DNA from: Rhizobiales bacterium SYSU XM002
Lineage (GTDB): Bacteria; Pseudomonadota; Alphaproteobacteria; Rhizobiales; Beijerinckiaceae
Reading direction: 5' to 3'
Length of the DNA: 64,000 nt
Assembly: GCA_009846685.1 (NCBI GenBank)
Contig: VWVY01000001.1
Coordinates: 248,001-312,000, forward strand
Of this stretch, positions 1 through 64,000 are shown piece by piece (within the stretch, counting starts at the first letter, position 1; every line of letters starts with the position of its first letter). The notes below the pieces were generated by a model, which was given only the letters and a program-made list of their open reading frames with translations, was not told the origin of the DNA and ran no database searches. A program made the position numbers and the translations under genes.

Positions 1-33
1 GGCGGAATGCCGCGAGGGGCGCGACATTCCGCC
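1..33. terminator. Strong inverted repeat, possible terminator of the cytochrome operon
   Basis: Bases 1-9 (GGCGGAATG) pair perfectly with 25-33, and CGCG at 11-14 pairs with CGCG at 20-23. This gives a long GC-rich stem with one mismatch and a small AGGGG loop. It lies about 80 bases downstream of the minus-strand cytochrome c gene, where a terminator would be expected. Any T-run would lie outside the window, so termination cannot be confirmed. Confidence 0.5.
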
Positions 34-111
34 AGGACCGGGGCCACCACGACTAGGGGGTGGATTGAGCCACACGGTCGTCGCGGCGCATGAGCCCGCG
101 CCGCGAATGGT

Positions 112-495
112 TCACTTCGCCTTGCCGTCCGGCCCGAAACCCTTCAGGTAGGCAACGAGATCGGCGATCTTCTTTTCGTCCTTAAGGCCGGCATAGGCCA
201 TCTTGGTGCCAGGCACGACGCCTTTCGGATCCTTGATGTAGTTCGTGAAGGTCTCATCGTCCCAGGTCTTGCCGAATTTCTTGTTCGCGTCGGAATAGCT
301 GTAGCCTTCCGTTGTGCCGGCGGCACGGCCGAAGAGGCCGTTCAGATGCGGCCCCACCAGATGCTTGGCGCCTTCGCCGACCTGATGGCAGACCCGGCAC
401 TGGGCGAAAACGGTCTTGCCGGCTGCGGCGTCCTGTGCAGCGGCGGGAAGCGTCGATCCCACAAAGAGCAGGGCGATCGCGATCTTCCGAAACAT
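112..495 (-). CDS. Secreted class I monoheme cytochrome c
   Basis: A 127-residue c-type cytochrome. A Sec signal peptide (about residues 1-20, ending AAA-Q) sends it to the periplasm. The heme motif CRVCH is at residues 33-37, and Met99 in TKMAYAGL is the expected distal iron ligand, as in the cytochrome c2/c550 family. The length is normal for this family. I chose the internal ATG at 495 because an upstream in-frame extension would add an arginine/serine-rich, non-signal segment. It follows the lipoprotein gene by 19 bases and probably shares its sigma-54-type promoter. It is therefore a plausible soluble electron carrier between the DmsAB-like enzyme or pentaheme cytochrome and the respiratory chain. 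That partnership is inferred from position only. Confidence 0.9.
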   Translation of the reverse strand: MFRKIAIALLFVGSTLPAAAQDAAAGKTVFAQCRVCHQVGEGAKHLVGPHLNGLFGRAAGTTEGYSYSDANKKFGKTWDDETFTNYIKDPKGVVPGTKMAYAGLKDEKKIADLVAYLKGFGPDGKAK

Positions 496-514
496 GGTGT
501 GTCCTTTCTTGGGC

Positions 515-1060
515 TCAACGAGTGCGGCAGGCGACGGCGAAATCATCGATGGCGGCCTCGATCGGGCCGAGCGCGTCGATCGACACGAACAGCGGTGCGC
601 CGGTATGCCGGAAATTGAGCCGTCCGAGTGTGTAGCCGTTCGCCTTCTTGCGCTTCGAGATCGCGGGCGCGCTGATCTTCTGTTCGGCGACAATGGCACC
701 TGTCGCGAAACCGTCGCGGACTGTGAGCGCGATCGCGCCGGACTTGCCGGGCGCGTGGACCCAGAGGTCGACAGAGCAGGCCGCGCCCTTCGGAGCATTC
801 ACGGTGACCGTGCTGGTCAGGGCCGTGCCCGGAAACGGCATCGGGTTCGCGAGCACCACGAATTTCTTGCCGGAATGCGGCTTGATGGTGGACTTGGCGT
901 CGATCTGGCGCAGGCTGACATCGCCGGTCGCCGCCCATTGGCCCTTGTTCCCATTCTCGAAACCGTCGCGCACGCTGACGTAGCGCGCTTCGGCTGCCGC
1001 CGTGCATCCGACAAGGAGGGCCGCAGTGGCGAAAGTCTTTGCATAGTCGGTGATTTTCAT
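515..1060 (-). CDS. Putative lipoprotein of unknown function
   Basis: A 181-residue protein I do not recognise. The N-terminus is hydrophobic and contains a lipobox-like LVGC at residues 16-19, so it may be a lipoprotein anchored at Cys19. An ordinary signal peptide cut near AEA is the alternative. The rest reads as a beta-rich exported domain (VSVRDGFENGNKGQWAATGD, then alternating hydrophobic strands) with one Cys in mid-protein and one near the C-terminus, which could form a disulfide. No catalytic motif is visible. It is first in a two-gene unit with the cytochrome c and sits about 18 bases behind the predicted start of a sigma-54 promoter. This ties it to the molybdoenzyme locus rather than to housekeeping. 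Confidence 0.75.
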   Translation of the reverse strand: MKITDYAKTFATAALLVGCTAAAEARYVSVRDGFENGNKGQWAATGDVSLRQIDAKSTIKPHSGKKFVVLANPMPFPGTALTSTVTVNAPKGAACSVDLWVHAPGKSGAIALTVRDGFATGAIVAEQKISAPAISKRKKANGYTLGRLNFRHTGAPLFVSIDALGPIEAAIDDFAVACRTR

Positions 1061-1088
1061 TCTCAGTCTCCCGTAGCGACAAGCGTCT

Positions 1089-1104
1089 AGCAGGCGACGT
1101 GCCA
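1089..1104 (-). promoter_or_regulatory. Sigma-54 (-24/-12) promoter for the lipoprotein-cytochrome c pair
   Basis: On the minus strand the sequence TGGCACGTCGCCTGCT matches the RpoN consensus TGGCACGNNNNTTGCW except for C in place of T in the -12 block. Ten bases separate the GG and GC doublets, as required. The predicted start, about base 1078, is roughly 18 bases before the ATG at 1060. A gene for a sigma-54 activator ends only 110 bases upstream. Confidence 0.75.
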
Positions 1105-1124
1105 GCGAATGACGTGGCGGAAGG

Positions 1125-1138
1125 CTTTGAAATCAAAG
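1125..1138. promoter_or_regulatory. Perfect 14-base palindrome upstream of the sigma-54 promoter
   Basis: CTTTGA-AA-TCAAAG lies about 20 bases upstream of the -24 element. It has no T-run on the side that would make it a terminator of the response-regulator gene. It may be a protein-binding site, but activator sites are usually farther from the promoter, so the role is uncertain. Confidence 0.3.
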
Positions 1139-1214
1139 AAAAAAGAAAAGATGAGGCCGACAATCCGGCAGGCGGACTGAAAGAACGGCAGGGGATCCTG
1201 CAAAATTGGCGGAA

Positions 1215-2640
<1,426 letters not shown>

Positions 2641-2651
<11 letters not shown>

Positions 2652-4539
2652 GGGGCGTCTCCCCCAGTTCCGCATCGGCATCCGGTAGCAGGATCGTGAA
2701 CGTCGTGCCCCGGCCTTGGGTGCTGGCGACCTGGATGTCGCCGTCGAGGGATCGCACCACCGAACGGCAGATCGAAAGCCCCAGTCCCGTGCCGTGGACG
2801 CCATCAGCACGACGGCTCCAGAAGGGCAGGAAAATCGAGCGCAAGTCCTCCGGCGCAATCCCGATTCCCGTGTCCGCGAACCGCAGCGCGATCTGGCCTT
2901 CCGGCAGGCGCCGGCCCTCGATTCGGAGATGCCCGCCTTCCGGCATGGCATGGAAAGCGTTCTGGACGAGATTGATGATGACGATCCTGATGTCGCTGTC
3001 GGAAGCGAGAACGCGCAAGCCGTCCTCCATGTCTACGGTGAGGGAGACTCGCGTCTCCTCCGCCTGGAACCGAAGCAGCTTGAGAATATCGTCGATAACA
3101 TCATTGATAAGAATCAACTCCCGCTCCGGCGCGGACGGAACGCCGAGCTTGAGCAGGCTCTCGGTGATCGAAAGGCAACGGCCGACCTCGTTGCTGATCA
3201 GGTGCAGCGAATCCCCGATCGAGGCGCTGCGCCCGGCGCCGAGCGCCGTTTCCGCTTCCTGCAGGAGGATGGCGACGGAGGAGAGGGGGTTGCGGATCTC
3301 GTGCGCGACGCCGGTTGCCAGCTGGCCCAGTTCGGACAGGCGCTGCTCGTGCGAAATCTGGACGGCGGCGTCGAGATCGCGGATCACCTCGACGACCAGC
3401 GAACGGGGCGTGCCCGCTCTCTCCGTGCAGACGCGGGCGGCGTTCACCTCGACGGACATTTCCGAACCGTCTGCCCGGCGATGGGTGGCGTGGAACTTGA
3501 TGCGGGCATTCGCCTCACGCAGGGCGACAACGGGGCAGGTGGAAAGAGTTGGGACGCAGGGCTCGCTCCGGTCGTGGCTCGATCGGTAGCAGAAGGCGCC
3601 GATCTCACTGCCGTCCCGGTGCTGATGGAGATCGCGATAGGCCTGGTTCGCCAGAACGATGCGGAAGTCTTCATCGATCACACGGATACCGTCCGGGAGG
3701 GCCTCGATCATCGACTGGACGAAGCGCTCACGGGCACGGACATCGGCGAGGCTTGCGGAAAGACGGTCGGCCATGTCGTTGAACGCGCGACCGAGCGAGA
3801 CCAGTTCCTCGCCCCCCTCCATCTCGACCCGTCGCGAAAGGTCACCGGCGGCGATCGCCCGGCTCGCGTTCTGCAACTGGGCAACCGGGACGAGCACGTT
3901 CTTGCGCAGACTCAGGAATATGCCGCCGATCAGACCGAGAACCACCACCAATCCCGACCCGGCCAGCGTCAGAGCGCTCGCGAGCGCGTTGCGTCGCAGG
4001 TCTTGCGCCTCGTGATCAACGACAAGGAGGCCGTTGACCGGGCTCGCCGTGGCATCACCGTGGCACTGTCCGCATTCCGCCCGGTTGGCGACCGCCTTGA
4101 TCGAACGGATAACCGGTTGCGGATCGATGATGCCACGGGGGAGGAGATCGGACCGCTCGATCACGGTCCTGCCGTCCCACGCGCAATCCGGGCAAAGTTC
4201 GGGCTGGCCGAGATCGAACCGGCGAGCAAGAAGATCGGGGCGCGAGGCGAAGCGGACCTCGCCGGTCGGGTTGAGGATCATCACCGCGCTGATCCCGCTC
4301 TGTTGACCGAAACGCTCCACGATCTCCCGGAGGCCGGGAATGTCGCGCTTGAGCATGGCGTTTTCGAGCGAAACCTGGAGCAGGATGTTGATGCGCGTGG
4401 CGGCATCGCTTCGCTGTTCCTGCAACCGCATATGATAGAGCGAGACGATCCCGATCAGGAACAGCAAAGAGATGACAAGGCTGTTCAGGACCAGTGAACG
4501 TGTAACGATAGCGAAGAGGCTTCGCTGCACCTTGGCCAT
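2641..4539 (-). CDS. Membrane histidine kinase with a periplasmic heme-c motif and Cys-containing PAS domain
   Basis: A 632-residue sensor kinase. TM1 is at about 17-36 and TM2 at about 188-210, enclosing a periplasmic domain of roughly 150 residues. That domain holds a Cys pair (CPDC, 116-119) and a c-type heme motif CGQCH (156-160) just before TM2. HAMP (about 211-265) and PAS (about 272-385) domains follow. The PAS domain carries Cys317, Cys328 and Cys335 in a CYRSSHDRSEPC...CPV pattern, suggesting a metal or redox site. The kinase core has His413 in AHEIRNPLSS, an N box (NLVQNAFHA), DTGIGI and GTGLGL. Covalent heme attachment in the periplasm would make it a redox, gas or electron-flow sensor; the ligand is not known. 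It lies 2 bases after the small gene upstream and is coupled to the regulator downstream. Confidence 0.93.
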
Positions 4540-4541
4540 TG

Positions 4542-5003
4542 CTACTGCCGCACGCTGATCGACGCGAGCTGGGTAAGGAACGATTCCGGCGGCAACTCAT
4601 GCGGCAGCAATCTGTGCAGGTTCGGATGCGGCGCAACCTCGCGCCCGAAGAGCGCAAGTGGAAGGATGACGAGACCCTCACGCTGCCGTTCGAGGAACGC
4701 CTCGAACCATGCCGATCGCTCGGCAGGCGACTTGCAGGCCAGAAGGGCCTCGCCGTTCTGCAGCACGATGCCGCTACCGTCTGTATGTTCGGCAACGGCG
4801 GCTTCGAGCGCGGAAAGCGGCAGCTTGTGAGCCTCCATACGCATCGGCGCGAGATAGGTCTTGCGGAAATCGAGGCAGGTGCAACCCAGCACATCTGCGA
4901 GGTCGGACACGAGATCGGGCCGGTAAGCGGGAAAATCGAGAATATGGCTGCCGGACCCGGCAGTCAGAATTCGATCCGTCAATCGGTTGTGCCAGCTGTT
5001 CAT
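4542..5003 (-). CDS. Conserved-context protein of unknown function
   Basis: A 153-residue protein I cannot assign. It has no signal peptide or membrane segment, so it is probably cytoplasmic. It contains a hydrophobic ILDFPAYRPDL segment, two nearby Cys (GCTC, about residues 40-43), and Leu/Glu-rich helices. The ATG at 5003 overlaps the stop of the ferredoxin gene as ATGA, which fixes the start and implies translational coupling. The longer in-frame upstream reading would run deep into the ferredoxin gene. Its place between the ferredoxin and the kinase suggests a role in assembling or signalling for the molybdoenzyme system, but nothing in the sequence shows what it does. Confidence 0.75.
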   Translation of the reverse strand: MNSWHNRLTDRILTAGSGSHILDFPAYRPDLVSDLADVLGCTCLDFRKTYLAPMRMEAHKLPLSALEAAVAEHTDGSGIVLQNGEALLACKSPAERSAWFEAFLERQREGLVILPLALFGREVAPHPNLHRLLPHELPPESFLTQLASISVRQ

Positions 5004-5989
5004 GAATCGCCCAGAACCTGAAAGAGATTGCGGGCATGTGGCCGCACCGTGCAGATCCGGCACAGACCGTTCCGACCGGATCCGCTTTCTTGCAATTGAT
5101 AATAAGGAGCGCCGCAGGATCGGCATCGACCTGGATCAAGGCGCAAGACGATTTCCCGCGCAGGGCCGGGCGTTTCGAGGCGGATGGCTTCCCGATCGCA
5201 CAGATCGAGGCAGAGCTGGCAACCGGAACAGTGGAGAGGGACGATCCGGTAGGCGTTCTGTGGCAAGCGGTCGCGGACAAGGGCTTCGTCAGGGCAGATG
5301 CCGGTGCAGGCGTCGCAGGCGACGCAAAGCGCGGGATCGATGACGGGGCTGTGATAGGCGAGCCTTTCCGCTGCGGGGACTTCCGGTTCGCGCTCCGGGG
5401 TGATCAGGGCAGAAAACAAGCCCCGGCGTCGCCGGTCGATCTGGTCAGCATCGGCGCGCGCCTTCGCCAACGCGGCACGATAGGTCTCATCCTTGCGATG
5501 AATGACCAGCCGCACGGGCGCCACCCCTCGGCTCTTTCGGATCGCGACGTGCAGTGCATGCGCATGTTCAAGCGGCTTGAGGCCCGCGTCGCGCGGACAG
5601 GTTGCGCAATCGCTGGTGAGGATATGGAGTTCGCGAACACCTTCTTCTGCAAGGGAATCGAGGTCGCGATGGCCGAGTGCGTTCCGGCAGGCAAGGGTGC
5701 TGCCGTCGGCGTCGGGCGTTTTGCTGCAGGCGGCCCAGGCGGAGCCACGCATTCGCCCCGAAAAAAGGATCGTCAACGGGCGTTGAAGGGTGATCGCATC
5801 GCGGGGGCAGGCAGGAACGCAGAGGCCGCAGCCATCGCAGGAGGAGGGATCGAGCGAGAGCCCGTCGTCATCGAGAATAATTGCCTTTCCGGGGCAGGCG
5901 GTAACGCAGGCCTCGCAACGCGCAAAGGGGGCCAACGCATGCACGCACATGCCGGCGTCGATGCCCGGAAGGGCGCGCGTGGCATCCAT
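5000..5989 (-). CDS. Multi-cluster 4Fe-4S ferredoxin-like protein
   Basis: A 329-residue iron-sulfur protein with no signal peptide. Four cluster motifs are visible: C25/C28/C32 (with C15), C51/C54/C57/C61, C222/C225/C228/C232 and C254/C257/C260/C264. A final pair of CxxC motifs (289-292, 310-313) resembles a zinc ribbon or rubredoxin-like knuckle. The middle (about 80-200) holds further Cys (ACSK, LACR, DCATCP). The start is taken as ATG 5989, 2 bases after the chaperone stop; GTG 5995, which overlaps that stop, is possible. It is probably a cytoplasmic electron-transfer or maturation factor for the DmsAB-like enzyme. Similar proteins accompany several DMSO-reductase-family loci, but their function is not settled. 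Confidence 0.85.
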   Translation of the reverse strand: MDATRALPGIDAGMCVHALAPFARCEACVTACPGKAIILDDDGLSLDPSSCDGCGLCVPACPRDAITLQRPLTILFSGRMRGSAWAACSKTPDADGSTLACRNALGHRDLDSLAEEGVRELHILTSDCATCPRDAGLKPLEHAHALHVAIRKSRGVAPVRLVIHRKDETYRAALAKARADADQIDRRRRGLFSALITPEREPEVPAAERLAYHSPVIDPALCVACDACTGICPDEALVRDRLPQNAYRIVPLHCSGCQLCLDLCDREAIRLETPGPAREIVLRLDPGRCRSCGAPYYQLQESGSGRNGLCRICTVRPHARNLFQVLGDS

Positions 5990-5991
5990 CG

Positions 5992-6753
5992 TCACCAACT
6001 GGGCGCCGCGCCCGGCAGGAAACGCGAGGCTTCTTCCTGAGCCTTGGCACGGCGACGCTGCTTCTCTTCCTCGATCGGTTCGAGGTCGATCAGCGGCATG
6101 TCGGCAAGCGAGACGAGTTCTTCGCGCAGTCGGCGCAGCACGCTGACCGTCACCAACGCGAGCCCGGCATAGAACTGCGTCTGGCAACGCGTCGAGACGC
6201 GTGCAGCAAAGGGCTCGATCCAGCGCAGCACATGGTGATCCATGAAGGCGGCAGCGTCTTTCGGCCCGTAATCGAGCGGATGCCCGAGCAGATGCGCGAT
6301 GAATTCGAGCTGATAGGCGAGGTGATCGTCCGAGCGCACACGCCAGTTCCGGGCTTCGAGACCGTAATGAGCATACCATTTGCGGATCTCGAACATCGGC
6401 TCCTGGAGGATCAGTCCCTCCGGATCGAGCCATACGCATTCGAGCGGCGAGACCGAATACGTATGGTTGAGATAGATCGCCGCGAAATCGGCATGGAGCG
6501 CGTCGAGCGTCTCGGGTGTGCCGGAGCCTTCGGCGCCCTCAAGCGCGTCGGCGAGAATGTCGAAGGCGGAGAGGTCGGCTGGGTCGTCCCCCTTGAGCGC
6601 GAGGCAATGGGGAAAGCGGGCCTCCCTGAGGCCAGCAAGAAGCGCCGCATCCACCTCGCGGTCGTGCAGGCGCATCAGCAGCCGGATATCTTCCGCGCAG
6701 GCAGCCAGCCGCGCCTGCTTCTCGGGCCCGATCTCCCGAACGGCGACATTCAT
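5992..6753 (-). CDS. TorD/DmsD-type molybdoenzyme chaperone
   Basis: A 253-residue all-helical cytoplasmic chaperone of the TorD family. These proteins bind the Tat signal of a partner molybdoenzyme and hold the apoprotein until cofactor insertion. The family pattern is visible: FAAIYLNHTYSVSPLECVWLD, then the acidic PMFEIRKWYAHYGLEA stretch, then the hallmark DDHLAYQLEFIAHLL. The C-terminus is charged (EEEKQRRRAKAQEEA). ATG 6753 overlaps the stop of the DmsB-like gene as ATGA, which fixes the start and indicates coupling. The client is almost certainly the Tat-exported catalytic subunit encoded just upstream. Confidence 0.93.
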   Translation of the reverse strand: MNVAVREIGPEKQARLAACAEDIRLLMRLHDREVDAALLAGLREARFPHCLALKGDDPADLSAFDILADALEGAEGSGTPETLDALHADFAAIYLNHTYSVSPLECVWLDPEGLILQEPMFEIRKWYAHYGLEARNWRVRSDDHLAYQLEFIAHLLGHPLDYGPKDAAAFMDHHVLRWIEPFAARVSTRCQTQFYAGLALVTVSVLRRLREELVSLADMPLIDLEPIEEEKQRRRAKAQEEASRFLPGAAPSW

Positions 6754-7415
6754 CCAACCTTCCCCTTCGAATGCGGCACGAAGACGATCGACGGATTGGT
6801 GAGTTCCGGATCGGCCATGTTGCGCACCTGACGGACAACCTCGTCGTTGGCGCCGCGTGCCTTGGTCTCGTAAGTCCCAGCGCGGAGCTGGTCGATCGGC
6901 CCGATATCGAGCACGCGCATCATGCAAGCCATCACGCAGTACGGCTTGCGGCCGGCATCGATCTCGTCGACGCACATGTTGCATTTGACGACCGTGTTGG
7001 TCTCGGCGTTGTACTGCGGTGCGCCGAACGGGCAGGCGGCCTCGCAGCGCCGGCAGCCGATGCACAGGGTCGAGTCGATATCGACGATGCCGTCCTTCTT
7101 GCGCTTGAAGATCGCTCCGGTCGGGCAGGTCGGCAGGCAGGCCGGCTCGGCGCAATGGTTGCAGGACATGTTGATCTTGTAGGCGAACACCTCCGGATAG
7201 GTGCCGCCCTCGACATATTGCACGCGCCGGAAGCGGGGCCCCGGCGGCAAGCCGTTCTTGTCCTTGCAGGCGATCTCGCAGGCGCGGCAGCCGATACAAT
7301 CGACGTTGTTGTGGATGAAGCCGAGCTGCGTATCCGGCACCACCGGCACATAGTGCTCGCGCTTCTTGCGCTTGACGGCCTCTTTGATCGCGGCCTTGTC
7401 CTTTTCGTTCGCCAT
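6750..7415 (-). CDS. DmsB-like 4Fe-4S electron-transfer subunit
   Basis: A 221-residue iron-sulfur subunit with 16 Cys in the classical four-cluster arrangement: C40/C43/C46/C50, C85/C88/C93/C97, C118/C121/C124/C128 and C145/C148/C160/C164. This matches the beta subunits of DMSO, nitrate and tetrathionate reductase families. It has no signal of its own and would be carried to the periplasm bound to the Tat-exported catalytic subunit, which precedes it by 15 bases. The usual third partner, a DmsC/NrfD membrane anchor, is not encoded in this locus. Electrons therefore probably leave or enter through c-type cytochromes. The lysine-rich N-terminus (about residues 5-20) is slightly unusual. Confidence 0.95.
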   Translation of the reverse strand: MANEKDKAAIKEAVKRKKREHYVPVVPDTQLGFIHNNVDCIGCRACEIACKDKNGLPPGPRFRRVQYVEGGTYPEVFAYKINMSCNHCAEPACLPTCPTGAIFKRKKDGIVDIDSTLCIGCRRCEAACPFGAPQYNAETNTVVKCNMCVDEIDAGRKPYCVMACMMRVLDIGPIDQLRAGTYETKARGANDEVVRQVRNMADPELTNPSIVFVPHSKGKVG

Positions 7416-7430
7416 GATCGAAGTCCCCGA

Positions 7431-9995
7431 TTAGAGATCGCGCCGGAACACGTGGCTCCGGGAGGTTGCGAGCTGATCCCAGCCCGGCTTGTGCTCAAGC
7501 GTCGTCTTGCGAATGGCGCAGAGCACGGTGTTGTAGGCGAAGGCGCCGGCAGGGCTCGGCTCGTCCAGCGTCAGGAAGTCCGGGTTGCCGGCGCGATCGA
7601 CGCCGTTCTTGTCGAGGTCCATCCACGCACCTTCGTGCAGCACGGCGACGCCGGGCATGCAGCGCTCGGTCGCATAGACCGGGACCACGACGCGGCCGCG
7701 GTCGTTGTAAAGCTCCACCACATCGCCTGTTTTCACGCCGAGCTTGGCGGCATCGGCGGCGTTGAGCGTCACCTCCTGCTCGAAGGTTTCGCGCAGCCAG
7801 GGGATGTTGTTGAAGATCGAATGCGTCCGCCAGCGCGGATGCGGCGAGATGAGGTGGAACGGGAACTGCGCCGTCTTCGGCGAATTGAGCGATTCCCACG
7901 GCTCGATCCACTTCGGGATGTAGGGGATCTCGTAGCCGTATTGTGTCTTCGTCCAGTCCGTGATCTGCGCGAGCTGGGTCGAGAAGATCTCGATCCGGCC
8001 TGAGGCTGTCTGGAAGGGGATACCCTTCTCGATCTGGTCCTTGAAGGCAACATGCGGCTCGTGCAGGTGGAACTTGTAGATGCCGCGCTTCTTGAATTCC
8101 TCCCAGCCCATCGTGACGGGGTGGGCGGCATTCCCCATCACGCGACCTTCCCACCATTCGCGCAGGTAGGCTTCGTCGACATTGTCGTCGATGTGGAAAT
8201 AGTCGCGGTTGGCCTTGGGGTTGAACGCCGGGCCGAAGCCGAGTCGGTAGGCGAGTTCGGTGAAGACCTGAAAATCCGACTTCGACTCGCCGAGCGGCTG
8301 GATCACCTTCGGTCGGTGGATGTAATAGTGGCCTTTGTACCAGGGCAGTGCGACGTCGTGCCGCTCGAAGTGTGTGGCGATCGGCAGCAGCACGTCGGCC
8401 CAGATGCCCGAGGGCGTGATGGTCGAATCCATGCACACCACGAGTTCGAGCTTCTTGATCGCCTCGATTTCCTTGTTGATGTTGGTGAGCTGGTTGAACC
8501 AGTCCGATCCCTGCCAGAAGATTCCCTTGATGTTGGGGATCACGCCGTCGAGGTTATCCTGACGCGGCCAGAGGCCGACCTCCTCGCGCTTCACGTTCGG
8601 ATAGTTGAGCACGCAATGCGCCCAGCGATCCGACTTGATCGAGGCATACCAGACATTGGCATACTGGTCGTAGGGGTAGGCGACCGCTTCCGAGTGGAAG
8701 GCCTTGCCGACGCCCTCCGCGCAGCCGCCGAGCACGCCGATATTGCCGGTCATCGACTGCAGAGCGGCGGCCATGCGGTTGTATTGCTCGCCATAGGCGT
8801 TGCGGCCCGGTGCCCAGCTCGCTTTGAGCGCGGCAGGCTTGGTGCCGGCATACATCCGGGCAAGCTTGCGGATATCATCCGCCTTCACGCCGCAGATCGG
8901 CTCGGCCCATTCGGGCGTCTTCGGCGTCTTGTCATAGGTGCCGAGGATGTAGTCCTTGAAGTTCTCCTTGCCCTTCGCCCAATCCGGCATCGTGCCCTGA
9001 TCCATGCCGAGCACGAAGCGGTTGATGAAGTCCTGATTGTGGAGGTTCTCCGAGAAAATGACATGCGCCATCGCCGCCATCATCGCCGCGTCCGTGTTCG
9101 GCTTGATCGGGATCCACCAGGCATCGTAGGCAGCGGCTGAGTCCGTATATTGCGGATCGACGAGCACGAACTTGCAGCCGCGCTGCTTCGCCATGCGCAT
9201 ATAGTAGAACGTGTTGCCGCCGTGGAAGGTGTATGCCGGGTTCCAGCCCCACATGATGATGAGCTTGGAATGCGCGAAGGCATCGTCCTCGTTGCCGTCC
9301 TCGATCGTGCCGAAGGTCATGCGCGAGGAGAAGGTTGTCGCCTGATAGGAGGGCACCGACCACGAAGACGTGCGGCAGCCGAACATACCGAGAAAGCGGG
9401 CAAGCAGCCCCTCGATCTGATCTGACTTGTGCAAGACGCCGTAGGAGGCGCCGGCGTAGGACTGATCAAGGATGGCCTGCGGGCCGTACTTGGTCTTCAG
9501 TTCGACCATCTTGTTGGCGACGAATGTCAACGCTTCATCCCACGAGACGCGCTTGAACTTGCCTTCGCCGCGCGGGCCGACGCGCATCATCGGATAGAGC
9601 AGGCGTTCGGCCGAATAGAGCCGCGCGCGGTAGGAGCGACCGCGCAGACAGGCGCGGACTTGCGGCTCCTCCTCGGTATCCTTGCCGAAGAAGCCGTCCT
9701 TCTGGTAGCGGCCATCGTCGGTCGAAAGCCGGACGATCACGTCGCCTTTCTTGTGCGCCACCAGCATGTGGCGCGAACCGCAGTTGTGCGCGCAGCTCGT
9801 GACGACGGTTTCGAGTTCATCGTCCTTCGGATAGGGCTCGTAGGCGAAGGCCTTGGCCTCGTTGGTCCCGCCGAGCGGCAGCAACCCTGCGGCGCTGCCG
9901 GCCGCTGCAAGCTCAAGCAGCCGGCGGCGGGAAAGGGGCAACGCGCCGGAAAGCGGGTTGGTGTCGAAAGGCTCGGTGCTGGCGCGCCGTGTCAT
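7431..9995 (-). CDS. Tat-exported DmsA-like molybdopterin oxidoreductase, catalytic subunit
   Basis: An 854-residue molybdopterin (bis-MGD family) oxidoreductase. The twin-arginine signal is SRRRLLELA at 22-30, followed by an Ala/Gly hydrophobic stretch. It is closest in pattern to DmsA: QVRACLRGRS (about 112-121), YPMMRVGPRGEGKFKRVSWDEAL (as two shared blocks), and a C-terminal domain with LISPHPRWRTHS. The N-terminal Fe-S site is C68-x3-C72-x3-His76...C116, so the usual third Cys is His. The molybdenum ligand is probably a Ser in the WSVPSYQ region (about 211-217). ATG 9995 is supported by AAGGAG 6 bases upstream, overlapping the stop of the cytochrome gene. The substrate could be an S- or N-oxide or another oxyanion, or the enzyme could run oxidatively; the sequence does not decide this. 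Confidence 0.93.
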   Translation of the reverse strand: MTRRASTEPFDTNPLSGALPLSRRRLLELAAAGSAAGLLPLGGTNEAKAFAYEPYPKDDELETVVTSCAHNCGSRHMLVAHKKGDVIVRLSTDDGRYQKDGFFGKDTEEEPQVRACLRGRSYRARLYSAERLLYPMMRVGPRGEGKFKRVSWDEALTFVANKMVELKTKYGPQAILDQSYAGASYGVLHKSDQIEGLLARFLGMFGCRTSSWSVPSYQATTFSSRMTFGTIEDGNEDDAFAHSKLIIMWGWNPAYTFHGGNTFYYMRMAKQRGCKFVLVDPQYTDSAAAYDAWWIPIKPNTDAAMMAAMAHVIFSENLHNQDFINRFVLGMDQGTMPDWAKGKENFKDYILGTYDKTPKTPEWAEPICGVKADDIRKLARMYAGTKPAALKASWAPGRNAYGEQYNRMAAALQSMTGNIGVLGGCAEGVGKAFHSEAVAYPYDQYANVWYASIKSDRWAHCVLNYPNVKREEVGLWPRQDNLDGVIPNIKGIFWQGSDWFNQLTNINKEIEAIKKLELVVCMDSTITPSGIWADVLLPIATHFERHDVALPWYKGHYYIHRPKVIQPLGESKSDFQVFTELAYRLGFGPAFNPKANRDYFHIDDNVDEAYLREWWEGRVMGNAAHPVTMGWEEFKKRGIYKFHLHEPHVAFKDQIEKGIPFQTASGRIEIFSTQLAQITDWTKTQYGYEIPYIPKWIEPWESLNSPKTAQFPFHLISPHPRWRTHSIFNNIPWLRETFEQEVTLNAADAAKLGVKTGDVVELYNDRGRVVVPVYATERCMPGVAVLHEGAWMDLDKNGVDRAGNPDFLTLDEPSPAGAFAYNTVLCAIRKTTLEHKPGWDQLATSRSHVFRRDL

Positions 9996-10005
9996 CTTGC
10001 GCTCC

Positions 10006-10944
10006 TTATTTTCCGGACGTTGCGTAACGGGGATCGGACTTGGTCGGCCGCGATTTTGCCCAGTCGGGCGTATCGGTCGGCATGTCCGGCCAGGGATTGC
10101 GGGGGTAGGGATAGGAGACCCGGTACCAGGCACGCCCGCCGTGGCAGCCGTAGCAGGTATCGGACGATTTCTCGGCTGCCTTCTCGATCCCGTCCGCCTT
10201 GAGATAGGTGACGTGGTGCCGGTTGGTCCGGATATTGGCGTGGCAGGTCAGGCAACCGTTCGGCGTGCCTTCCGGTTCCATGTCAGCGCGGATCTCGTGC
10301 CACGGACCGGGAAGATCCATTGTATCCTTCGGGAAGCTGCCGTGGCACTTGAGGCAGGTCTCGCTCGGGTTCACCCGCTTGCGCAGCGTGAAGGGCGGGC
10401 CACCATTGTTGGCGGTCAGATCCTTGGTCGAAACCGTGACATGCGGCGATTGCTCGCGCGGATCGTGCCCCTGATGGCAGAACTTGCAATCGAGATTCAT
10501 CACCTGCTTGGAAAGCGGTGATTGCAGGTGACGCCAGTGGAAGCTCTCCTGCTTGCCGGTATAGGTCTCCAGCGTCTGATACCAGGCGAGGACATCGTCC
10601 GCCTTCTGGCCGGCCTGGGAGGCGGCGCGCGGCTTGTCCTTCAGAATTTCCTGATGGCAGATGAGGCAGTCAGCCGGCTTCGAGGCGTCGATCGCCGGTT
10701 TGAAGTGGATCGGGTGCCAGCGCCCGGCCTCGTAATCGCCGGCGAGCGCCTTGCGGGTCTGCTCGTCGAACGCCTTCATGGCGTCGGAGCGATCGGCGGG
10801 GAGCGACTTTGCGGCAGGCTGGGCCTTCGTCGGCGGGGCGGGCGGATTCTTGCCCTGCGTCCACGCGCCACCTGCAAAGACATGAATGAAGGCGGCCGAC
10901 AAGCCCGCTGTCACGAGCAGTGCTGGAAGACGTTTCGGTTTCAT
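10006..10944 (-). CDS. Pentaheme cytochrome c
   Basis: A 312-residue multiheme cytochrome with five CxxCH motifs: CLICH 93-97, CKFCH 153-157, CLKCH 197-201, CLTCH 231-235 and CYGCH 264-268. Many extra His residues (for example HWRH, NRHH, HGG) could be distal ligands. An N-terminal hydrophobic segment (about 7-24) is either a signal peptide or a single membrane anchor, followed by a Pro/Ala/Lys-rich linker (31-50). The heme spacing is irregular, so this is not a NapC/NrfH-type tetraheme. The gene ends where the ribosome site of the catalytic subunit begins, so the two are tightly co-translated. It most likely exchanges electrons with the DmsAB-like complex, taking the role that DmsC plays in E. 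coli. Confidence 0.93.
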   Translation of the reverse strand: MKPKRLPALLVTAGLSAAFIHVFAGGAWTQGKNPPAPPTKAQPAAKSLPADRSDAMKAFDEQTRKALAGDYEAGRWHPIHFKPAIDASKPADCLICHQEILKDKPRAASQAGQKADDVLAWYQTLETYTGKQESFHWRHLQSPLSKQVMNLDCKFCHQGHDPREQSPHVTVSTKDLTANNGGPPFTLRKRVNPSETCLKCHGSFPKDTMDLPGPWHEIRADMEPEGTPNGCLTCHANIRTNRHHVTYLKADGIEKAAEKSSDTCYGCHGGRAWYRVSYPYPRNPWPDMPTDTPDWAKSRPTKSDPRYATSGK

Positions 10945-11029
10945 GGTCTGCCCGCTTTCAGAAATTCGCTGGCGTGTAGGGAGAGGCGGGGGCTGTGGCC
11001 CCCACCCGCGTTTTCGACGTTCGGAAGGA

Positions 11030-11716
11030 TTACGAACGGCCCGGAACGGTCCACTGCGTGCAGACCCAGCCCTGGCCACCGCCAAAGCCGCCCATGCCGG
11101 ACATGCCGCCCATGCCGGACATTCCCGACATGCCGCCCATGCCACCCATACCGGACATGCCGCCCATGCCGGACATTCCCGACATGCCGCCCATGCCACC
11201 CATACCGGACATGCCGCCCATGCCGGACATTCCCGACATACCGCCCATGCCACCCATACCGGACATGCCGCCCATGCCGGACATTCCCGACATACCGCCC
11301 ATGCCACCCATACCGGACATGCCGCCCATGCCGGACATCCCCGACATGCCGCCCATGCCACCCATACCGGACATGCCGCCCATGCCGGACATCCCCGACA
11401 TACCGCCCATGCCACCCATACCGGACATGCCGCCCATGCCACCCATACCGGACATGCCGCCCATGCCGGACATGCCGCTCATTGACGGACGGAAGCTCCA
11501 CTGAGTGCAAACCCAGTTGCCGTTGCCAGACATTCCCGACATGCCCCCCATACCGGACATGCCCCCCATGCCGGACATGCCGCCCATGCCGGACATACCG
11601 CCCATGCCGGACATACCGCCCATGCCGGACATGCCCTGCTGCTGCGCGAGCGCGCCGCCGGCGAGGGCCAGGCCACCAACTACAATCGCGCTCATCAGTT
11701 TGCTGCGCATTCGCAT
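11030..11716 (-). CDS. Secreted Met/Gly/Ser-triplet repeat protein
   Basis: A 228-residue exported protein of extreme composition. A signal peptide (about 1-25, cleaved near ALA-QQQ) is followed by five MSGMGG units, then a spacer NGNWVCTQWSFRPS. Next come seven copies of the 18-residue unit MSGMSGMGGMSGMGGMGG (the last ends in FGG) with one 9-residue half unit, and a closing GQGWVCTQWTVPGRS. About every third residue is Met, and the motif WVCTQW occurs twice, once on each side of the long repeat block. Met-rich periplasmic stretches are known to bind Cu(I) and to resist oxidants, so metal or redox binding is a reasonable guess. No family assignment is possible. It sits between a small secreted protein and the pentaheme cytochrome in the same orientation. 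Confidence 0.85.
   Translation of the reverse strand: MRMRSKLMSAIVVGGLALAGGALAQQQGMSGMGGMSGMGGMSGMGGMSGMGGMSGMGGMSGMSGNGNWVCTQWSFRPSMSGMSGMGGMSGMGGMGGMSGMGGMGGMSGMSGMGGMSGMGGMGGMSGMSGMGGMSGMGGMGGMSGMSGMGGMSGMGGMGGMSGMSGMGGMSGMGGMGGMSGMSGMGGMSGMGGMGGMSGMSGMGGMSGMGGFGGGQGWVCTQWTVPGRS
11084..11482 (-). repeat. Coding tandem repeat, 54-base unit, about 7.5 copies
   Basis: Head-to-tail 54-base units encode the 18-residue Met/Gly/Ser repeat (residues 79-213). A sub-period of 9 bases (three codons) is visible throughout. Units differ by only a few bases (for example CATTCCC against CATCCCC), so the array looks recently amplified and could vary in copy number between strains. Confidence 0.9.
11543..11632 (-). 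repeat. Coding tandem repeat, 18-base unit, 5 copies
   Basis: Five head-to-tail 18-base units encode MSGMGG (residues 29-58) immediately after the signal peptide of the Met-rich protein. They are separated from the long array by the first WVCTQW motif. Confidence 0.88.
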
Positions 11717-11750
11717 CGTTTCTCTCCATTGTGTTTGCTGCGACCAAAGC

Positions 11751-11792
11751 GTGGAAAGTCTGGCTGCAGTCCGATATGCCGGGACTTTCCAC
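11751..11792. promoter_or_regulatory. Inverted repeat with 10-base arms upstream of the Met-rich gene
   Basis: GTGGAAAGTC (11751-11760) pairs with GACTTTCCAC (11783-11792) across 22 bases. It lies in the 133-base gap before the Met-rich gene. A second tight repeat, GAGGAGC-CT-GCTCCTC, is at 11802-11817. Neither has a T-run, so mRNA processing or stability structures or a protein-binding site are more likely than termination. Confidence 0.45.
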
Positions 11793-11849
11793 CGGCTGAT
11801 CGAGGAGCCTGCTCCTCAATTCACGTGCGACTTCTGCCGCTCCGGGGGC

Positions 11850-12170
11850 TCAACGAGCCGGAGCGTGCAGCCGTCGGATGTCGTAGGGGCCCGTGGCGCC
11901 GCGCCGCGTGAAGGGCGTGTACCAATCGCCTTGATGGTCGAGCCACAGGAGGGATTGCGGGTAAGGTTTGATGACACCCGTCAGCGCGCGCTGATACCAA
12001 GCCTGGTCGTGTGCAACCTGAGACAGTCGCGGAGCTTTTTCCGGACGCTCCGATGGCGCTATTCCGCCGACGACAGTTTGCGCCAAGGCGGCTCCCGGCA
12101 GGAGGAGTAGCCCCAACCCCAGCGCCGCCGCGGCTTTCGCTGAACTTGCCCTTGTTCCGGTGTGTTGCAT
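11850..12170 (-). CDS. Small secreted protein of unknown function, first gene of the molybdoenzyme operon
   Basis: A 106-residue protein I do not recognise. It has an N-terminal signal peptide (about 1-30, hydrophobic LGLGLLLLPGAALA, cleavage near ALA-Q). The mature part is short and aromatic-rich (QAWYQRALTGVIKPYPQSLL, WLDHQGDWYTPF) and has no Cys. ATG 12170 is preferred over the in-frame codon at 12203 because it begins directly with the signal peptide and lies about 18 bases behind the predicted sigma-54 transcription start. Being first in the unit, it is likely made in step with the enzyme. A periplasmic or accessory role is an inference from position. Confidence 0.7.
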   Translation of the reverse strand: MQHTGTRASSAKAAAALGLGLLLLPGAALAQTVVGGIAPSERPEKAPRLSQVAHDQAWYQRALTGVIKPYPQSLLWLDHQGDWYTPFTRRGATGPYDIRRLHAPAR

Positions 12171-12198
12171 GTCCGAACCCCATGTTCGAACAAGGGGT

Positions 12199-12214
12199 AG
12201 CAACGCCTATGCCA
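12199..12214 (-). promoter_or_regulatory. Sigma-54 (-24/-12) promoter of the molybdoenzyme operon
   Basis: The minus strand reads TGGCATAGGCGTTGCT. It matches TGGCA and TTGCW of the RpoN consensus with the exact 10-base GG-to-GC spacing. The predicted start near base 12189 is about 18 bases before the first gene. No competing minus-strand sigma-70 promoter is obvious here. The regulator that would activate it is encoded at the far end of the same gene run. Confidence 0.8.
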
Positions 12215-12530
12215 CCGAGGGTGATCGGTTAATTGATTGATAATACGAAGGAAAACACAACCTTGGGATTCAACGTTTTCGCAGTTCTGCCGATTTGACA
12301 GAAACGACGTGACAGGCTGGCAAGCCGTTCGGCGGCACGTGGCGCAACCTCCAAAAGCACTGTGACGGCGACTTTGTCGGTCTCTGGTCGATCAGCGCGC
12401 TGCATACAGAATAAAGGATAGGGAATATAATCCTGAGGCTGGGGCCAAATTCAGCGAATCTTAACGCGGCAAGGAGAATTTACCGATGCAACTCAAGGTA
12501 TTAGTAATGCCTTATTGATTGGAGCGCTCC
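12215..12530. other. Divergent intergenic region between molybdoenzyme operon and chemoreceptor
   Basis: About 315 bases without a gene. It should contain the upstream activator sites for the sigma-54 promoter and the plus-strand promoter for the chemoreceptor. A TATAAT lies at 12426-12431, but no good -35 is present at 17 bases. A weak dyad, TTCTG-N9-CAGAA, lies near 12280-12300. A GGAG at 12521-12524 serves the chemoreceptor start. I see nothing else of note. Confidence 0.5.
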
Positions 12531-14600
12531 GTGAAGAATCTCACGATCCGTCAGATACTCGGAATTTTCATTCTCATCCCCCTTGTTTCCGGTCTTCTCT
12601 CGCTCTGGCAGGCAGCGCCGCCGGCCCTGGACGCGATGTCGCATGCCAAGGTTATCGAGCGTGGGGTGACGGTGGCGCGCGCGGCCGGCGATCTCGTGCA
12701 TGAGTTGCAGAAGGAGCGCGGTGGCTCGGCCGGTCTCGTCGCGGCGACGGAAGGGCGCGCTGAACACCGCAACCGCGTCGCGCGCCAGCAGGAACTGACG
12801 GACAAGGCGGTCGAAGCCTTTCAGGACGTGCTGAAGGCCGCGAACGCCGACAGCACCGTCTCGAAGCACGTCTCCCGTCTTTCCAGCGCTCAGGACAAGA
12901 TGGTCGATAACCTGAAGGTCGTGCGTGAGAAGGTGCTGACAAGTTCAATTGCAGCGCCGGAGCTGGTCTCTTTCTATTCGGCGGTGGTCAACGACCTGAT
13001 CGATGGCATCGAGGCGTTGAGTTCGGGCACGCAAAAGGACGAGGTTCAGGCGGCGAAACATGCGCTGGACGTGATCATCGTCGCCAAGGAATACGCCGGT
13101 CTCGAACGCGCGACCGGCAATGCGTTGATCGCCGAAGCTGGTGCGAACGTGAATCTGCGCGAAAAGCTCATCGCGCTGGCCGGGCTGCATGATCGCCACT
13201 TCGACCAGTTCATCCGGTATGGAGGCGACTCGGCCAAGGCGATGGCGGAGAAAGCCATCGGCAAAGGCCTTCGCGAAAAGCATCTGGCAGCCCGTCTCGA
13301 ACTGGTCGAGGGAACACGCGCCGGAACGGCGCCGGCAGTCAGTTCATCGGATTGGTGGAATTTGACGACGCAGCGGATCGATGGGCTCAAGGCCATCGAA
13401 GGCGAGATCATCGGTCGCCTGCAGGCGTTGAGCGCGCAAGATGCCGTCGAGGCGCGCGGGGCGCTCATCCGGATGATCGCGATCCAGATCGGGATCATGG
13501 TATTCGGCGTGATCGTGATCTTCGGGATCGGCGGTACGCTTTCCAAGGCGATCCGCCGTGCCGCGAACGCGCTCGAGCAATCGATGCGCGGTGAGACCGA
13601 TGTCGAGATGCCGCCGCCGATGTCAAACCACACCGAGGTCGGGCGTATCTCGAATGCCGTCGGCCAGTTCATCGAGGCAGCGCGCGAGCGGCAGGAACTG
13701 GTCCGCCAGCGCGAGATCATGAGCGAGGAAGCGAAGGAAGCACGGCGCGGCGCGCTGCAGACGATGGAGCGCGAATTCAACCACGCGGCGGGAACCGCGA
13801 CGGAGTCGCTCGAACAGGCGGCCTCGATGCTGAACGAGAAATCCTCCTCGATGCTGGCGACCGTCAATGCCGTCCGCGAGGCGCAGGACGAGGCGCACGC
13901 CGCAACGGAAGGCTCGCTCGTCATCGTTGACGAGGTCACGCGCCTCTCGGATGAATTGTCCAAATCGATTGCCGAGATTGCCGAGCAGTCGGGCCGAACG
14001 GCGCAACTGACGCAGGAAGTGCAGGGGAGGGCCGAGGAATCGCGCCAGTCGGCGGACAGGTTCCGGGAGGTGGCTGGCGCCATTGCGACGATCATCGACC
14101 TCATCAACGCAATCGCTAGCCAGACCAATCTCCTCGCGCTCAACGCGACCATCGAGGCAGCGCGCGCCGGTGAGGCCGGCAAGGGTTTCGCTGTGGTCGC
14201 GGGCGAAGTAAAGGGTCTCGCCGCGCGCACCATCGAGGCGACGCGGACAATCGAGACGCGCGTGTCGGAGTTGATGGAGATTGCGCAGGCCGCGGCGCAT
14301 CAGGCTTCGGCGCTCTCGCAGGATGTCGGCACGATCCAGGGGCTGAACTCGGCGATCGCTGCGGCGGTGCACGAACAGCATATGACGAGCGAAGGGTTCG
14401 GGCAGTCGATCCACACGCTCGCCGATACCGTGCGGGCCATCGGCGAACAGGTCAATTCGATCGCCCGTCTCGGTGCCGACGCCCATGCTTCGGCGGTTTC
14501 GGTTCAGGATGTAGCGAACGAGATGGAGCGGACAACTTCGACGTTGGCCGAGACGCTGCCGGAGATCATCGCCGAAACCGGCCGCAAGATTGCGGCCTGA
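12531..14600 (+). CDS. Methyl-accepting chemotaxis protein with a NIT (nitrate/nitrite-sensing type) domain
   Basis: A 689-residue chemoreceptor. After TM1 (about 8-28) comes a periplasmic all-helical domain with the NIT hallmark [15 protein letters not shown] and a second conserved stretch around [17 protein letters not shown]2 (about 315-337), a HAMP domain and a long signalling coiled coil follow. The coil has the conserved hairpin tip ([33 protein letters not shown]). No C-terminal CheR-binding pentapeptide is seen. I chose GTG 12531 because GGAG lies 6 bases upstream; a TTG at 12519 is in frame. NIT domains are proposed to bind nitrate or nitrite, but many members have unknown ligands. 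It is divergent from the molybdoenzyme operon and could report the same or a competing electron acceptor. Confidence 0.92.
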
Positions 14601-14612
14601 GGAGACATCCCG

Positions 14613-14638
14613 GAGCCGGCGCGGCGACGCGTCGGCTC
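14613..14638. terminator. Hairpin between convergent genes
   Basis: An 11-base stem (GAGCCGGCGCG with CGCGTCGGCTC, one wobble pair) is closed by a GCGA tetraloop. It lies between the ends of the chemoreceptor and the transketolase C-subunit gene. There is no T-run on either strand, so it may end transcription weakly or protect 3' ends. Confidence 0.45.
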
Positions 14639-14641
14639 AAC

Positions 14642-15655
14642 TTACAGCCACGCCTTGATGCGTCTGCAGATGGCCTCGCGCGAGATGCCGTAGCGCTCGT
14701 GCAGGGTCGGAAGGGCACCCGCGTCGAGGAACTGGTCGGGCAGGGCGATATGCCGGAACTTCGGCGCGACGCCGTTGAGCAGGAAATCGCGCGCGACCGC
14801 CTCGCCAAGCCCGCCGATTTCGGTATGGTTTTCCGCCACCACGACGAGGCGGCCTGACTTTGCGGCTTCGCGCCGGATCGTCTCCACATCGAGCGGCTTG
14901 ATCGTCGGGCAATGGAGCACGGCGACGCCGATCCTATCCTTCTCAAGCTCCTTTGCCGCCTCGAGCGCGCGCATGGTGAGCAGGCCGGAAGAGATCACCA
15001 GCACATCGGCACCGTCGCGAATGATCTGTGCCTTGCCGAGCTGGAATTTATAGCCGTATTCATCAAGCGCCAGCGGCACATTGCCGCGCAGGAGGCGCAT
15101 GTAGACCGGCCCCTTGTGCGCGGCGATGGCCGGTACCGCCTGTTCGATCTCCAGCGCGTCGCAGGGGTCGATCACGGTCATGTTCGGCATCGCCCGGAAC
15201 AGCGCGAGGTCTTCGGCTGCCTGATGGCTCGGCCCGTAGCCGGAGGTGAGGCCAGGCAGGGCGCAGACGATCTTCACGTTGCGGTCTTCCTCCGCGATCG
15301 TCTGGTGGATGAAGTCGTAGGCCCGCCGCGAGGCAAAGACGGCATAGGTGGTCGCGAACGGGGTGAAGCCTTCGCTCGCAAGGCCGGAGGCCGCGCCGAA
15401 CAGAATCTGCTCCGCCATGCCCATCTGGTAGAAGCGGTTGGGGAATTCTTTCGCGAAGATATGGAGGTCCGTATATTTCGAGAGGTCCGCCGTCATCCCG
15501 ACGATGGCGGCATCCTTGCGCGCGACCTCGACAAGGGCATGGCCGAACGGCGCCGGTTTGGTCGGCTGGCCCTCGGCGGCGATCGAAGCGATCATCGCCG
15601 AGGTGGTGAGGCGCGGCTTGCCGGGCGTCGTTTGGGAGGGAGTTTTCGGCTTCAT
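14642..15655 (-). CDS. Transketolase family, C-terminal subunit
   Basis: A 337-residue protein corresponding to the pyrimidine-binding and C-terminal domains of transketolase. The conserved Glu that activates thiamine diphosphate lies in YQMGMAEQ (about residues 90-97); later blocks include TSGYGPSHQAAEDLALFR and VVVAENHTEIGG. It forms a working enzyme only with the N-terminal subunit encoded upstream. ATG 15655 overlaps that gene's stop as ATGA. Split transketolases in alphaproteobacteria often serve specialised sugar or sugar-alcohol pathways (for example apulose-type substrates) rather than the pentose phosphate pathway. The substrate here is not evident; the SDR gene in the same operon points to a polyol or ketose route. 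Confidence 0.93.
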   Translation of the reverse strand: MKPKTPSQTTPGKPRLTTSAMIASIAAEGQPTKPAPFGHALVEVARKDAAIVGMTADLSKYTDLHIFAKEFPNRFYQMGMAEQILFGAASGLASEGFTPFATTYAVFASRRAYDFIHQTIAEEDRNVKIVCALPGLTSGYGPSHQAAEDLALFRAMPNMTVIDPCDALEIEQAVPAIAAHKGPVYMRLLRGNVPLALDEYGYKFQLGKAQIIRDGADVLVISSGLLTMRALEAAKELEKDRIGVAVLHCPTIKPLDVETIRREAAKSGRLVVVAENHTEIGGLGEAVARDFLLNGVAPKFRHIALPDQFLDAGALPTLHERYGISREAICRRIKAWL

Positions 15656-16518
15656 GTATCCCTCCCGGCTTCCAGTGCTTCGAGCGCGAGCGCCCATTCG
15701 TGGGCATCGACACGGATGAAGTGGTTCTTCTCGCGCGCTTCGAGGAAAGGTACGCCCTTGCCGAGCAGCGTATCCGCAACGATCATGCGCGGCACCGGCT
15801 CCATATGCACCTTTGCGGCATCGAAAGCCTCGCGCACGGCGTCGAGGTCGTTGCCGTCGACCCGTTGCACGAACCAGCCGAACGCCTCCAGCTTCTCGAC
15901 CAGCGGCTCGAAGTTTGAGACCTGCGTCGAGGGGCCGTCCGCCTGCATGTTGTTGATGTCGACGATGGCGATCAGGTTGTCGAGCCGGTGATGGGCCGCC
16001 GCCATGATCGCTTCCCAGACCGAACCTTCGTCCAGTTCCCCGTCCGAAAACAGCGTGTAGACGAAACTGTCCGAGCCCTTGCGCTTGAGCCCGAGGCATT
16101 TGCCGACGGCGATCGCCAGCCCGACGCCGAGCGAGCCGCCGGACATTTCCATGCCCGGCGTATATTGCGCCATGCCGGACATCGGCAGGCGGCTGTCGTC
16201 GCAGCCATAGGTTTCAAGCTCGTCTTCAGGAAGAATGCCGGCTTCGATCATCGCGGCGTAGAGTGCGATCGCGTAATGGCCGTTGGAGAGCAGGAACCGG
16301 TCGCGCCCCTCCCAATCCGGGTCCTCGGGCCGGTAGCGCATCGCGTGGAAATAGGCGACCGCGAGTACATCGGCGATATCGAGCGCCTGAGCGATATAAC
16401 CCTGGCCCTGCACCTCGCCCATCCGCACGGCGTTGCGGCGGATGTGATAGGCGCGGTCGGCAAGTGTTTTGTTGGCGAGCGTTCTGTTCGGCAGCATACC
16501 GTCCGTCGCGTCAGCCAT
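15652..16518 (-). CDS. Transketolase family, N-terminal (thiamine-diphosphate-binding) subunit
   Basis: A 288-residue protein with the transketolase N-domain. Visible blocks are RDRFLLSNGHYAIALYA, the substrate-entry loop GGSLGVGLAIAVGKCLGLK, the diphosphate/Mg motif GDGEL in variant form (SDGELDEGSVWEAI) and IVDINNMQADG. It lacks the pyrimidine-binding domain, which the overlapping downstream gene supplies. The start ATG 16518 overlaps the end of the SDR gene by 8 bases, so SDR, N-subunit and C-subunit are translated as one unit. Confidence 0.93.
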   Translation of the reverse strand: MADATDGMLPNRTLANKTLADRAYHIRRNAVRMGEVQGQGYIAQALDIADVLAVAYFHAMRYRPEDPDWEGRDRFLLSNGHYAIALYAAMIEAGILPEDELETYGCDDSRLPMSGMAQYTPGMEMSGGSLGVGLAIAVGKCLGLKRKGSDSFVYTLFSDGELDEGSVWEAIMAAAHHRLDNLIAIVDINNMQADGPSTQVSNFEPLVEKLEAFGWFVQRVDGNDLDAVREAFDAAKVHMEPVPRMIVADTLLGKGVPFLEAREKNHFIRVDAHEWALALEALEAGRDT

Positions 16519-17263
16519 GAATGAGCATCCCCCCGTTCACATCGATCACGGCGCCGGTGACATAGGCAGAAAGGTCCGAGGCCAGGAACAGGAAGCAGCC
16601 GGCGACATCGCTTGCCTCGCCGAGGCGCGAGAGCGGGATGCCCTTGGTGATTTCCGCGCGCATCTCATCCGTCAGCTTGCCGCCGGTGATATCGGTCTGG
16701 ATCAGGCCCGGCGTCACGCAGTTGACGCGAATGCCGTCAGGGCCGAACTCGCGCGCCATCGCCTTGGCGAGGCCGAGAACGCCGGCTTTTGCGGCAGAAT
16801 AGTGGGGGCCGCCGAAGATGCCGCCGCCGCGTTGCGCCGAAACCGAGGACATGCAGGCGATGGAGCCTTTCCTCCGCGCTTTCATATGCGGCAGGAATGC
16901 CTGCGAAAGAAACAGCACGCCCTTGGTATTGATGTCGAGGATACGGTCCCAACTTGCCTGGTCGATCTCGAGCGTTTTTACGGGCTGGGTTACGCCTGCG
17001 TTGTTGATGAGGATATCGGCATGCCCGAAAATTTTGAGAACGGCGTCCGCCGCGGCCTCGCAGGAGGCCTTGTCGGCAACGTCGCAGGGGAGCCCGAGAT
17101 GGCCGGGGCCAAGGTCGACGGCGGCCTGACGCGCCGCCTCGCCATCAATATCGAGAATAGCGACGCGCGCGCCGTGTTGGGCGAACAGTTTCGCTGTCGC
17201 CCGCCCGATGCCGCGCAGGCTCGCCGCGCCCGATATCACCGCCGTCTTGCCGCCAAGGAGCAT
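16511..17263 (-). CDS. Short-chain dehydrogenase/reductase (SDR)
   Basis: A 250-residue classical SDR. The Rossmann motif is SGAASLRGIG near the N-terminus, NNAG follows about residue 83, and the catalytic Ser and the YxxxK pair (YSAAK) are present with SSVS upstream. The C-terminus (GAVIDVNGGMLIHG) is typical. ATG 17263 places the Rossmann strand directly at the start; an upstream in-frame start adds a Gly/Pro-rich leader. It is first in an operon with the split transketolase and divergent from a LysR gene. It probably oxidises or reduces a sugar or polyol that feeds the transketolase; the exact substrate is unknown. Confidence 0.9.
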   Translation of the reverse strand: MLLGGKTAVISGAASLRGIGRATAKLFAQHGARVAILDIDGEAARQAAVDLGPGHLGLPCDVADKASCEAAADAVLKIFGHADILINNAGVTQPVKTLEIDQASWDRILDINTKGVLFLSQAFLPHMKARRKGSIACMSSVSAQRGGGIFGGPHYSAAKAGVLGLAKAMAREFGPDGIRVNCVTPGLIQTDITGGKLTDEMRAEITKGIPLSRLGEASDVAGCFLFLASDLSAYVTGAVIDVNGGMLIHG

Positions 17264-17352
17264 CTCGTCCCATCCTGTTCCTGATCCGGGCCCGAGGGCC
17301 GGAAGCAACGCGAGGGGACGTTAGATCGAGCGCTTTTGCAAATGGTCGTTTT

Positions 17353-17366
17353 TCAACATAAATTGA
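17353..17366. promoter_or_regulatory. Dyad in the SDR-LysR divergent region, possible LysR site
   Basis: TCAA-CATAAA-TTGA is a short dyad in an AT-rich stretch between the divergent genes. LysR boxes usually follow T-N11-A; this one is T-N12-A, so the match is imperfect. A related TTCA...TTGAA pair lies at about 17374-17393. Confidence 0.28.
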
Positions 17367-17456
17367 GAGAAATTCATGAGTGATGGTACTTGAAGCGCAT
17401 TTTCTGCATGAAGAGCTGCGCGGGCGGAGCCGGCACATCTCAAGGGATATCGAACG

Positions 17457-18353
17457 ATGCTCCACAAGGTCTCGCTCTCCGGCATCCGCATCTTCGAGAC
17501 AGTGGCGCGACTGGGGTCGCACAAGGCGGCGGCGGTCGAGCTGAACCTCTCGCCCAGTGCCATCTCCCATGCGCTCAGGAACCTTGAGACCGCGATGGGA
17601 GTCCCGCTTTTCGAGCGGGCTGGCCGCGGTTTCCGGCTCTCGATCGGCGGCGATATTTTCATGCGACACGTCAGCACCGCCTTTGACGAGTTGCGGCGCG
17701 GGCTCGACGTGGTGACCACCGGGCAGGCGAAGCATGTCCTGCGCATCCACGCCGCACCTTCGATCGCCTACGCCATTCTGGCGCCCCGGCTGCCGCGCTT
17801 TCTAGCCGCGCACCCCGGTGTTGAGGCCCGACTTTCCGCCAGCACGGAGTATGCACGGTTCACGACCAACGATTTCGACGCCGATATCGTCTACGGGCCG
17901 GTCCATGCCACGGGGGTCGTCTCGGTGCCGCTCGGTGTCGAAACGGTAACGCCGCTCTGCAGTCCTGGCATGGCGGCACGGATCCGTACGCCGCCCGATC
18001 TGCTTGGGTGCAACCTCATTGTCAGTGACAACAAGCAGGTGCGTTGGCCGCACTGGTTCCACGCGAATGGAGTCACGGCGGCGCTTCAGCACAATCTCAG
18101 CTTCGACCGGAGCTTTCTCGCGCTCGGTGCCGCCGCTGACGGACTGGGCGTCGCGCTGGAGTCGACACTCCTGGCGGACCGCGAACTTGCCAGCGGGCGG
18201 CTCGTCGCACCGCTTGCCGGGAAGTCGGTCGATGTCACCTATGCCGGGCACCATCTCGTCTATCCACGCGATAGCCGGCGCGGCACTTTGCTGGCCACCT
18301 TCCGCGACTGGCTGATCACTGAACTCGCGGTCGGACCTGTCGGAAAGATCTAG
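17457..18353 (+). CDS. LysR-family transcription regulator (GcvA-like)
   Basis: A 298-residue LysR regulator. The N-terminal winged HTH is clear (LSGIRIFETVARLGSHKAAA, then LSPSAISHALRNLE). The periplasmic-binding-protein-like effector domain runs from about residue 92. The pattern GRGFRLSIGG and the two-lobe layout resemble the GcvA/AmpR subgroup. It is divergent from the SDR-transketolase operon across 193 bases and is the likely regulator of that operon. Its 3' end overlaps the convergent ArsR gene by 4 bases. Confidence 0.92.
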   Translation: MLHKVSLSGIRIFETVARLGSHKAAAVELNLSPSAISHALRNLETAMGVPLFERAGRGFRLSIGGDIFMRHVSTAFDELRRGLDVVTTGQAKHVLRIHAAPSIAYAILAPRLPRFLAAHPGVEARLSASTEYARFTTNDFDADIVYGPVHATGVVSVPLGVETVTPLCSPGMAARIRTPPDLLGCNLIVSDNKQVRWPHWFHANGVTAALQHNLSFDRSFLALGAAADGLGVALESTLLADRELASGRLVAPLAGKSVDVTYAGHHLVYPRDSRRGTLLATFRDWLITELAVGPVGKI

Positions 18354-19129
18354 GCCGGGCGGGCAAACGTTGCCTGTCTATCGTCCTTGCCGACCTCATC
18401 GGCGAGAAACCGGTCGAACTGCTTTTCGCCTTCGCGTGAGAACAAGATCGCACGCCCCTTGCGGTCGCGCGCGGCCCAGCCGCGCTCGAAGAAATGGCGA
18501 AGAAGCGCGGCACCGAGCGGACCGGCGAGGTGATGGCGCCTTTCGCTCCAATCGAGGCAGGCGCGGCAGAGCGGGCGGCCTTTCCGTTCCAGTGCGTCGG
18601 GGTCGATCCCTTCCGCGAGAAAGCGGCTGCGGCCGGTCGCGGAGAGGCCAAGGCCATCCGGCGTTGCCACGAGATCACCACGCGCGATCAGCACCTCGTG
18701 CAGCCGCACGCCCATCTGGCCCGCCAGGTGATCGTAACAAGAGCGGGCCTTGCGCATTGCCGCGTCGCGCGGGCCGGGGCGGGTGCGGAACTGGCCGGTG
18801 CGTGCGGCGAGTTCCATCAAGCCTTCGAGTGCGCCGGCGACATCCTGTCCGGCGAGCCGGAAATAGCGATGCCGACCCTGGATTTCGACGAGCAGCAATC
18901 GGGCATCGAGGAGTTTTGCCAGATGACCGCTTGCGGTCTGTGGGGTGATTCCTGCTTCGCGCGCCAGTTCGCCCGCCGTCAGCGCCAAGCCGGACATCAG
19001 CGCTATGAGCATGTTGGCGCGCGCCGGATCGCCGATCAGCGTCGCAAGGGCGGATATGTCGGGACCTTCTCTCACGGCAGGAAAGCTATCACGAAATTCG
19101 AGCCCATGCTTCGGTCGCGAGCGAAACAT
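18350..19129 (-). CDS. ArsR-type winged-helix transcription regulator
   Basis: A 259-residue regulator. The ArsR-like HTH is at the N-terminus (DPARANMLIALMSG, LAREAGITPQTASGHLAKLLDARLL, EIQGRHRYFRLAG). The C-terminal half is longer than in metal sensors and holds a Cys pair (RPLCRACLDW) plus His (RRHHLAG), a layout seen in non-metal ArsR relatives that control permeases. ATG 19129 is chosen; a GTG at 19147 is in frame. It is divergent from the MFS gene with about 60 bases between, so it probably represses that transporter. Confidence 0.88.
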   Translation of the reverse strand: MFRSRPKHGLEFRDSFPAVREGPDISALATLIGDPARANMLIALMSGLALTAGELAREAGITPQTASGHLAKLLDARLLLVEIQGRHRYFRLAGQDVAGALEGLMELAARTGQFRTRPGPRDAAMRKARSCYDHLAGQMGVRLHEVLIARGDLVATPDGLGLSATGRSRFLAEGIDPDALERKGRPLCRACLDWSERRHHLAGPLGAALLRHFFERGWAARDRKGRAILFSREGEKQFDRFLADEVGKDDRQATFARPA

Positions 19130-19189
19130 CCGGGTGAGAGCGAACACTAGGTTGGTCCGATCCTCCCTTTACCGTCGCAAGGATCCGGC

Positions 19190-20455
19190 ATGACCGACCA
19201 TTCTCCCCCGAACTCCGCCTTTCACGGCTGGCGCGTCGTCGCCGGCGCATTCGTTCTTGCCGTTTTCGGTTGGGGGCTCGGATTTTATGGCCCGCCGATC
19301 TACCTCCACGCGGTGCGCGAAGCACGCGGCTTTTCCATCGAACTCGTTTCGGCGGCAGTGACGGTACACTACCTCTTCGGCGCTTTCGTCGTCGCCAATC
19401 TGCCGAAACTCCATCGCAGGTTCGGATTGCCGACCGTAACGTCGGTCGGGGCGGTGGCGCTCGCGTTTGGCCTCGTCGGCTGGGCGATGGCGCGCGAGCC
19501 GTGGCAACTCTTTGCCGCGACGCTTCTCACCGGCGGGGGCTGGGTGACGATGGGCGCTGCGGCGATCAACGCCATCGTCTCGCCCTGGTTCGTGCGGCTC
19601 CGTCCCAAGGCCCTGTCGACGGCCTATAACGGCGCGAGCATCGGCGGCGTGGTCTTTTCCCCGCTCTGGGTGCTGCTGATCGGACAGTTGGGATTTCCGG
19701 TCGCAGCCATGCTCATTGGCGGATTTGCGGTCGTAGTTGTGTTGGGACTGAGCCGCGCGTTGTTCTCGCTCAGCCCGGCCTCGCTCGGCCAGCAGCCGGA
19801 TGGGGAGGCCGCAGCGCCGGTCACGGCCTCCGCGAGCGGTTCGGCAATGCAGCTGGAGGGAGCCTCGCTCTGGCACGACCGCAAGTTCCAGACGCTCGCC
19901 GCCGGCATGGCGTTGGGCCTTTTCGCCCAAATCGGCCTTCTTGCCCATCTCTTCTCGCTGATCGTGCCGGCGCTTGGCGCGTCGCTTGCGGGTATCGTGA
20001 TGGGGCTCGCGACAGCCTCCGCGATTGCCGGGCGCACGGCTTTCGGCTGGCTGATGCCTGCCGGCTCCGACCGGCGGGTCGCGGCGATGGCGAGCTATCT
20101 GATCCAGATCGTCGGCGCGCTCGCGTTGATCGTGTCGGGAACGCGCGATCCGGTCCTGATCACTGCCGGCATCCTGCTGTTCGGCTTCGGCATCGGCAAT
20201 GCGACATCCCTGCCGCCGCTGATTGCGCAGACCGAGTTCGCGAAGGAGGACACGCCGCGCGTCGTGGCGCTCATCGTCGCCATCGGGCAGGGCACCTATG
20301 CCTTCGCGCCGGCCGTCTTCGGACTGGTGCGCGCGGCATCCGAGGCGGGAACCGGCATCACGATTTTCGCGCTGGCCATTGCCGTTAAGCTGGCAGCCAT
20401 CGCGTTGTTCCAGATCGGAAGGCCTCCCAGAGGTGGTTTCTGCATCGGGAAGTAG
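19190..20455 (+). CDS. MFS transporter
   Basis: A 421-residue membrane permease with about 12 hydrophobic segments and a central hydrophilic loop (about 205-222). The opening FHGWRVVAGAFVLAVFGWG is typical of the monocarboxylate-type MFS subgroup common in alphaproteobacteria. No binding-site signature lets me name the substrate. It is divergent from the ArsR gene, which likely regulates it, and convergent with the TRAP operon 22 bases downstream. Confidence 0.9.
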   Translation: MTDHSPPNSAFHGWRVVAGAFVLAVFGWGLGFYGPPIYLHAVREARGFSIELVSAAVTVHYLFGAFVVANLPKLHRRFGLPTVTSVGAVALAFGLVGWAMAREPWQLFAATLLTGGGWVTMGAAAINAIVSPWFVRLRPKALSTAYNGASIGGVVFSPLWVLLIGQLGFPVAAMLIGGFAVVVVLGLSRALFSLSPASLGQQPDGEAAAPVTASASGSAMQLEGASLWHDRKFQTLAAGMALGLFAQIGLLAHLFSLIVPALGASLAGIVMGLATASAIAGRTAFGWLMPAGSDRRVAAMASYLIQIVGALALIVSGTRDPVLITAGILLFGFGIGNATSLPPLIAQTEFAKEDTPRVVALIVAIGQGTYAFAPAVFGLVRAASEAGTGITIFALAIAVKLAAIALFQIGRPPRGGFCIGK

Positions 20456-20477
20456 GGCCCGGCGTGGTCGGCCACGT

Positions 20478-21848
20478 CTAGCTGCCGCCATAAAGCAGGC
20501 GCGGCAGCCAGGTCACGATGCCGGGGAAGATGATGCAGAGCGTGAGCCCAAGCAGCTGCAACCCGAGAAACGGGAAAGCGCCACGGATGATCGTCGCCAT
20601 GCTCACCTCCGGCGGGGCAACGCTCTTGAGGTAGAACAGCGAATAGCCGAAAGGCGGCGAGAGGAACGCCATCTGCATGTTGACGATGAAGATAACGCCA
20701 TACCAGAGCGCCACGTCTTTCGCCTCGACGCCGGCAAAGCCGAAAACGCCGCCGAATTCGGTCGCCTTGAGGATCGGTAGGAAGATCGGCACCGTCAGCA
20801 GCAGGATGCCCACCCAGTCGATGAACATGCCGAGGACAATGAGGATCACCATCATCAGCATGATGAGGCCGTAAGGCCCGAGGCCTGTGCCGAGAATCTG
20901 CTCGGCGACATAGGTTTGTCCGCCCTTAAGAATGAAGAACCCGACGAACAAAGTCGCGCCGAAGAAGATCCACATAACCATCGCCGTTGCCTTGAGCGTG
21001 GCGAGCGAGGCTTCGCGTACCGTGATCCACGTCAACCGGCGATGCAGCGCGCAGACGAAGACCGCGCCGAAGGTGCCGATGCCCGCCGCTTCCACCGGGG
21101 TCGCAATTCCGAAGAAGATCACGCCGAGCGCGAGCATGATCAGCAGGATCGGGGCGATGGTCTTACGCAGCAGCCGCAGCTTCTCGCGCATCGAGACCCG
21201 CTCCTCGACCGGCAGGGGCGGGCCAAGTGTCGGATTTATCGTACAGCGGAGCGTGATGTAGAGGATGTACAGTCCCGAGAGCAGCAGGCCCGGAAACACC
21301 GACCCTGCCAGCAATTCCCCCAGCGATTGCTGCGCCACCACCGAGTAGACGATCGCCATCACCGAGGGCGGAATGAGGATGCCGAGCGTACCGCCAGCGA
21401 GCAGCGCACCGCAGGCGATCTTCTGGTCGTAACCCCGGCGGAGCATCGCGGGGAGGGCGATCATGCCCATCGTCACCTCGGTAGCACCGACGACGCCGAC
21501 GATCGCTGCGAGCAAGGTGCAGACGATAACCGTTGCCGAGGCGAGGCCGCCGCGCACGCCGCCGAGCCATTTATAGACGACGTCGAACAGTTCTTCGATG
21601 ATCCCCGCCTTTTCGAGGATCGCCGCCATGAAAATGAACAGCGGGATCGCCGAGAGCTGGTAATCCGTCATGAACGGGAAAACGCGCGTCGGCAGCATGT
21701 TCAGCATCTGCGGCGTGCCAAACACAAAGAGAAAAATGCAGGCGGTGGAGCCGAGCGCGAAGGCCATCGGCACGCCGAGCAGCAGCAGCGCGCCGAGGCT
21801 TCCGAACATCATCAGCCCGAGCATTTCGATGGAGGTTTCAAGTCCCAT
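20478..21848 (-). CDS. TRAP transporter large permease subunit (DctM type)
   Basis: A 456-residue inner-membrane protein with many transmembrane helices, the Na+-coupled transport subunit of a TRAP system. Typical blocks include GGVRGGLASATVIVCTLLAA, IPPSVMAIVYSVVA, LGMFIDWVGILLLTVPIFLPI and FLSPPFGYSLFYLK. I chose ATG 21848 because the upstream in-frame start overlaps the small-subunit gene. It ends the operon SBP, small subunit, large subunit, read on the minus strand. The longer DctM type and its SBP suggest an alpha-keto acid or similar carboxylate, but this is not certain. Confidence 0.93.
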   Translation of the reverse strand: MGLETSIEMLGLMMFGSLGALLLLGVPMAFALGSTACIFLFVFGTPQMLNMLPTRVFPFMTDYQLSAIPLFIFMAAILEKAGIIEELFDVVYKWLGGVRGGLASATVIVCTLLAAIVGVVGATEVTMGMIALPAMLRRGYDQKIACGALLAGGTLGILIPPSVMAIVYSVVAQQSLGELLAGSVFPGLLLSGLYILYITLRCTINPTLGPPLPVEERVSMREKLRLLRKTIAPILLIMLALGVIFFGIATPVEAAGIGTFGAVFVCALHRRLTWITVREASLATLKATAMVMWIFFGATLFVGFFILKGGQTYVAEQILGTGLGPYGLIMLMMVILIVLGMFIDWVGILLLTVPIFLPILKATEFGGVFGFAGVEAKDVALWYGVIFIVNMQMAFLSPPFGYSLFYLKSVAPPEVSMATIIRGAFPFLGLQLLGLTLCIIFPGIVTWLPRLLYGGS

Positions 21849-21870
21849 GGCAGCGCGTCCCGAGGCGGTT

Positions 21871-22995
21871 TCAGACCGCACCCGGCGCGCGGGGCGCGGC
21901 GAGTGCCAGATGGATGTCGCGGATAAGGCGGGCGAAGACCTGAAGCATCAGCAACGCCGCGCCGATGGGGATCGCGAGCTTGACCGGCCAATACTGGATG
22001 CCCCATTCGGTAAAGGAGACCTCCCGCGCTTCGATTGCCTGCCAGGCGAAGGTCCAGCCCGTCATCAGCATCACGAGCACGAAGGTCGTCACGAACACTG
22101 CGCCGACAATGTCGCACCAGGCCTTCGCGCGCGGCGAAAGGTGGGTGTAGAGCAGATCGACCCGGACATGGCTCTCGCCGCGATAGGCGTAGGCGCCCAC
22201 CAGCATGTACTGCATGCCGAACAGCAGGAAGGTGCTCTCGTGCACCCAGTTGGTCGGAGAGTTGAAGACGTAGCGGCCGATCACCTCGAAATAGTAGGCG
22301 AAGACCGCGAGGATGGCCCAATAGCCGGAGTACTCGCCGACCACGCGGATAATGCGGTCGATGCCGTCGGAAATGCGCCCCCAGATACCTGGCAGCGGCG
22401 GCGGCGCGTCATCTGTGAAGATCGGCGGTGTCGCGAGGTCCTCGACCGGCAGCGGCTCTTCCTCGCGCCGCCGCCGGACCATGCCGGGAAGCAGCGCTGC
22501 ATCGACCAGCAGCATCGCAAGGGTTATCCCGCCGGCGACGCGCATCACGAGGTTCGCCTTGTCGATCAGCGCCTCGGACTGTTTCAGCCGTTCGAGCGTT
22601 GGCTGGAGACGCTTTTCGGCGGCTTCGATCCTGCGCTTTGCGTCAGCACTGCCACGGTCGGCGGCTGGCTTGGCGCGTTCGATCAGGCGCATAAAGCTGT
22701 CGGCTTCGGACTTCACCTTCGAGAAATCCTCGCGTGCATCGCGATACATCGTGCCGCCATAGAGGATGACCGCGAAGAGCGGCAGGTAAAGGAGCGCGAG
22801 CCGGCTCCCGAGGTAGATCCGATGCAGTCCGAGAAAGCCGCCGAAGAACCAGAAGAGATAGGCGAGGAACCGGTTCGGCCTGCCGGCTTCCACTGCATCC
22901 TTGGTGCGGCTGACGAAGTACCAGGCGATTGCCGGGAACAGGGCGAGCGAGGCCCAGAACAGCCAATGCGGCAAGACAAACGAAATCGACGGCAT
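21871..22995 (-). CDS. TRAP small permease subunit (DctQ type) fused to an N-terminal TM2 domain
   Basis: A 374-residue protein, about twice the usual DctQ length. The C-terminal part (about 205-374) is a normal four-helix DctQ unit (NSPTNWVHESTFLLFG, RGESHVRVDLLY). The N-terminal part has a hydrophobic start (about 8-28), then a TM2-type motif (RFLAYLFWFFGGFLGLHRIY), a charged helical stretch (about 85-145, probably coiled coil) and another membrane helix (about 150-170). A Pro-rich acidic linker (about 185-203) joins the halves. It is a single open frame with normal GC, so a real fusion rather than a frameshift. What the extra part does is not known. Confidence 0.9.
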   Translation of the reverse strand: MPSISFVLPHWLFWASLALFPAIAWYFVSRTKDAVEAGRPNRFLAYLFWFFGGFLGLHRIYLGSRLALLYLPLFAVILYGGTMYRDAREDFSKVKSEADSFMRLIERAKPAADRGSADAKRRIEAAEKRLQPTLERLKQSEALIDKANLVMRVAGGITLAMLLVDAALLPGMVRRRREEEPLPVEDLATPPIFTDDAPPPLPGIWGRISDGIDRIIRVVGEYSGYWAILAVFAYYFEVIGRYVFNSPTNWVHESTFLLFGMQYMLVGAYAYRGESHVRVDLLYTHLSPRAKAWCDIVGAVFVTTFVLVMLMTGWTFAWQAIEAREVSFTEWGIQYWPVKLAIPIGAALLMLQVFARLIRDIHLALAAPRAPGAV

Positions 22996-23031
22996 CTATC
23001 CGGCCCCGCGAAGCAATGCATGGATGACGGC

Positions 23032-23062
23032 AAAAAATGAGGGCGGCGACCTCGCGCCGCCC
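23032..23062 (-). terminator. Hairpin between TRAP binding-protein and permease genes
   Basis: The stem GGGCGGCG (23041-23048) pairs with CGCCGCCC (23055-23062). On the minus strand it is followed within 3 bases by six T residues. It lies just after the binding-protein gene and before the small-subunit gene, so it is probably a partial terminator that raises binding-protein output over permease output. Confidence 0.6.
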
Positions 23063-23073
23063 CCGAGGGAGCT

Positions 23074-24177
23074 TCAGAGATCGAGTTTCTGGCCCTTGAT
23101 CATGTCCGGCGTGACGTAGCCGACTGAGGGGTTGGCCATGATATCGAGCTGCGCCTTGAAGATGCGCGCGGCGTCCTTGTCCTTGTTGGCCCATTTGAAC
23201 CAGATCGGCACCGCGATCTTCTGGAACTGCTCCACATCTTCCGGCGCGAGGCGGTTGATCTCGGTGCCGGCCTTTTCGAGTAGTGGCCAGGCCGCCATGT
23301 CGGCTTTCTGGATCGCGGCGAAATGCTCGTTGGAATAAACCTGTACCTCACGGTCGATGAAGGTCTGCATCTTCGGTGAGAGCTTGTTCCAGACGTTCAT
23401 GTTGACGCAGAAGTCCATCAGGTCGACCGGCTGGTAGATCGACATCAGGCCCGCCGGGCCCATCGAGACGTATTTCGTCACTTGATGGAAACCGAGTGCG
23501 TAGTTCACCGCCGGGCCGGTGTAGTCGGCCGCGTCGATAACGCCCTTTTCCAGCGCCGAGAACACTTCACCCCCCGGAAGCAGCGTGGTTTTCGCGCCGG
23601 CAGCGGCGAAGGTCTCGGCGATCATGCCGCCGGGAACGCGCAGCTTCAGGTCCTTGAAATCATCGAAGGAGCGGATCGGCTTCTTAGAATGGATGATGTT
23701 GGCGCCGTGGTGGATGCGGTTGACGTAATGCACGCCAAGCTTGGCGAAGATCTCACGCGTCGTTTTCAGCCCGCCCATCGAATAAAAGAACATATCCCAT
23801 TCGTGCGGGAAACGCAGGCCAAGGACATAAGAGGAGAGGAACGCCGTCGCCGGCACCTTGCCCGCCCAGTAGAGCGTGAACGAGTTCATCGCCTCGACGA
23901 CGCCGTTGCGGACGCCATCGAGCAACTCGAAATCGCCCACGAGTTCCTTGGCGGCGAAGCCCTTGAACTCGAGTTCGCCGCCGGTCTTCTCCTTGATGGT
24001 GGTGCACCACGTCTTGAAGGTCTCAAGACCGACACCCGCCGGCCAGGAGGTCTGCACCTTCAGAACCGTGGTCTGCGCGGCCTGCGCATTGGCGACATGC
24101 GGTGCCGCGACAGCGCCCGCGAGCGCGCCACCAATCAGCTTGCGACGGGATACGCGCGATTCATTCCTGTCCTTCAT
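23074..24177 (-). CDS. TRAP solute-binding protein (DctP family), Tat-exported
   Basis: A 367-residue periplasmic binding protein. It begins with a twin-arginine type signal (SRRKLIGGALAGAVAAPHVANA). The mature part has the DctP layout: WPAGVGLETFKTWC, the carboxylate-binding Arg in LRVPGGM (about residues 187-193) and LPGGEVFSALEKGVIDAADY. The pattern resembles TakP-like alpha-keto-acid binders, but substrate cannot be proved. ATG 24177 has GGAGG 8 bases upstream. It is first in the operon and is followed by a terminator-like hairpin. Confidence 0.92.
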   Translation of the reverse strand: MKDRNESRVSRRKLIGGALAGAVAAPHVANAQAAQTTVLKVQTSWPAGVGLETFKTWCTTIKEKTGGELEFKGFAAKELVGDFELLDGVRNGVVEAMNSFTLYWAGKVPATAFLSSYVLGLRFPHEWDMFFYSMGGLKTTREIFAKLGVHYVNRIHHGANIIHSKKPIRSFDDFKDLKLRVPGGMIAETFAAAGAKTTLLPGGEVFSALEKGVIDAADYTGPAVNYALGFHQVTKYVSMGPAGLMSIYQPVDLMDFCVNMNVWNKLSPKMQTFIDREVQVYSNEHFAAIQKADMAAWPLLEKAGTEINRLAPEDVEQFQKIAVPIWFKWANKDKDAARIFKAQLDIMANPSVGYVTPDMIKGQKLDL

Positions 24178-24592
24178 GAGTATTTCCTCCCAGATCGGTA
24201 TCTTGTTCTTGATTATCGCCGGAACCGTCTCAGAGCCGGTATTCCAGCTACTGCATACAAAATTCACGAAATCATCATACATGGTTTCCGAGCGTATCCT
24301 AGGCCCCGCGGGCTAGGTGGAAGGGGCAAGAGACTTTTCCAAATTTTGAACTAATCCGACGACGGCAGTGCCGGTCGCACCCCGTCAGTACGATGCTGCC
24401 GGGCTCAGTCGCCAAATTTGTCGGAGGTCTGGCAGCCACCTTCTCTCGACGCATCAGGCGAAACGGCCCGCTGAATTTCAGTGTTTGTATTCGTGGCGTT
24501 GCCGGGGCATTTCCGCAGCGGCATGCCCGAACACGACCGCTCGAACACCGGTGTTCTACGGTCCGGCTATCGCATTGACGTTTCAGGAAAAA
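24178..24592. other. 415-base intergenic region upstream of the TRAP operon
   Basis: I see no gene. The region holds the ribosome site for the binding protein, an imperfect dyad CTAGGCCC...GGGCTAG near 24299-24316, and the palindrome listed separately at 24543. A short T-run directly after the tRNA-Phe 3' end may end tRNA transcription. No clear sigma-70 or sigma-54 promoter for the TRAP operon stands out. Confidence 0.5.
24543..24556. promoter_or_regulatory. Perfect 14-base palindrome GAACACCGGTGTTC
   Basis: It is fully symmetrical and centred on ACCGGT, lying between tRNA-Phe and the TRAP operon. It could be a dimeric repressor site for the TRAP operon, but it is over 360 bases from the start codon and no regulator gene is adjacent. 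Confidence 0.35.
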
Positions 24593-24668
24593 TGGTGCCC
24601 GGGGGCGGGATCGAACCACCGACACTGCGATTTTCAGTCGCATGCTCTACCAACTGAGCTACCCGGGC
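24593..24668 (-). tRNA. tRNA-Phe (anticodon GAA)
   Basis: A complete 76-base cloverleaf on the minus strand. The acceptor GCCCGGG pairs with CCCGGGC, the D arm contains AGCTCAGTTGGTAGAGC, the anticodon loop reads CTGAAAA (anticodon GAA), and the T arm contains GGTTCGATCC. The 3' CCA is encoded. Five T residues follow. Confidence 0.97.
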
Positions 24669-24866
24669 CTGGCGCCGGCGATTTTTGTGTTCGCCAGTGC
24701 GAGAGCCGTGCTTTTAGGAAAAGCGGACGGGCCTGTCCAGTCCCGAATTGTGCTTTTGCGCGCTTTCTTTTGTGTGCCGTCCGGCATGCTCGATAAGGCC
24801 GGGTTTGCGGAATCGCAAGGCTCGGCTTAGTCTTTGTCCAGAATGGCCTTTTCCGGAGTGCAACCC

Positions 24867-25556
24867 ATGCAATCGCTGTCTGCGATTCCGTTCTTCAAGT
24901 CAGCGACGGATCTTGATCTCAAGAAATTCGAGCGGCGTTGTGTCTGGAAGAAAGTGGAGGAGGGGCAGATCCTCGTCGACTTCGAGGACCAGTCGAGCGA
25001 CGTCTATTTTCTTGCGAGCGGCGACGTCCGCATCCAGATCCGCACGGCCGGCGGCAAGGAAGTCATTCTCGCAGACATGCGCACGGGGGAGTATTTCGGT
25101 GAACTTGCCGCCATCGACGGCGTCGCGCGCTCGGCGAACGTCACGGCGCTGACGCGAGCCGAGATCTGCATCGTCAGCGCGGCTGTGTTCCGCGAGATGC
25201 TGGCGGCTTCGCCGATGTTGTCGGAGAAGTTGATGCGGCTCCTCGCTGCGCGTGTGCGGGACCTCAACACGCGGCTCCTCGAACATACCGTTCTCGATAT
25301 CCGTCACAGGCTCTATGCCGAACTGCTCCGTCTCTCCGCGCCGCGACCGAACGCTGCCCCGGCGCGGATCGTCTCGCCCCCGCCGGTGCACCACGTGCTC
25401 GCGGCTCGCGTTGGCTGCCGCCGCGAGCAGATCACGCGCGAGTTGAGCGCAATGAAGGCAGAGAACCTGATGGAGCGCACGCGCGGTGCGATCGTGCTGC
25501 TCGAACCCGATACGCTGCGTCAACGGATCGCGCAGGCGATGCGCGACGCGGGATGA
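24867..25556 (+). CDS. Crp/Fnr-family transcription regulator
   Basis: A 229-residue regulator. The N-terminal cyclic-nucleotide-binding fold is clear (KVEEGQILVDFEDQSSDVYFL, then GEYFGELAAIDGVARSANVTA). The FGELA-x-RS pattern resembles the cAMP-binding motif, with Ala-Arg-Ser retained. A C-terminal winged HTH contains RVGCRREQITRELSAMK. There is no N-terminal Cys cluster, so it is not an oxygen-sensing Fnr. ATG 24867 is chosen (GGAG about 9 bases upstream); an ATG at 24843 is in frame. No target operon is obvious nearby; the convergent neighbour is AsmA-like. Confidence 0.9.
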   Translation: MQSLSAIPFFKSATDLDLKKFERRCVWKKVEEGQILVDFEDQSSDVYFLASGDVRIQIRTAGGKEVILADMRTGEYFGELAAIDGVARSANVTALTRAEICIVSAAVFREMLAASPMLSEKLMRLLAARVRDLNTRLLEHTVLDIRHRLYAELLRLSAPRPNAAPARIVSPPPVHHVLAARVGCRREQITRELSAMKAENLMERTRGAIVLLEPDTLRQRIAQAMRDAG

Positions 25557-25562
25557 CGTCGA

Positions 25563-27389
25563 TCAACTGCGGTTGAGCAGCCGCAGATCGGGCTTGAGGG
25601 CCGGCGCGAAAAGCGGGCCTTCCATGCGGAAGGCGAAGAAGTCCATCGGCTGTCCCGGTTCCTCGATCCGGCGGCGAAGGATCAGCGCCAGTTTATGCAT
25701 CTGCTCGCGCAGCTCGATCGTACCCTCCAGCGATGCCGTGACCTTGGCGGAGACGAAGGTGCTTCCGACCGGCTCGATCCGCCCCTCGCGCAGCGCGACA
25801 TTGATCAGCATGTTTTCGAAGGCGGTCTTTCCGCCGAGAGCACCGACAAGCATGATATCGGCGGACGAGCCACCGGAGCGGGCGAGGAGCTTCTGGAGAT
25901 CGATACCGGTGACTTCGCCGCTCTTGACCTCCAGGGCACCGGAACCCGACAGTGAGCCGACAATGTCGCGGATGCTGGTGCCACGCCCTTCGGCCTGAAG
26001 CACCAGTGTGCCGGTGCCTGAAATCCGGTTGAGTCCGAGCGCCTGTCCAAGCACCGAACTCATGTCCAGCTTTTCGCCGGAGACCATCAATTTCACGTCC
26101 TGATTCATGTCGGCGGCCTCGGTCACCGAAACGCGCGCCTTGAACGAACCGGGACCGAGCTTGCTGTCGACGATCGCATATTCGGCGCGTCCCTTGCGGG
26201 TCAGGATCGATAGCGCAACCTGGCTGAGCGGCAGCGACGCCAGCCGGAATTCCTTGGTCGAGAGACGGATGTCCAGATCGATGCCGGCGAGCGGGTTCAG
26301 CGTCAGCGGCCTTGCGGACCAGGCATTGCCCGGTGCACGAAGCGCCTCCAGCGAAACGCTGGCGACGTTTCCGTCCACGAGATCGCCCGCAAGCGTCGCA
26401 GACAATCCCCAACGGCCGTTGATCTCGCGCAGGGCGGCAATGCCGGTCAACTGGCGACCCTGACGGTTTACAACCAGTGCTTCAAGGCCGATGCCCCGCG
26501 GATCGAGCACCATGTTGGCGGAAACGCCGGTAGGTTCGATCGCCATCGGGCGCGACGACTTTTCGCCAAGAACCAGACGTTCGAGAAGATCGCCAAGCGA
26601 AAGCTCGAATTTGCCAACCAGCGCCAGATCGGGTTCGCGACGGGCGTTGCCGGAAAAGGCAAGGCGGGAGCCGAGTGCATTGACGCTCAACGACGCGGTT
26701 CTGGGCTTTCCTCCGGTGAGGGCCTGTCGTACCGGCAGGACGAATGTGAGATCGAACGGCAGATTGCCCTTGTCGCGCCGGGCCATCGCATCGATTCGCC
26801 CGCGCCGCTCGGAATAGCGCAGTTGCAGGTCGGCAGGGCCGAGATCAAGTGCCGAGCCCGCCGGACCGGAATCCTCCAGCACGATGTCCGCCTCCCGCGC
26901 CGTGATCGTCAGGCGCTTGAACCGTCCCGGCCGGTCGAAACGCTCGGAAATCCAGTCCGCCAGCTCGCTGATGGTGCGCGGCGAACGAACGAAGCGATCA
27001 GCCGCACCGATCCGCGCACGGATCCGCGGCTTTTCCATACTGATGACAGGACCGTCGACCGCGCCATCAAGCAGATCGCGAAGCTGGATCGAGACCTTGA
27101 GTTCCGGCGCCGTGAGGGAGAAGGTGCTATCGTTTCGGGAAAACCGCACATTGCTGTAATTGAGGCTGGGGCCGGGCAGGAATGATTGCGTCTTGCTCTC
27201 GAAGCTGAAGATCGCACCTGTATCCTGTTCCAGCCGCGCGATGACTTCCCGCTCGATGGCGGCATAGTCGCGTGTACCGACCAGTATTGCGAGGCCGATT
27301 ATAGCGAGAAGCCCGAGCACGCCCGAAGCGATGAGTCCGCGACGCAGCATCGTGCGCACTTGCGGGGTCAGCTTCAGGCGATCGATCAT
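25563..27389 (-). CDS. AsmA-family protein
   Basis: A 608-residue protein with one N-terminal membrane helix (about 14-36) and a long beta-rich periplasmic part, as in AsmA/TamB-like proteins involved in envelope lipid homeostasis. The C-terminal AsmA domain is visible (GTGTLVLQAEGRGTSIRDIVGSL and the block from GSGALEVKSGEVTGIDLQKLL). I start at ATG 27389 because the upstream extension is Arg-rich and non-membrane. It is convergent with the Crp-like gene and separated from the CoA-transferase operon by a terminator. Confidence 0.88.
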   Translation of the reverse strand: MIDRLKLTPQVRTMLRRGLIASGVLGLLAIIGLAILVGTRDYAAIEREVIARLEQDTGAIFSFESKTQSFLPGPSLNYSNVRFSRNDSTFSLTAPELKVSIQLRDLLDGAVDGPVISMEKPRIRARIGAADRFVRSPRTISELADWISERFDRPGRFKRLTITAREADIVLEDSGPAGSALDLGPADLQLRYSERRGRIDAMARRDKGNLPFDLTFVLPVRQALTGGKPRTASLSVNALGSRLAFSGNARREPDLALVGKFELSLGDLLERLVLGEKSSRPMAIEPTGVSANMVLDPRGIGLEALVVNRQGRQLTGIAALREINGRWGLSATLAGDLVDGNVASVSLEALRAPGNAWSARPLTLNPLAGIDLDIRLSTKEFRLASLPLSQVALSILTRKGRAEYAIVDSKLGPGSFKARVSVTEAADMNQDVKLMVSGEKLDMSSVLGQALGLNRISGTGTLVLQAEGRGTSIRDIVGSLSGSGALEVKSGEVTGIDLQKLLARSGGSSADIMLVGALGGKTAFENMLINVALREGRIEPVGSTFVSAKVTASLEGTIELREQMHKLALILRRRIEEPGQPMDFFAFRMEGPLFAPALKPDLRLLNRS

Positions 27390-27493
27390 CAGGCGAGAAC
27401 TCCGGCGGTGCGCCGGGAGCGGGCACACCCGTCCCCGGTAGTGCCCGGGGCAGGAAAAACGACGGCGGATGCTAGCGCAGCGCGTCGGCTCCA

Positions 27494-27545
27494 CAAAATA
27501 AAAAAAGCGGGCCGCATTCCGGCATCAACCGGGCCGGCCCGCTTT
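27494..27545 (-). terminator. Intrinsic terminator after the CoA-transferase operon
   Basis: The 10-base stem AAAGCGGGCC (27504-27513) pairs with GGCCCGCTTT (27536-27545), with extra pairing inside the loop. On the minus strand it is followed by a long T-rich tail (seven T, A, then four T). It lies 5 bases after the scoB stop. Confidence 0.85.
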
Positions 27546-27550
27546 GCTTT

Positions 27551-28192
27551 TCAGAGCGCGGAAACGAAATCCGCTTCGGTCTTCGCCTCGATCTCGTCAA
27601 GCGTCACGCCGTTTGCCAGTTCGATGAGCTTCATCGGCGCCTTGCCCGAACGGTCGATCGAGAACACGCCGAGATCGGTGATGACCATGTCGACAACGCC
27701 GGCACCGGTGAGCGGCAGGTTGCACTGCTTCAGGAGCTTGGATTCCCCCTTGGCTTCATGCTCCATGACCACGACGACCTTCTTGACGCCGGCCACGAGA
27801 TCCATCGCGCCGCCCATGCCCTTGACCATCTTTCCGGGGATCATCCAGTTGGCGAGGTCGCCGTTCTGGGCGACCTGCATCGCGCCGAGGATCGAAAGGT
27901 CGATGTGCCCCCCGCGGATCATGCCGAAGCTGTCGGCCGAGGAGAAATAGGAGGTCGTTGGCAGTTCCGTCACGGTCTGCTTGCCGGCGTTGATGAGATC
28001 CGGGTCTTCCTCGCCCTCGTAAGGGAAGGGACCCATGCCCATCATGCCGTTCTCGGACTGGAGCTGGACGCTCACACCCTCGGGAATATAGTTCGAGACC
28101 AGCGTCGGGATGCCGATGCCGAGATTGACGTAGAAACCGTCCTTCAGTTCCTTCGCGGCGCGCGCCGCCATTTCATCGCGAGTCCAGGCCAT
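27551..28192 (-). CDS. scoB: 3-oxoacid CoA-transferase subunit B
   Basis: A 213-residue beta subunit of the succinyl-CoA:3-oxoacid (acetoacetate) CoA-transferase family. The active-site Glu lies in the [12 protein letters not shown] block (about residue 48), the normal position for this subunit. Other blocks are [19 protein letters not shown] and [18 protein letters not shown]. The enzyme transfers CoA between succinyl-CoA and a 3-oxoacid in the cytoplasm, for use of ketone bodies or PHB. The start ATG 28192 overlaps the scoA stop by one base (TGATG). A strong terminator follows. Confidence 0.95.
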
Positions 28193-28938
28193 CAGACGTC
28201 ACCTCCGGTAGCGGCGGCCGGTGCGCGCTTGCGCACCGTGCGGTTTTCGATGTGCTTCGGCGCCGTCGGCACGTGCACGAGGCGCTTCACGAAAATGCCC
28301 GGCGTGTGGATCTGATCCGGGTCGATCTCGCCAGCGCGGAACAGATGCTCGACCTCGGCGACGGTCACGGTCGCGGCGGTCGCCATCATCGGGTTGAAGT
28401 TGCGCGCGGTCTTCCGGTAGACGAGGTTGCCCTCGGTGTCGCCCTTCCAGGCGTGGACCAGCGAGACATCGGCCCAGAGGCCGGTTTCCATGACGTATTT
28501 GCGGCCCTTGAAGCGCGGATGATCCGGAAACTCGCGGATCTCCTTGCCTTCCGAGACGAGCGTCCCGACGCCGGTCGCGGTGAAGAAGGCAGGGATGCCG
28601 GCGCCGCCCGCGCGGATGCGTTCGGCGAGCGTGCCCTGCGGGTTGAATTCGAGTTCGAGTTCGCCGGAGAGATACTGCTGCGCGAACAGTTTGTTCTCAC
28701 CGACATAGGAGGAGATCATCTTCCGGATCTGGCGGGTCTCGAGCAGCTTGCCGAGGTGGACCCCGTCAACGCCGGCGTTGTTGGAGATGACCGTGAGGTC
28801 CTTTGCCCCGGAAGCCTTGATGGCCTCGACCAGCGTTTCCGGCACGCCGCACAGGCCGAAGCCGCCGGCCATGATGGTCATTCCGTCTTTCAGAAGCCCC
28901 GCGAGCGCCGCGGTGGCATCGGAATACACTTTCCCCAT
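28192..28938 (-). CDS. scoA: 3-oxoacid CoA-transferase subunit A
   Basis: A 248-residue alpha subunit of the CoA-transferase. The CoA-binding glycine motif appears as [15 protein letters not shown] near the N-terminus; [19 protein letters not shown] and [19 protein letters not shown] are typical later blocks. ATG 28938 has GGAGG at a normal distance upstream; an in-frame start at 28980 has no support. It is the first gene of a two-gene operon with scoB. Confidence 0.95.
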
Positions 28939-29069
28939 GAAGATCTTCCTCCAAATGCCTCTGGCCTGTCGTTCGGGCAAACTTGCCGGCCGCGACGCGT
29001 TGCGGAAACAGGACGCGCTTTCTTAAATAACTCGTCGACGGTTGGGAAGGCCGATGTTGCAGGGCAGCA

Positions 29070-30707
29070 TCATGTCCGCCGGGTGAGCATCAGGGCGGCC
29101 GCGCCGCTGAGCGCGAGGATTCCCAGCGATTCGAGTGCCGCATGTTCGAACGTGCCCGCGCTCGCCTGCGCATAGGCGCGCGTGGCCAGCGTCTCGAAAT
29201 TGAGCGGGCGAAGCAGCAGCGTCGCGGGAAGTTCCTTGACCGTGTCGATGAACACAAGCGTGCCGCCGAGCATCAACCCCGGCATCATGGCAGGGAGGTG
29301 GACGTGCAGCGCGAGCCTCCAGTCCTTCATGCCGTGGACGCGTGCGACCCAGTCGATCGTCATCGGCAGGCGGCGAAGCGCCAGTCCGGCTTGACCGGCG
29401 CCAATGCCGACGAAACGCACCACCAAGGCGAAACTCATCGCCGCGAAAGTGCCGGAGAGGATGAGGGGCAAGCCGAGATGCGCGAGCAGGGCATCCGCCA
29501 TGCGGAACACCGGGAACAGCGCCAGCACCAGTACCGTGCCGGGAATCGCGTAGCCGATCGCGGCAATGCGCGCGGCTGGCGAGAGACGCGGCGCGATACG
29601 GATGGCGATCGTTAGCAGTGCGCCGAGCAGCATCACGACACCGGCCACCGTCAGCGCGAAAACGAGGCTCGAACGTGCGGCGGCGAGGAAATCGGGATCA
29701 AACTTCTGTGCGGCGGCATATTGTCCCGCCCGCGAGATCAGGAACGCCGTCGGAACGACAAACCCGACGAGGACGGGCATCGCAGTCGCCACCAGCGCAA
29801 AACCCGCACCAATGCCGCCGAGGCGGATGCGGCGTGGCTGGCCGATGTTGCGCGTCGGCGCATGATGCGCGCGCATCTTCGGGCGGGCGAGGAAGAGGGC
29901 AGCGGCGACGATCAGGATCAGCATCCCCGAAAGCCGCGCAGCGCCCGGCAGATCGCCGCGATTGAGCCAGAGATCGCTGATCGCGACCGAGAAGCTCGAA
30001 ACGCCCATGTGCTGGGTTGCGCCGATATCGTTGATGACTTCGAGAACGACCAGCGCAAGCCCGGCCGCCAGTGCTGGCCAAGCGAGCGGAACGCCGATCA
30101 CCAGGAAAAGGCGCCAACCCTTCGCACCAAGCAGGCGCGCGGCGTCGATCACGTTGCGCCCGCCGTGCGAAAAGACGAGACGACAGGAGATATAGACGTA
30201 TGGAAACAGCACCAGCGCCATGACGACCACGGCGCCCGCGAGCGAACGCGTCTCGAAGAAGCTGTAATCGCGCAGCGTCTTCGCGCCGATCATCCATCGC
30301 CAGAGCGATTGAACCGGACCGTAGAAATCGAGGAGATCGACCGCGACAAAAGCCGCGAGATAAGTCGGGAAGGCGAGGGGGAGCACAAGTGCCGTTTCCA
30401 GCCAGCGGCGGAGTGGAAATTCATAGACCGAGACCAGCCAGGCCGAGACGAGGCCCATCGACCCCGCAAGTAGGATTACCCCGGCGAGCAGCAGTCCCGT
30501 TTCCCGCATCGCGGCCAACTGCGTATCAGTGAAGCGTAACCAGTCCGCCCCCGAGCCGCCCTGCATCAGCCCGAGGAAGCCAAGAGCTGGCAGCAAGCTG
30601 ACGAGGCCGACAATCGCCAGCGCTGTGATCCACGGAAACAGCCGAAGCCGGGGACGCCTGCTGGCGCCCCCGGCCTGATCGGCAGGAGTGGTGGTGCGTG
30701 GGGTCAA
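29070..30707 (-). CDS. Fe(3+)-type ABC transporter permease (two fused permease domains)
   Basis: A 545-residue inner-membrane permease of the FbpB/SfuB type, with two MetI-like halves. The EAA loops are visible (IDAARLLGAKGWRLFLVIGVPLAWPAL in the first half as two short blocks, and LALRRLPMTIDWVARVHG in the second). About 12 membrane helices are predicted. It follows the binding-protein gene by 9 bases. No ATPase gene is next to it, although this family needs one; it may be elsewhere in the genome or shared. The gene ends close to the scoA promoter region. Confidence 0.9.
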   Translation of the reverse strand: MTPRTTTPADQAGGASRRPRLRLFPWITALAIVGLVSLLPALGFLGLMQGGSGADWLRFTDTQLAAMRETGLLLAGVILLAGSMGLVSAWLVSVYEFPLRRWLETALVLPLAFPTYLAAFVAVDLLDFYGPVQSLWRWMIGAKTLRDYSFFETRSLAGAVVVMALVLFPYVYISCRLVFSHGGRNVIDAARLLGAKGWRLFLVIGVPLAWPALAAGLALVVLEVINDIGATQHMGVSSFSVAISDLWLNRGDLPGAARLSGMLILIVAAALFLARPKMRAHHAPTRNIGQPRRIRLGGIGAGFALVATAMPVLVGFVVPTAFLISRAGQYAAAQKFDPDFLAAARSSLVFALTVAGVVMLLGALLTIAIRIAPRLSPAARIAAIGYAIPGTVLVLALFPVFRMADALLAHLGLPLILSGTFAAMSFALVVRFVGIGAGQAGLALRRLPMTIDWVARVHGMKDWRLALHVHLPAMMPGLMLGGTLVFIDTVKELPATLLLRPLNFETLATRAYAQASAGTFEHAALESLGILALSGAAALMLTRRT

Positions 30708-30716
30708 GTCGATCCG

Positions 30717-31760
30717 TCAGCTCTGGGGGCCAAGATTGAAGCCGACCTTGTCGGTCATTTCGGAGGCGGTCTTGGCCTTGCCGGCAACGGATTCGAGCGG
30801 AATATCGTCAGCCTTCAGATCGCCGAAGCTCTTGATAAAGGGCTCGACCGGCGCGCCGGCGAGAACCGGATATTCGAAATTCTGTTCGCCATACATACCC
30901 TGCGCCTGCGCGCCGACCAGCCATTCGGCAAGCTTCACGGCATCGGCCTTGTTCTTGGCGTGCTTGGCGACGACGAAGCCGGAAACGTTGACGTGCGTCT
31001 TGCCGTTCTCGAAGGTCGGCATGATGACGCGGATCTGGTCCGAGATCGCCTTCTGCTGCGCATCGGCGTTCATGAGCCCGACGTAGTAGGTATTGCCGAG
31101 GCCGATGTCGCAGGCCCCGGAGGCGATGTCTTTTGCAACATCCCGGTCGCCACCCGAAGGCTTCTTGGCGAGGTTGGCACGCAGGCCCTTGAGCCATTCC
31201 TCGGCCTTGGCCTCGCCCCAATGGACGATCGCTGCGGCGAACAGGGCGTTATTGTAGTTGTGGCGGCCGTCGCGCACGCAGAACTTGCCCTTGAAGCGGG
31301 GCGAGGCGAGATCGGCATAGGAAAGAGCGGCATCCTTCACGCGGTCCTTCGCGGCATAGATGACGCGGGCACGGACCGAGAGCGCATACCAGGCCCCGTC
31401 AGCCGCGCGTAGTGCCGGAGGGACGGCCTTCTCAAGCGTTACGGACTTCACGTTCTGGGTAATGCCGAGATCCACCGCCTTGCGCAGGTTGGCGATATCG
31501 GTGGTGATGAGCATATCCGCCGGACTGTTCGCCCCCTCGGACTGGATGCGCTCCTCAAGGCCGGCCTTGGCGAAGATCACGTTGACCTTCACACCCGTCT
31601 CGGCGGTGAACTTGTCGAATAGCGGCTTGATCAGCCCCGGTTCCCGATAGGTGTAGACATTCACCTCCGCGGCCATCGAACCGGAGGCGGCGATCGAGAG
31701 CGCTGCGCCTGCGAGTGCGCGCCGTATAAAAGAGGACAGGTGGCCGGAATTCTTGCTCAT
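30717..31760 (-). CDS. Fe(3+) ABC transporter substrate-binding protein
   Basis: A 347-residue periplasmic binding protein of the FbpA/FutA type. A signal peptide covers about residues 1-30 (ending SMAA-E). Iron-binding features of the family are present: VYTYRE at the start of the mature protein, and the paired Tyr of GLGNTYYVGLM. The blocks KFCVRDGRHNYNNALFAA and PTFENGKTHVNVSGFVVAKH are typical. It is first in a two-gene unit with the permease. An Irr-like palindrome about 125 bases upstream suggests iron control. Confidence 0.92.
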   Translation of the reverse strand: MSKNSGHLSSFIRRALAGAALSIAASGSMAAEVNVYTYREPGLIKPLFDKFTAETGVKVNVIFAKAGLEERIQSEGANSPADMLITTDIANLRKAVDLGITQNVKSVTLEKAVPPALRAADGAWYALSVRARVIYAAKDRVKDAALSYADLASPRFKGKFCVRDGRHNYNNALFAAAIVHWGEAKAEEWLKGLRANLAKKPSGGDRDVAKDIASGACDIGLGNTYYVGLMNADAQQKAISDQIRVIMPTFENGKTHVNVSGFVVAKHAKNKADAVKLAEWLVGAQAQGMYGEQNFEYPVLAGAPVEPFIKSFGDLKADDIPLESVAGKAKTASEMTDKVGFNLGPQS

Positions 31761-31881
31761 TTCTCAGATCTCCATCAGGCGGGTTCAAGGCCCGCGTGTC
31801 GGGTGGCGCTCGTCGCCGTGGCCCGCTTATGGCGCGTGTGGATGGAGGGCGTCAACAGTAAAACATTGAAAAAACAACAAC

Positions 31882-31896
31882 TTAGAATTATTCCAA
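31882..31896. promoter_or_regulatory. Candidate Irr (ICE-type) iron-regulatory box
   Basis: TTAGAAT-T-ATTCCAA is a 15-base palindrome with one mismatch. It resembles the AT-rich Irr box known in Hyphomicrobiales (TTTAGAA...TTCTAAA form). It lies in the AT-rich gap upstream of the iron-binding-protein gene, about 125 bases before its start. The match is by eye only. Confidence 0.45.
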
Positions 31897-31953
31897 TTTG
31901 GAGCCGTTTGAAACTGACAGGTCGGATCGCGGCCACGAAACTGAAATCACGGC

Positions 31954-31987
31954 AAAAAAAGAGGCGCGACATTCCTGCGCGCCCCTC
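31954..31987 (-). terminator. Intrinsic terminator after the DUF2865 gene
   Basis: On the minus strand the arm GAGGGGCGCG pairs with CGCGCCTC (a two-base bulge), and seven T residues follow directly. It lies about 25 bases after the DUF2865 stop, separating it from the iron transporter. Confidence 0.75.
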
Positions 31988-32010
31988 GGTCTCTCAGACG
32001 ACAAAAAGCG

Positions 32011-33114
32011 TCAGTTGAGAGCGACGAAGCCCGGCGTACGCTTGACCGTGCGCATCGCAACAGGTCCACGCGACTCGCGGCGGGTCAGTTCGACGAACCC
32101 GCGCGGCAGACCGAACGCCTCACGCGGTTGCGCCTGATTGGCTCGTTCCTCGGCGCGGCGGATCTCGGAAATAACACGACTACGGACACGGTTGGGTGTG
32201 TTCTCGGCCATAATGCCGCGAACCGAGGCGACTTCCATCGCCCGGACGATCGCGATTTCCTTCTTCGACTTCAGGCTCGACAGTGCGTCGGAGAAGTCAC
32301 CGGCGCGGTAAGGGAAGCGGCGGGCACCGTCGAAATGTCGAGCGCCGGTACGTGTCATCGCGAGATCGCCGGGGCGCAGCGTGTAGTCCGCGAGCAGTGC
32401 GAGGCTCGACTGTGTCGCCCCGACCGGCTTGCACGAGCAGCTCGGCGAAAGCGCATCGCGATAGCGGAAGGCCGTCGGCAAGGCCGTGTAGGCGAGCCGA
32501 CCACGCGACATGCTGTCGAAATCCTTCGAGCCGGCCGGGGAGTAAAACAGCGCGGTCTCCGCGCCGGGGCAGGCCGAGCGGCACGCGGACTCCTGGATAT
32601 TCCAGTTCGCGCCGGCGGCGTTGCCGACCGGGAAGGCGAAGCCGTCGCAGAGTCGCACGCAGTAGTTCATCGCAACGGTGGAGCCGCGATCGGCCCTCGA
32701 ATTGAGCTTGTGACGGCCACGTGGCTTGAACCCGTCAGCCGACGGTGCGGTGGGTGCGCCCGACGGCAACGCCGCAGGTTGTGTCTGGGGCACGCGGGCC
32801 GCTGCGCTCTCGCCGACTCGCGGCAGTGCGCGGAGCGGTTCGGTGCGCGGCGCATAGCTCAGCGCTTCGACGGGGAGGCGGTCGCGGCGTTGGAAAATCT
32901 GCGGCAGCGGCTGAGCACGCGGCAACACCGGCTCGATCGCACGGCGGACAGGCCGGTTGAACTCGACGATGTTACGGTAGATTTCCGGGTTGTCGCCCGC
33001 CCTGACGATCAGTGTTCCGGCGCCGGCGACCGTAACCAGAGTGGCCGCCGCAACAGCGAGCTTCCACGTGAGAGAGGAACCTGAATTCGGCTTCGCTTCC
33101 GGAAACAGCATCAT
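32011..33114 (-). CDS. DUF2865 domain protein
   Basis: A 367-residue protein with one N-terminal membrane helix or uncleaved signal (about 17-38). A Pro-rich low-complexity region (about 60-140) follows. The DUF2865 core is recognisable by its Cys pattern: NYCVRLCDGFAFPV, SACRSACPGAETALFYSPAG and LSPSCSCKPV. These Cys could form disulfides in the periplasm. The family is nearly confined to Hyphomicrobiales and its function is unknown. Two adjacent ATG codons (33114 and 33111) could both start it; no strong ribosome site favours one. Confidence 0.85.
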   Translation of the reverse strand: MMLFPEAKPNSGSSLTWKLAVAAATLVTVAGAGTLIVRAGDNPEIYRNIVEFNRPVRRAIEPVLPRAQPLPQIFQRRDRLPVEALSYAPRTEPLRALPRVGESAAARVPQTQPAALPSGAPTAPSADGFKPRGRHKLNSRADRGSTVAMNYCVRLCDGFAFPVGNAAGANWNIQESACRSACPGAETALFYSPAGSKDFDSMSRGRLAYTALPTAFRYRDALSPSCSCKPVGATQSSLALLADYTLRPGDLAMTRTGARHFDGARRFPYRAGDFSDALSSLKSKKEIAIVRAMEVASVRGIMAENTPNRVRSRVISEIRRAEERANQAQPREAFGLPRGFVELTRRESRGPVAMRTVKRTPGFVALN

Positions 33115-33413
33115 GACGCAACTCAACCCCACAACCGTCCGTCCGCGAACCGAGTGCGTAAACGGAACATTACCAAAGGCAGGATTGTCTCAAATTGCAA
33201 GCCAAAATGCTCCAAAATGGGACAGATTGCCGTGTGGACTGACCACTGCCGCCTGCACAGCGGAGAGGGAGCAAGGAGCTTGCCGCCATGCTTCAGGACA
33301 GCGTGCGAAGGGGCTTGCATTGCCGGGGAGGGGAGGTTAGAAGGCCGCTCCTGCCACACGGAATCGGGTGGCGGCACCATGCGCGCAAGGAGCGGTCAGA
33401 CGCTGCGCCGAGG
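33115..33413. other. Intergenic region between DUF2865 gene and tRNA-Gln
   Basis: About 300 bases. It must hold the minus-strand promoter of the DUF2865 gene and the plus-strand promoter of tRNA-Gln. I see no convincing ORF, repeat or consensus promoter in it. Confidence 0.5.
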
Positions 33414-33487
33414 TGGGGGATAGTTTAACGGTAGAACAGCGGACTCTGACTCCGTTAGTCTTGGTTCGAATCCAGGTCCCCCAGCCA
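33414..33487 (+). tRNA. tRNA-Gln (anticodon CUG)
   Basis: A complete 74-base cloverleaf. The acceptor TGGGGGA pairs with TCCCCCA, the discriminator is G, and CCA is encoded. The D arm contains AGTTTAACGGTAGAAC, the anticodon loop is ACTCTGACT (anticodon CTG), and the T arm contains GGTTCGAATCC. Confidence 0.97.
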
Positions 33488-33546
33488 AATCCTCCGATCA
33501 GATCAAAATGAACCCCGGCGCGTGATGAGTTGCGGGGGAAAGCATG

Positions 33547-33578
33547 AAAAGCCCGCATTTCCGGCAGGAAACGCGGGC
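33547..33578 (-). terminator. Intrinsic terminator after uxuA
   Basis: A 12-base stem with one mismatch (33551-33562 with 33567-33578) is closed by a 4-base loop. On the minus strand TTTT follows. It lies about 30 bases after the uxuA stop. Confidence 0.75.
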
Positions 33579-33606
33579 CGTTCAGGCAAAAGTGCAAAAG
33601 ACCTTC

Positions 33607-34800
33607 TTACTCTACGTAACCGCGCACCTGCGCCAGCGTCTTCATTACGCCGCGCAGCTCTGCGAGCCCACGCAGACGCCCGATGGCCGGATACCCCGGG
33701 TGTCCCCTGCCGCCGATATCGGTCAGGATTTCGTGGCCGTGATCGGGGCGCATCGGGATGCGCCAGCCCGCCGAGCCGCCACTGCGGCGGCGTTCTTCCT
33801 CACTCATGATGGCATCGACGAGATCGACCATGTCGGTGTCACCACCAAGGTGGTCGGCCTCCATGAAGGAACCGTCGGGGTCTTTCTTGACGTTGCGCAG
33901 ATGCGCGAACCAGATCCGGTCCGCGAACCTTCGGGCGATAGCGGGGACATTGTTTTTCGGGTGAGCACCAAGCGAACCGGAACAGAGCGTAAGGCCGTTC
34001 GTCGGGCTGTCCACCATCGCCATGATCGCGGCGATATCGTCTTCGGAGGAGACGATACGTGGCAGGCCGAACAGCGGCCGGGGCGGATCATCCGGGTGGA
34101 TGCACATGTTGACGCCAACTTCTTCGGCGGTCGGGATCACAGCCTTTAGAAACCGGGCGAGATTGCCGCGCAGGGTCGCGACATCCATGCCGTCATATCG
34201 GGCAAGAAGGCGGCGGAAGCCCTCGATATCGTAGCGGTCGTAGGCGCCCGGCAGGCCGGCATTGATATTATCGAGAAGGCGTTGGCGATCCGCCTCGCTC
34301 GCTTTCAGATGCCACGCCAGCGCGCGTTCGAGGACGTCCGACGAATGCCCGTTTTCCGCGCCGGGGCGCTTGAGCATCAGCCAGTCGAAGGCGACATATT
34401 CGTGAATATTGAAGCGCAAGGCACGCGCGCCGCCGGCGACGGGAGCGTCGAGCTGGGTGCGGGTCCAGTCGAGAACCGGCATGAAATTGTAGCATACCGT
34501 CTTCAGCCCGCAGGCGGCGAGGTTGCGCAGCGACTGCCGGTAGTTCTCGAAAATCGTCTCAAGATCGCCTTCGCCGATCTTGACATGCTCGTGGATCGGC
34601 AGGCTTTCGACGACCGACCATGTCAGGCCGAGCCCCGCGCCTTCAATCTCCCGTTTGCGTTTCTCAATCTCCTCCACGCTCCACACCACGCCATAGGGAA
34701 TGTGGTGCAGGGCGGTGACGATCCCGGTCGCGCCCGCCTGGCGCGCGGCTTCCAAGGTTACCGCGTCGCCGGGGCCAAACCAGCGCCAAGTTTGTTCCAT
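33607..34800 (-). CDS. uxuA: Mannonate dehydratase
   Basis: A 397-residue UxuA. It removes water from D-mannonate to give 2-keto-3-deoxygluconate (KDG) in the cytoplasm, using Mn2+/Fe2+. Family blocks are clear: MEQTWRWFGPGD at the start, ALHHIPYGVVW, the metal-binding MCIHPDDPPRPLFGLPRIV, LCSGSLGAHPKNN, and RIPMRPDHGHEIL near the C-terminus. The length is normal. It is the most distal gene after a TRAP transporter operon read in the same direction, which probably imports a uronic acid or related sugar acid. The partner isomerase uxaC is about 17 kb away in the second block. Confidence 0.96.
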   Translation of the reverse strand: MEQTWRWFGPGDAVTLEAARQAGATGIVTALHHIPYGVVWSVEEIEKRKREIEGAGLGLTWSVVESLPIHEHVKIGEGDLETIFENYRQSLRNLAACGLKTVCYNFMPVLDWTRTQLDAPVAGGARALRFNIHEYVAFDWLMLKRPGAENGHSSDVLERALAWHLKASEADRQRLLDNINAGLPGAYDRYDIEGFRRLLARYDGMDVATLRGNLARFLKAVIPTAEEVGVNMCIHPDDPPRPLFGLPRIVSSEDDIAAIMAMVDSPTNGLTLCSGSLGAHPKNNVPAIARRFADRIWFAHLRNVKKDPDGSFMEADHLGGDTDMVDLVDAIMSEEERRRSGGSAGWRIPMRPDHGHEILTDIGGRGHPGYPAIGRLRGLAELRGVMKTLAQVRGYVE

Positions 34801-34825
34801 TCAAAAAATCTCCAAAAAACAGGCG

Positions 34826-36103
34826 CTACATTAGAAGATTCGGAAGCCAGAGTACGAGCCCCGGCGTGAATGCAAGGAAGGCCACGACGGCGAGGATTGC
34901 GGCGACAAAGGGCAGCGATTCTACGAAGTACTCCTCGATCGGCGTATCGAGGATCGAGCACACCGTGTACATCGCCACGCCGACCGGTGGCGTCATGCCG
35001 CCGAACGTGACGATCGACATCATCAGAATGCCGAAGTGCACCTCGTCGATGCCAAGATCCTTGATGATCGGCACGAAGATCGGCGTCAACAGCAGCACCA
35101 GCACCGTCGCTTCGACGAAGAGGCCGGCGATGAACAGGAAGCCGAGGATCAGGAACACGATCACCAGCGGGTTCTTCGACAGGCCGAGCATCGCCTCGGC
35201 GATGTTCTGCGGCGCCTGTTCGAAGATCAAGGCATAGCCCACCATGCCCGAGAGCAGGATGATCAGCATGATCACGCCGACATCGAGCACACCCTCGCCG
35301 AGCGCCTCCGTGAACTTCTCCCAGGTCAGTTCGCGGTGGAACAGCACACCGACGACCGCCGCATAGACAACAGCGAAGGCCCCGACCTCGGAGGGTGTGA
35401 AGATGCCGCCGCGAATGCCGACCAGCAGCGCAACGGGGAAGAACAGCGCCCATTTGGCCTCGACCACGGCACGCCACACTTCCGAGGCTTTCGGCAGTTC
35501 CTTGCGCGCAGCCTGATAGTTGCGCTTCTTGGCGATGATGGAGACGGTGAACATCAGCGCCGCCATCATCATCAGGCCGGGAATGACGCCGGCGAGAAAC
35601 AGGCGGCCGATAGAGACGTTGCCGACGAAGCCGTAGAGGATCAGCCCAAGGCTCGGGGGAATGGTTGCGGTGATGAGCGAGCCGCAGGCGATCACTGCCG
35701 TCGTGAACCCGCGCGAGTAGCCGCGCTTGATCATATCGGGACCAAGGATGCGTGCTTCCATCGCTGCATCGGCAACGGCGGAGCCGGAAACACCACCCAT
35801 CAGTGTCGAGAGCAGGATGCAGACCTGGGCAAGGCCGCCCGACATCCACGAGACCAGCACGTTCGAGCAGGTGATGAGGCGGGAAGTGATCCCGGTCTTG
35901 TTCATCATGTGCCCGGCGAGCACGAAGAAGGGCACGGCCAGCAGCGGAAAGCTCTGCGAAGCGGAGGCGACCTGCTGCACGCCGATGCCCACCGGGATCG
36001 AGCCGGAAAAGATAAAGAAGCTGAAGCCGGCGATCCCGATCGCGAGCGCGATCGGCATGCCGAGGAATGTCAGCAGAAAGAAGAGAACGGCGAGAAGGGT
36101 CAT
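34826..36103 (-). CDS. TRAP transporter large permease (DctM type)
   Basis: A 425-residue polytopic membrane protein. DctM blocks include GVSGSAVADAAMEARILGPDM, the GSLITATIPPSLGLILYGF stretch, and GMTPPVGVAMYTVCSI near the C-terminus. It is the Na+-driven transport subunit and follows the small subunit by 4 bases, with uxuA 25 bases downstream. The linkage to uxuA and a GntR regulator suggests hexuronate or a related sugar acid as substrate. Confidence 0.94.
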   Translation of the reverse strand: MTLLAVLFFLLTFLGMPIALAIGIAGFSFFIFSGSIPVGIGVQQVASASQSFPLLAVPFFVLAGHMMNKTGITSRLITCSNVLVSWMSGGLAQVCILLSTLMGGVSGSAVADAAMEARILGPDMIKRGYSRGFTTAVIACGSLITATIPPSLGLILYGFVGNVSIGRLFLAGVIPGLMMMAALMFTVSIIAKKRNYQAARKELPKASEVWRAVVEAKWALFFPVALLVGIRGGIFTPSEVGAFAVVYAAVVGVLFHRELTWEKFTEALGEGVLDVGVIMLIILLSGMVGYALIFEQAPQNIAEAMLGLSKNPLVIVFLILGFLFIAGLFVEATVLVLLLTPIFVPIIKDLGIDEVHFGILMMSIVTFGGMTPPVGVAMYTVCSILDTPIEEYFVESLPFVAAILAVVAFLAFTPGLVLWLPNLLM

Positions 36104-36107
36104 CGGC

Positions 36108-36620
36108 TCAGCCCAGCTGGGTTTCGGACCGGTCCACTTCGCTCGCCTTGTCGGCGTAGAAGACCAGTTTCCGGTCGCGGATCGCGCGGACGAGGTTGAT
36201 AAGGACGGTCACGGAGAGAAGTGCGCAGCCGACCGGCACCGCACCAGTGACCCATGCATAGGAAATGCCGCTGTCGCCATAGACCCGCTGCCAGTTAAGC
36301 AGGGTGAGGTGATAGCCGGTGTAGGCCAGCGTCGCGAGAAAGCCGAGGGTGAGAACGCCGAGCGTGACCTCGAGCATCCAGCGCGGCGTCGCCGGCAACT
36401 TGCGGACGAAGAAATCGACGCCGATATGCGTCTTGATCCGCATGGCGCGGTTTGCGCCGAGAAAACACAGCCAGACGAAGAGGAGCTGCGCGACATCGAC
36501 CGACCAGATCATCGGATCGCCCAATGTCCGGGCGATGGCCGCTGCGAAAACCAGCAACGTGATGATCGCGAGCAGCAGTTTTGAAACCGCATCTTCGATG
36601 CGGACATAGAGTTCGGACAT
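36108..36620 (-). CDS. TRAP transporter small permease (DctQ type)
   Basis: A 170-residue membrane protein with four helices, the small subunit that bridges the large permease and the binding protein. The family block WSVDVAQLLFVWLCFLGANR and RIKTHIGVDFFV are present. The start ATG 36620 has GGAGGAAG just upstream. Unlike the TRAP small subunit at 21871, it has no extra N-terminal domain. Confidence 0.92.
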   Translation of the reverse strand: MSELYVRIEDAVSKLLLAIITLLVFAAAIARTLGDPMIWSVDVAQLLFVWLCFLGANRAMRIKTHIGVDFFVRKLPATPRWMLEVTLGVLTLGFLATLAYTGYHLTLLNWQRVYGDSGISYAWVTGAVPVGCALLSVTVLINLVRAIRDRKLVFYADKASEVDRSETQLG

Positions 36621-36664
36621 CTCTTCCTCCGGGACAACCGTCTTCCTGCCCCGGTAGAACGGGG

Positions 36665-36700
36665 GAAAAATGCCGGACGGGCCTTGCGAACCGTCCGGCA
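36665..36700 (-). terminator. Hairpin between TRAP binding-protein and permease genes (uxuA locus)
   Basis: A perfect 10-base stem TGCCGGACGG (36671-36680) pairs with CCGTCCGGCA (36691-36700). On the minus strand it is followed immediately by TTTTT. It lies between the binding-protein stop and the small-subunit start and probably acts as a partial terminator. Confidence 0.7.
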
Positions 36701-36721
36701 GTCCTACGCAGGGAGAACGGT

Positions 36722-37705
36722 TTACTTCAGCAGGGCCTCGACCTGCTTGCGCAGATCGCCGTAACCGAGCTTGTCATAGACGGCCTTGGTCGCCTCAACG
36801 AACGGGGTCTTGTCCACTTCCGCGATCTCGACACCCTTTTCCTTGAACTTCGCTTCGAGCCCGGCGAGCGACTCCTGCGTCGCGTTCGACGCGAAATCAC
36901 CGGCGGCGAGCGATTCTTCCTTCAGGATCTTCTGGAGATCCGCCGGCAGGCCGTCGAACCACTTGGCGGAGGTCACGATACCGGTGATGAGGTTGAAATG
37001 CCCGGTCTTGGTGATGTTCTTGGTCACCTCGTAAAGTCGCGAGCCATAGCTGGCCGGATGCTGTGCTTCCACGGCATCGATCGCCTTCTGCTGAAGCGCC
37101 GGATAGACCTCGGCCCAGCCCATCGGCGTCGGCGTGGCGCCCATCGCGCGGATCGTCTCCATCCAGACCGGGGCGCCCGGCGTGCGCATGCGGATGCCGG
37201 CGAGATCGGCCGGAACCTTCACGGGCTTGTTGGTCAACAGGTGCCGTTCGCCCTGCCACCAGTTGAAGGAGAGGATCTGGTGGCCGGAAGTTTTACGGAG
37301 CTGCTCGACCCAGCCATCGAATATCGGCGAAGTCACGACCTTGCGGATACCCGTGAAGCCGTCCGCGAGATAGGGCGCACTCAGGATGCCGAATTCCTTG
37401 ACGAAGACCGCCATGCGTCCGCCATCGACGACGACCGCGACATTCGCGCCGGAGCGCGCCTGTTCAAGAACGTCCTCATCCTTGCCAAGCTGCGAACCTG
37501 GGAAAATACGAATCGTGAGTTTGCCCTGCGAGCGCTCGGCCACCTTGTCGCGGAAGCGCTCCAGGCCCTTGTAGATCGGGTCATCCTTGCTCAGCGCCGT
37601 GTTGACATTGAGCTGATGCTGCGCGAACGCGGGTGCGGTCATAAAAAAAGCTGCCGAACAGGCCGCCGCCAACACAAAATTGCGCTTAGAGAATTGAATT
37701 CCCAT
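36722..37705 (-). CDS. TRAP solute-binding protein (DctP family), uxuA locus
   Basis: A 327-residue periplasmic binding protein with a Sec signal (about 1-27, ending AFA-Q). Mature blocks include QLNVNTALSKDDPIYKGLERF and the carboxylate-binding Arg in GIRMRTPGAPVWMETIRAMGATPTPM (as two short blocks, about residues 160-180). ATG 37705 has GGGAGGAAGG directly upstream. It is divergent from the GntR gene across a CCATAC-rich operator region. Sugar-acid uptake is inferred from uxuA in the same operon. Confidence 0.93.
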   Translation of the reverse strand: MGIQFSKRNFVLAAACSAAFFMTAPAFAQHQLNVNTALSKDDPIYKGLERFRDKVAERSQGKLTIRIFPGSQLGKDEDVLEQARSGANVAVVVDGGRMAVFVKEFGILSAPYLADGFTGIRKVVTSPIFDGWVEQLRKTSGHQILSFNWWQGERHLLTNKPVKVPADLAGIRMRTPGAPVWMETIRAMGATPTPMGWAEVYPALQQKAIDAVEAQHPASYGSRLYEVTKNITKTGHFNLITGIVTSAKWFDGLPADLQKILKEESLAAGDFASNATQESLAGLEAKFKEKGVEIAEVDKTPFVEATKAVYDKLGYGDLRKQVEALLK

Positions 37706-37748
37706 CGCCTTCCTCCCTAACGTTTCCAACATGAGCCTTACTCTTGCG

Positions 37749-37770
37749 GTATGGCACCATACCGGTATGA
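37749..37770. promoter_or_regulatory. Operator candidate in the TRAP-GntR divergent region
   Basis: The segment contains GTATGG-CA-CCATAC and, overlapping it, the perfect palindrome CATACCGGTATG (37758-37769). These are three alternately oriented CCATAC-like half sites. They lie between the divergent dctP-type gene and the GntR gene, exactly where a FadR-type GntR autoregulator would bind. Confidence 0.6.
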
Positions 37771-37824
37771 TACACGATGTCGCAGCCCTTGCAAGCCTCG
37801 TCCGCGTCAGTCTTCGGAGAAAAC

Positions 37825-38541
37825 ATGAGCCTCAACATCGCCGAACCGATCGCGCCGCAAATGATCCAGATCCTCCGGCAGGCGATCATGGATATGGAAT
37901 TGCAGCCGGGGCAGGCGCTCTCGGAGAATGATGTCGCCCGGCGCTACGGCGTGAGTCGCCAACCGGTGCGCGAGGCCTTCATCAAGCTGCGCGAGGCCGG
38001 GCTACTGCAAATTCTGCCGAGCCGGGGCACCTATGTCGTCAAGATTTCGGTGCGTGAGGTGCTCAACGCGCGCTTCGTGCGCGAGGCCGTGGAATGCGCG
38101 ATCACACGCAGCGCGGCCGAGCTGATCGACGCGCAGGGCATCGACAGGCTGCAGGCGATCCTCGATCAGCAGCGGACTGCGGCGGCGGCGGCCGATTATC
38201 GCGGCTTTCAGGCGCTTGATGAAGGGTTCCATCGCGAAATCGCGACGATCGTCGATTGTGATTACGCCGTGCGCGTCATGGAAAGTGCACGTTTCCAGAC
38301 CGACCGGGTGCGGGCCCTGTCGCTGCCGAATGCAACGCCGCTCGGCATCCTGATCGCGCAGCATCAGGGGGTCGTCGACGCGTTCCGCGAGCGCGACCCG
38401 GCGAAAGCCGAAGCGATGATGCGTCTCCACCTTCGGGAAATCCTCTCGGCCATTCCGCGCCTCGCCGAGCAGCACCCGGAATTGTTCGACCAGAGCGACG
38501 TGCCGATCCATGCGCGGGTGATGCTCGCGGATCTCGGTTGA
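37825..38541 (+). CDS. GntR-family regulator (FadR/FCD type), uxuA locus
   Basis: A 238-residue regulator. The N-terminal winged HTH is clear (LSENDVARRYGVSRQPVREAFIKLREAGLL, in two short blocks) and the C-terminal all-helical FCD ligand domain has the metal-binding Asp/His pattern (DEGFHREIA, AQHQGVVDAF, RLHLREIL). ATG 37825 follows GGAG; an in-frame codon at 37777 lies inside the operator. It is divergent from the TRAP-uxuA operon and very likely represses it, with a uronate or aldonate as effector. Confidence 0.93.
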   Translation: MSLNIAEPIAPQMIQILRQAIMDMELQPGQALSENDVARRYGVSRQPVREAFIKLREAGLLQILPSRGTYVVKISVREVLNARFVREAVECAITRSAAELIDAQGIDRLQAILDQQRTAAAAADYRGFQALDEGFHREIATIVDCDYAVRVMESARFQTDRVRALSLPNATPLGILIAQHQGVVDAFRERDPAKAEAMMRLHLREILSAIPRLAEQHPELFDQSDVPIHARVMLADLG

Positions 38542-38601
38542 TCGACAAGTGCCGCACGGCACGTCTAGACTGCTCCGCTCGCTCGGGGAGGCGAGGCGGG
38601 C

Positions 38602-39384
38602 ATGGAACTCACGAGGACAAGTCTACGGGCGCGGCTGAACGCACTCTATTACGGCAACGACCGAACTGCTCGCCGGTTCCGCTATGGGCTGGTGGTGTTC
38701 GATGTCGCGACGATCACGCTTTTCATCGTCTCGTCTTTCGTGGGCGAAGCGGCGTGGATCATCCCGGTCGATTTCGCAGTCGGGCTTCTGCTGATCCTCG
38801 AAACAGCATCACGCCTCATCGCTGCGCCGAACCGTCGCAAACAGATGCTCAGCATCGCCACCGCCGCCGATCTGGTGGTAATCGTCTCGCTGCTCGCGCC
38901 GGCATTTGTCGAGAACCTCGGCTTCCTGCGCATCGCCCGCGCGCTGCGCGTGTTGCGTTCCTACCACCTGCTTCGTGATCTGCGGCAGGATTCGGCTTGG
39001 TTCCGCCTCAACGAGGATGTCATCCAGCGTACAGTGAACCTCTTCGTATTCATTTTCATCGTGACTTCGGTGGTCTACGTCACGCAGCACGGCAGCAATC
39101 CGCACATCGAAACCTATATGGATGCGCTCTACTTCACCATGACGACGCTGACGACGACCGGCTTCGGCGATATCACCCTACAGGGCAACCTCGGCCGTTT
39201 CATCGCCGTCCTCATTATGGTGGTCGGTGTTTCGTTGTTCCTGCGCCTGCTTCAGGCGGTTTTCCGACCGCACAAGGTCAGCTTCGAGTGTACGGATTGC
39301 GGCCTTCTGGTGCATGACGCCGACGCAGTGCATTGCAAGCATTGCGGCAAGGTGTTGCGCATTCCTACCGAAGGTCTGGTCTAG
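38602..39384 (+). CDS. Voltage-gated-type potassium channel with a C-terminal zinc ribbon
   Basis: A 260-residue membrane protein. Six hydrophobic segments give the voltage-sensor plus pore layout. The S4-like helix is Arg-rich ([17 protein letters not shown], residues about 110-127). The pore loop holds the selectivity filter TTTGFGDI (about 185-192), a common variant of TVGYGD. The C-terminal tail carries two CxxC motifs ([19 protein letters not shown]), a zinc-ribbon-like element unusual in channels. A GGGGAGG lies upstream of the ATG. The neighbours are not functionally related; the 3' end overlaps glpK by 4 bases, tail to tail. Confidence 0.9.
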
Positions 39385-40874
39385 AGTGTGGAGAGCGTGC
39401 GGCGTACGGCGTCGCGCCAGCCCGCATAGCGGGTCTTGCGCTCGTCGGTTGCCATTGTCGGTGTGAAGCGTTTGTCGAGGGCCCAACGCTGCGAGAATTC
39501 TTGCGGCGGGGGGAGCATTCCCGCAGAATATCCGGCGAGGTAGGCCGCGCCAAGCGCCGTTGTTTCCATGATCTTCGGCCTGTCGACCGGTGCATCGAGG
39601 ATATCGGCGAGGAACTGCATCGCGAAATCCGACGCGGTCATGCCGCCGTCGACGCGGAGCACCGTGCCATTGTCGCGGCTCTGCCAGTCGCCCTTCATCG
39701 CCTCGATCAGGTCGCGCGTCTGGTAGCCGACGGATTCAAGCGCGGCGCGGGCGAGTTCCTTGCGCGTCGTGCCGCGTGTGAGGCCGAAAAGGGCGCCGCG
39801 CGCATCCGCATCCCAATACGGTGCGCCGAGGCCGACGAAAGCTGGCACGAGATAGACGTGTTGGGCAGGGTCGGCCGCTGCCGCAAGTTCGCCGGTCTCG
39901 CTCGCCGAAGCGATCAGGCCCAGCCCGTCGCGCAGCCATTGCACGGCGGCACCGGCGATGAAGATCGCGCCTTCGAGAGCATAGGTTCGCGTGCCGCCGA
40001 GCTGGTAGGCGATGGTGGTGAGAAGCCGGTTCTTCGAGATGACCGGCGTCGCGCCGGTATTGAGCAGCGCGAAGCAGCCGGTCCCATAGGTCGATTTCAT
40101 CATGCCCGGCGAAAAGCAACCCTGGCCGATGGTTGCGGCCTGCTGGTCACCCGCGATGCCACGGATCGGGATGGCGGCGCCGAGGAGGTCGGGGGACGTC
40201 GCGCCATAATCTGCGGCGCAGTCCTTCACCTCAGGCAGCAGGCTCATCGGCACGTCGAGCGCCTTGCAGAGTTCCGCGTCCCACTCTCCGGCATGGATAT
40301 CGAACAGCAACGTGCGCGAGGCGTTGGTGGCATCCGTTGCATGGACCTTGCCGCCCGTGAGCCGCCAGAGCAGGAAGCTGTCCACGGTGCCGAAGGCGAG
40401 TTCGCCGCTCTCCGCCCGCGCCCTCGCGCCCGGCGCATTGTCGAGCAGCCATTTGACCTTGGTGCCCGAGAAATAGGGGTCGAGCAAAAGGCCGGTTTTC
40501 GCGGCGAAGAGCGGTTCCAGCCCTTCGGCCTTCAGTTGATTGCAGGTTTCGGCGGTGCGCCGGTCCTGCCAAACGATGGCGCGATGGATCGGCTCGCTCG
40601 TTTTCCTGTCCCAGATGAGCGTGGTTTCCCGCTGGTTCGTGATGCCGATCGCTGCGACATCACCCGCCGCGATTCCGGCCTTGGCGATCGCCGCGCGGAG
40701 CGTCGCGAGCGTCGTCCGCCACAGATCCTCTGGATCGTGCTCGACCCAACCGGGCGCCGGATAATGCTGCGGGAATTCCTCCTGTGCCACCGCCGCAACA
40801 GTCAGATCGCTGCGGAACACCAGCGCGCGCGACGAGGTGGTTCCCTGATCGATCGCGACGATGAATTTCGACAT
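39381..40874 (-). CDS. glpK: Glycerol kinase
   Basis: A 497-residue FGGY-family kinase that phosphorylates glycerol to glycerol 3-phosphate with ATP in the cytoplasm. GlpK blocks are clear: [66 protein letters not shown] and [13 protein letters not shown]. The length is that of E. coli GlpK. ATG 40874 has GGAGGGG just upstream. No glpF, glpD or glp regulator lies beside it, so the gene seems to stand alone. Confidence 0.96.
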
Positions 40875-40997
40875 GTCAGGCCCCTCCGGTCGTTTATTGT
40901 TCCTGCGGAAGCGTTTCCTCTCTCTGGGTTCCATGCCGGCTAACCATAGTCAACCGCCGTTGACAGCCGGACGGGCGGCGGCAACAACGGATCGTCG

Positions 40998-41015
40998 GAA
41001 GCGGCCGGCCGCTTC
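40998..41015. promoter_or_regulatory. Perfect 18-base palindrome upstream of cobU
   Basis: GAAGCGGCCGGCCGCTTC is fully symmetrical and lies 30 bases before the cobU start, followed by a pyrimidine-rich stretch. It could fold as a hairpin or bind a dimeric protein. It does not look like a cobalamin riboswitch. Confidence 0.4.
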
Positions 41016-41046
41016 TTCTCCCAACGCTTCTTTTTTGGAGGCTCGC

Positions 41047-41571
41047 GTGAACCCGCGCACGACATTCTATCTCGGCGGCGCGCGTTCCGGAAAATCACGC
41101 CTTGCGGAGGAGGCGGCACGCGCGTCCGGCCTTTCCCTGCGCTATATCGCAACTGCCGCGCCGGGCGACACGGAGATGGCCGAGCGCATCGCCCATCACC
41201 GCATGAAGCGCGAAGGGCTTGGCTGGAAAACGGTCGAGGCGCTCTACGATCTGCCGGAGGCGATCCTCGCGCAGTCACGGCGCGATACCGTGGTGCTCGT
41301 CGATTGTCTCACGCTTTGGCTGACGAACATCATGCTCGCCGAACGTGACATCCCGGCAGCGCGCGAGGCGCTGATCGCCGCTCTGGCTGCCGCGCAAGGG
41401 CCGGTTCTTCTCGTCTCGAACGAGGTTGGCCTTGGGCTCGTGCCGGAGACGCCGCTCGGCCGTGCCTTTCGCGACGAGCAGGGCAGGCTCAACCAGAAGC
41501 TTGCTGCACTTGTTCCGAACGTGGTGTTCGTCGCGGCGGGGTTGTCGCTGGCGATGAAAGGCACGATCTGA
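41047..41571 (+). CDS. cobU: Adenosylcobinamide kinase / adenosylcobinamide-phosphate guanylyltransferase
   Basis: A 174-residue CobU/CobP. It phosphorylates adenosylcobinamide and then adds GMP, late steps in cobalamin nucleotide-loop assembly. The Walker A motif GGARSGKS is at residues 8-15, the nucleotide/phosphate segment AERIAHHRMKR follows, and DCLTLWLTN, SNEVGLGLVP and GRLNQKLAALVPNVVFVAAG are typical. GTG 41047 is chosen because GGAGG lies 6 bases before it; the upstream in-frame codon adds an unrelated leader. It is separated by 3 bases from cobQ. Confidence 0.95.
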   Translation: MNPRTTFYLGGARSGKSRLAEEAARASGLSLRYIATAAPGDTEMAERIAHHRMKREGLGWKTVEALYDLPEAILAQSRRDTVVLVDCLTLWLTNIMLAERDIPAAREALIAALAAAQGPVLLVSNEVGLGLVPETPLGRAFRDEQGRLNQKLAALVPNVVFVAAGLSLAMKGTI

Positions 41572-41574
41572 GTC

Positions 41575-43041
41575 ATGCGCAAGCCCGCGGTCATGCTTCA
41601 GGGTACCGGCTCGAACGTCGGCAAGTCTTTGCTGGTCGCGGGACTGTGCCGCGCCTTTCTTCAGCGTGGGCTCAAGGTGATGCCGTTCAAGCCACAGAAC
41701 ATGTCGAACAACGCCGCCGTCGCCTTCGAGGGCGGGGAGATCGGCCGCGCGCAGGCGCTTCAGGCGCTGGCATCCGGCGCGCCGCCGAGCGTTCACATGA
41801 ACCCCGTGCTCCTCAAGCCCGAAAGCGATACCGGCAGTCAGGTCATCGTGCAGGGGCAACGACGCGGAAGCCTGAACGCAAGGCGGTTTGGTGCAAGACG
41901 CGACGAATTGCTGCCCTTCGTGCTCGACAGTTTCGCCCGGCTCGAACAGGAAGCCGACCTTGTCGTTATCGAAGGGGCGGGCAGCCCGGCGGAGATCAAT
42001 CTCCGTGCGGGTGATATCGCCAACATGGGCTTTGCGGAGGCTGCCGACGTCCCGGTTATCCTCATCGGTGATATCGACCGGGGAGGCGTGATCGCCAGTC
42101 TCGTGGGAACGTATGCCGTGTTGGAGAACACAGAAAAAAATCGAATAAAAGCTTTTTTTATCAATAAATTTCGCGGCGATATTCAACTGTTTTCAGAGGG
42201 AATGTCCGCCATCGCCGGGCGGACCGGCTGGCGCTCGCTCGGCATCGTCCCGTGGTTTCACGATGCCGTTCGCCTGCCGGCGGAGGATGCCGTCGATCTG
42301 GAGGCGCTGCCAGGGCGTGTCTCCGGGCGGTTGAAGATCGCGGTGCCGATTCTTTCGCGCATCGCCAATTTCGACGATTTCGACCCGCTGAAACAGGAGC
42401 CGGGCATCGAACTCGTGATGGTGCCACCGGGTTCGCCGTTGCCGGGCGATGCGGCGTTGGTGATCCTGCCCGGCACCAAGGCCACCATCGCCGATCTCGG
42501 TTTCCTGCGCGCGCAGGGCTGGGATATCGACCTCACCGCCCACGTCCGGCGTGGCGGTCGCGTGCTCGGCATTTGCGGTGGCTATCAGATACTCGGCCGC
42601 CTGATCGCTGACCCGGAGGGGGTTGAGGGAGAGGCCAGCGACGTGCCCGGCCTCGGCCTTCTCGACGTCGAAACGGTCATGTCGCCCGAGAAAATCACCG
42701 CGCGGGTGGAGGGGCGGCATATCGCCAGCGGGGCAGTGATCAGCGGTTACGAGATTCACATCGGCCGGACCACAGGGCCGGACTGCAACCGGCCGCTCGT
42801 GGAAATTGCCGGACACCCTGATGGCGCGATCAGCGCCGACGGGCTCGTTTCTGGCACCTATCTGCACGGGTTTTTCGCCTCGGACGGCTTTCGAGCGGCC
42901 TATCTCGAAACGCTCGGCGTGACATCCGGTCTTCGCTACGGCGAGACGGTCGAGGCGGTGCTGGACCGCCTCGCCGAGCACTGCGAACGGCACCTTGATC
43001 TCGATGCCGTCCTCGCGATCGCGCGGGCTCGCGCGACCTGA
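41575..43041 (+). CDS. cobQ: Cobyric acid synthase
   Basis: A 488-residue glutamine-dependent amidotransferase (CobQ/CbiP) that amidates four side chains of adenosylcobyrinic acid a,c-diamide. The N-terminal synthase domain shows [25 protein letters not shown] and [20 protein letters not shown]. The C-terminal class I glutaminase has the nucleophile Cys in [10 protein letters not shown] (about residue 335). Length is normal. A 60-base patch (about 42125-42185) coding [19 protein letters not shown] is strikingly AT-rich for this gene, although the protein motif itself is conserved. It is co-transcribed with cobU and convergent with btuB. Confidence 0.96.
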
Positions 43042-43044
43042 ACC

Positions 43045-45018
43045 TTACCAGGTGCCGCGCATGCCGGCGTAGACCGCCCGCCCGGTGGTGCCGTAGTTGC
43101 GCACGTCCTCGTAATAGGAATTGGTGAGGTTCTCGCCGCGCACATAGACGTCGAGATTGTCATTGACCTTGTAGCTCACGAGCGCATCGAGTCGCGCGTA
43201 GGGCGCGAGGCGCTGGGTCTGGTTGGTCGAGCTGAAGCGCTTGCCGACGAGGGTCACCGAGGGCTCGATCGTCCATTTCGGCGCGGGCGTGATCGTGAGC
43301 GATACCTTGCCCGTATGATCGGCACGGCGCGCCAAACGCAGGCCTGTCTTGCGGTCCACCGCCCGCAGGTTGGTGTAGCTGCCGCGCAGCACGAGGTATT
43401 CCGGCCAGAGCACGGCTTCACTCTCGAGTTCGAACCCGCTCGTCTGCGCCCTTGCGATATTCTGGTAGGTGAAGGTGGCGAAATCGAAGTCGATCAGGTT
43501 CTTCATGCGGTTGTAGAAGGCCGTGGCCGAGAATTTGAGGCGGCCATCCAGGAAGCGCTGGTCAAGGCCGATATCACCGCCGAAGCTCTCTTCCGGCTTC
43601 AGGGTCGCCGTGCCGTAAATGGGCGCATAGAGTTGGTAAAGCGTCGGCGCCTTGCCGCCGGTGCCGGCGCTGGCGCGGAGCTTGGTGCCGGTTTCATCGA
43701 GGCGGTAGGCTGCAGTCGCGCGCCAGGTGCGGAAGGTCGCGACGTTGCTGTAGTTGTCGATGCGCGCGCCGAGCGAAAGGTCGAAACGTTCACCGACCGG
43801 CACCTGCCAGAGCGCGAACAGCGCCCTCGAGTTCTGCCCCTTGTCGACGTCCCTTTGCCGCGCGGTCGGCGCGGGGAGGAGCGTCTCGGTGAAGTTCTCC
43901 ACAGTCTCGCGCTCGAGTTTGCCGCCGAGAGTCAGCGAGCCGAAGCGATCCAGGCCAATATTCGCCTGATATTCGACACCGTGGCGCAGGCCGATGTAGT
44001 CGTATTTATCGTAGAACGTGTTCGCCGGCAGCGTGGTGGCGCCATAGGAAATGCTGTCGTATTTCCGGCGCGTGCGGTTCGAGTAAATCACGAGCGATTG
44101 CTTGAGCCGGTTCTCGAAACTGTCGAGTTCGGCGCGCGCGTAGCTCGAATGGAACGCCGTGTTGACCTTGCTTTTCGTATCGGGGAATGAGCCGAACGCC
44201 GCGTCGTATTCCGAGCGGGTAAAGGTACCCATTGTGCCGACCTCGGCGCGGAAGGGGCCACCGGCATCATAACCGATCCGGGCATACCCGCCGTAGCGAT
44301 TCAGGGGATCGTTTTCGAGGTTGGGTCGCGTCGCTTCGATCCGCCGCACGCGATAACCGTAGTTCGAGAATTTGTCGGTGCGCAGCGCGCTGATGGCAAA
44401 GGCGTAACTGATCGCCCCCTGCCTGCCGTGCGCGCTCATATTGCCGAGGACGGTGCCGTACGAACCGCCTTCCACCTGCGCAAAGGTCTGAAGCGGCCCC
44501 TTGCCGCGCTTGGTGATGATGTTGACGACGCCGCCGATCGCGTCGGAGCCATAAAGCGCGCTCTGTGGCCCGCGCAGCACCTCGATACGGTCGATCAAGC
44601 CTGGCGCGACAGTCGCGAAATCGAATTCACCGGAGCCGGAGGAGGGGTCGTTGACGCGGATGCCGTCGATCAGCACCAGCGTCTGCCCGGCATTCGCGCC
44701 GCGCAAGCGGATGGAGGTGGTGCCGCCGGGGCCGCCGGTCTCGGTGATGTCGAGGCCCGGCACGTTGCGCAGGGTCTGGACGAGCGAGGCCTGATTGCCG
44801 GCCCGGATCGTGTCGCCTGGAATGATCGAGATCGCGCTGCCGACGCGCTGAATCGCGGTCGGCGAGCGATTGGCGGTGATCGAGATCACGAGTTCGCCGA
44901 ACCTGCGGCCGGGTTCGACCGCTTCGGGCGCAGCATTCTGGGCCAGAACAGGAGAGATGTGGAAATAAGCGGAAAAGGCGCCTGCCGTCAGGGCAAGCGC
45001 GCGCAAGGCGCGAGACAT
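43045..45018 (-). CDS. btuB: TonB-dependent outer-membrane vitamin B12 receptor
   Basis: A 657-residue TonB-dependent receptor. A signal peptide (about 1-28, ending VLA-Q) precedes the plug domain (about 45-170), with VQTLRNVPGLDITETGGPGG, IRLRGANAGQTLVLIDG and YGSDAIGGVVNIIT. The 22-strand barrel fills the rest and ends in the aromatic terminus MRGTW. The early TonB-box-like segment is ELVISITA. ATG 45018 has GGGAGGATAAC just upstream. A cobalamin riboswitch directly upstream indicates B12 as ligand and repression by B12. Confidence 0.95.
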   Translation of the reverse strand: MSRALRALALTAGAFSAYFHISPVLAQNAAPEAVEPGRRFGELVISITANRSPTAIQRVGSAISIIPGDTIRAGNQASLVQTLRNVPGLDITETGGPGGTTSIRLRGANAGQTLVLIDGIRVNDPSSGSGEFDFATVAPGLIDRIEVLRGPQSALYGSDAIGGVVNIITKRGKGPLQTFAQVEGGSYGTVLGNMSAHGRQGAISYAFAISALRTDKFSNYGYRVRRIEATRPNLENDPLNRYGGYARIGYDAGGPFRAEVGTMGTFTRSEYDAAFGSFPDTKSKVNTAFHSSYARAELDSFENRLKQSLVIYSNRTRRKYDSISYGATTLPANTFYDKYDYIGLRHGVEYQANIGLDRFGSLTLGGKLERETVENFTETLLPAPTARQRDVDKGQNSRALFALWQVPVGERFDLSLGARIDNYSNVATFRTWRATAAYRLDETGTKLRASAGTGGKAPTLYQLYAPIYGTATLKPEESFGGDIGLDQRFLDGRLKFSATAFYNRMKNLIDFDFATFTYQNIARAQTSGFELESEAVLWPEYLVLRGSYTNLRAVDRKTGLRLARRADHTGKVSLTITPAPKWTIEPSVTLVGKRFSSTNQTQRLAPYARLDALVSYKVNDNLDVYVRGENLTNSYYEDVRNYGTTGRAVYAGMRGTW

Positions 45019-45054
45019 GTTATCCTCCCTTCGGCCCACCGCCGAAGTCTAGGG

Positions 45055-45247
45055 GTTGCACATGCTGACGGCCGGTCTCCTGGCTCGCGGGTCGTCGCAC
45101 CTCCCGTCCTTCCCAGCAGCCCTTAAGGGAGCCAGTGGATGATTGGAGAGGCACTCTCCGCCTACAGTTGCGGGGGCAGCCGCGGCTTGGGAGGGCGAAC
45201 CCTCCGAACCGCATTCCCGTTTCACCTCCCTCGCGGAAGGCACCGAA
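45055..45247 (-). ncRNA. Cobalamin (AdoCbl) riboswitch
   Basis: On the minus strand the leader of btuB contains the cobalamin riboswitch landmarks: a 5' GGTGCC followed by GAGGGAGGTGAAACGGGAA, then the CGCAACTGTAGGCGGAGAG-type B12 box core, GCCACTGG in its expected variant (CCACTGGCTCCC), and the closing GACGACCCGCGAGCCAGGAG segment. The overall length is about 190 bases. It ends about 35 bases before the btuB start, consistent with control of translation initiation. The exact edges are approximate. Confidence 0.93.
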
Positions 45248-45327
45248 AGCAATTTTTAACAATCACACCCCGTCGGACTTGGCAAGCGCCTAGCCGCTAA
45301 TCCTCAAGGACGAGACGTTGCACATAA

Positions 45328-45339
45328 CTAACATGTTAG
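45328..45339. promoter_or_regulatory. Palindrome CTAACATGTTAG before the aldolase-GntR operon
   Basis: A perfect 12-base palindrome about 50 bases before the DapA-family gene. Its ACATGT centre is the sort of site GntR-family dimers bind. The GntR encoded second in the operon is the obvious candidate (autoregulation). Confidence 0.5.
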
Positions 45340-45390
45340 ATTGACAATCAGTCTGTGCAGCGTCAGGTTTGCGGCATTGGAGATCTCCCG

Positions 45391-46275
45391 ATGAACCGGA
45401 CCGGCCTGAACTGCGCCCTTTCCACGCCCTTCGACGGGAAGGGAGCGGTCGATATCCCGCGCCTTGTGTCACACGCGCGTTGGGTGCTCGATCAGGGCGC
45501 CAATGGCGTCACCCTGTTCGGAACCACCGGTGAAGGCGCCTCGATCGCGATCGGCGAGCGCTATGCAATGCTCGGCGCGCTTGCCGGGGCGGGGCTGGAT
45601 CTGAAACAGCGGGTGATTGCCGGTGTTTCCGCTGCCTCGGAGGCAGATTGCCTCGCCCAGTGCCGCGCGGCCTTCGAGATGGACTGTCGCGGCCTGCTGC
45701 TCGCGCCACCGTTCTATTTCTCCGGCGTGAGCGACGAGGCGCTGTTCCGCTTCTTCGCCGGGCTGTTCGAAAAGCTCGGCGGGCAATTGAGGGACGTGCT
45801 GCTCTACCACATCCCCGGCATGACCCGCGTGCCGCTTTCCATCGAGTTCACGCGCCGGCTCGCGGATGCCTTTCCCGGCGTGATTGCCGGCGTCAAGGAC
45901 AGCGCGGGCGACTGGGCTATGACCTCGCGCCGGCTCGCTGAGCTTTCGGACATGCAGATCCTGATCGGTGACGAGCGCCAGTTGGCGCGCGCTGTGGCGG
46001 CGGGCGGCGCGGGCTCGATCTGCGGTCTCGCCAATGTTGCACCCGATCTCCTCCTGCCGCTCGCGAACGAGGGCAAGGACGATCTCCGCGTCCACCGGAT
46101 GGTCGATGCCATCCTGCAATTTTCCTTTATGCCCGCGATCAAGGCGCTAATCTCCGAACGGCTGGGCGATCCGGACTGGCGCGTCATGCGGGCGCCCCTG
46201 GATGCGCTTTCGGCGGACGAGGCGCGGGGACTCGCAAAGGTGCTTGCCGATATCCGCCTCGCCAGGGCTGCCTAG
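45391..46275 (+). CDS. DapA-family aldolase/dehydratase (possible KDG-type aldolase)
   Basis: A 294-residue class I aldolase of the DHDPS/NAL family. The Schiff-base Lys is in GVIAGVKDSAGDW (about residue 168), the Tyr in DVLLYHIPGMT (about 140), and the phosphate/carboxylate loop is GTTGEGAS (about 46-53). ATG 45391 is preferred over the upstream codon at 45355. Members catalyse pyruvate-releasing reactions on 2-keto-3-deoxy sugar acids, or dehydrations, as well as DapA chemistry. The divergent Tct transporter and the nearby uronate genes point to a sugar-acid substrate such as KDG, but the reaction is not certain. Confidence 0.87.
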   Translation: MNRTGLNCALSTPFDGKGAVDIPRLVSHARWVLDQGANGVTLFGTTGEGASIAIGERYAMLGALAGAGLDLKQRVIAGVSAASEADCLAQCRAAFEMDCRGLLLAPPFYFSGVSDEALFRFFAGLFEKLGGQLRDVLLYHIPGMTRVPLSIEFTRRLADAFPGVIAGVKDSAGDWAMTSRRLAELSDMQILIGDERQLARAVAAGGAGSICGLANVAPDLLLPLANEGKDDLRVHRMVDAILQFSFMPAIKALISERLGDPDWRVMRAPLDALSADEARGLAKVLADIRLARAA

Positions 46276-46293
46276 GAGAGGGAAGGGCCGATC

Positions 46294-46980
46294 ATGCGGC
46301 AGGAAACATCGAAGCTGCGGGACCGGGCCTATTCTTCCTTCACCGAGCGGTTACTTGCGCGCGAGATCCGTCCGGGGCAATTCGTCTCGCAACGCGAGCT
46401 TGTCGAGATTACCGGCATGCCGCTTGGCGCGATCCGCGAGTTGATCCCGAGACTTGAGGCGGAGGGGCTTATCTCCACCGTCCCCCAACGAGGGTTGCAG
46501 GTGGCGCACGTCGATCTCAACCTGATCCGCAATGCATTCCAGTTCCGCCTGTTCATTGAGCGGGAGGCGACCGCGCTTTACGCACGTCACGCAAGTGATG
46601 CCGCCATCGCCGCGCTCAAGAAAGCGCATCTCGACATCATCGCCCGCGCCGAGGCCGGTGAGCGCGAAAGCCTTATCGAGGATGCCGAGGCGACCGATCG
46701 CACGCTGCACGAGGCGATCGTCGAGCACCTCGACAACGACATCGTGTCGAAGGCCTATTGGGTCAACTGGATCAAGATCAAGCTGATCCGCCAGAGCGAG
46801 ACGCGCCTTTACGTCGATCTCGTGATCCCCGTCATGCGCGACCATCTCAAGGTGATCGAGGCGCTCGAACGACGCGATGCCGAGGGCGCGGCAGCTGCGA
46901 TCTGCGAGCACATCCTTCAGGCGCGCAACCGCGCCATCAGCATCGAAGGAAACTATCCGCCAACCCCGGCGAAAAGGTGA
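46294..46980 (+). CDS. GntR-family regulator (FCD type), aldolase operon
   Basis: A 228-residue regulator with a GntR winged HTH (LLAREIRPGQFVSQRELVEITGMPLGAIREL in two short blocks) and a C-terminal helical FCD domain (IEREATALYARHAS, ATDRTLHEAIVEHL, RLYVDLVIPVMRDHLKVIEALERRD as short blocks). It follows the aldolase by 18 bases with GGAGAGGG upstream of the ATG. It likely controls its own operon through the CTAACATGTTAG site and perhaps the convergent Tct operon. Confidence 0.9.
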   Translation: MRQETSKLRDRAYSSFTERLLAREIRPGQFVSQRELVEITGMPLGAIRELIPRLEAEGLISTVPQRGLQVAHVDLNLIRNAFQFRLFIEREATALYARHASDAAIAALKKAHLDIIARAEAGERESLIEDAEATDRTLHEAIVEHLDNDIVSKAYWVNWIKIKLIRQSETRLYVDLVIPVMRDHLKVIEALERRDAEGAAAAICEHILQARNRAISIEGNYPPTPAKR

Positions 46981-47002
46981 GGCCGCGGACCGTCGCCCTC
47001 GA

Positions 47003-48499
47003 TCAGGCGGGCGAGAGGGCGGCGCGGTAACGCTTCATCCAGGCGATCAGCGGCCAGAACAGCGCGAGGAAGGTGAAGAAGGCAAGGAACGCCGCAATCG
47101 GCCGCGACAGGAATGGCAGGATCGACCCATCCGACTTGATCAGCGAGGTCACGAAATTCTGCTCCACCATCGTGCCCATGACGATGCCGAGCACCATCGC
47201 CGCGACCGGGTAGCCGTTCTCCTCCATGACGTATCCGAGGATGCCGAACGCTGCGACGACCAGCACGGCGAAGAGGTTGTTGCCCGCCGCGCCGAACGCG
47301 CCGACCGCACAGAACACCATGATGATCGGCATGATTAGCGAGCGCGGCGCCTTCAGCACGTATTTCGAGACGCGGATCAGCATGATGCCGAGCGGAATCA
47401 TGATGATATTGGCAATGATGAAGACGAGATAGAGCGCATACATGCTCGACGCCTTCTCGGTGAAGAGCGTCGGGCCGGGGTTGAGCCCCTTCATGTAGAG
47501 CACGCCGATGGCAATGGCCGTGATCGTATCGCCAGGGATGCCGAACAGCAGCGCCGGAATCCAGCCGCCGGCCAGCGCGGCGTTGTTCGAGGCACCGGCT
47601 TCGACCAATCCTTCCGGGTGACCCGTGCCGAATTTTTCCGGCTCCTTGGAGAAGCGTTTGGAGAGCGAATAGGAAACCCACGCAGCCATGTCCGCGCCGG
47701 CGCCGGGAAGCGCGCCGATCAGCGTGCCGACGATGTTGCCGCGGATCTGCTGCTTCGGGTATTTTTTCGTCAACTCGATCTGACCCTTGAGGATCGACCC
47801 CAGCTTCCGCTCCGGAATCTCCGGGGGTTCCTTCTGCGTCAGCGCCCGCATCACCTCCGCCAGCGCGAAGACGCCGACGAGCGCGGCGATGACGTCGATG
47901 CCGCCGAGAAGATCGGTCAGGCCAAAGGTGAAGCGCGGTGTGCCGGCCGGGTTCTCGATGCCGATGCAGGATACGAGCAGGCCGATCAGCATCGCCGCCA
48001 ACGCCTTCACAGGGGAGGAGCGGGCTACCAGCGTCGCGCACATCAACCCGAGGATCGCGAGCCAGAAATACTCGAAGGTGGAGAACGACAGCGCGATTTC
48101 CGCCAGCGCCGGCGCGATCAGCACCAGCGCGATGGTGCCGACGATGCCGCCGAGCGCGGAGAACCACAGGCAGATGCCGAGCGCGGTTTCGGCCTGCCCC
48201 TTCAAGGTCATGCGGTAGGCTTCGTCGGTATACGCGGCGGAAGCGGGCGTGCCGGGAATACGCATCAGGCATCCGGGGATATCGCCGGAGAAGATCGCCA
48301 TCGCCGAGGATGCGATGATGGTCGCAATCGCGGCGATCGGAGAGAGGTAAAAGGTCACCGGGACAAGGAGCGCGGTCGCCATCGTCGCGGTCAGGCCGGG
48401 CAGGGCGCCGATGATGAGGCCGTAAATCGCCGAGGCGAACATGGCGATCAGCACATCGGGCGCGAACACCATCGAAAAGGCGGCAAGGAAGTTGTTCAT
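47003..48499 (-). CDS. Tripartite tricarboxylate transporter large permease (TctA)
   Basis: A 498-residue inner-membrane permease with about 12 helices. TctA blocks are unmistakable: GALPGLTATMATALLVPVTFYL, FSGDIPGCLMRIPGTPASAAYT, LIGALPGAGADMAAWVSY and NAALAGGWIPALLFGIPGD. The duplicated G-x-LPG motifs are a family hallmark. It is third in an operon after TctC- and TctB-type genes on the minus strand. The substrate class is organic acids; here the neighbouring uronate genes suggest a sugar-derived acid. Confidence 0.95.
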   Translation of the reverse strand: MNNFLAAFSMVFAPDVLIAMFASAIYGLIIGALPGLTATMATALLVPVTFYLSPIAAIATIIASSAMAIFSGDIPGCLMRIPGTPASAAYTDEAYRMTLKGQAETALGICLWFSALGGIVGTIALVLIAPALAEIALSFSTFEYFWLAILGLMCATLVARSSPVKALAAMLIGLLVSCIGIENPAGTPRFTFGLTDLLGGIDVIAALVGVFALAEVMRALTQKEPPEIPERKLGSILKGQIELTKKYPKQQIRGNIVGTLIGALPGAGADMAAWVSYSLSKRFSKEPEKFGTGHPEGLVEAGASNNAALAGGWIPALLFGIPGDTITAIAIGVLYMKGLNPGPTLFTEKASSMYALYLVFIIANIIMIPLGIMLIRVSKYVLKAPRSLIMPIIMVFCAVGAFGAAGNNLFAVLVVAAFGILGYVMEENGYPVAAMVLGIVMGTMVEQNFVTSLIKSDGSILPFLSRPIAAFLAFFTFLALFWPLIAWMKRYRAALSPA

Positions 48500-48509
48500 C
48501 GCACAGGCC

Positions 48510-49004
48510 TCACCAGGGCATCGGCACGAGGCCGGGGGGGAGCGGCACGCGAAGGAGCTTGACGAACATCACCTGAATGACGATGGCCCCGACGATTGCG
48601 ACAGGCAAGATCAACCGCCGGTTGGCGCCCAGCGCGAAGGCCAGCACCGCAATCATGATCGTGGCAATCGGAATGAAACCGATCCGCTCCGAGGTGAGAT
48701 AGTAAAACACCATCAGCGCCGGCGGCAGAAACGCGTACCACCGCCGTTTGCGGGCGTAGGTCTCGGCCTCGTGATCGGGGCCGCCGAATTTCTCGATCTC
48801 GGCCTCTGCAGCATCCTCGAAGCTGCGCCCGATGCGGAAGGCGATCAACAAGCCGACGACCAGCAGCCCGGCGCCTACGACCATCGGGAACACGTTCGGG
48901 CCGACCTGCTGGCCGGGAACCGGCGGAAGCCGCGAACCACCATAGAATGCCGCAATGCCAAGCAGCGCGAGAACAACGCCGGTGATCCGGTCGGACAATT
49001 TCAT
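48510..49004 (-). CDS. Tripartite tricarboxylate transporter small permease (TctB)
   Basis: A 164-residue membrane protein with about four helices, the TctB subunit. It opens with DRITGVVLALLGIAAFYGGS, typical of the family, has a charged mid-loop (AEAEIEKFGGPDHEAETYARKRR) and ends in hydrophobic helices. It is 10 bases ahead of the large-permease gene and follows the binding-protein gene after a hairpin. Confidence 0.9.
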   Translation of the reverse strand: MKLSDRITGVVLALLGIAAFYGGSRLPPVPGQQVGPNVFPMVVGAGLLVVGLLIAFRIGRSFEDAAEAEIEKFGGPDHEAETYARKRRWYAFLPPALMVFYYLTSERIGFIPIATIMIAVLAFALGANRRLILPVAIVGAIVIQVMFVKLLRVPLPPGLVPMPW

Positions 49005-49037
49005 CGCAGGGAACTTTCGGCCATGCTGGGAAAGGAG

Positions 49038-49065
49038 GCCCCGGCGGGAGGAGACACGCCGGGGC
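49038..49065 (-). terminator. Hairpin between Tct binding-protein and small-permease genes
   Basis: A perfect 9-base stem, GCCCCGGCG (49038-49046) with CGCCGGGGC (49057-49065), lies just after the TctC-type gene. On the minus strand it is followed by a pyrimidine stretch with only three consecutive T residues, so it is either a weak attenuator or an mRNA 3'-end protector. Confidence 0.5.
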
Positions 49066-49077
49066 GCGAAGACAGGC

Positions 49078-50070
49078 TCAGCTCTTCTTGGAGAGCCCGG
49101 CTGCCTTCATGGCCGAAGCCATCTTCTGGTCGCCGTCCGCCATGAAGGAGGCGAAACCGGCCGGATCCGCGAACTTCACACCGAACCCGCGTGACGCCAT
49201 GAAATCCTTGAACTCCTTGGAGTCATAGGCTGCCTTCAGAGCCGCGACGAGCTTCGTCTGAATATCGGCCGGCAGGCCCTTCGGCGCGGCGATGCCGCGC
49301 CAGGCGCCAACCGAATACTTAATCCCGAGCGTCTCGTTGAGCGTCGGCACGTCCTTGAACTGCGGGTTGCGCGCATCGGACATCAGCGCGAGCGCACGCG
49401 CCTTGCCCGCGTCGATCATCGCACGCGCTTCGGGGATGGAGCAGGTGCAGAGATCGAGCCCGCCCGCAGCGAGGTCCTGCATCGCCGGCGCCGCGCCGTT
49501 CGAGGGCACCCAAGCGACGTGGTTGGGCGCAAGACCCATCGCCTGCAGCCAGCCAACGAGCGCGAGATGCCAGATGCCACCCTGACCGGTGCCCGAGGCC
49601 TTGAACTTGCCGGCCGGCGCCGCCTTGATCGCGTCCGCGAGCTCCTTGATGGTCTTGTAGGGTGAGCTTGCGTTGACCGTGACGCCGGGCGGATCCTCGT
49701 TCATCAGCGCGAGCGGGGTATAGCTCGTCGGATTGAGTTCGGTGAGGCCCTGATGATGCATCATGGTGATCTCGACCGTAATCATGCCGATCGTGTAGCC
49801 ATCGGGCGCAGCAGTCGCGATCGCGGAATGGCCGACGACGCCCGAGCCGCCTGTGCGGTTCACGACCGAAAACGGCTGCTTGAGTTCGCGCTCAAGGATC
49901 GAGGCGACGATCCGCGCGGTCTGGTCCGTGCCGCCGCCTGCGCCCCAGGGGCAGACGACAGTGACGGGGCGCGAGGGCCACGCCTGTGCTTCGGCCGGGC
50001 TCAGCCCGAGCCCGACAGCGCCGGCGGCAGCGCCGGCAGCAAGAATTTGGCGACGAGACAGATGGTCCAT
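49078..50070 (-). CDS. Tripartite tricarboxylate transporter binding protein (TctC/Bug family), Tat-type signal
   Basis: A 330-residue periplasmic binding protein. The signal carries SRRQILAAGAAAGAVGL, a twin-arginine pattern. The mature protein starts WPSRPVTVVCPWGAGGGTDQTARI, the classical Bug-family opening, with VNRTGGSGVVGHSAIATAAPDG after it. ATG 50070 has GGAGGAACTC directly upstream. The carboxylate-binding loop layout is normal. The gene is downstream of a palindrome at 50185 and shares orientation with uxaC-kduD-kduI. Confidence 0.94.
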   Translation of the reverse strand: MDHLSRRQILAAGAAAGAVGLGLSPAEAQAWPSRPVTVVCPWGAGGGTDQTARIVASILERELKQPFSVVNRTGGSGVVGHSAIATAAPDGYTIGMITVEITMMHHQGLTELNPTSYTPLALMNEDPPGVTVNASSPYKTIKELADAIKAAPAGKFKASGTGQGGIWHLALVGWLQAMGLAPNHVAWVPSNGAAPAMQDLAAGGLDLCTCSIPEARAMIDAGKARALALMSDARNPQFKDVPTLNETLGIKYSVGAWRGIAAPKGLPADIQTKLVAALKAAYDSKEFKDFMASRGFGVKFADPAGFASFMADGDQKMASAMKAAGLSKKS

Positions 50071-50184
50071 GAGTTCCTCCTCTGGATAGGGCCGCACCGC
50101 CTCTCGATGGGCGGATCAGGCCGTCTTCTGCGTTTCTTCCCGGAACGGCCCGGTTGACCGGGCTCATCTTCTGAGACGTTAAAT

Positions 50185-50199
50185 TGAATACTGCATTCA
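50185..50199. promoter_or_regulatory. Palindrome TGAAT-ACTGC-ATTCA upstream of the Tct operon
   Basis: Perfect 5-base arms flank a 5-base centre in an AT-richer stretch between uxaC and the TctC-type gene. It is a candidate operator for one of the nearby GntR regulators. Confidence 0.42.
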
Positions 50200-50237
50200 G
50201 GCGGCGGGGTGTCAACCGGCCGCCTGCGCACCGGATG

Positions 50238-51638
50238 TCACAGGCGATAGGCCTCCTTGGCGAGGCGATAGGCGAGGTCGTAGGCGAGTTCGTGCGCCTC
50301 GTCCTCGTCGAGGCGATGGGCGACAACACGGCTCGCGAGGAACGCGCAATCGACGCGTCGCGCGACATCATGCCGGGCGGGAATCGAGGGGAACGCGCGA
50401 GTATCGTCGTTGAAACCGACCGTGTTGTAGAAGCCCGCTGTCTCCGTCGTCAGATCGCGGAAACGCCACATGCCATCCGGCGCGTCGAAGAACCACCACG
50501 CCGGCCCGAGCTTGAGGCAGGGGTAATGCCCGGCGAGCGGTGCGAGTTCGCGGCTGTAAACCGTCTCGTCGAGCGTGAAGAGAATGATCGCGAGGCGCGG
50601 ATCGGTGCCGAACTGGTCGAGCAGCGGTTTCAGGGCTTTCACATAGTCCGTGCGCTGCGGAATGTCCGCGCCCATGTCGCGCCCGAAGCTCTCCATGATG
50701 CCGGCGTTGTGGTTGCGGAACGAGCCGGGGTGGATCTGGAGCACCAGCCCGTCCTCAATGCTCATGCGCGCCATCTCGGTCAGCATCTGCGCACGGAAGG
50801 CTTCGGCATCGGCGGCGCTGACCGGCCCGGTGATAACCCGGGCGTAGAGCGCGGCGGCGTCCTCCGGCGAGAGAATGCCGGTCGCGGCGGTCGGGTGGCC
50901 GTGATCGGAAGAGGTGCAGCCGAAGGTCTTGAAATAGGCCCGGCGTTGGCGATGCGCTGCGAGATAGCCATCCCAAGTGTCGGTATCGCAGCCCGAAATC
51001 CGCGCCAGCGCGGCAATATTTTCGCGGAACCCCTTGAATTCGGGATCGACCACCGCATCCGGGCGATAGGCGGGCACGACGCGGCCCTTCCAACCCGACT
51101 CGCGGATCATCCGGTGCCATTTGAGATCGTCGAGCGCGCCGTCGGTGGTGGAGATCACCTCGATCTTCATGCGCTCGAACATCGCGCGGGGGCGGAAAGC
51201 ATCGGTCTTCAGCGCGGCGTCGATCACGTCGTAGAAACGGTCGGCATTGCCGGCGTTGAGCCGGTCAGTCAGGCCGAACAGCGTCTCGAAGGCATGGTCG
51301 AGCCACATGCGGGTAGGGGTCGCCCGGAAGAGGTGGTAGTTCGCCGCGAACAGCCGCCAGATCTTGCGCGGATCGGTCTCGACCGGCCCGCCGTCGAGCC
51401 GGGGAATGCCGAGCTTTTCCAGTGCAATGCCCTGCGAATAGAGCATCCGGAAGATGTAATGGTCAGGAATGACGAACAAGCTCGCAGGGTTCGCGAACGG
51501 CTCGTTCTCGGCATACCAGCGCGGGTCTGTGTGCCCGTGCGGCGAGATGATCGGTAGATCCTTGACCCCCGTATAGAGCCGGCGTGCGATATCGCGCGTC
51601 GTTGGATCGGCGGGGAAGAGGCGGTCTGGATGCAGCAT
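50238..51638 (-). CDS. uxaC: Glucuronate (uronate) isomerase
   Basis: A 466-residue UxaC of the amidohydrolase-like superfamily. It converts D-glucuronate to D-fructuronate and D-galacturonate to D-tagaturonate. The HTD-type metal site is LPIISPHGHTDPRW (about residues 24-37); VISTTDGALDDLKWHRMI and QIHPGSFRNHN are typical, as is the C-terminal RVVAHRLDEDEAHELAYDLA. ATG 51638 gives the usual length; longer in-frame starts invade kduD. It is downstream of kduI and kduD in one unit. Confidence 0.96.
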   Translation of the reverse strand: MLHPDRLFPADPTTRDIARRLYTGVKDLPIISPHGHTDPRWYAENEPFANPASLFVIPDHYIFRMLYSQGIALEKLGIPRLDGGPVETDPRKIWRLFAANYHLFRATPTRMWLDHAFETLFGLTDRLNAGNADRFYDVIDAALKTDAFRPRAMFERMKIEVISTTDGALDDLKWHRMIRESGWKGRVVPAYRPDAVVDPEFKGFRENIAALARISGCDTDTWDGYLAAHRQRRAYFKTFGCTSSDHGHPTAATGILSPEDAAALYARVITGPVSAADAEAFRAQMLTEMARMSIEDGLVLQIHPGSFRNHNAGIMESFGRDMGADIPQRTDYVKALKPLLDQFGTDPRLAIILFTLDETVYSRELAPLAGHYPCLKLGPAWWFFDAPDGMWRFRDLTTETAGFYNTVGFNDDTRAFPSIPARHDVARRVDCAFLASRVVAHRLDEDEAHELAYDLAYRLAKEAYRL

Positions 51639-51652
51639 CAAAAGTCTCTTGT

Positions 51653-52414
51653 TCAACGGGCGAGCCAACCGCCATCCACCGGCAGCACGGTGCCGTGGAT
51701 GTAGCGGGCGGCGTCGGAAGCAAGGAAAACGGCGGCGCCGGCGAGGTCCGCCGGGTCGCCCCAATGGCCGGCCGGAATGCGGGCCAGGATCGCGGCATTG
51801 CGATCGGAATCCGCACGCAGAGCCTCGGTGTTGTTGGTCACGAAATAGCCGGGTGCAATGGCATTGACGTTGATGCCCTTGCCAGCCCATTCGCAGGCGA
51901 GAAGTCGGGTCAGCCCCGCCAGCCCGCTTTTTGACGCTGTGTAGGAAGCGATGCGCACTCCGCCCTGGAACGAGAGCAGGGAAGCGATGTTGATGATCTT
52001 GCCGCTGCCGCGCGGAACCATATGCCGCCCCGCAGCCTGACTGAGGAAAAAAGCGGACTTGAGATTGGTGTCGATAACCGCGTCCCAGTCTGCCTCAGTG
52101 AAGTCGAGCGCGTCCGCGCGGCGAATGATCCCCGCGTTGTTGACGAGAATATCGAGCGAGCCGCCCCAGCTAATTGCATCCGCAACGACGCCCGTGAGCG
52201 GGGCGGTTGTCGAGAGGTCGGCGCGGATCTCGTGAACCGACGTGCCGGTCGGCGCGAGTTTGGCTCGCGTTTCATCCATAGAGGATCGTCCGACCAGAAC
52301 GATCTTTGCTCCTGCCTCTGCCAGCCCGAGCGCTATCGCCTGGCCGATGCCGGTATTCGCGCCGGTGACTATCGCCACCCTGCCGTCGAGCCGGAACGGA
52401 TTGCCTCCCGCCAT
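51653..52414 (-). CDS. kduD: 2-dehydro-3-deoxy-D-gluconate 5-dehydrogenase (SDR)
   Basis: A 253-residue SDR closely matching KduD. The start NPFRLDGRVAIVTGANTGIGQ carries the Rossmann GxxxGxG, NNAGIIRR precedes the catalytic Ser in INIASLLSFQGG, and YTASKSG gives the Tyr/Lys pair. KduD reduces 2,5-diketo-3-deoxygluconate to KDG in pectin/uronate breakdown. It lies 9 bases after kduI and 14 bases ahead of uxaC, so the three form an operon. Confidence 0.93.
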   Translation of the reverse strand: MAGGNPFRLDGRVAIVTGANTGIGQAIALGLAEAGAKIVLVGRSSMDETRAKLAPTGTSVHEIRADLSTTAPLTGVVADAISWGGSLDILVNNAGIIRRADALDFTEADWDAVIDTNLKSAFFLSQAAGRHMVPRGSGKIINIASLLSFQGGVRIASYTASKSGLAGLTRLLACEWAGKGINVNAIAPGYFVTNNTEALRADSDRNAAILARIPAGHWGDPADLAGAAVFLASDAARYIHGTVLPVDGGWLAR

Positions 52415-52423
52415 CTTCCAACC

Positions 52424-53275
52424 TCAGAACAGCGTCGGGACCGGAACAGCGTCCATGTCCGTGAAGGTCTGGTTGTCGCCGGCCATCGACCAGATGAAGG
52501 CATAGGCGGATGTGCCGCAGCCACAGTGGATCGACCACGGCGGTGAGAGGATCGCCTCGTTGTTACGCACGACGAGATGGCGCGTCGCTTCCGGGCGACC
52601 CATGAAATGGAAGACAGCCTGCCCGTCGGGAACGTTGTGATAGAGATAGGCTTCCATGCGCCGGTCGTGTGTGTGCGGCGGCATGGTGTTCCAGACGTTG
52701 CCGGCCTGAAGCTCAGTCCGCCCCATCACCAGTTGGCAGGTGGGGAAGGCGGCCGGGTGCATGTACTTGGTCAAGACGCGATGGTTCGCGCTTTCCTGCG
52801 CGCCGAGGAGGTCGCCCTTGATCGCCGCCGCCTTGATATGATGCGCGGGATGCGCGGCATGGGCCGGCGCGGAATTGGCGTAGAACAGCGCCGGATTCGC
52901 GACATCGGCGCTTTCGAACAGCACATTGTGGGTGCCCATCGGCAGATAGAGCGCGTCGTAAGGCTGCATTTCGTAACTCTTGCCGCCCGCCATCACATGG
53001 CCGCGGCCGCCGATGTTGAAAATGCCGATTTCGCGCCGCGCGAGAAAATCGTCAGCCTTGACGAGATCGGCGAGCTCCGGCCCGAACCCCATCGGGTGCT
53101 TGTCGGGCTGGATGCCGATCAACACCATCCGGTCGTAGTGCGTGTAGACCGCCTTGATATGGCTGGGGCGGAACAGGTCCGTGACCAGGAAATGCTCCCG
53201 CAACTCGTCCGTCCCCATACTCTCGGCATGGTCGGGGTGGATGGCGTGGCGGATTTCGATCTCGATCGATTTCAT
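52424..53275 (-). CDS. kduI: 5-dehydro-4-deoxy-D-glucuronate isomerase
   Basis: A 283-residue KduI of the cupin fold. It isomerises 4-deoxy-L-threo-5-hexosulose uronate, a product of unsaturated oligogalacturonide cleavage, to 2,5-diketo-3-deoxygluconate. Family blocks include RHAIHPDHAESMGTDELREHF (as two short blocks), IFNIGGRGHVMAGG, the zinc-binding segment NTMPPHTHDRRMEAYLY, and SPPWSIHCGCGTSAYAFIW near the end. The length is normal. With kduD it indicates use of pectin- or glycosaminoglycan-derived unsaturated uronides, though no lyase gene is present in the window. Confidence 0.95.
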   Translation of the reverse strand: MKSIEIEIRHAIHPDHAESMGTDELREHFLVTDLFRPSHIKAVYTHYDRMVLIGIQPDKHPMGFGPELADLVKADDFLARREIGIFNIGGRGHVMAGGKSYEMQPYDALYLPMGTHNVLFESADVANPALFYANSAPAHAAHPAHHIKAAAIKGDLLGAQESANHRVLTKYMHPAAFPTCQLVMGRTELQAGNVWNTMPPHTHDRRMEAYLYHNVPDGQAVFHFMGRPEATRHLVVRNNEAILSPPWSIHCGCGTSAYAFIWSMAGDNQTFTDMDAVPVPTLF

Positions 53276-53313
53276 CGTTTCGTCCCGGTTGGTTCTCCGC
53301 CGGGGAGGGCGGA

Positions 53314-54006
53314 TTATTCGAAGTAGTCGGCGCGCTCGGCGAGCACGCGCGGAAGGTCTTTGAGGATTTCAAGGAGATGCGTGCGCATCGCGTGCTCGGC
53401 CTGTTCGGGATCGCGCGCATCGATCGCATTGATGATCGCCCGGTGCTGACGAACGAGGATGCGCATCGAATCCCGGTCCTGAAGCGTCAGATGGCGGACG
53501 CGATCCATATGCGCCTTCACGTCGAGTACCATCTGCCAGATCATCTCGCAGTCTGCGGCGGCGGCGATGGCGCCGTGGAACTGCGAATCCGACTGGGTGA
53601 TCGTGAGATAGTCTCCGTCGGTGGCGGCCCGTTCCTGCGTTTCAAGAATGGCGTCGATCGACGAGCGGATGACCGGATCGAAGCGTTCGCAGGCGCGTTG
53701 GACGATGGCTGTCTCCAGTGCCTCGCGCGCGATCCGCACCTGCATCATGTGGCGGGTCGAAATCTTTGTGACGAGCGTGCCGCGCTGCGGCAGTACCTGC
53801 ACAAGTCCGATCTTGCTCAGCGAGATCAGAGCCTCCCGTGCCGGCTGCCGGGAAACGTCATAGCGCGTCGCGATCTCACCCTCCGAGAGGCGCGTGCCTG
53901 GCGGAAATTCCATTGCGATGATCGCCTGGCGCAGCTGCTCGGTAACGGCGCCGGTCGCGCTGCGGACGGGTTTGGGGGCGGTCGCGGTCATGCGGATTGA
54001 ATCCAT
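53314..54006 (-). CDS. GntR-family regulator (FCD type), kdu-uxa locus
   Basis: A 230-residue regulator. The HTH is clear (LSEGEIATRYDVSRQPAREALISL) and similar to the GntR at 37825 (LSENDVARRYGVSRQPVREAFIKL), so the two may recognise related DNA. The FCD domain follows (VQRACERFDPVIRSSIDAI, SQFHGAIAAAADCEM, VRQHRAIINAIDARDP). ATG 54006 has GGGAGGCG upstream; longer in-frame starts cross the putative operator. It lies 38 bases upstream of kduI in the same direction. Confidence 0.92.
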   Translation of the reverse strand: MDSIRMTATAPKPVRSATGAVTEQLRQAIIAMEFPPGTRLSEGEIATRYDVSRQPAREALISLSKIGLVQVLPQRGTLVTKISTRHMMQVRIAREALETAIVQRACERFDPVIRSSIDAILETQERAATDGDYLTITQSDSQFHGAIAAAADCEMIWQMVLDVKAHMDRVRHLTLQDRDSMRILVRQHRAIINAIDARDPEQAEHAMRTHLLEILKDLPRVLAERADYFE

Positions 54007-54038
54007 TTTCTGCGCCTCCCGTCCTTTGTGACTTGATC

Positions 54039-54060
54039 TACCATACAAGTCCATACTATG
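54039..54060. promoter_or_regulatory. CCATAC direct repeats, one helical turn apart, before the GntR gene
   Basis: CCATAC occurs at 54041-54046 and again at 54051-54056, exactly 10 bases apart. The same half site forms the operator candidate at 37749-37770 before the related GntR gene. This is the likely operator of the kdu-uxa regulator. Confidence 0.5.
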
Positions 54061-54158
54061 CTTACCGTCAATCGACAAGCCCGGCGGGATCAAACCCACA
54101 ATAAGCCGGGCGCAGGCATGACGCAGCCGGTTCCTGGACCGGGCAGGGTGGAAACGAC

Positions 54159-54992
54159 ATGGACGGAACGCGGGCAGACGCCGAAGCGATCGACGGGATC
54201 GTCCGCGCCTTTCGCGTCGCACGTCTCGAGGCGATCGCGCTCGATGGTTTCCCTGTGGCGGTGCCTGGTTCTCTGGCGGAAGCCTATCGCGTGCAGGATG
54301 CCGCCATCGCCGCCTTTCCTGACCGCGTCCGCGGCTGGAAGATCGCCGGCATTCAGCCCCAGTTCCGGCCCGCGCTCGGCACCGAACGACTTGCCGGGCC
54401 AGTTATGGCGACCGGCATCCGCCATGCTGTCGGTTCCGGGGCGCCTGTCCCGTTCCCGGTATTCGAGGACGGATTTGCCGCACTGGAAGCCGAATTCATC
54501 TTCGTGATGGCCTGCGACGTCGCGCCGGGCGAGGCGTTATCCGACAGGGACCTCGCCGATGCTGTGGCCGGAATGTTTGCCGGCGCCGAGACGGCCGGAA
54601 GCCCCTTGCGGACCATCAACGACATCGGCCCGCTCGCCGTCATCTCCGATTTTGGCAACAACAGCGGCATCATTATCGGCGGCGAGGTGAAGGGATGGCG
54701 CAACCGCGATCTCGCTGAACTAGCCGCTCGTGTGACCGTCAACGGTGAAATTGTCGGCGCCGGCAGCGCCGCGAATGTTGCCGGCGGTCCGTTGGCCGCA
54801 CTTCGGTTTCTCGTCGGCAATCTCGCTACGCGCGGCATAACGCTTCGCGCCGGCGATTTTGTTTCAACCGGCATGACCACGGGCATTCACGTCGTGAAAC
54901 CCGGCGACATGGCGCATTTCGAATTCTGTGACGGCATTCGCTTCCGTGCGGAAGCGATCAGGGCCCGGCCGACAAACGGCGCGGGTCGATAA
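54159..54992 (+). CDS. 2-keto-4-pentenoate hydratase/decarboxylase-family protein
   Basis: A 277-residue member of the FAH-like hydratase/decarboxylase family (MhpD type), cytoplasmic. Family blocks are VRGWKIAGIQPQFRPALG near the N-terminus, the metal-binding pair around LEAEFIFVMACDV, and VSTGMTTGIHVVKPGD near the end. Enzymes of this family hydrate or decarboxylate 2-keto acids from aromatic or sugar-acid catabolism, with Mg2+. It sits 46 bases ahead of a TRAP operon on the plus strand, so transporter and enzyme may act on the same compound. Which acid is not clear. Confidence 0.85.
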   Translation: MDGTRADAEAIDGIVRAFRVARLEAIALDGFPVAVPGSLAEAYRVQDAAIAAFPDRVRGWKIAGIQPQFRPALGTERLAGPVMATGIRHAVGSGAPVPFPVFEDGFAALEAEFIFVMACDVAPGEALSDRDLADAVAGMFAGAETAGSPLRTINDIGPLAVISDFGNNSGIIIGGEVKGWRNRDLAELAARVTVNGEIVGAGSAANVAGGPLAALRFLVGNLATRGITLRAGDFVSTGMTTGIHVVKPGDMAHFEFCDGIRFRAEAIRARPTNGAGR

Positions 54993-55038
54993 CGAAGAAG
55001 CAGGGAAAGGGACGACGTCCCGTATCAGGAGGACCACT

Positions 55039-56016
55039 ATGTCAGATCGCCGCATGTTGAAAGGGGCCGCGCTCGCTGCCCTGCTGGCTCTAGGCGCGAC
55101 CGGCGCGCAGGCCCAGACGCTTCGTTCGACCGACATCCACCCCGATGGCTATCCGACGGTCGAGGCCGTCAAGCACATGGGCAAGCTCCTTGAGGAGCGT
55201 TCGAAGGGCAAGATCAAGATCAACGTCTTCCACTCGGCGCAGCTCGGGCAGGAGAAGGACACCATCGAGCAGACGCGCTTCGGCGTCATCGATATGAACC
55301 GCATCAACATGGCGCCGTTCAACAACCTCATCCCGGCAACCAATATCCCCTCGCTGCCGTTCATTTTCCGCTCGGTCGCACATATGCGTAAGGTGATGGA
55401 TGGGCCGATCGGCGACTCGATCCTCGCGGAGTTCGAGAAGCACGGCCTCGTCGGCCTCGCGTTCTACGATTCCGGCGCGCGGTCGTTCTACAACTCGAAG
55501 CAACCGATCAACACGCCCGCCGACATGAAGGGCATGAAGATCCGCGTCCAGCAATCGGATATGTTCATCAGCCTCGTCTCGGCACTCGGCGCGAATGCCA
55601 CGCCGATGAACTTCGGCGAGGTCTATTCCGGTCTTCAGACCAAGCTGATCGACGGCGCGGAAAACAACTGGCCGTCCTATGAGTCGACCAAGCACTTCGA
55701 GGTCGCGAAGTTCTATTCGCAGACCGAGCACTCGCTCTCGCCGGAGGTGCTGGTGATGTCGAAGAAGACCTTCGACAAGTTCTCGGCCGATGAGCAGAAA
55801 ATGATCAAGGCGGCAGCCAAGGAGTCCGTCGCCAAGATGCGTGAGCTGTGGGACGCGCGCGAGAAGGCGTCCGAGGCAAAGGTCCGGGCCGGTGGCGCAC
55901 AGGTCAACACGGTCGAGAAGCAGCCCTTCATCGATGCGATGAAGCCGGTCTACGAGAAGTTCGTGAAGGATCAGGCGATGAAGGATCTCGTCGCCAAGAT
56001 TCAGGCCGAGAAGTAA
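55039..56016 (+). CDS. TRAP solute-binding protein (DctP family)
   Basis: A 325-residue periplasmic binding protein with a Sec signal (about 1-22, ending AQA-Q). The DctP pattern is complete: STDIHPDGYPTVEAVKHMG, SAQLGQEKDTIEQTRFG, the binding Arg in MKIRVQQSDMF (about 172-182) and NATPMNFGEVYSGLQTKLIDGAENNW (two short blocks). AGGAGG lies 6 bases before ATG 55039. It resembles DctP-type C4-dicarboxylate binders. Given the convergent malonate genes, a small dicarboxylate such as malonate is possible but unproved. Confidence 0.93.
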   Translation: MSDRRMLKGAALAALLALGATGAQAQTLRSTDIHPDGYPTVEAVKHMGKLLEERSKGKIKINVFHSAQLGQEKDTIEQTRFGVIDMNRINMAPFNNLIPATNIPSLPFIFRSVAHMRKVMDGPIGDSILAEFEKHGLVGLAFYDSGARSFYNSKQPINTPADMKGMKIRVQQSDMFISLVSALGANATPMNFGEVYSGLQTKLIDGAENNWPSYESTKHFEVAKFYSQTEHSLSPEVLVMSKKTFDKFSADEQKMIKAAAKESVAKMRELWDAREKASEAKVRAGGAQVNTVEKQPFIDAMKPVYEKFVKDQAMKDLVAKIQAEK

Positions 56017-56031
56017 TCGGCCTCGACCCGA

Positions 56032-56063
56032 AAATGGTGGCGGGGGCAGGGCTCCCGCCATTT
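56032..56063 (+). terminator. Hairpin between TRAP binding-protein and small-permease genes (third locus)
   Basis: AAATGG...GGCGGG pairs with CCCGCCATTT (56054-56063) with a short bulge. It lies just after the binding-protein stop. There is no T-run, so an mRNA-stabilising or attenuating role is more likely than full termination. Confidence 0.5.
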
Positions 56064-56092
56064 CCAAAACCGCCCTCCCGGAGAATCGCCCC

Positions 56093-56584
56093 GTGCGGCA
56101 GACCCTTCGTTCGATTTCGCTGTTCCTGAGCAATATCGCCATCGGCCTCTCGGCGATCGGCCTTGTCGGCATGACGCTCGCCGTCAGTTGGCAGGTCTTC
56201 GGTCGTTATGTGCTCAATGACTCGCCGGCATGGACCGAACCGCTGTCGATCCAGCTCATGGGCTGGTTCATCCTACTGGGCTCTGCGGTCGGCATCCGCG
56301 AGAACTATCATCTCGGCTTCGACGTGTTGCGCCACGTGGTCGCGCGGCCGGTCGCGCGGCTGATGGCGATTGTCAGCATGCTGGTCGTGCTCGCGTTCGG
56401 CGCGGCGATGGCGGTCTTTTCGCTCGATCTCGTGATCGGCACATGGACCGCGACGCTGCCCGTGCTCGGCTGGCCCGGCGGCACCGACTTCATGCCGATC
56501 ACTTTCGGCGGCGTGCTGATCGTCTTTTTCGCGATCGAACAGCTCTATCTTCTCGTGACGGACGCGCCGGAGGCGCAGATCTGA
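56093..56584 (+). CDS. TRAP transporter small permease (DctQ type)
   Basis: A 163-residue membrane protein with four helices. The DctQ pattern is present: VSWQVFGRYVLNDSPAWTEPL, then LGSAVGIRENYHLGFDVL. It starts at GTG 56093 (GGAG about 8 bases upstream) and its stop overlaps the large-subunit ATG by one base. It forms the middle gene of the P-Q-M operon. Confidence 0.92.
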   Translation: MRQTLRSISLFLSNIAIGLSAIGLVGMTLAVSWQVFGRYVLNDSPAWTEPLSIQLMGWFILLGSAVGIRENYHLGFDVLRHVVARPVARLMAIVSMLVVLAFGAAMAVFSLDLVIGTWTATLPVLGWPGGTDFMPITFGGVLIVFFAIEQLYLLVTDAPEAQI

Positions 56585-57870
56585 TGGCGCCCGAACTTCT
56601 CGTCCTTTTCGGAACCTTCGTGTTCCTGCTGCTGATCGGTACACCGATCGCCTTCTGCCTCGGCGCTTCCTCGCTCGCGGCGATCCTCTATATCGGCATG
56701 CCGCCGCTGATCGTCTTCCAGCGGCTGAATTCCGGCATTTCCGCTTTCTCGCTGATGGCGATCCCGTTCTTCATCTTCGCGGGCGACCTGATGATCCGCG
56801 GCGGCATTGCCGAGCGGTTGGTGCGCTTCGCCGGCTCGATGTTCGGGCACATGTATGGCGGTCTCGGGCAGGTCAACATTGCCGCATCGACGCTCTTCGG
56901 TGGCATTTCCGGCTCGGCCGTGGCTGACGCTTCGGCGATCGGCGGGCTGATGATCCCGCAGATGGAAAAGCGCGGCTACGACCGTTCGTTCTCCGTCAGC
57001 CTGACGTCGGTCGCAGCCGTGATCGCGCTGCTGATCCCGCCCTCGCACAACATGATCATCTACTCGCTCTCGGCCGGCGGTTCGATCTCGATCGCCGATC
57101 TCTTCACCGCGGGCATTCTGCCGGGGCTGATGCTTGCTGCCGCGCTGATGGTCACGACCTGGTATCAGGCGAAGAAGCGCGGTTATCAGGGTGACCCGTT
57201 CCCCGGCTTGAAAACGGTTATGACCTACGGCGTCGCGGCAATGCCGGGCATCATCTTGATTGGAATCATCTTCGGCGGGGTCCGTTCGGGCGTGTTCACG
57301 GCGACGGAAAGTTCCTGCATCGCCGCCGTCTATGCCTTCCTCGTTGCGGTCTTCGTCTATCGCGGCATGGACATGAAGGGTTTCATGGAGGCGACCTACG
57401 GCGCGGTTCGCACCACGGCGATGGTCCTGCTTATCATTGGTTGTGCGGCTTCCTTCGGCTGGCTGCTGGCGCTGTTCCAGGTTCCGGCGGCGATGGTTGC
57501 CTTCATGAAGTCGGTCTCAGACAACCCGATCGTCATTTTCCTGCTGATCAACCTGCTGCTGCTGTTCCTTGGCACGTTCATGGATATGTCGCCGCTGATC
57601 ATCATCACCACGCCGATCTTCCTGCCGGTCGTGACCGCCTACGGCATGGACCCGGTGCATTTCGGCGCGATCCTGATCCTCAATCTCGGCATCGGCCTTT
57701 GCACGCCGCCCGTGGGGTCGGTGCTGTTCGTCGCCTGCGCGATCGGGCGCATCTCGATCTGGGAAGCGATGCGCACAATCTGGCCGTTCTACGGCGCCGC
57801 CTTCGTCGTCTTGATGCTGGTCACTTACATTCCCGCGATTTCGCTCTGGCTGCCGGAAGTCTTCCGCTGA
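56584..57870 (+). CDS. TRAP transporter large permease (DctM type)
   Basis: A 428-residue polytopic membrane protein with DctM blocks GDLMIRGGIAERLVRFAG, GGISGSAVADASAIGGLMIP, IPPSHNMIIYSLSAGGSISI and LCTPPVGSVLFVACAIG. ATG 56584 overlaps the small-subunit stop (TGATG), fixing the start. A clear intrinsic terminator follows, ending the operon that starts with the binding protein or the hydratase-like gene. Confidence 0.95.
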   Translation: MAPELLVLFGTFVFLLLIGTPIAFCLGASSLAAILYIGMPPLIVFQRLNSGISAFSLMAIPFFIFAGDLMIRGGIAERLVRFAGSMFGHMYGGLGQVNIAASTLFGGISGSAVADASAIGGLMIPQMEKRGYDRSFSVSLTSVAAVIALLIPPSHNMIIYSLSAGGSISIADLFTAGILPGLMLAAALMVTTWYQAKKRGYQGDPFPGLKTVMTYGVAAMPGIILIGIIFGGVRSGVFTATESSCIAAVYAFLVAVFVYRGMDMKGFMEATYGAVRTTAMVLLIIGCAASFGWLLALFQVPAAMVAFMKSVSDNPIVIFLLINLLLLFLGTFMDMSPLIIITTPIFLPVVTAYGMDPVHFGAILILNLGIGLCTPPVGSVLFVACAIGRISIWEAMRTIWPFYGAAFVVLMLVTYIPAISLWLPEVFR

Positions 57871-57891
57871 GTCAGACTAAATCGCGCCTTG

Positions 57892-57923
57892 AAGGCCCGG
57901 TGGCTCCCCCGCCGGGCCTTTTT
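57892..57923 (+). terminator. Intrinsic terminator after the TRAP operon
   Basis: A perfect 9-base stem, AAGGCCCGG (57892-57900) with CCGGGCCTT (57912-57920), followed on the plus strand by T residues to 57923. It lies 22 bases after the DctM-type stop and before the convergent matB end. Confidence 0.85.
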
Positions 57924-57942
57924 CATGTCGCGATGCCAGATG

Positions 57943-59457
57943 TCAGGCCCTGTAAATGTCCTTGTAGGTCTCGCGCAGCACGTTTTTCTGCACTTTTCCC
58001 ATCGTATTGCGCGGCAGTTCGTCGACCACGAACACCTTCTTCGGCAGTTTGAACTTCGCAAGACGGCTTTCGAGGGTCCTCAGGATCGCATCGGCATCGA
58101 GCGTCGCGCCCTTGTTGGCGACGACAACGGCGGTCACGCCCTCACCGAAGTCCTTGTGGGGCACGCCGATCACGGCACTCTCGTTGACACCGGGCATGCC
58201 GTCGATCTCGGTTTCGATTTCCTTCGGGTAGACGTTGTAACCGCCGGTGATGATGAGATCCTTGCCGCGCCCGACAATATGGACGTAACCGCGTGGATCG
58301 ATCTTGCCGAGATCGCCGGTGATGAAGAACCCGTCCTCGCGGAACTCGGCCTTGGTCTTCTCCGGGTTCTGCCAATAGCCTTTGAACACGTTGGCGCCGC
58401 GAACCTCGATCATCCCGATCTCACCGGTGGCAACAGGCTTGCCGGTGTCCGGATCGACGACACGAAGGTCCGTGCCGGGTAATGGGAAACCCACCGTGCC
58501 GGCAATGCGGTCCCCCTCATAGGGGTTGGAGGTGTTCATATTGGTCTCGGTCATGCCGTAGCGTTCGAGAATGGCGTGGCCGGTCTTCTCCTGGAACGCG
58601 CGATGCGTTTCGGCCAGCAGCGGGGCCGAACCGGAGATGAAGAGGCGCATCCCTTTCGTGATCTCCCGGTTGAGGCGCGGGCTGTCGACCAGACGGACGT
58701 AGAAGGTCGGAACGCCCATCATCGCCGTCGCGCCCGGCATCCGGTTGAGGATATCGTCGGCATCGAACTTCGCGAGGAAGACCATCTGCGCACCGGCGAA
58801 CAGCACGACGTTGGTTGCGACGAACAGCCCGTGCGTATGGAAGATCGGCAACGCGTGCAGCAGCACGTCGTCCTTGGTGAAACGCCATTCCTTGGTCAGA
58901 ACGCGGGCGTTGGAGGCGAGGTTTTCGTGGGAGAGCATCGCACCCTTGGAGCGGCCCGTGGTCCCCGAGGTATAGAGAATGCCGGCAAGGTCTTCCGGCC
59001 CGCGCGCAACATCCGCGAAGTCGTTTGCCGCAGCGGCCGCTTTCTCCATGAGCGAGCCATCGCTTTTCGTGCCGAGCGTTTCGAGCCGTGCGCCCGCGCC
59101 GCTCGCGACCGCGCGCAGGCTTTCGGCCTTGGCCGGGTCGCAGACGAAAACAGCCGGCTTGGCATCGCCGAGGAAATACTCGATTTCGGCCGGGGTGTAG
59201 GCGTTGTTGAGCGGCAGGAAAATCGCGCCCGCGCGCACCGTGCCGAGATAGAGCATCAGCGCTTCGAGGCTCTTGTCCACCTGCACCGCGACGCGGTCGC
59301 CCGGTTTGACGCCCAGTGCGACGAGTGCGTTGGCGAAGCGGGCCGAGGCATCCAGCACATCCTGATACCGGAACACGCGGCCATCAGCGAGCACCGCGAA
59401 CGGCGCGGCGAGGTCCGGCATGCGGGAGCGGATTTCGGAGAAGAGATGATTGGTCAT
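57943..59457 (-). CDS. matB: Malonyl-CoA synthetase
   Basis: A 504-residue acyl-adenylate-forming enzyme that makes malonyl-CoA from malonate, CoA and ATP. The AMP-binding P-loop is ILYTSGTTGRSKGAMLSH, the acyl pocket shows ERYGMTETNMNTSNPYEGDR (typical of MatB), and the hinge and C-domain contain FFITGDLGKIDPRGYVHIVG and the catalytic Lys in PRNTMGKVQKN. The length matches rhizobial MatB. It follows matA by 47 bases. Adjacent matA makes the malonate-specific assignment much stronger than a general CoA-ligase. Confidence 0.95.
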   Translation of the reverse strand: MTNHLFSEIRSRMPDLAAPFAVLADGRVFRYQDVLDASARFANALVALGVKPGDRVAVQVDKSLEALMLYLGTVRAGAIFLPLNNAYTPAEIEYFLGDAKPAVFVCDPAKAESLRAVASGAGARLETLGTKSDGSLMEKAAAAANDFADVARGPEDLAGILYTSGTTGRSKGAMLSHENLASNARVLTKEWRFTKDDVLLHALPIFHTHGLFVATNVVLFAGAQMVFLAKFDADDILNRMPGATAMMGVPTFYVRLVDSPRLNREITKGMRLFISGSAPLLAETHRAFQEKTGHAILERYGMTETNMNTSNPYEGDRIAGTVGFPLPGTDLRVVDPDTGKPVATGEIGMIEVRGANVFKGYWQNPEKTKAEFREDGFFITGDLGKIDPRGYVHIVGRGKDLIITGGYNVYPKEIETEIDGMPGVNESAVIGVPHKDFGEGVTAVVVANKGATLDADAILRTLESRLAKFKLPKKVFVVDELPRNTMGKVQKNVLRETYKDIYRA

Positions 59458-59504
59458 GGCCTGCCTGAAACTGTCGATTGGCCCGTTCGCCGGGCGCGTT
59501 CTCG

Positions 59505-60872
59505 TTAAGGGGTTGCGTCGGACTTGTGAAGGCGGCGGGAACCGAGCGCCCGGCTCACCGCACTTGAGGCGACGACTTCGCCGTGCGTAGCGAAGCGCTC
59601 GTGGTTCTCCTCGATGCTCTTGAGATCGTAGAGGTAGTTGACCATCGCCGCATAGCTGTCGCGCCAGCCTTTCGCCGAGAAGTCTGCGAAGAGGTTGAGG
59701 CGCTCAAGCCGCGCGCCGTTCCCGAGATGGAACCGTGCGACGGGGTCGATGACGCGACCGGAGGGCGTGCGCGCTTCGAGGAAATAGCGGGCGAGGAGCG
59801 GCAAGAGCACGCGGCTCGCGTCCTCCATGTCCTCCGGATCGTTTTCCTCGCCGTCGAGTGCTGCGAGCACAGCTCGGTCCGCATCGCTGACGAAGGTCGT
59901 TGTGCGGTTCGCACATTCCGCGTCGACCCAGCGGCGGAACCCCGGCACGGGGGATAGGGTGACGAAGGTATCCAGAGTGGGGATGTCGCGCCGGAGGTCC
60001 TCGACGACCTGTTTGATGAGGAAGTTGCCGAAAGAAATGCCGGCAAGCCCCTTCTGGCAGTTCGAGATCGAGTAGAAGACCGCCGTCGTCGCCTGCGGGC
60101 CGGCCAGAATATCACGCTTCTCGGCAAGGATCGGTTCGATCGCAGCCGGGCGTTCCGCCATTAGCGCGACTTCGACGAAAATCAGCGGCTCGTCGATCAG
60201 CGCTGGGTGGAAAAAGGCATAGCAACGTCGGTCTGCCGGTTCGATACGCCGCCGCAAGTCGTCCCAGCTCTCGATGGCATGCACGGCCTCGTAACGGATG
60301 ATCTTCTCGAGAATCTGCGCCGGGCTCGACCAGTCGATACGGCGCAAGACAAGGAAGCCGCGGTTGAACCAGGACGAAAAAAGGTGGCGGAAATCGTTGT
60401 CGAGCGCAGCGAGTTCCGGATGGTCGGGGAGGGCGTCAAGCAGATCCTCGCGCATCCGAACCAGCCCGCCTGTGTTCCCCGGTGCAAGGTTGAGGCGGCG
60501 GATGACCTCCTGACGCGGAGGCTCGACCGTTGCGAGCAGCCTGGCGTGATTGCGGGCATTCGGCTCGGAATCATAGATAGAAAAGGCTACGCGGATATCG
60601 TCCGGCGAAGCCGCGAAGGAATTGTTGAGCGCGAGCAGGAATGCGTGCCGTTGCGCCGTTTCCAACCGCTGATAGCGCGAGACGATCTCGCGGGCGATGA
60701 CTACGCCGGAAGCCTCGCCCCGCGCAGAGAGCAGCAAAGCGGCCAGATCGGCGAGCGGCATGGTGTCGATCCGCCCGGCGTCCCCCGCTAGTCCCCGTGC
60801 CCGATCGACCAGCGAACGCCCCTGATGGGCGATCGTATTCAGAAGCTCGTTCAGAAATCCGATGTTGAGCAT
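59505..60872 (-). CDS. matA: Malonyl-CoA decarboxylase
   Basis: A 455-residue malonyl-CoA decarboxylase that forms acetyl-CoA and CO2. Family blocks are RRIDWSSPAQILEKIIRYEAV (two short blocks), the catalytic Ser/His region NCQKGLAGISFGNFLIKQV followed by LSPVPGFRRWV, and the C-terminal PVARFHLGNGARLERLN (the catalytic His in RFHLGNGA). The length is that of rhizobial MatA. It is first of the matA-matB pair, with an operator-like TTGTATACA site about 40 bases before the ATG at 60872. Confidence 0.95.
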   Translation of the reverse strand: MLNIGFLNELLNTIAHQGRSLVDRARGLAGDAGRIDTMPLADLAALLLSARGEASGVVIAREIVSRYQRLETAQRHAFLLALNNSFAASPDDIRVAFSIYDSEPNARNHARLLATVEPPRQEVIRRLNLAPGNTGGLVRMREDLLDALPDHPELAALDNDFRHLFSSWFNRGFLVLRRIDWSSPAQILEKIIRYEAVHAIESWDDLRRRIEPADRRCYAFFHPALIDEPLIFVEVALMAERPAAIEPILAEKRDILAGPQATTAVFYSISNCQKGLAGISFGNFLIKQVVEDLRRDIPTLDTFVTLSPVPGFRRWVDAECANRTTTFVSDADRAVLAALDGEENDPEDMEDASRVLLPLLARYFLEARTPSGRVIDPVARFHLGNGARLERLNLFADFSAKGWRDSYAAMVNYLYDLKSIEENHERFATHGEVVASSAVSRALGSRRLHKSDATP

Positions 60873-60911
60873 GGCGCAGTCCGACCAGCCGTTTCATACG
60901 ACCCGATCATT

Positions 60912-60923
60912 ATTGTATACATT
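60912..60923. promoter_or_regulatory. MatR-type operator TTGTATACA upstream of matA
   Basis: The core TGTATACA (60914-60921) is a perfect palindrome inside ATTGTATACATT. The rhizobial malonate repressor MatR is reported to bind a TTGTATACA-type palindrome. The site sits between the GntR gene and matA, as expected for control of the mat genes. Confidence 0.7.
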
Positions 60924-60974
60924 AATCGGAAGACAGTATGCTAGTAAAAATATCGAGCGCCCGCCGAAACCGGC

Positions 60975-61643
60975 TCAGATGCCGTAGGCGGCAACGATCA
61001 CCTCTTTGACGCGTCGGATATGCTCGCGCATGACGCGCGGCAGGTTAGCCTTGTCGCGTGCCCGGAGCAGGCGGGCGATTTCGAGATGATCCTCCATGGC
61101 CGATCGCCATTGCTCCGGCGTCTTGTGCGCCCGGTCGCGCATCCGCTGGATGCGGCTCGACAGGTTGGCGTAGATCCCGGCCAAGGTCTCGTTTCGCGAA
61201 GCCTGCATGATTGCGTGGTGGATCTCGCGATTGAGCCTGAAATAGGTGTCGTCATCTCCGCGCTGGTAGGCACGTTCCATCATCAGCGTTTTCGCTTCGA
61301 TGGCATCGATTTCCGATTCCGTCGCCGCCGAGCAGGCGAATTCCACCGCCAGTGCCTCAAGCCCCGCAACCACCTCGATGATCTCATGGATCTCGACCTC
61401 ACTCACCGAACCGACGCGGGCGCCGCGGTTGGGAAGCAACTCCAGCAGGCCCTCGGTCGCCAGAATCTTCAGCGCCTCGCGCAAAGGTGTCCGTGAAATG
61501 CCGAACCGCTCGCACAACTCGTTTTCATTGATGCGTTCGCGCGGTTCCAGTTCGCCGCTGAGGATCAGTTCGCGCAGCCGCTCTGCCACTTCGTCATGAA
61601 GATAGCGGCGCTTTATTCCGATTGAGCGTGCTGGATCGGTCAT
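60975..61643 (-). CDS. GntR-family regulator (MatR-like)
   Basis: A 222-residue FCD-type GntR regulator. The HTH is clear (ERINENELCERFGISRTPLREALKILATEGLL, in two short blocks), followed by GARVGSVSEVEIHEIIEVVAG. The FCD helices contain FRLNREIHHAIMQAS and the metal His of MEDHLEIARLLRARD. Its ATG overlaps the stop of the FAD/Fe-S dehydrogenase gene as ATGA, so the two are translationally coupled. It lies 103 bases upstream of matA in the same direction with the operator-like site between. It is probably the malonate regulator MatR, though control of the dehydrogenase is also possible. Confidence 0.9.
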   Translation of the reverse strand: MTDPARSIGIKRRYLHDEVAERLRELILSGELEPRERINENELCERFGISRTPLREALKILATEGLLELLPNRGARVGSVSEVEIHEIIEVVAGLEALAVEFACSAATESEIDAIEAKTLMMERAYQRGDDDTYFRLNREIHHAIMQASRNETLAGIYANLSSRIQRMRDRAHKTPEQWRSAMEDHLEIARLLRARDKANLPRVMREHIRRVKEVIVAAYGI

Positions 61644-64000
61644 GCGCCATTTAATACGTTGTTTTGCAGCGACTTGTCGATCAGACGAATGGCGTGAACG
61701 GACACTTTGTCAGTGTTATTATTGATCTGGTGCCGACAACTCGTCCCGTCGGCGACGATATGCGTGGCTGGCGCCGCCGCCCGCGCTGCTGGCAACAGCG
61801 CAAGCTCGCCGACCATACGGCTGAGATCGACTGTCTCCGCCTGATAACCGAAGCTTCCGGCCATGCCGCAGCAGGCAGTGTCCACCACCTCGACCTCCAG
61901 GCCGGGAATGGCTGCAAGACAGGCCTCGACCGCGCCGAAGGCGCCCGCTGCCTTCTGGTGGCAGTGGCCATGCAGCAGCACCCGTTCTCCCGGCAGGGGA
62001 GCGAAATCGATCTGGATGCGTCCTTCTGCGCGATCGGCGGCAAGAACCTCCTCGGCCAGGAATGCCGCGCGGGCGAGCGGACGTGCAAGGTCCGGCGGCA
62101 GCAGCGCAGCGTACTCGTCGCGCAAGGTGAGAAGACACGAGGGCTCCAACCCGACGATCCGCGCGCCGTGCTCGACATAGGGAAGTAGTGCCATCGCCAG
62201 TCGTGTCGCTTCCGCGCGGGCCTGGTCGATCAGGCCGAGCGAGAGATAGGTCCTGCCGCAGCATAGGGGGGGATCGCCCGCATCGGGCCGTGGATGGACA
62301 AGACGGTAGCCGACCCGCTCGAAAACCCGTCGGGCGGCCTCGATGTTCTCAGGCTCGAAATAGCGGTTGAACGTGTCAGCCAGAAGAACCAGCTCCCGCC
62401 CGTCGGCCTTCAGATCGCTCGGCGCGAGAGTAGGCGTCGGCGTCTTCCACGGCTTCCGCCATTGCGGCAACGGAACGGATGCGGCAAGTCCGAGACTCTT
62501 TTGAAGGAGCGCGCGCACCGTCGGTGAGCGACTGCCCCAATTCAGAACCCCGCCGATCCGGGACACTGCGGGTGCATAAGCCGGCAGGCAGGCGAACAGC
62601 CGATCCCGGAGCGAAAGACCATTCTGTTGGCGACCTTGGTGCAGGAATTCAATCTTCATGCGCGCCATGTCGACGCCGGTCGGGCATTCGGTCTGGCAGC
62701 CCTTGCAGCCGAGGCACGTCGTCATCGCGGTCTCGACATCCGCGGAATGCAAGGCCGCCGCACCCAGCGCGCCGGACAGGGCCAGGCGGAGGGTATTCGC
62801 GCGGCCGCGCGTCAGCATGGCTTCGTCCCGGCCCGCGCGGAAGGTCGGACACATCGCGCCGCCAACAAGCTTCCGGCAGGTGCCGTTGTTGTTGCACATC
62901 TCGACCGCGCCGCCGTACCCGCCCCAAGCGGACCAGTCCAGCCCCTCCGGACAGGGCGTTTGCGTCGCGTAGCCGGGCGGAAAGCGCATCAGTGATGGAT
63001 CGTCGAAGCGCTTCGGACGCACGATCTTGCCCGGATTGAGACGATTCTCCGGGTCGAAGGCGTCCTTGATCTCTTCGAATGCGCGGGTGAGGCGGCTGCC
63101 GAACATCGGTTCCACGAATTCCGACCGCGAGAGGCCGTCACCGTGCTCGCCGGAGTAGGAGCCTTCGAATTTCCGGACAAGTTCGACGGTTTCCTCGGCG
63201 ATCGTACGCATCGTCCGGAGACCGGCTTCGTCCTTCATGTTGAGGATCGGGCGAACATGGAGGCAACCGACCGAGGCATGGGCATACCAGGTGCCCCTCG
63301 TGCCATGTCGGGCGAAGACCGCGTTCATCGCGTCGGTGTAGGCCGCCAGATGGTCGAGCGGAACCGCGCAATCCTCGATGAAAGAGATGGGTTTGCCATC
63401 ACCCTTCATTGACATCATGATGTTGAGGCACGCCTCGCGCATCTGCCAGATTCGACGCTGGAAAGCCGGATCGGTGACAGGGACGACGCTCGCCGCGTAG
63501 CCGTGGTCCGCCATGCAGGCATCGAGATCGGCAAGCGAGCGACCCAGCGTGACCGGATCATCGCCCGCAAATTCGACGATAAGCAGGCACTCGGTTTCGG
63601 GCCCGGCGATGGCGCGAAGCGTTTCGCGGAAGATCGCGATCTCCGAACCGAGATCGAGAGCATTGCGATCAACGAGTTCGACCGCCACCGGGCCAAGCGC
63701 GACGAGACGGCGCGTCATTTCCATGGCAGCACGAAAAGTTGGAAACTGGCAGATGCCCATCACGCGATGCGCGGGCAATGGTGCAAGGACCAACTCTATT
63801 TCCGTGAAGGCCGCCAGCGTGCCCTCCGAGCCCACGAGCAGGTGCGCGGGGTTGGCATTGCCCGGAAGCAGAGCATCGAGATTATAGCCGCCGACGCGCC
63901 GCTGAACCTTCGGAAAGCGGGCGAGAATTTCCGGACGCTCCCGTTCCGCAATCGCCAGCATCCGCTCGGCCAGTGGCGAAAGCGGCATCCCTGTGCCGAG
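61640..64000 (-). CDS. FAD-linked oxidase / Fe-S dehydrogenase (YdiJ/D-2-hydroxyacid type), 5' end outside window
   Basis: The visible 786 residues lack the N-terminus; the frame is open to base 64000, and the ATG at 63988 is internal (the FAD-binding start lies beyond the edge). The FAD-oxidase C-domain shows LLVGSEGTLAAFTEIELVLA, SYSGEHGDGLSRSEFVEPMFG and NPGKIVRPKRFD. A C-terminal Fe-S part has two ferredoxin-like motifs (MCNNNGTCRK...MCP and CLGCKGCQTECPTGVDMARM) and two CCG domains (CCGRTYLSLG, CCGMAGSFGYQ). This is the single-chain form of GlcD-GlcF/LldE-type dehydrogenases, as in YdiJ, which oxidises D-2-hydroxyglutarate or D-lactate-like acids. The exact substrate is open. Confidence 0.92.
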   Translation of the reverse strand, partial: LGTGMPLSPLAERMLAIAERERPEILARFPKVQRRVGGYNLDALLPGNANPAHLLVGSEGTLAAFTEIELVLAPLPAHRVMGICQFPTFRAAMEMTRRLVALGPVAVELVDRNALDLGSEIAIFRETLRAIAGPETECLLIVEFAGDDPVTLGRSLADLDACMADHGYAASVVPVTDPAFQRRIWQMREACLNIMMSMKGDGKPISFIEDCAVPLDHLAAYTDAMNAVFARHGTRGTWYAHASVGCLHVRPILNMKDEAGLRTMRTIAEETVELVRKFEGSYSGEHGDGLSRSEFVEPMFGSRLTRAFEEIKDAFDPENRLNPGKIVRPKRFDDPSLMRFPPGYATQTPCPEGLDWSAWGGYGGAVEMCNNNGTCRKLVGGAMCPTFRAGRDEAMLTRGRANTLRLALSGALGAAALHSADVETAMTTCLGCKGCQTECPTGVDMARMKIEFLHQGRQQNGLSLRDRLFACLPAYAPAVSRIGGVLNWGSRSPTVRALLQKSLGLAASVPLPQWRKPWKTPTPTLAPSDLKADGRELVLLADTFNRYFEPENIEAARRVFERVGYRLVHPRPDAGDPPLCCGRTYLSLGLIDQARAEATRLAMALLPYVEHGARIVGLEPSCLLTLRDEYAALLPPDLARPLARAAFLAEEVLAADRAEGRIQIDFAPLPGERVLLHGHCHQKAAGAFGAVEACLAAIPGLEVEVVDTACCGMAGSFGYQAETVDLSRMVGELALLPAARAAAPATHIVADGTSCRHQINNNTDKVSVHAIRLIDKSLQNNVLNGA

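Follow-up and report, generated by a model that had tools for sequence, protein, structure and literature searches.

A conserved molybdoenzyme cassette with a pentaheme cytochrome and a methionine-glycine repeat protein in a Rhizobiales bacterium

Layout and regulation of the locus

The window analysed here, a stretch of 64,000 nucleotides from Rhizobiales bacterium SYSU XM002, carries twelve genes on the minus strand between positions 112 and 12170, all in one orientation and with short gaps or overlaps between neighbours (Table 1). Overlaps join the genes of the FeS subunit and the TorD-type chaperone (6750-6753), of the ferredoxin and g5 (5000-5003) and of the kinase and the response regulator (2641-2651). 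The genes named in the original prediction are open on this strand where it had placed them, their families were matched by profiles, and its right-hand limit (12214) is the first base of the sigma-54-type site TGGCATAGGCGTTGCT.

Table 1. Genes and sigma-54-type sites of the molybdoenzyme locus.
Feature	Position	Strand	Remarks
g12	11850..12170	-	106 aa, secreted, without known family
Met-Gly repeat protein	11030..11716	-	228 aa
Pentaheme c-type cytochrome	10006..10944	-	312 aa; signal peptide read from sequence
Catalytic subunit MoA	7431..9995	-	854 aa; Tat motif SRRRLLEL
DmsB-like FeS subunit	6750..7415	-	221 aa; without signal peptide; 16 Cys for four 4Fe-4S clusters
TorD/DmsD-type chaperone	5992..6753	-	253 aa; family Nitrate_red_del/TorD (profile match)
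4Fe-4S protein (ferredoxin)	5000..5989	-	329 aa; without signal peptide
g5	4542..5003	-	153 aa; without known family
Sensor kinase	2641..4539	-	HK with PAS/HAMP (profile matches)
Sigma-54-dependent response regulator	1215..2651	-	sigma-54 activator family match
g2	515..1060	-	181 aa, secreted; without known family
Class I cytochrome c (c-550/CycA-like)	112..495	-	127 aa
Sigma-54-type -24/-12 site TGGCATAGGCGTTGCT	12199..12214	-	44 bp before g12
Second sigma-54-type site TGGCACGTCGCCTGCT	1089..1104	-	before g2

Sigma-54-type sites, defined by a score of at least 12 of 15.5 against a consensus taken from general knowledge, precede g12 at a distance of up to 300 bp in 34 of 37 loci, compared to 7.6% of shuffled regions, and the near relative L009 has one before its own g2 too (position 13181). 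These sites support the dedicated regulation that had been proposed. The sensor kinase contains a CGQCH motif at residue 156, in the segment bounded by the predicted membrane helices 7-25 and 184-202; a single CxxCH is present in 43 of 45 aligned kinases, with two in one and none in another. From this arrangement we infer that the kinase may be a periplasmic c-type heme sensor.

Of 343 pattern stretches in a genome scan, 322 code for relatives, the best 80 of which were kept; the locus is therefore more than a chance arrangement, as the gene set also recurs around them. Much of the same cassette accompanies clade members in 84 fetched loci, mostly from Proteobacteria. Of these, 81 are distinct (L089/L009, L091/L046 and L092/L055 are exact double fetches), and the counts based on 40, 37 and 45 rows contain none of L089-L092. 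In 53 of the 84 loci the 4Fe-4S protein is matched downstream and on the same strand; g5 has matches in 12 loci, and g2 is matched elsewhere in L009 only. In one case the cassette sits on a conjugative plasmid. Far from being a one-off, the locus is a mobile cassette conserved in many Proteobacteria. Many titles of the relatives' records name marine symbionts; one reads 'fen', others name Azonexus and Rhodocyclaceae, and they include a 'Clostridia' MAG and a 'Desulfobulbus' MAG, which may be binning errors.

A separate clade of catalytic subunits

By its sequence, MoA falls into a clade that is separate from the DmsA, BisC and TorA proteins used for comparison. The references were E. coli DmsA, YnfE, YnfF, BisC and TorA and three plasmid DmsA proteins. 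In the tree, 16 clade members form a separate clade (support 100/100) and the six DmsA/Ynf proteins group at 98/97, with a weak branching order of the three groups (83/52). Median identity is 80% for the clade and 36% for E. coli DmsA. MoA scores 620 bits against TIGR02166 (dmsA_ynfE), under the cut-off of 777.7 that none of seven further genomes exceeded, and 232 bits against the type II profile TIGR03479 (cut-off 984.75); the FeS subunit scores 197.3 bits against TIGR02951 (dmsB; cut-off 214.1).

The cluster motif of MoA reads C68-C72-H76-C116. His76 replaces the third Cys of the FeS cluster (FS0) in 85 of 85 aligned subunits (82 distinct after removal of double fetches), at a position where the six aligned DmsA/Ynf proteins have Cys. 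Equally invariant (85/85) are the 16 Cys of the FeS subunit, the Mo-ligand Ser216, which aligns with a serine in DmsA, Ynf, BisC and TorA, and Tyr180, which is present in BisC and absent from DmsA, YnfE, YnfF and TorA. The predicted model of MoA was poor (pLDDT 57.5) and was left unused. An ordinary DmsA identity was rejected on the profile score, the tree and the third-Cys motif. Type II DMSO reductases (Pcr, Clr, Ser, Ddh) were rejected on the low TIGR03479 score and the Ser at the ligand position, where PcrA and the type II Pcr/Clr/Ser enzymes have Asp. The serine ligand is common to MoA and DorA, BisC and TorA, and Tyr180 is as in BisC, but BisC and TorA have neither the FeS-cluster motif nor the FeS subunit; the presence of this motif and of a 16-Cys subunit sets MoA apart from the DorA/TorA/BisC group. 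Measured against the eight reference proteins, MoA thus falls outside the characterised clades, in keeping with the original prediction.

Cytochromes and the methionine-glycine repeat protein

As originally predicted, no gene for a quinol-oxidising membrane anchor lies in the locus or adjoins it. The two families searched genome-wide, NrfD (PF03916) and NapC/NirT (PF03264), had no match, and in 84 loci, 48 of which had sufficient flanking sequence, no same-strand ORF with at least five membrane helices lies close to the enzyme. A search for an anchor just beyond the window found none; the gene next to the window edge presumably encodes peptide chain release factor 3, judging from its translation. 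Two relatives count against an anchor-free, cytochrome-fed enzyme: on the other strand and a few kb off, L046 encodes a DmsC/YnfH-like protein beside another molybdoenzyme and L079 a TorC-like protein.

The proposed pentaheme cytochrome in place of the anchor is likewise supported; it has five CxxCH motifs, a number shared by 82 of 83 aligned sequences. The protein scores under the NapC/NirT cut-off; its AlphaFold2 model is modest (pLDDT 65.8) and retrieved no useful match in a PDB fold search (best E 9.2). Cytochrome c1 is present in eight of eight genomes, class I cytochromes c match in 33 of 84 loci, no more than 5 kb away from the enzyme in 31 of these, and monoheme and pentaheme cytochromes are fused in Rhodobacter xanthinilyticus and L072. 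Along with the lack of a same-strand polytopic ORF nearby, these cytochromes point to a path from the bc1/cytochrome c level. The class I cytochromes next to or fused with the pentaheme protein, and the lack of any genomic match to quinol-side partners (NrfD, NapC), would also suit the oxidative direction, in which a thioether or another reduced sulfur compound delivers electrons through the pentaheme cytochrome and cytochrome c to an oxidase. Many hosts are sulfur oxidisers, judging from record names and from one report (PMC11237559), and the Ser-ligated group is described to include the hydroxylases PgtL and RhL (PMC10100899). However, the nearest Ser-ligated relatives named there, DmsA, DorA/TorA and BisC, are reductases (PMC10100899), and the Met-Gly protein would be left without a role, so that we consider this direction unlikely.

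The predicted mature part of the Met-Gly protein comprises 203 aa with 56 Met, 90 Gly and 32 Ser and without His, Lys, Asp or Glu; Met thus makes up more than one quarter of the secreted protein. At least 10 Met-Gly pattern matches, a cut chosen after the counts were known, occurred in 5/5 enzyme-bearing genomes and 0/95 others among 100 relatives, and in 4/4 and 0/394, respectively, among 398 genomes of the phylum. A Met-rich ORF lies upstream of the enzyme in 36 of 40 loci, and also in L044 and L046, where the repeats are split by N runs; L064 and L081 keep the enzyme, and no Met-rich ORF was found within 4 kb upstream. The 44 ORFs with at least 12% Met on the opposite strand of these upstream regions (40 loci) are taken as repeats read backwards. 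The original prediction had listed the Met-Gly protein without emphasis; of all partners of the enzyme it is the most specific. The small protein g12 has a tblastn match in 37 of 40 loci with sufficient upstream DNA, and twelve residues are invariant in 31 aligned sequences (G36, P39, R42, P47, G65, P69, W83, P86, F87, Y96, D97 and R99).

The MxxM spacing of the Met-Gly protein resembles methionine-only copper sites, and this protein might bind Cu(I) or Ag(I) by spaced Met motifs, with metal stress or supply as the link to the enzyme. Oxidative stressors including copper are reported to induce many E. coli Mo enzymes (PMC12096835). Yet no copper protein is among the cassette families identified and the CxxCH of the sensor suggests heme rather than copper sensing, which makes this explanation very unlikely.

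Possible function and implications

The claim that the known DMSO, tetrathionate and selenate systems lack this gene set is supported for the five DmsA/Ynf loci compared. Like DmsABC and YnfEFGH, the cassette encodes a Tat-exported Ser-ligated catalytic subunit, a DmsB-type FeS subunit and a TorD-type chaperone; unlike all five, it has no DmsC anchor, and it adds the pentaheme cytochrome, the Met-Gly protein, g12, the kinase and the regulator. In the Shewanella DmsEFABGH system, a multiheme cytochrome likewise serves DmsA and DmsB in the absence of DmsC, but that system is extracellular and includes the decaheme DmsE and the porin DmsF; no porin is among the gene families identified here. A close functional parallel is the perchlorate reduction island (PcrABCD, PcrPSR, MRP, YedYZ), which, as the cassette does, also includes an FeS subunit and a chaperone. 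This island combines a Mo enzyme, a multiheme cytochrome, a kinase and regulator and a methionine-rich peptide (PMC4623255), a gene make-up that resembles the one here. In TorCAD, the pentaheme c-type cytochrome TorC is described as feeding a Mo enzyme (PMC11727998).

The cassette probably acts on oxidised sulfur compounds, in repair or in respiration, with electrons from periplasmic cytochromes. Its best reading, to which we assign a probability of about 0.4, is a cytochrome-c-linked periplasmic sulfoxide reductase that would re-reduce a sacrificial methionine protein. Electrons would come from the cytochrome bc1/cytochrome c pool rather than from quinol through an anchor, and would pass from class I cytochrome c to the pentaheme cytochrome, the four-cluster FeS subunit, an FS0-type cluster with a putative histidine ligand (Cys3His) and finally Mo. 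MoA would be a serine-ligated bis-MGD enzyme of a new DmsA-related clade, its likeliest job being the reduction of methionine sulfoxide (MetO). The Met-Gly protein may serve as an envelope sink for oxidants (hypohalous acids, peroxides, nitrogen oxides) that the Mo enzyme would re-reduce, perhaps along with DMSO-like small sulfoxides, and the heme-c sensor kinase and sigma-54 regulator would turn the operon on.

The case for MetO builds on the Ser216 and Tyr180 motifs, the exclusive co-occurrence with the Met-Gly protein, the electron-path genes, precedents and the lack of an MsrP match at cut-off in three of eight genomes. DorA and BisA are reported to reduce protein-bound MetO (PMC7402097; PMC10653797), and hypochlorite to induce E. 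coli dmsA, with DmsABC reducing MetO (PMC12096835). The SYGW motif tied to sulfoxide reduction (PMC7402097) is a weak pointer to sulfoxides, since it is half kept here (SYAG, with Trp changed to Gly and Tyr in 85/85) and since DmsA reduces MetO without it. Several points count against this reading. MsrP is found at cut-off in the other five genomes, including the source genome (contig C10), where a second MetO reductase would be unneeded. DorA is reported to have reduced no more than 1-2 of the 6 MetO residues of casein (PMC7402097). The bis-MGD active site would have to accommodate a long repeat protein, and L064 and L081 do without a Met-rich ORF. By its potential, cytochrome c is a weak electron donor for sulfoxides. 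In the literature, no assayed substrate or activity was found for any member of the MoA clade.

Donors at the level of cytochrome c fit high-potential acceptors, which favours the main rival, namely that the enzyme serves respiration with a small oxyanion or an S/N-oxide as acceptor (iodate, bromate, chlorate, selenate, DMSO, TMAO). In that case, the Met-Gly protein would only scavenge reactive by-products such as hypohalous acid, like MRP in perchlorate reducers, and not be the substrate. It is conceivable, as the gene make-up is like that of the perchlorate island (PMC4623255), DmsA-type enzymes of Shewanella are reported to reduce iodate and bromate (PMC11302344, PMC9468665) and many relatives are titled as marine symbionts. 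Against it, MoA has Ser in place of the Asp of Pcr/Clr/Ser, some hosts are non-marine (by the 'fen', Azonexus and Rhodocyclaceae titles, habitats being otherwise general knowledge), and chlorite dismutase (Cld) had no match in eight of eight genomes, on which ground Cld-type chlorite chemistry was rejected as well. We regard this rival as possible, if tentative.

A bolder form of the sulfoxide reductase reading is rather doubtful. In it, a single horizontally transferred operon would provide a complete methionine redox cycle, encoding an extreme sacrificial methionine polymer as well as a dedicated cytochrome-fed Mo reductase with a Cys3His cluster. Oxidant scavenging would be coupled to respiration, with the Met-Gly protein as a buffer against oxidants that can be recharged, or even as an electron acceptor in the solid phase.

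The best dmsA-family match of Ca. Thiodiazotropha endoloripes belongs to the MoA clade (626 bits; next 218). A 'DMSO reductase' of lucinid symbionts, so named by annotation (PMC6872982, PMC8090883, PMC11237559), is reported among the most highly expressed genes of a clam symbiont (PMC6872982), and this enzyme of lucinid-clam symbionts is probably a relative of MoA. In sulfur-oxidising symbionts and in bacteria of sediments, an enzyme of the MoA system described here carries the annotation 'DMSO reductase'. The exclusive pairing of enzyme and Met-Gly polymer provides a concrete hypothesis that is cheap to test. If true, it would add an FeS ligand set absent from six aligned DmsA-type relatives and a second, bis-MGD route to recycle sacrificial methionine, beside MsrP/MRP.

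The gene cassette and its recurrence

Twelve tightly packed genes occupy positions 12170 to 112 on the minus strand of the window (G000:C1:248001-312000, where G000 is the source genome and C1 the contig). No match in Pfam or NCBIfam was obtained at the limits applied for four of their products, g12, the methionine-glycine repeat (Met-Gly) protein, g2 and g5. Past the left edge, the translations resemble release factor 3, an amidase and transporters; on the right, an apparent chemotaxis receptor gene begins at 12519 on the opposite strand.

Genes of the cassette in transcriptional order
Order	Product	Length (aa)	Position in window	Strand
1	g12	106		minus
2	Met-Gly protein	228		minus
3	pentaheme cytochrome	312		minus
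4	catalytic subunit, Tat-exported	854		minus
5	FeS subunit	221		minus
6	TorD	253		minus
7	ferredoxin	329		minus
8	g5, between ferredoxin and kinase	153	4542-5003	minus
9	sensor kinase	632		minus
10	sigma-54 regulator	478		minus
11	g2	181		minus
12	class I cytochrome c	127		minus

A scan of GTDB contigs yielded 343 pattern stretches, 322 of which encode relatives. The best 80 were taken further and, with four loci from a set of 100 related genomes, make up the 84 loci studied, including three exact duplicates. In 83 of the 84, the pentaheme gene lies upstream in the same orientation as the enzyme gene; the FeS gene is downstream in all. A Met-rich ORF (at least 12% Met) is found within 4 kb upstream in 36 of the 40 loci having at least 2.6 kb of upstream DNA; the trio of enzyme, pentaheme cytochrome and Met-repeat protein, which the original prediction proposed to seek in other genomes, recurs. 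TorD accompanies the enzyme in 80 loci, the ferredoxin downstream in 53 (plus one upstream occurrence), the kinase in 46 (29 downstream on the same strand, 16 upstream on the other strand, one otherwise), g12 in 39 and matches to g5 in just 12. Because many contigs are cut, failure to find a gene at a locus is not evidence that it is lacking there. Three further companions recur near the cassette, in L010, L016, L022 and other loci: a secreted 270-aa protein without a known family in 16, a thioredoxin-NHL-repeat protein in 19 and a 130-aa monoheme cytochrome c in 20.

A distinct and apparently mobile enzyme clade

In a tree with 16 members, the clade (100/100) is separate from both the group of six DmsA/Ynf proteins (98/97) and BisC plus TorA (100/100); the closest pair among these three groups is weakly supported (83/52) and the outgroups are long. 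The DmsA FS0 motif has His76 in place of its third cysteine in all 85 aligned catalytic subunits, whereas the six aligned DmsA/Ynf proteins have cysteine there; the other three FS0 cysteines and Ser216, the putative Mo ligand, are invariant, and the ligand roles of all these residues are those predicted by alignment. Tyr180, equally invariant, corresponds in the alignment to the tyrosine of the SYGW motif in BisC/DorA and has no equivalent in DmsA, YnfE, YnfF or TorA. Pairwise identity has a median of 80% and a minimum of 73.7%, and 342 of the 854 columns do not vary. The clade is well separated, since matches in plasmid records drop from 81% identity for the best to 37% for the next. In locus L022, a second pentaheme, catalytic and FeS set (16793-20947) stands in tandem to the first. 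Among the clade members in alignment A4, the catalytic subunit of this second set diverges most (73% to that of the window), yet it keeps the histidine motif.

Among the named hosts are Ca. Thiodiazotropha, Sedimenticola, Thermopetrobacter, Rhodovulum imhoffii, Zhengella, Azonexus and Filomicrobium; the record titles mention alpha-, beta- and gammaproteobacteria, besides a few MAGs labelled otherwise. The enzyme is carried by 5 of the 100 relatives (within the genus by 2 of 17, G000 counted) and by 4 of 398 genomes sampled from the phylum; the two samples overlap, sharing the carriers G000 and G081 and some non-carriers. The 81% plasmid match comes from Rhodobacter xanthinilyticus: its plasmid pEJ01 has been typed as conjugative and encodes g12, the Met-Gly protein, cytochrome, catalytic subunit, FeS subunit, TorD, a 4Fe-4S protein, kinase and regulator. 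Patchy distribution together with a conjugative plasmid would fit horizontal transfer.

Papers on lucinid symbionts describe a highly expressed DMSO-reductase-like gene (PMC6872982) with an unverified substrate (PMC8090883) and dmsAB close to a soxY copy (PMC11237559). These genes probably belong to the clade of the window enzyme, because the best dmsA-family match of Ca. Thiodiazotropha endoloripes does.

Electron path and regulation

The original prediction held that the locus has no quinol anchor, and this was borne out: the left-edge neighbours do not read as anchors, and NrfD and NapC/NirT gave no match in the whole G000 genome. Nor did any of the 84 loci, 48 with adequate flank, contain a same-strand ORF with at least five predicted membrane helices between -3.5 and +4.5 kb of the enzyme, in a scan where DmsC-type controls score 6-8. 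Against an anchor-free picture count a DmsC/YnfH-like stretch in L046 (18409-19230) and a TorC-like stretch in L079 (17090-17596), both on the other strand; a weak TorC match in L030 falls within its kinase region. In L046 (Thermopetrobacter), a different molybdoenzyme and the protein with the DmsC/YnfH-like stretch adjoin the cassette on the other strand (18199-22517).

Cytochrome c1 is encoded by all eight genomes examined. Matches to class I cytochrome c turn up in 33 of 84 loci and lie no more than 5 kb from the enzyme in 31, and both R. xanthinilyticus and L072 have a class I cytochrome fused to the pentaheme protein. This argues for exchange with the cytochrome c pool, in one direction or the other.

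Ahead of g12, 34 of 37 loci carry a sigma-54-type site, compared with 7.6% of shuffled regions. A stricter pattern finds six sites on both strands of the 64-kb window, including one before g12, one before g2 and one within the regulator gene; in L009, sites precede both g12 and g2. One CxxCH occurs in 43 of 45 kinases, in the window's between two predicted membrane helices.

The Met-Gly protein and a possible function

The predicted mature Met-Gly protein of the window contains 56 Met in 203 residues, in M-S/G-G repeats, and two WVCTQW motifs. Loci with shorter upstream DNA have a Met-rich ORF in 27 of 44 cases. In the rest of these loci, 1.58 million strand-bases hold 6 such ORFs; another 44 lie in the upstream regions but on the opposite strand and are interpreted as repeats read backwards. 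N runs interrupt the repeat in L044 and L046. No Met-rich ORF was found within 4 kb upstream in L064 and L081 (the latter titled Ca. Sedimenticola endophacoides), where g12 and the enzyme genes are present with none between them. Genome-wide counts of a 4-Met DNA pattern are 50, 38, 28, 99 and 26 for the five relatives that carry the enzyme, and none of the other 95 exceeds 3; for the phylum sample, they are 50, 66, 26 and 13 for the four carriers and no higher than 6 for the remaining 394. The low counts in non-carriers presumably stem from GroEL tails.

DorA and BisA are reported to reduce protein-bound MetO (PMC7402097; PMC10653797), E. coli dmsA to respond to hypochlorite (PMC12096835), and perchlorate reducers to detoxify hypochlorite by a periplasmic methionine cycle of a methionine-rich peptide and YedYZ (PMC4623255). 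These precedents lead to the hypothesis that the cassette encodes a cytochrome-c-linked sulfoxide reductase; by analogy with the perchlorate-reducer cycle, the molybdenum enzyme would re-reduce oxidised, sacrificial Met-Gly protein. The distribution of MsrP, above cut-off in five of eight genomes, absent in two Thiodiazotropha and under cut-off in Zhengella, cuts both ways for this reading. A respiratory oxyanion reductase is kept alive as an alternative by Shewanella DmsA, which is reported to reduce iodate and bromate (PMC11302344; PMC9468665), but Cld is found in none of the eight genomes.

The cassette is real and conserved, and it appears to be mobile. It also seems uncharacterised: among the matches listed in the open-licence literature, no description of either the gene set or the Met-Gly protein was found. 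The enzyme is a variant of DmsA-type enzymes, and the surprising part is its partner, the Met-Gly protein. The pEJ01 cassette (L125, NZ_CP017782.1, 6143-17125) is complete, with a fused six-heme cytochrome, and its cultured host, R. xanthinilyticus, offers a practical organism for tests.
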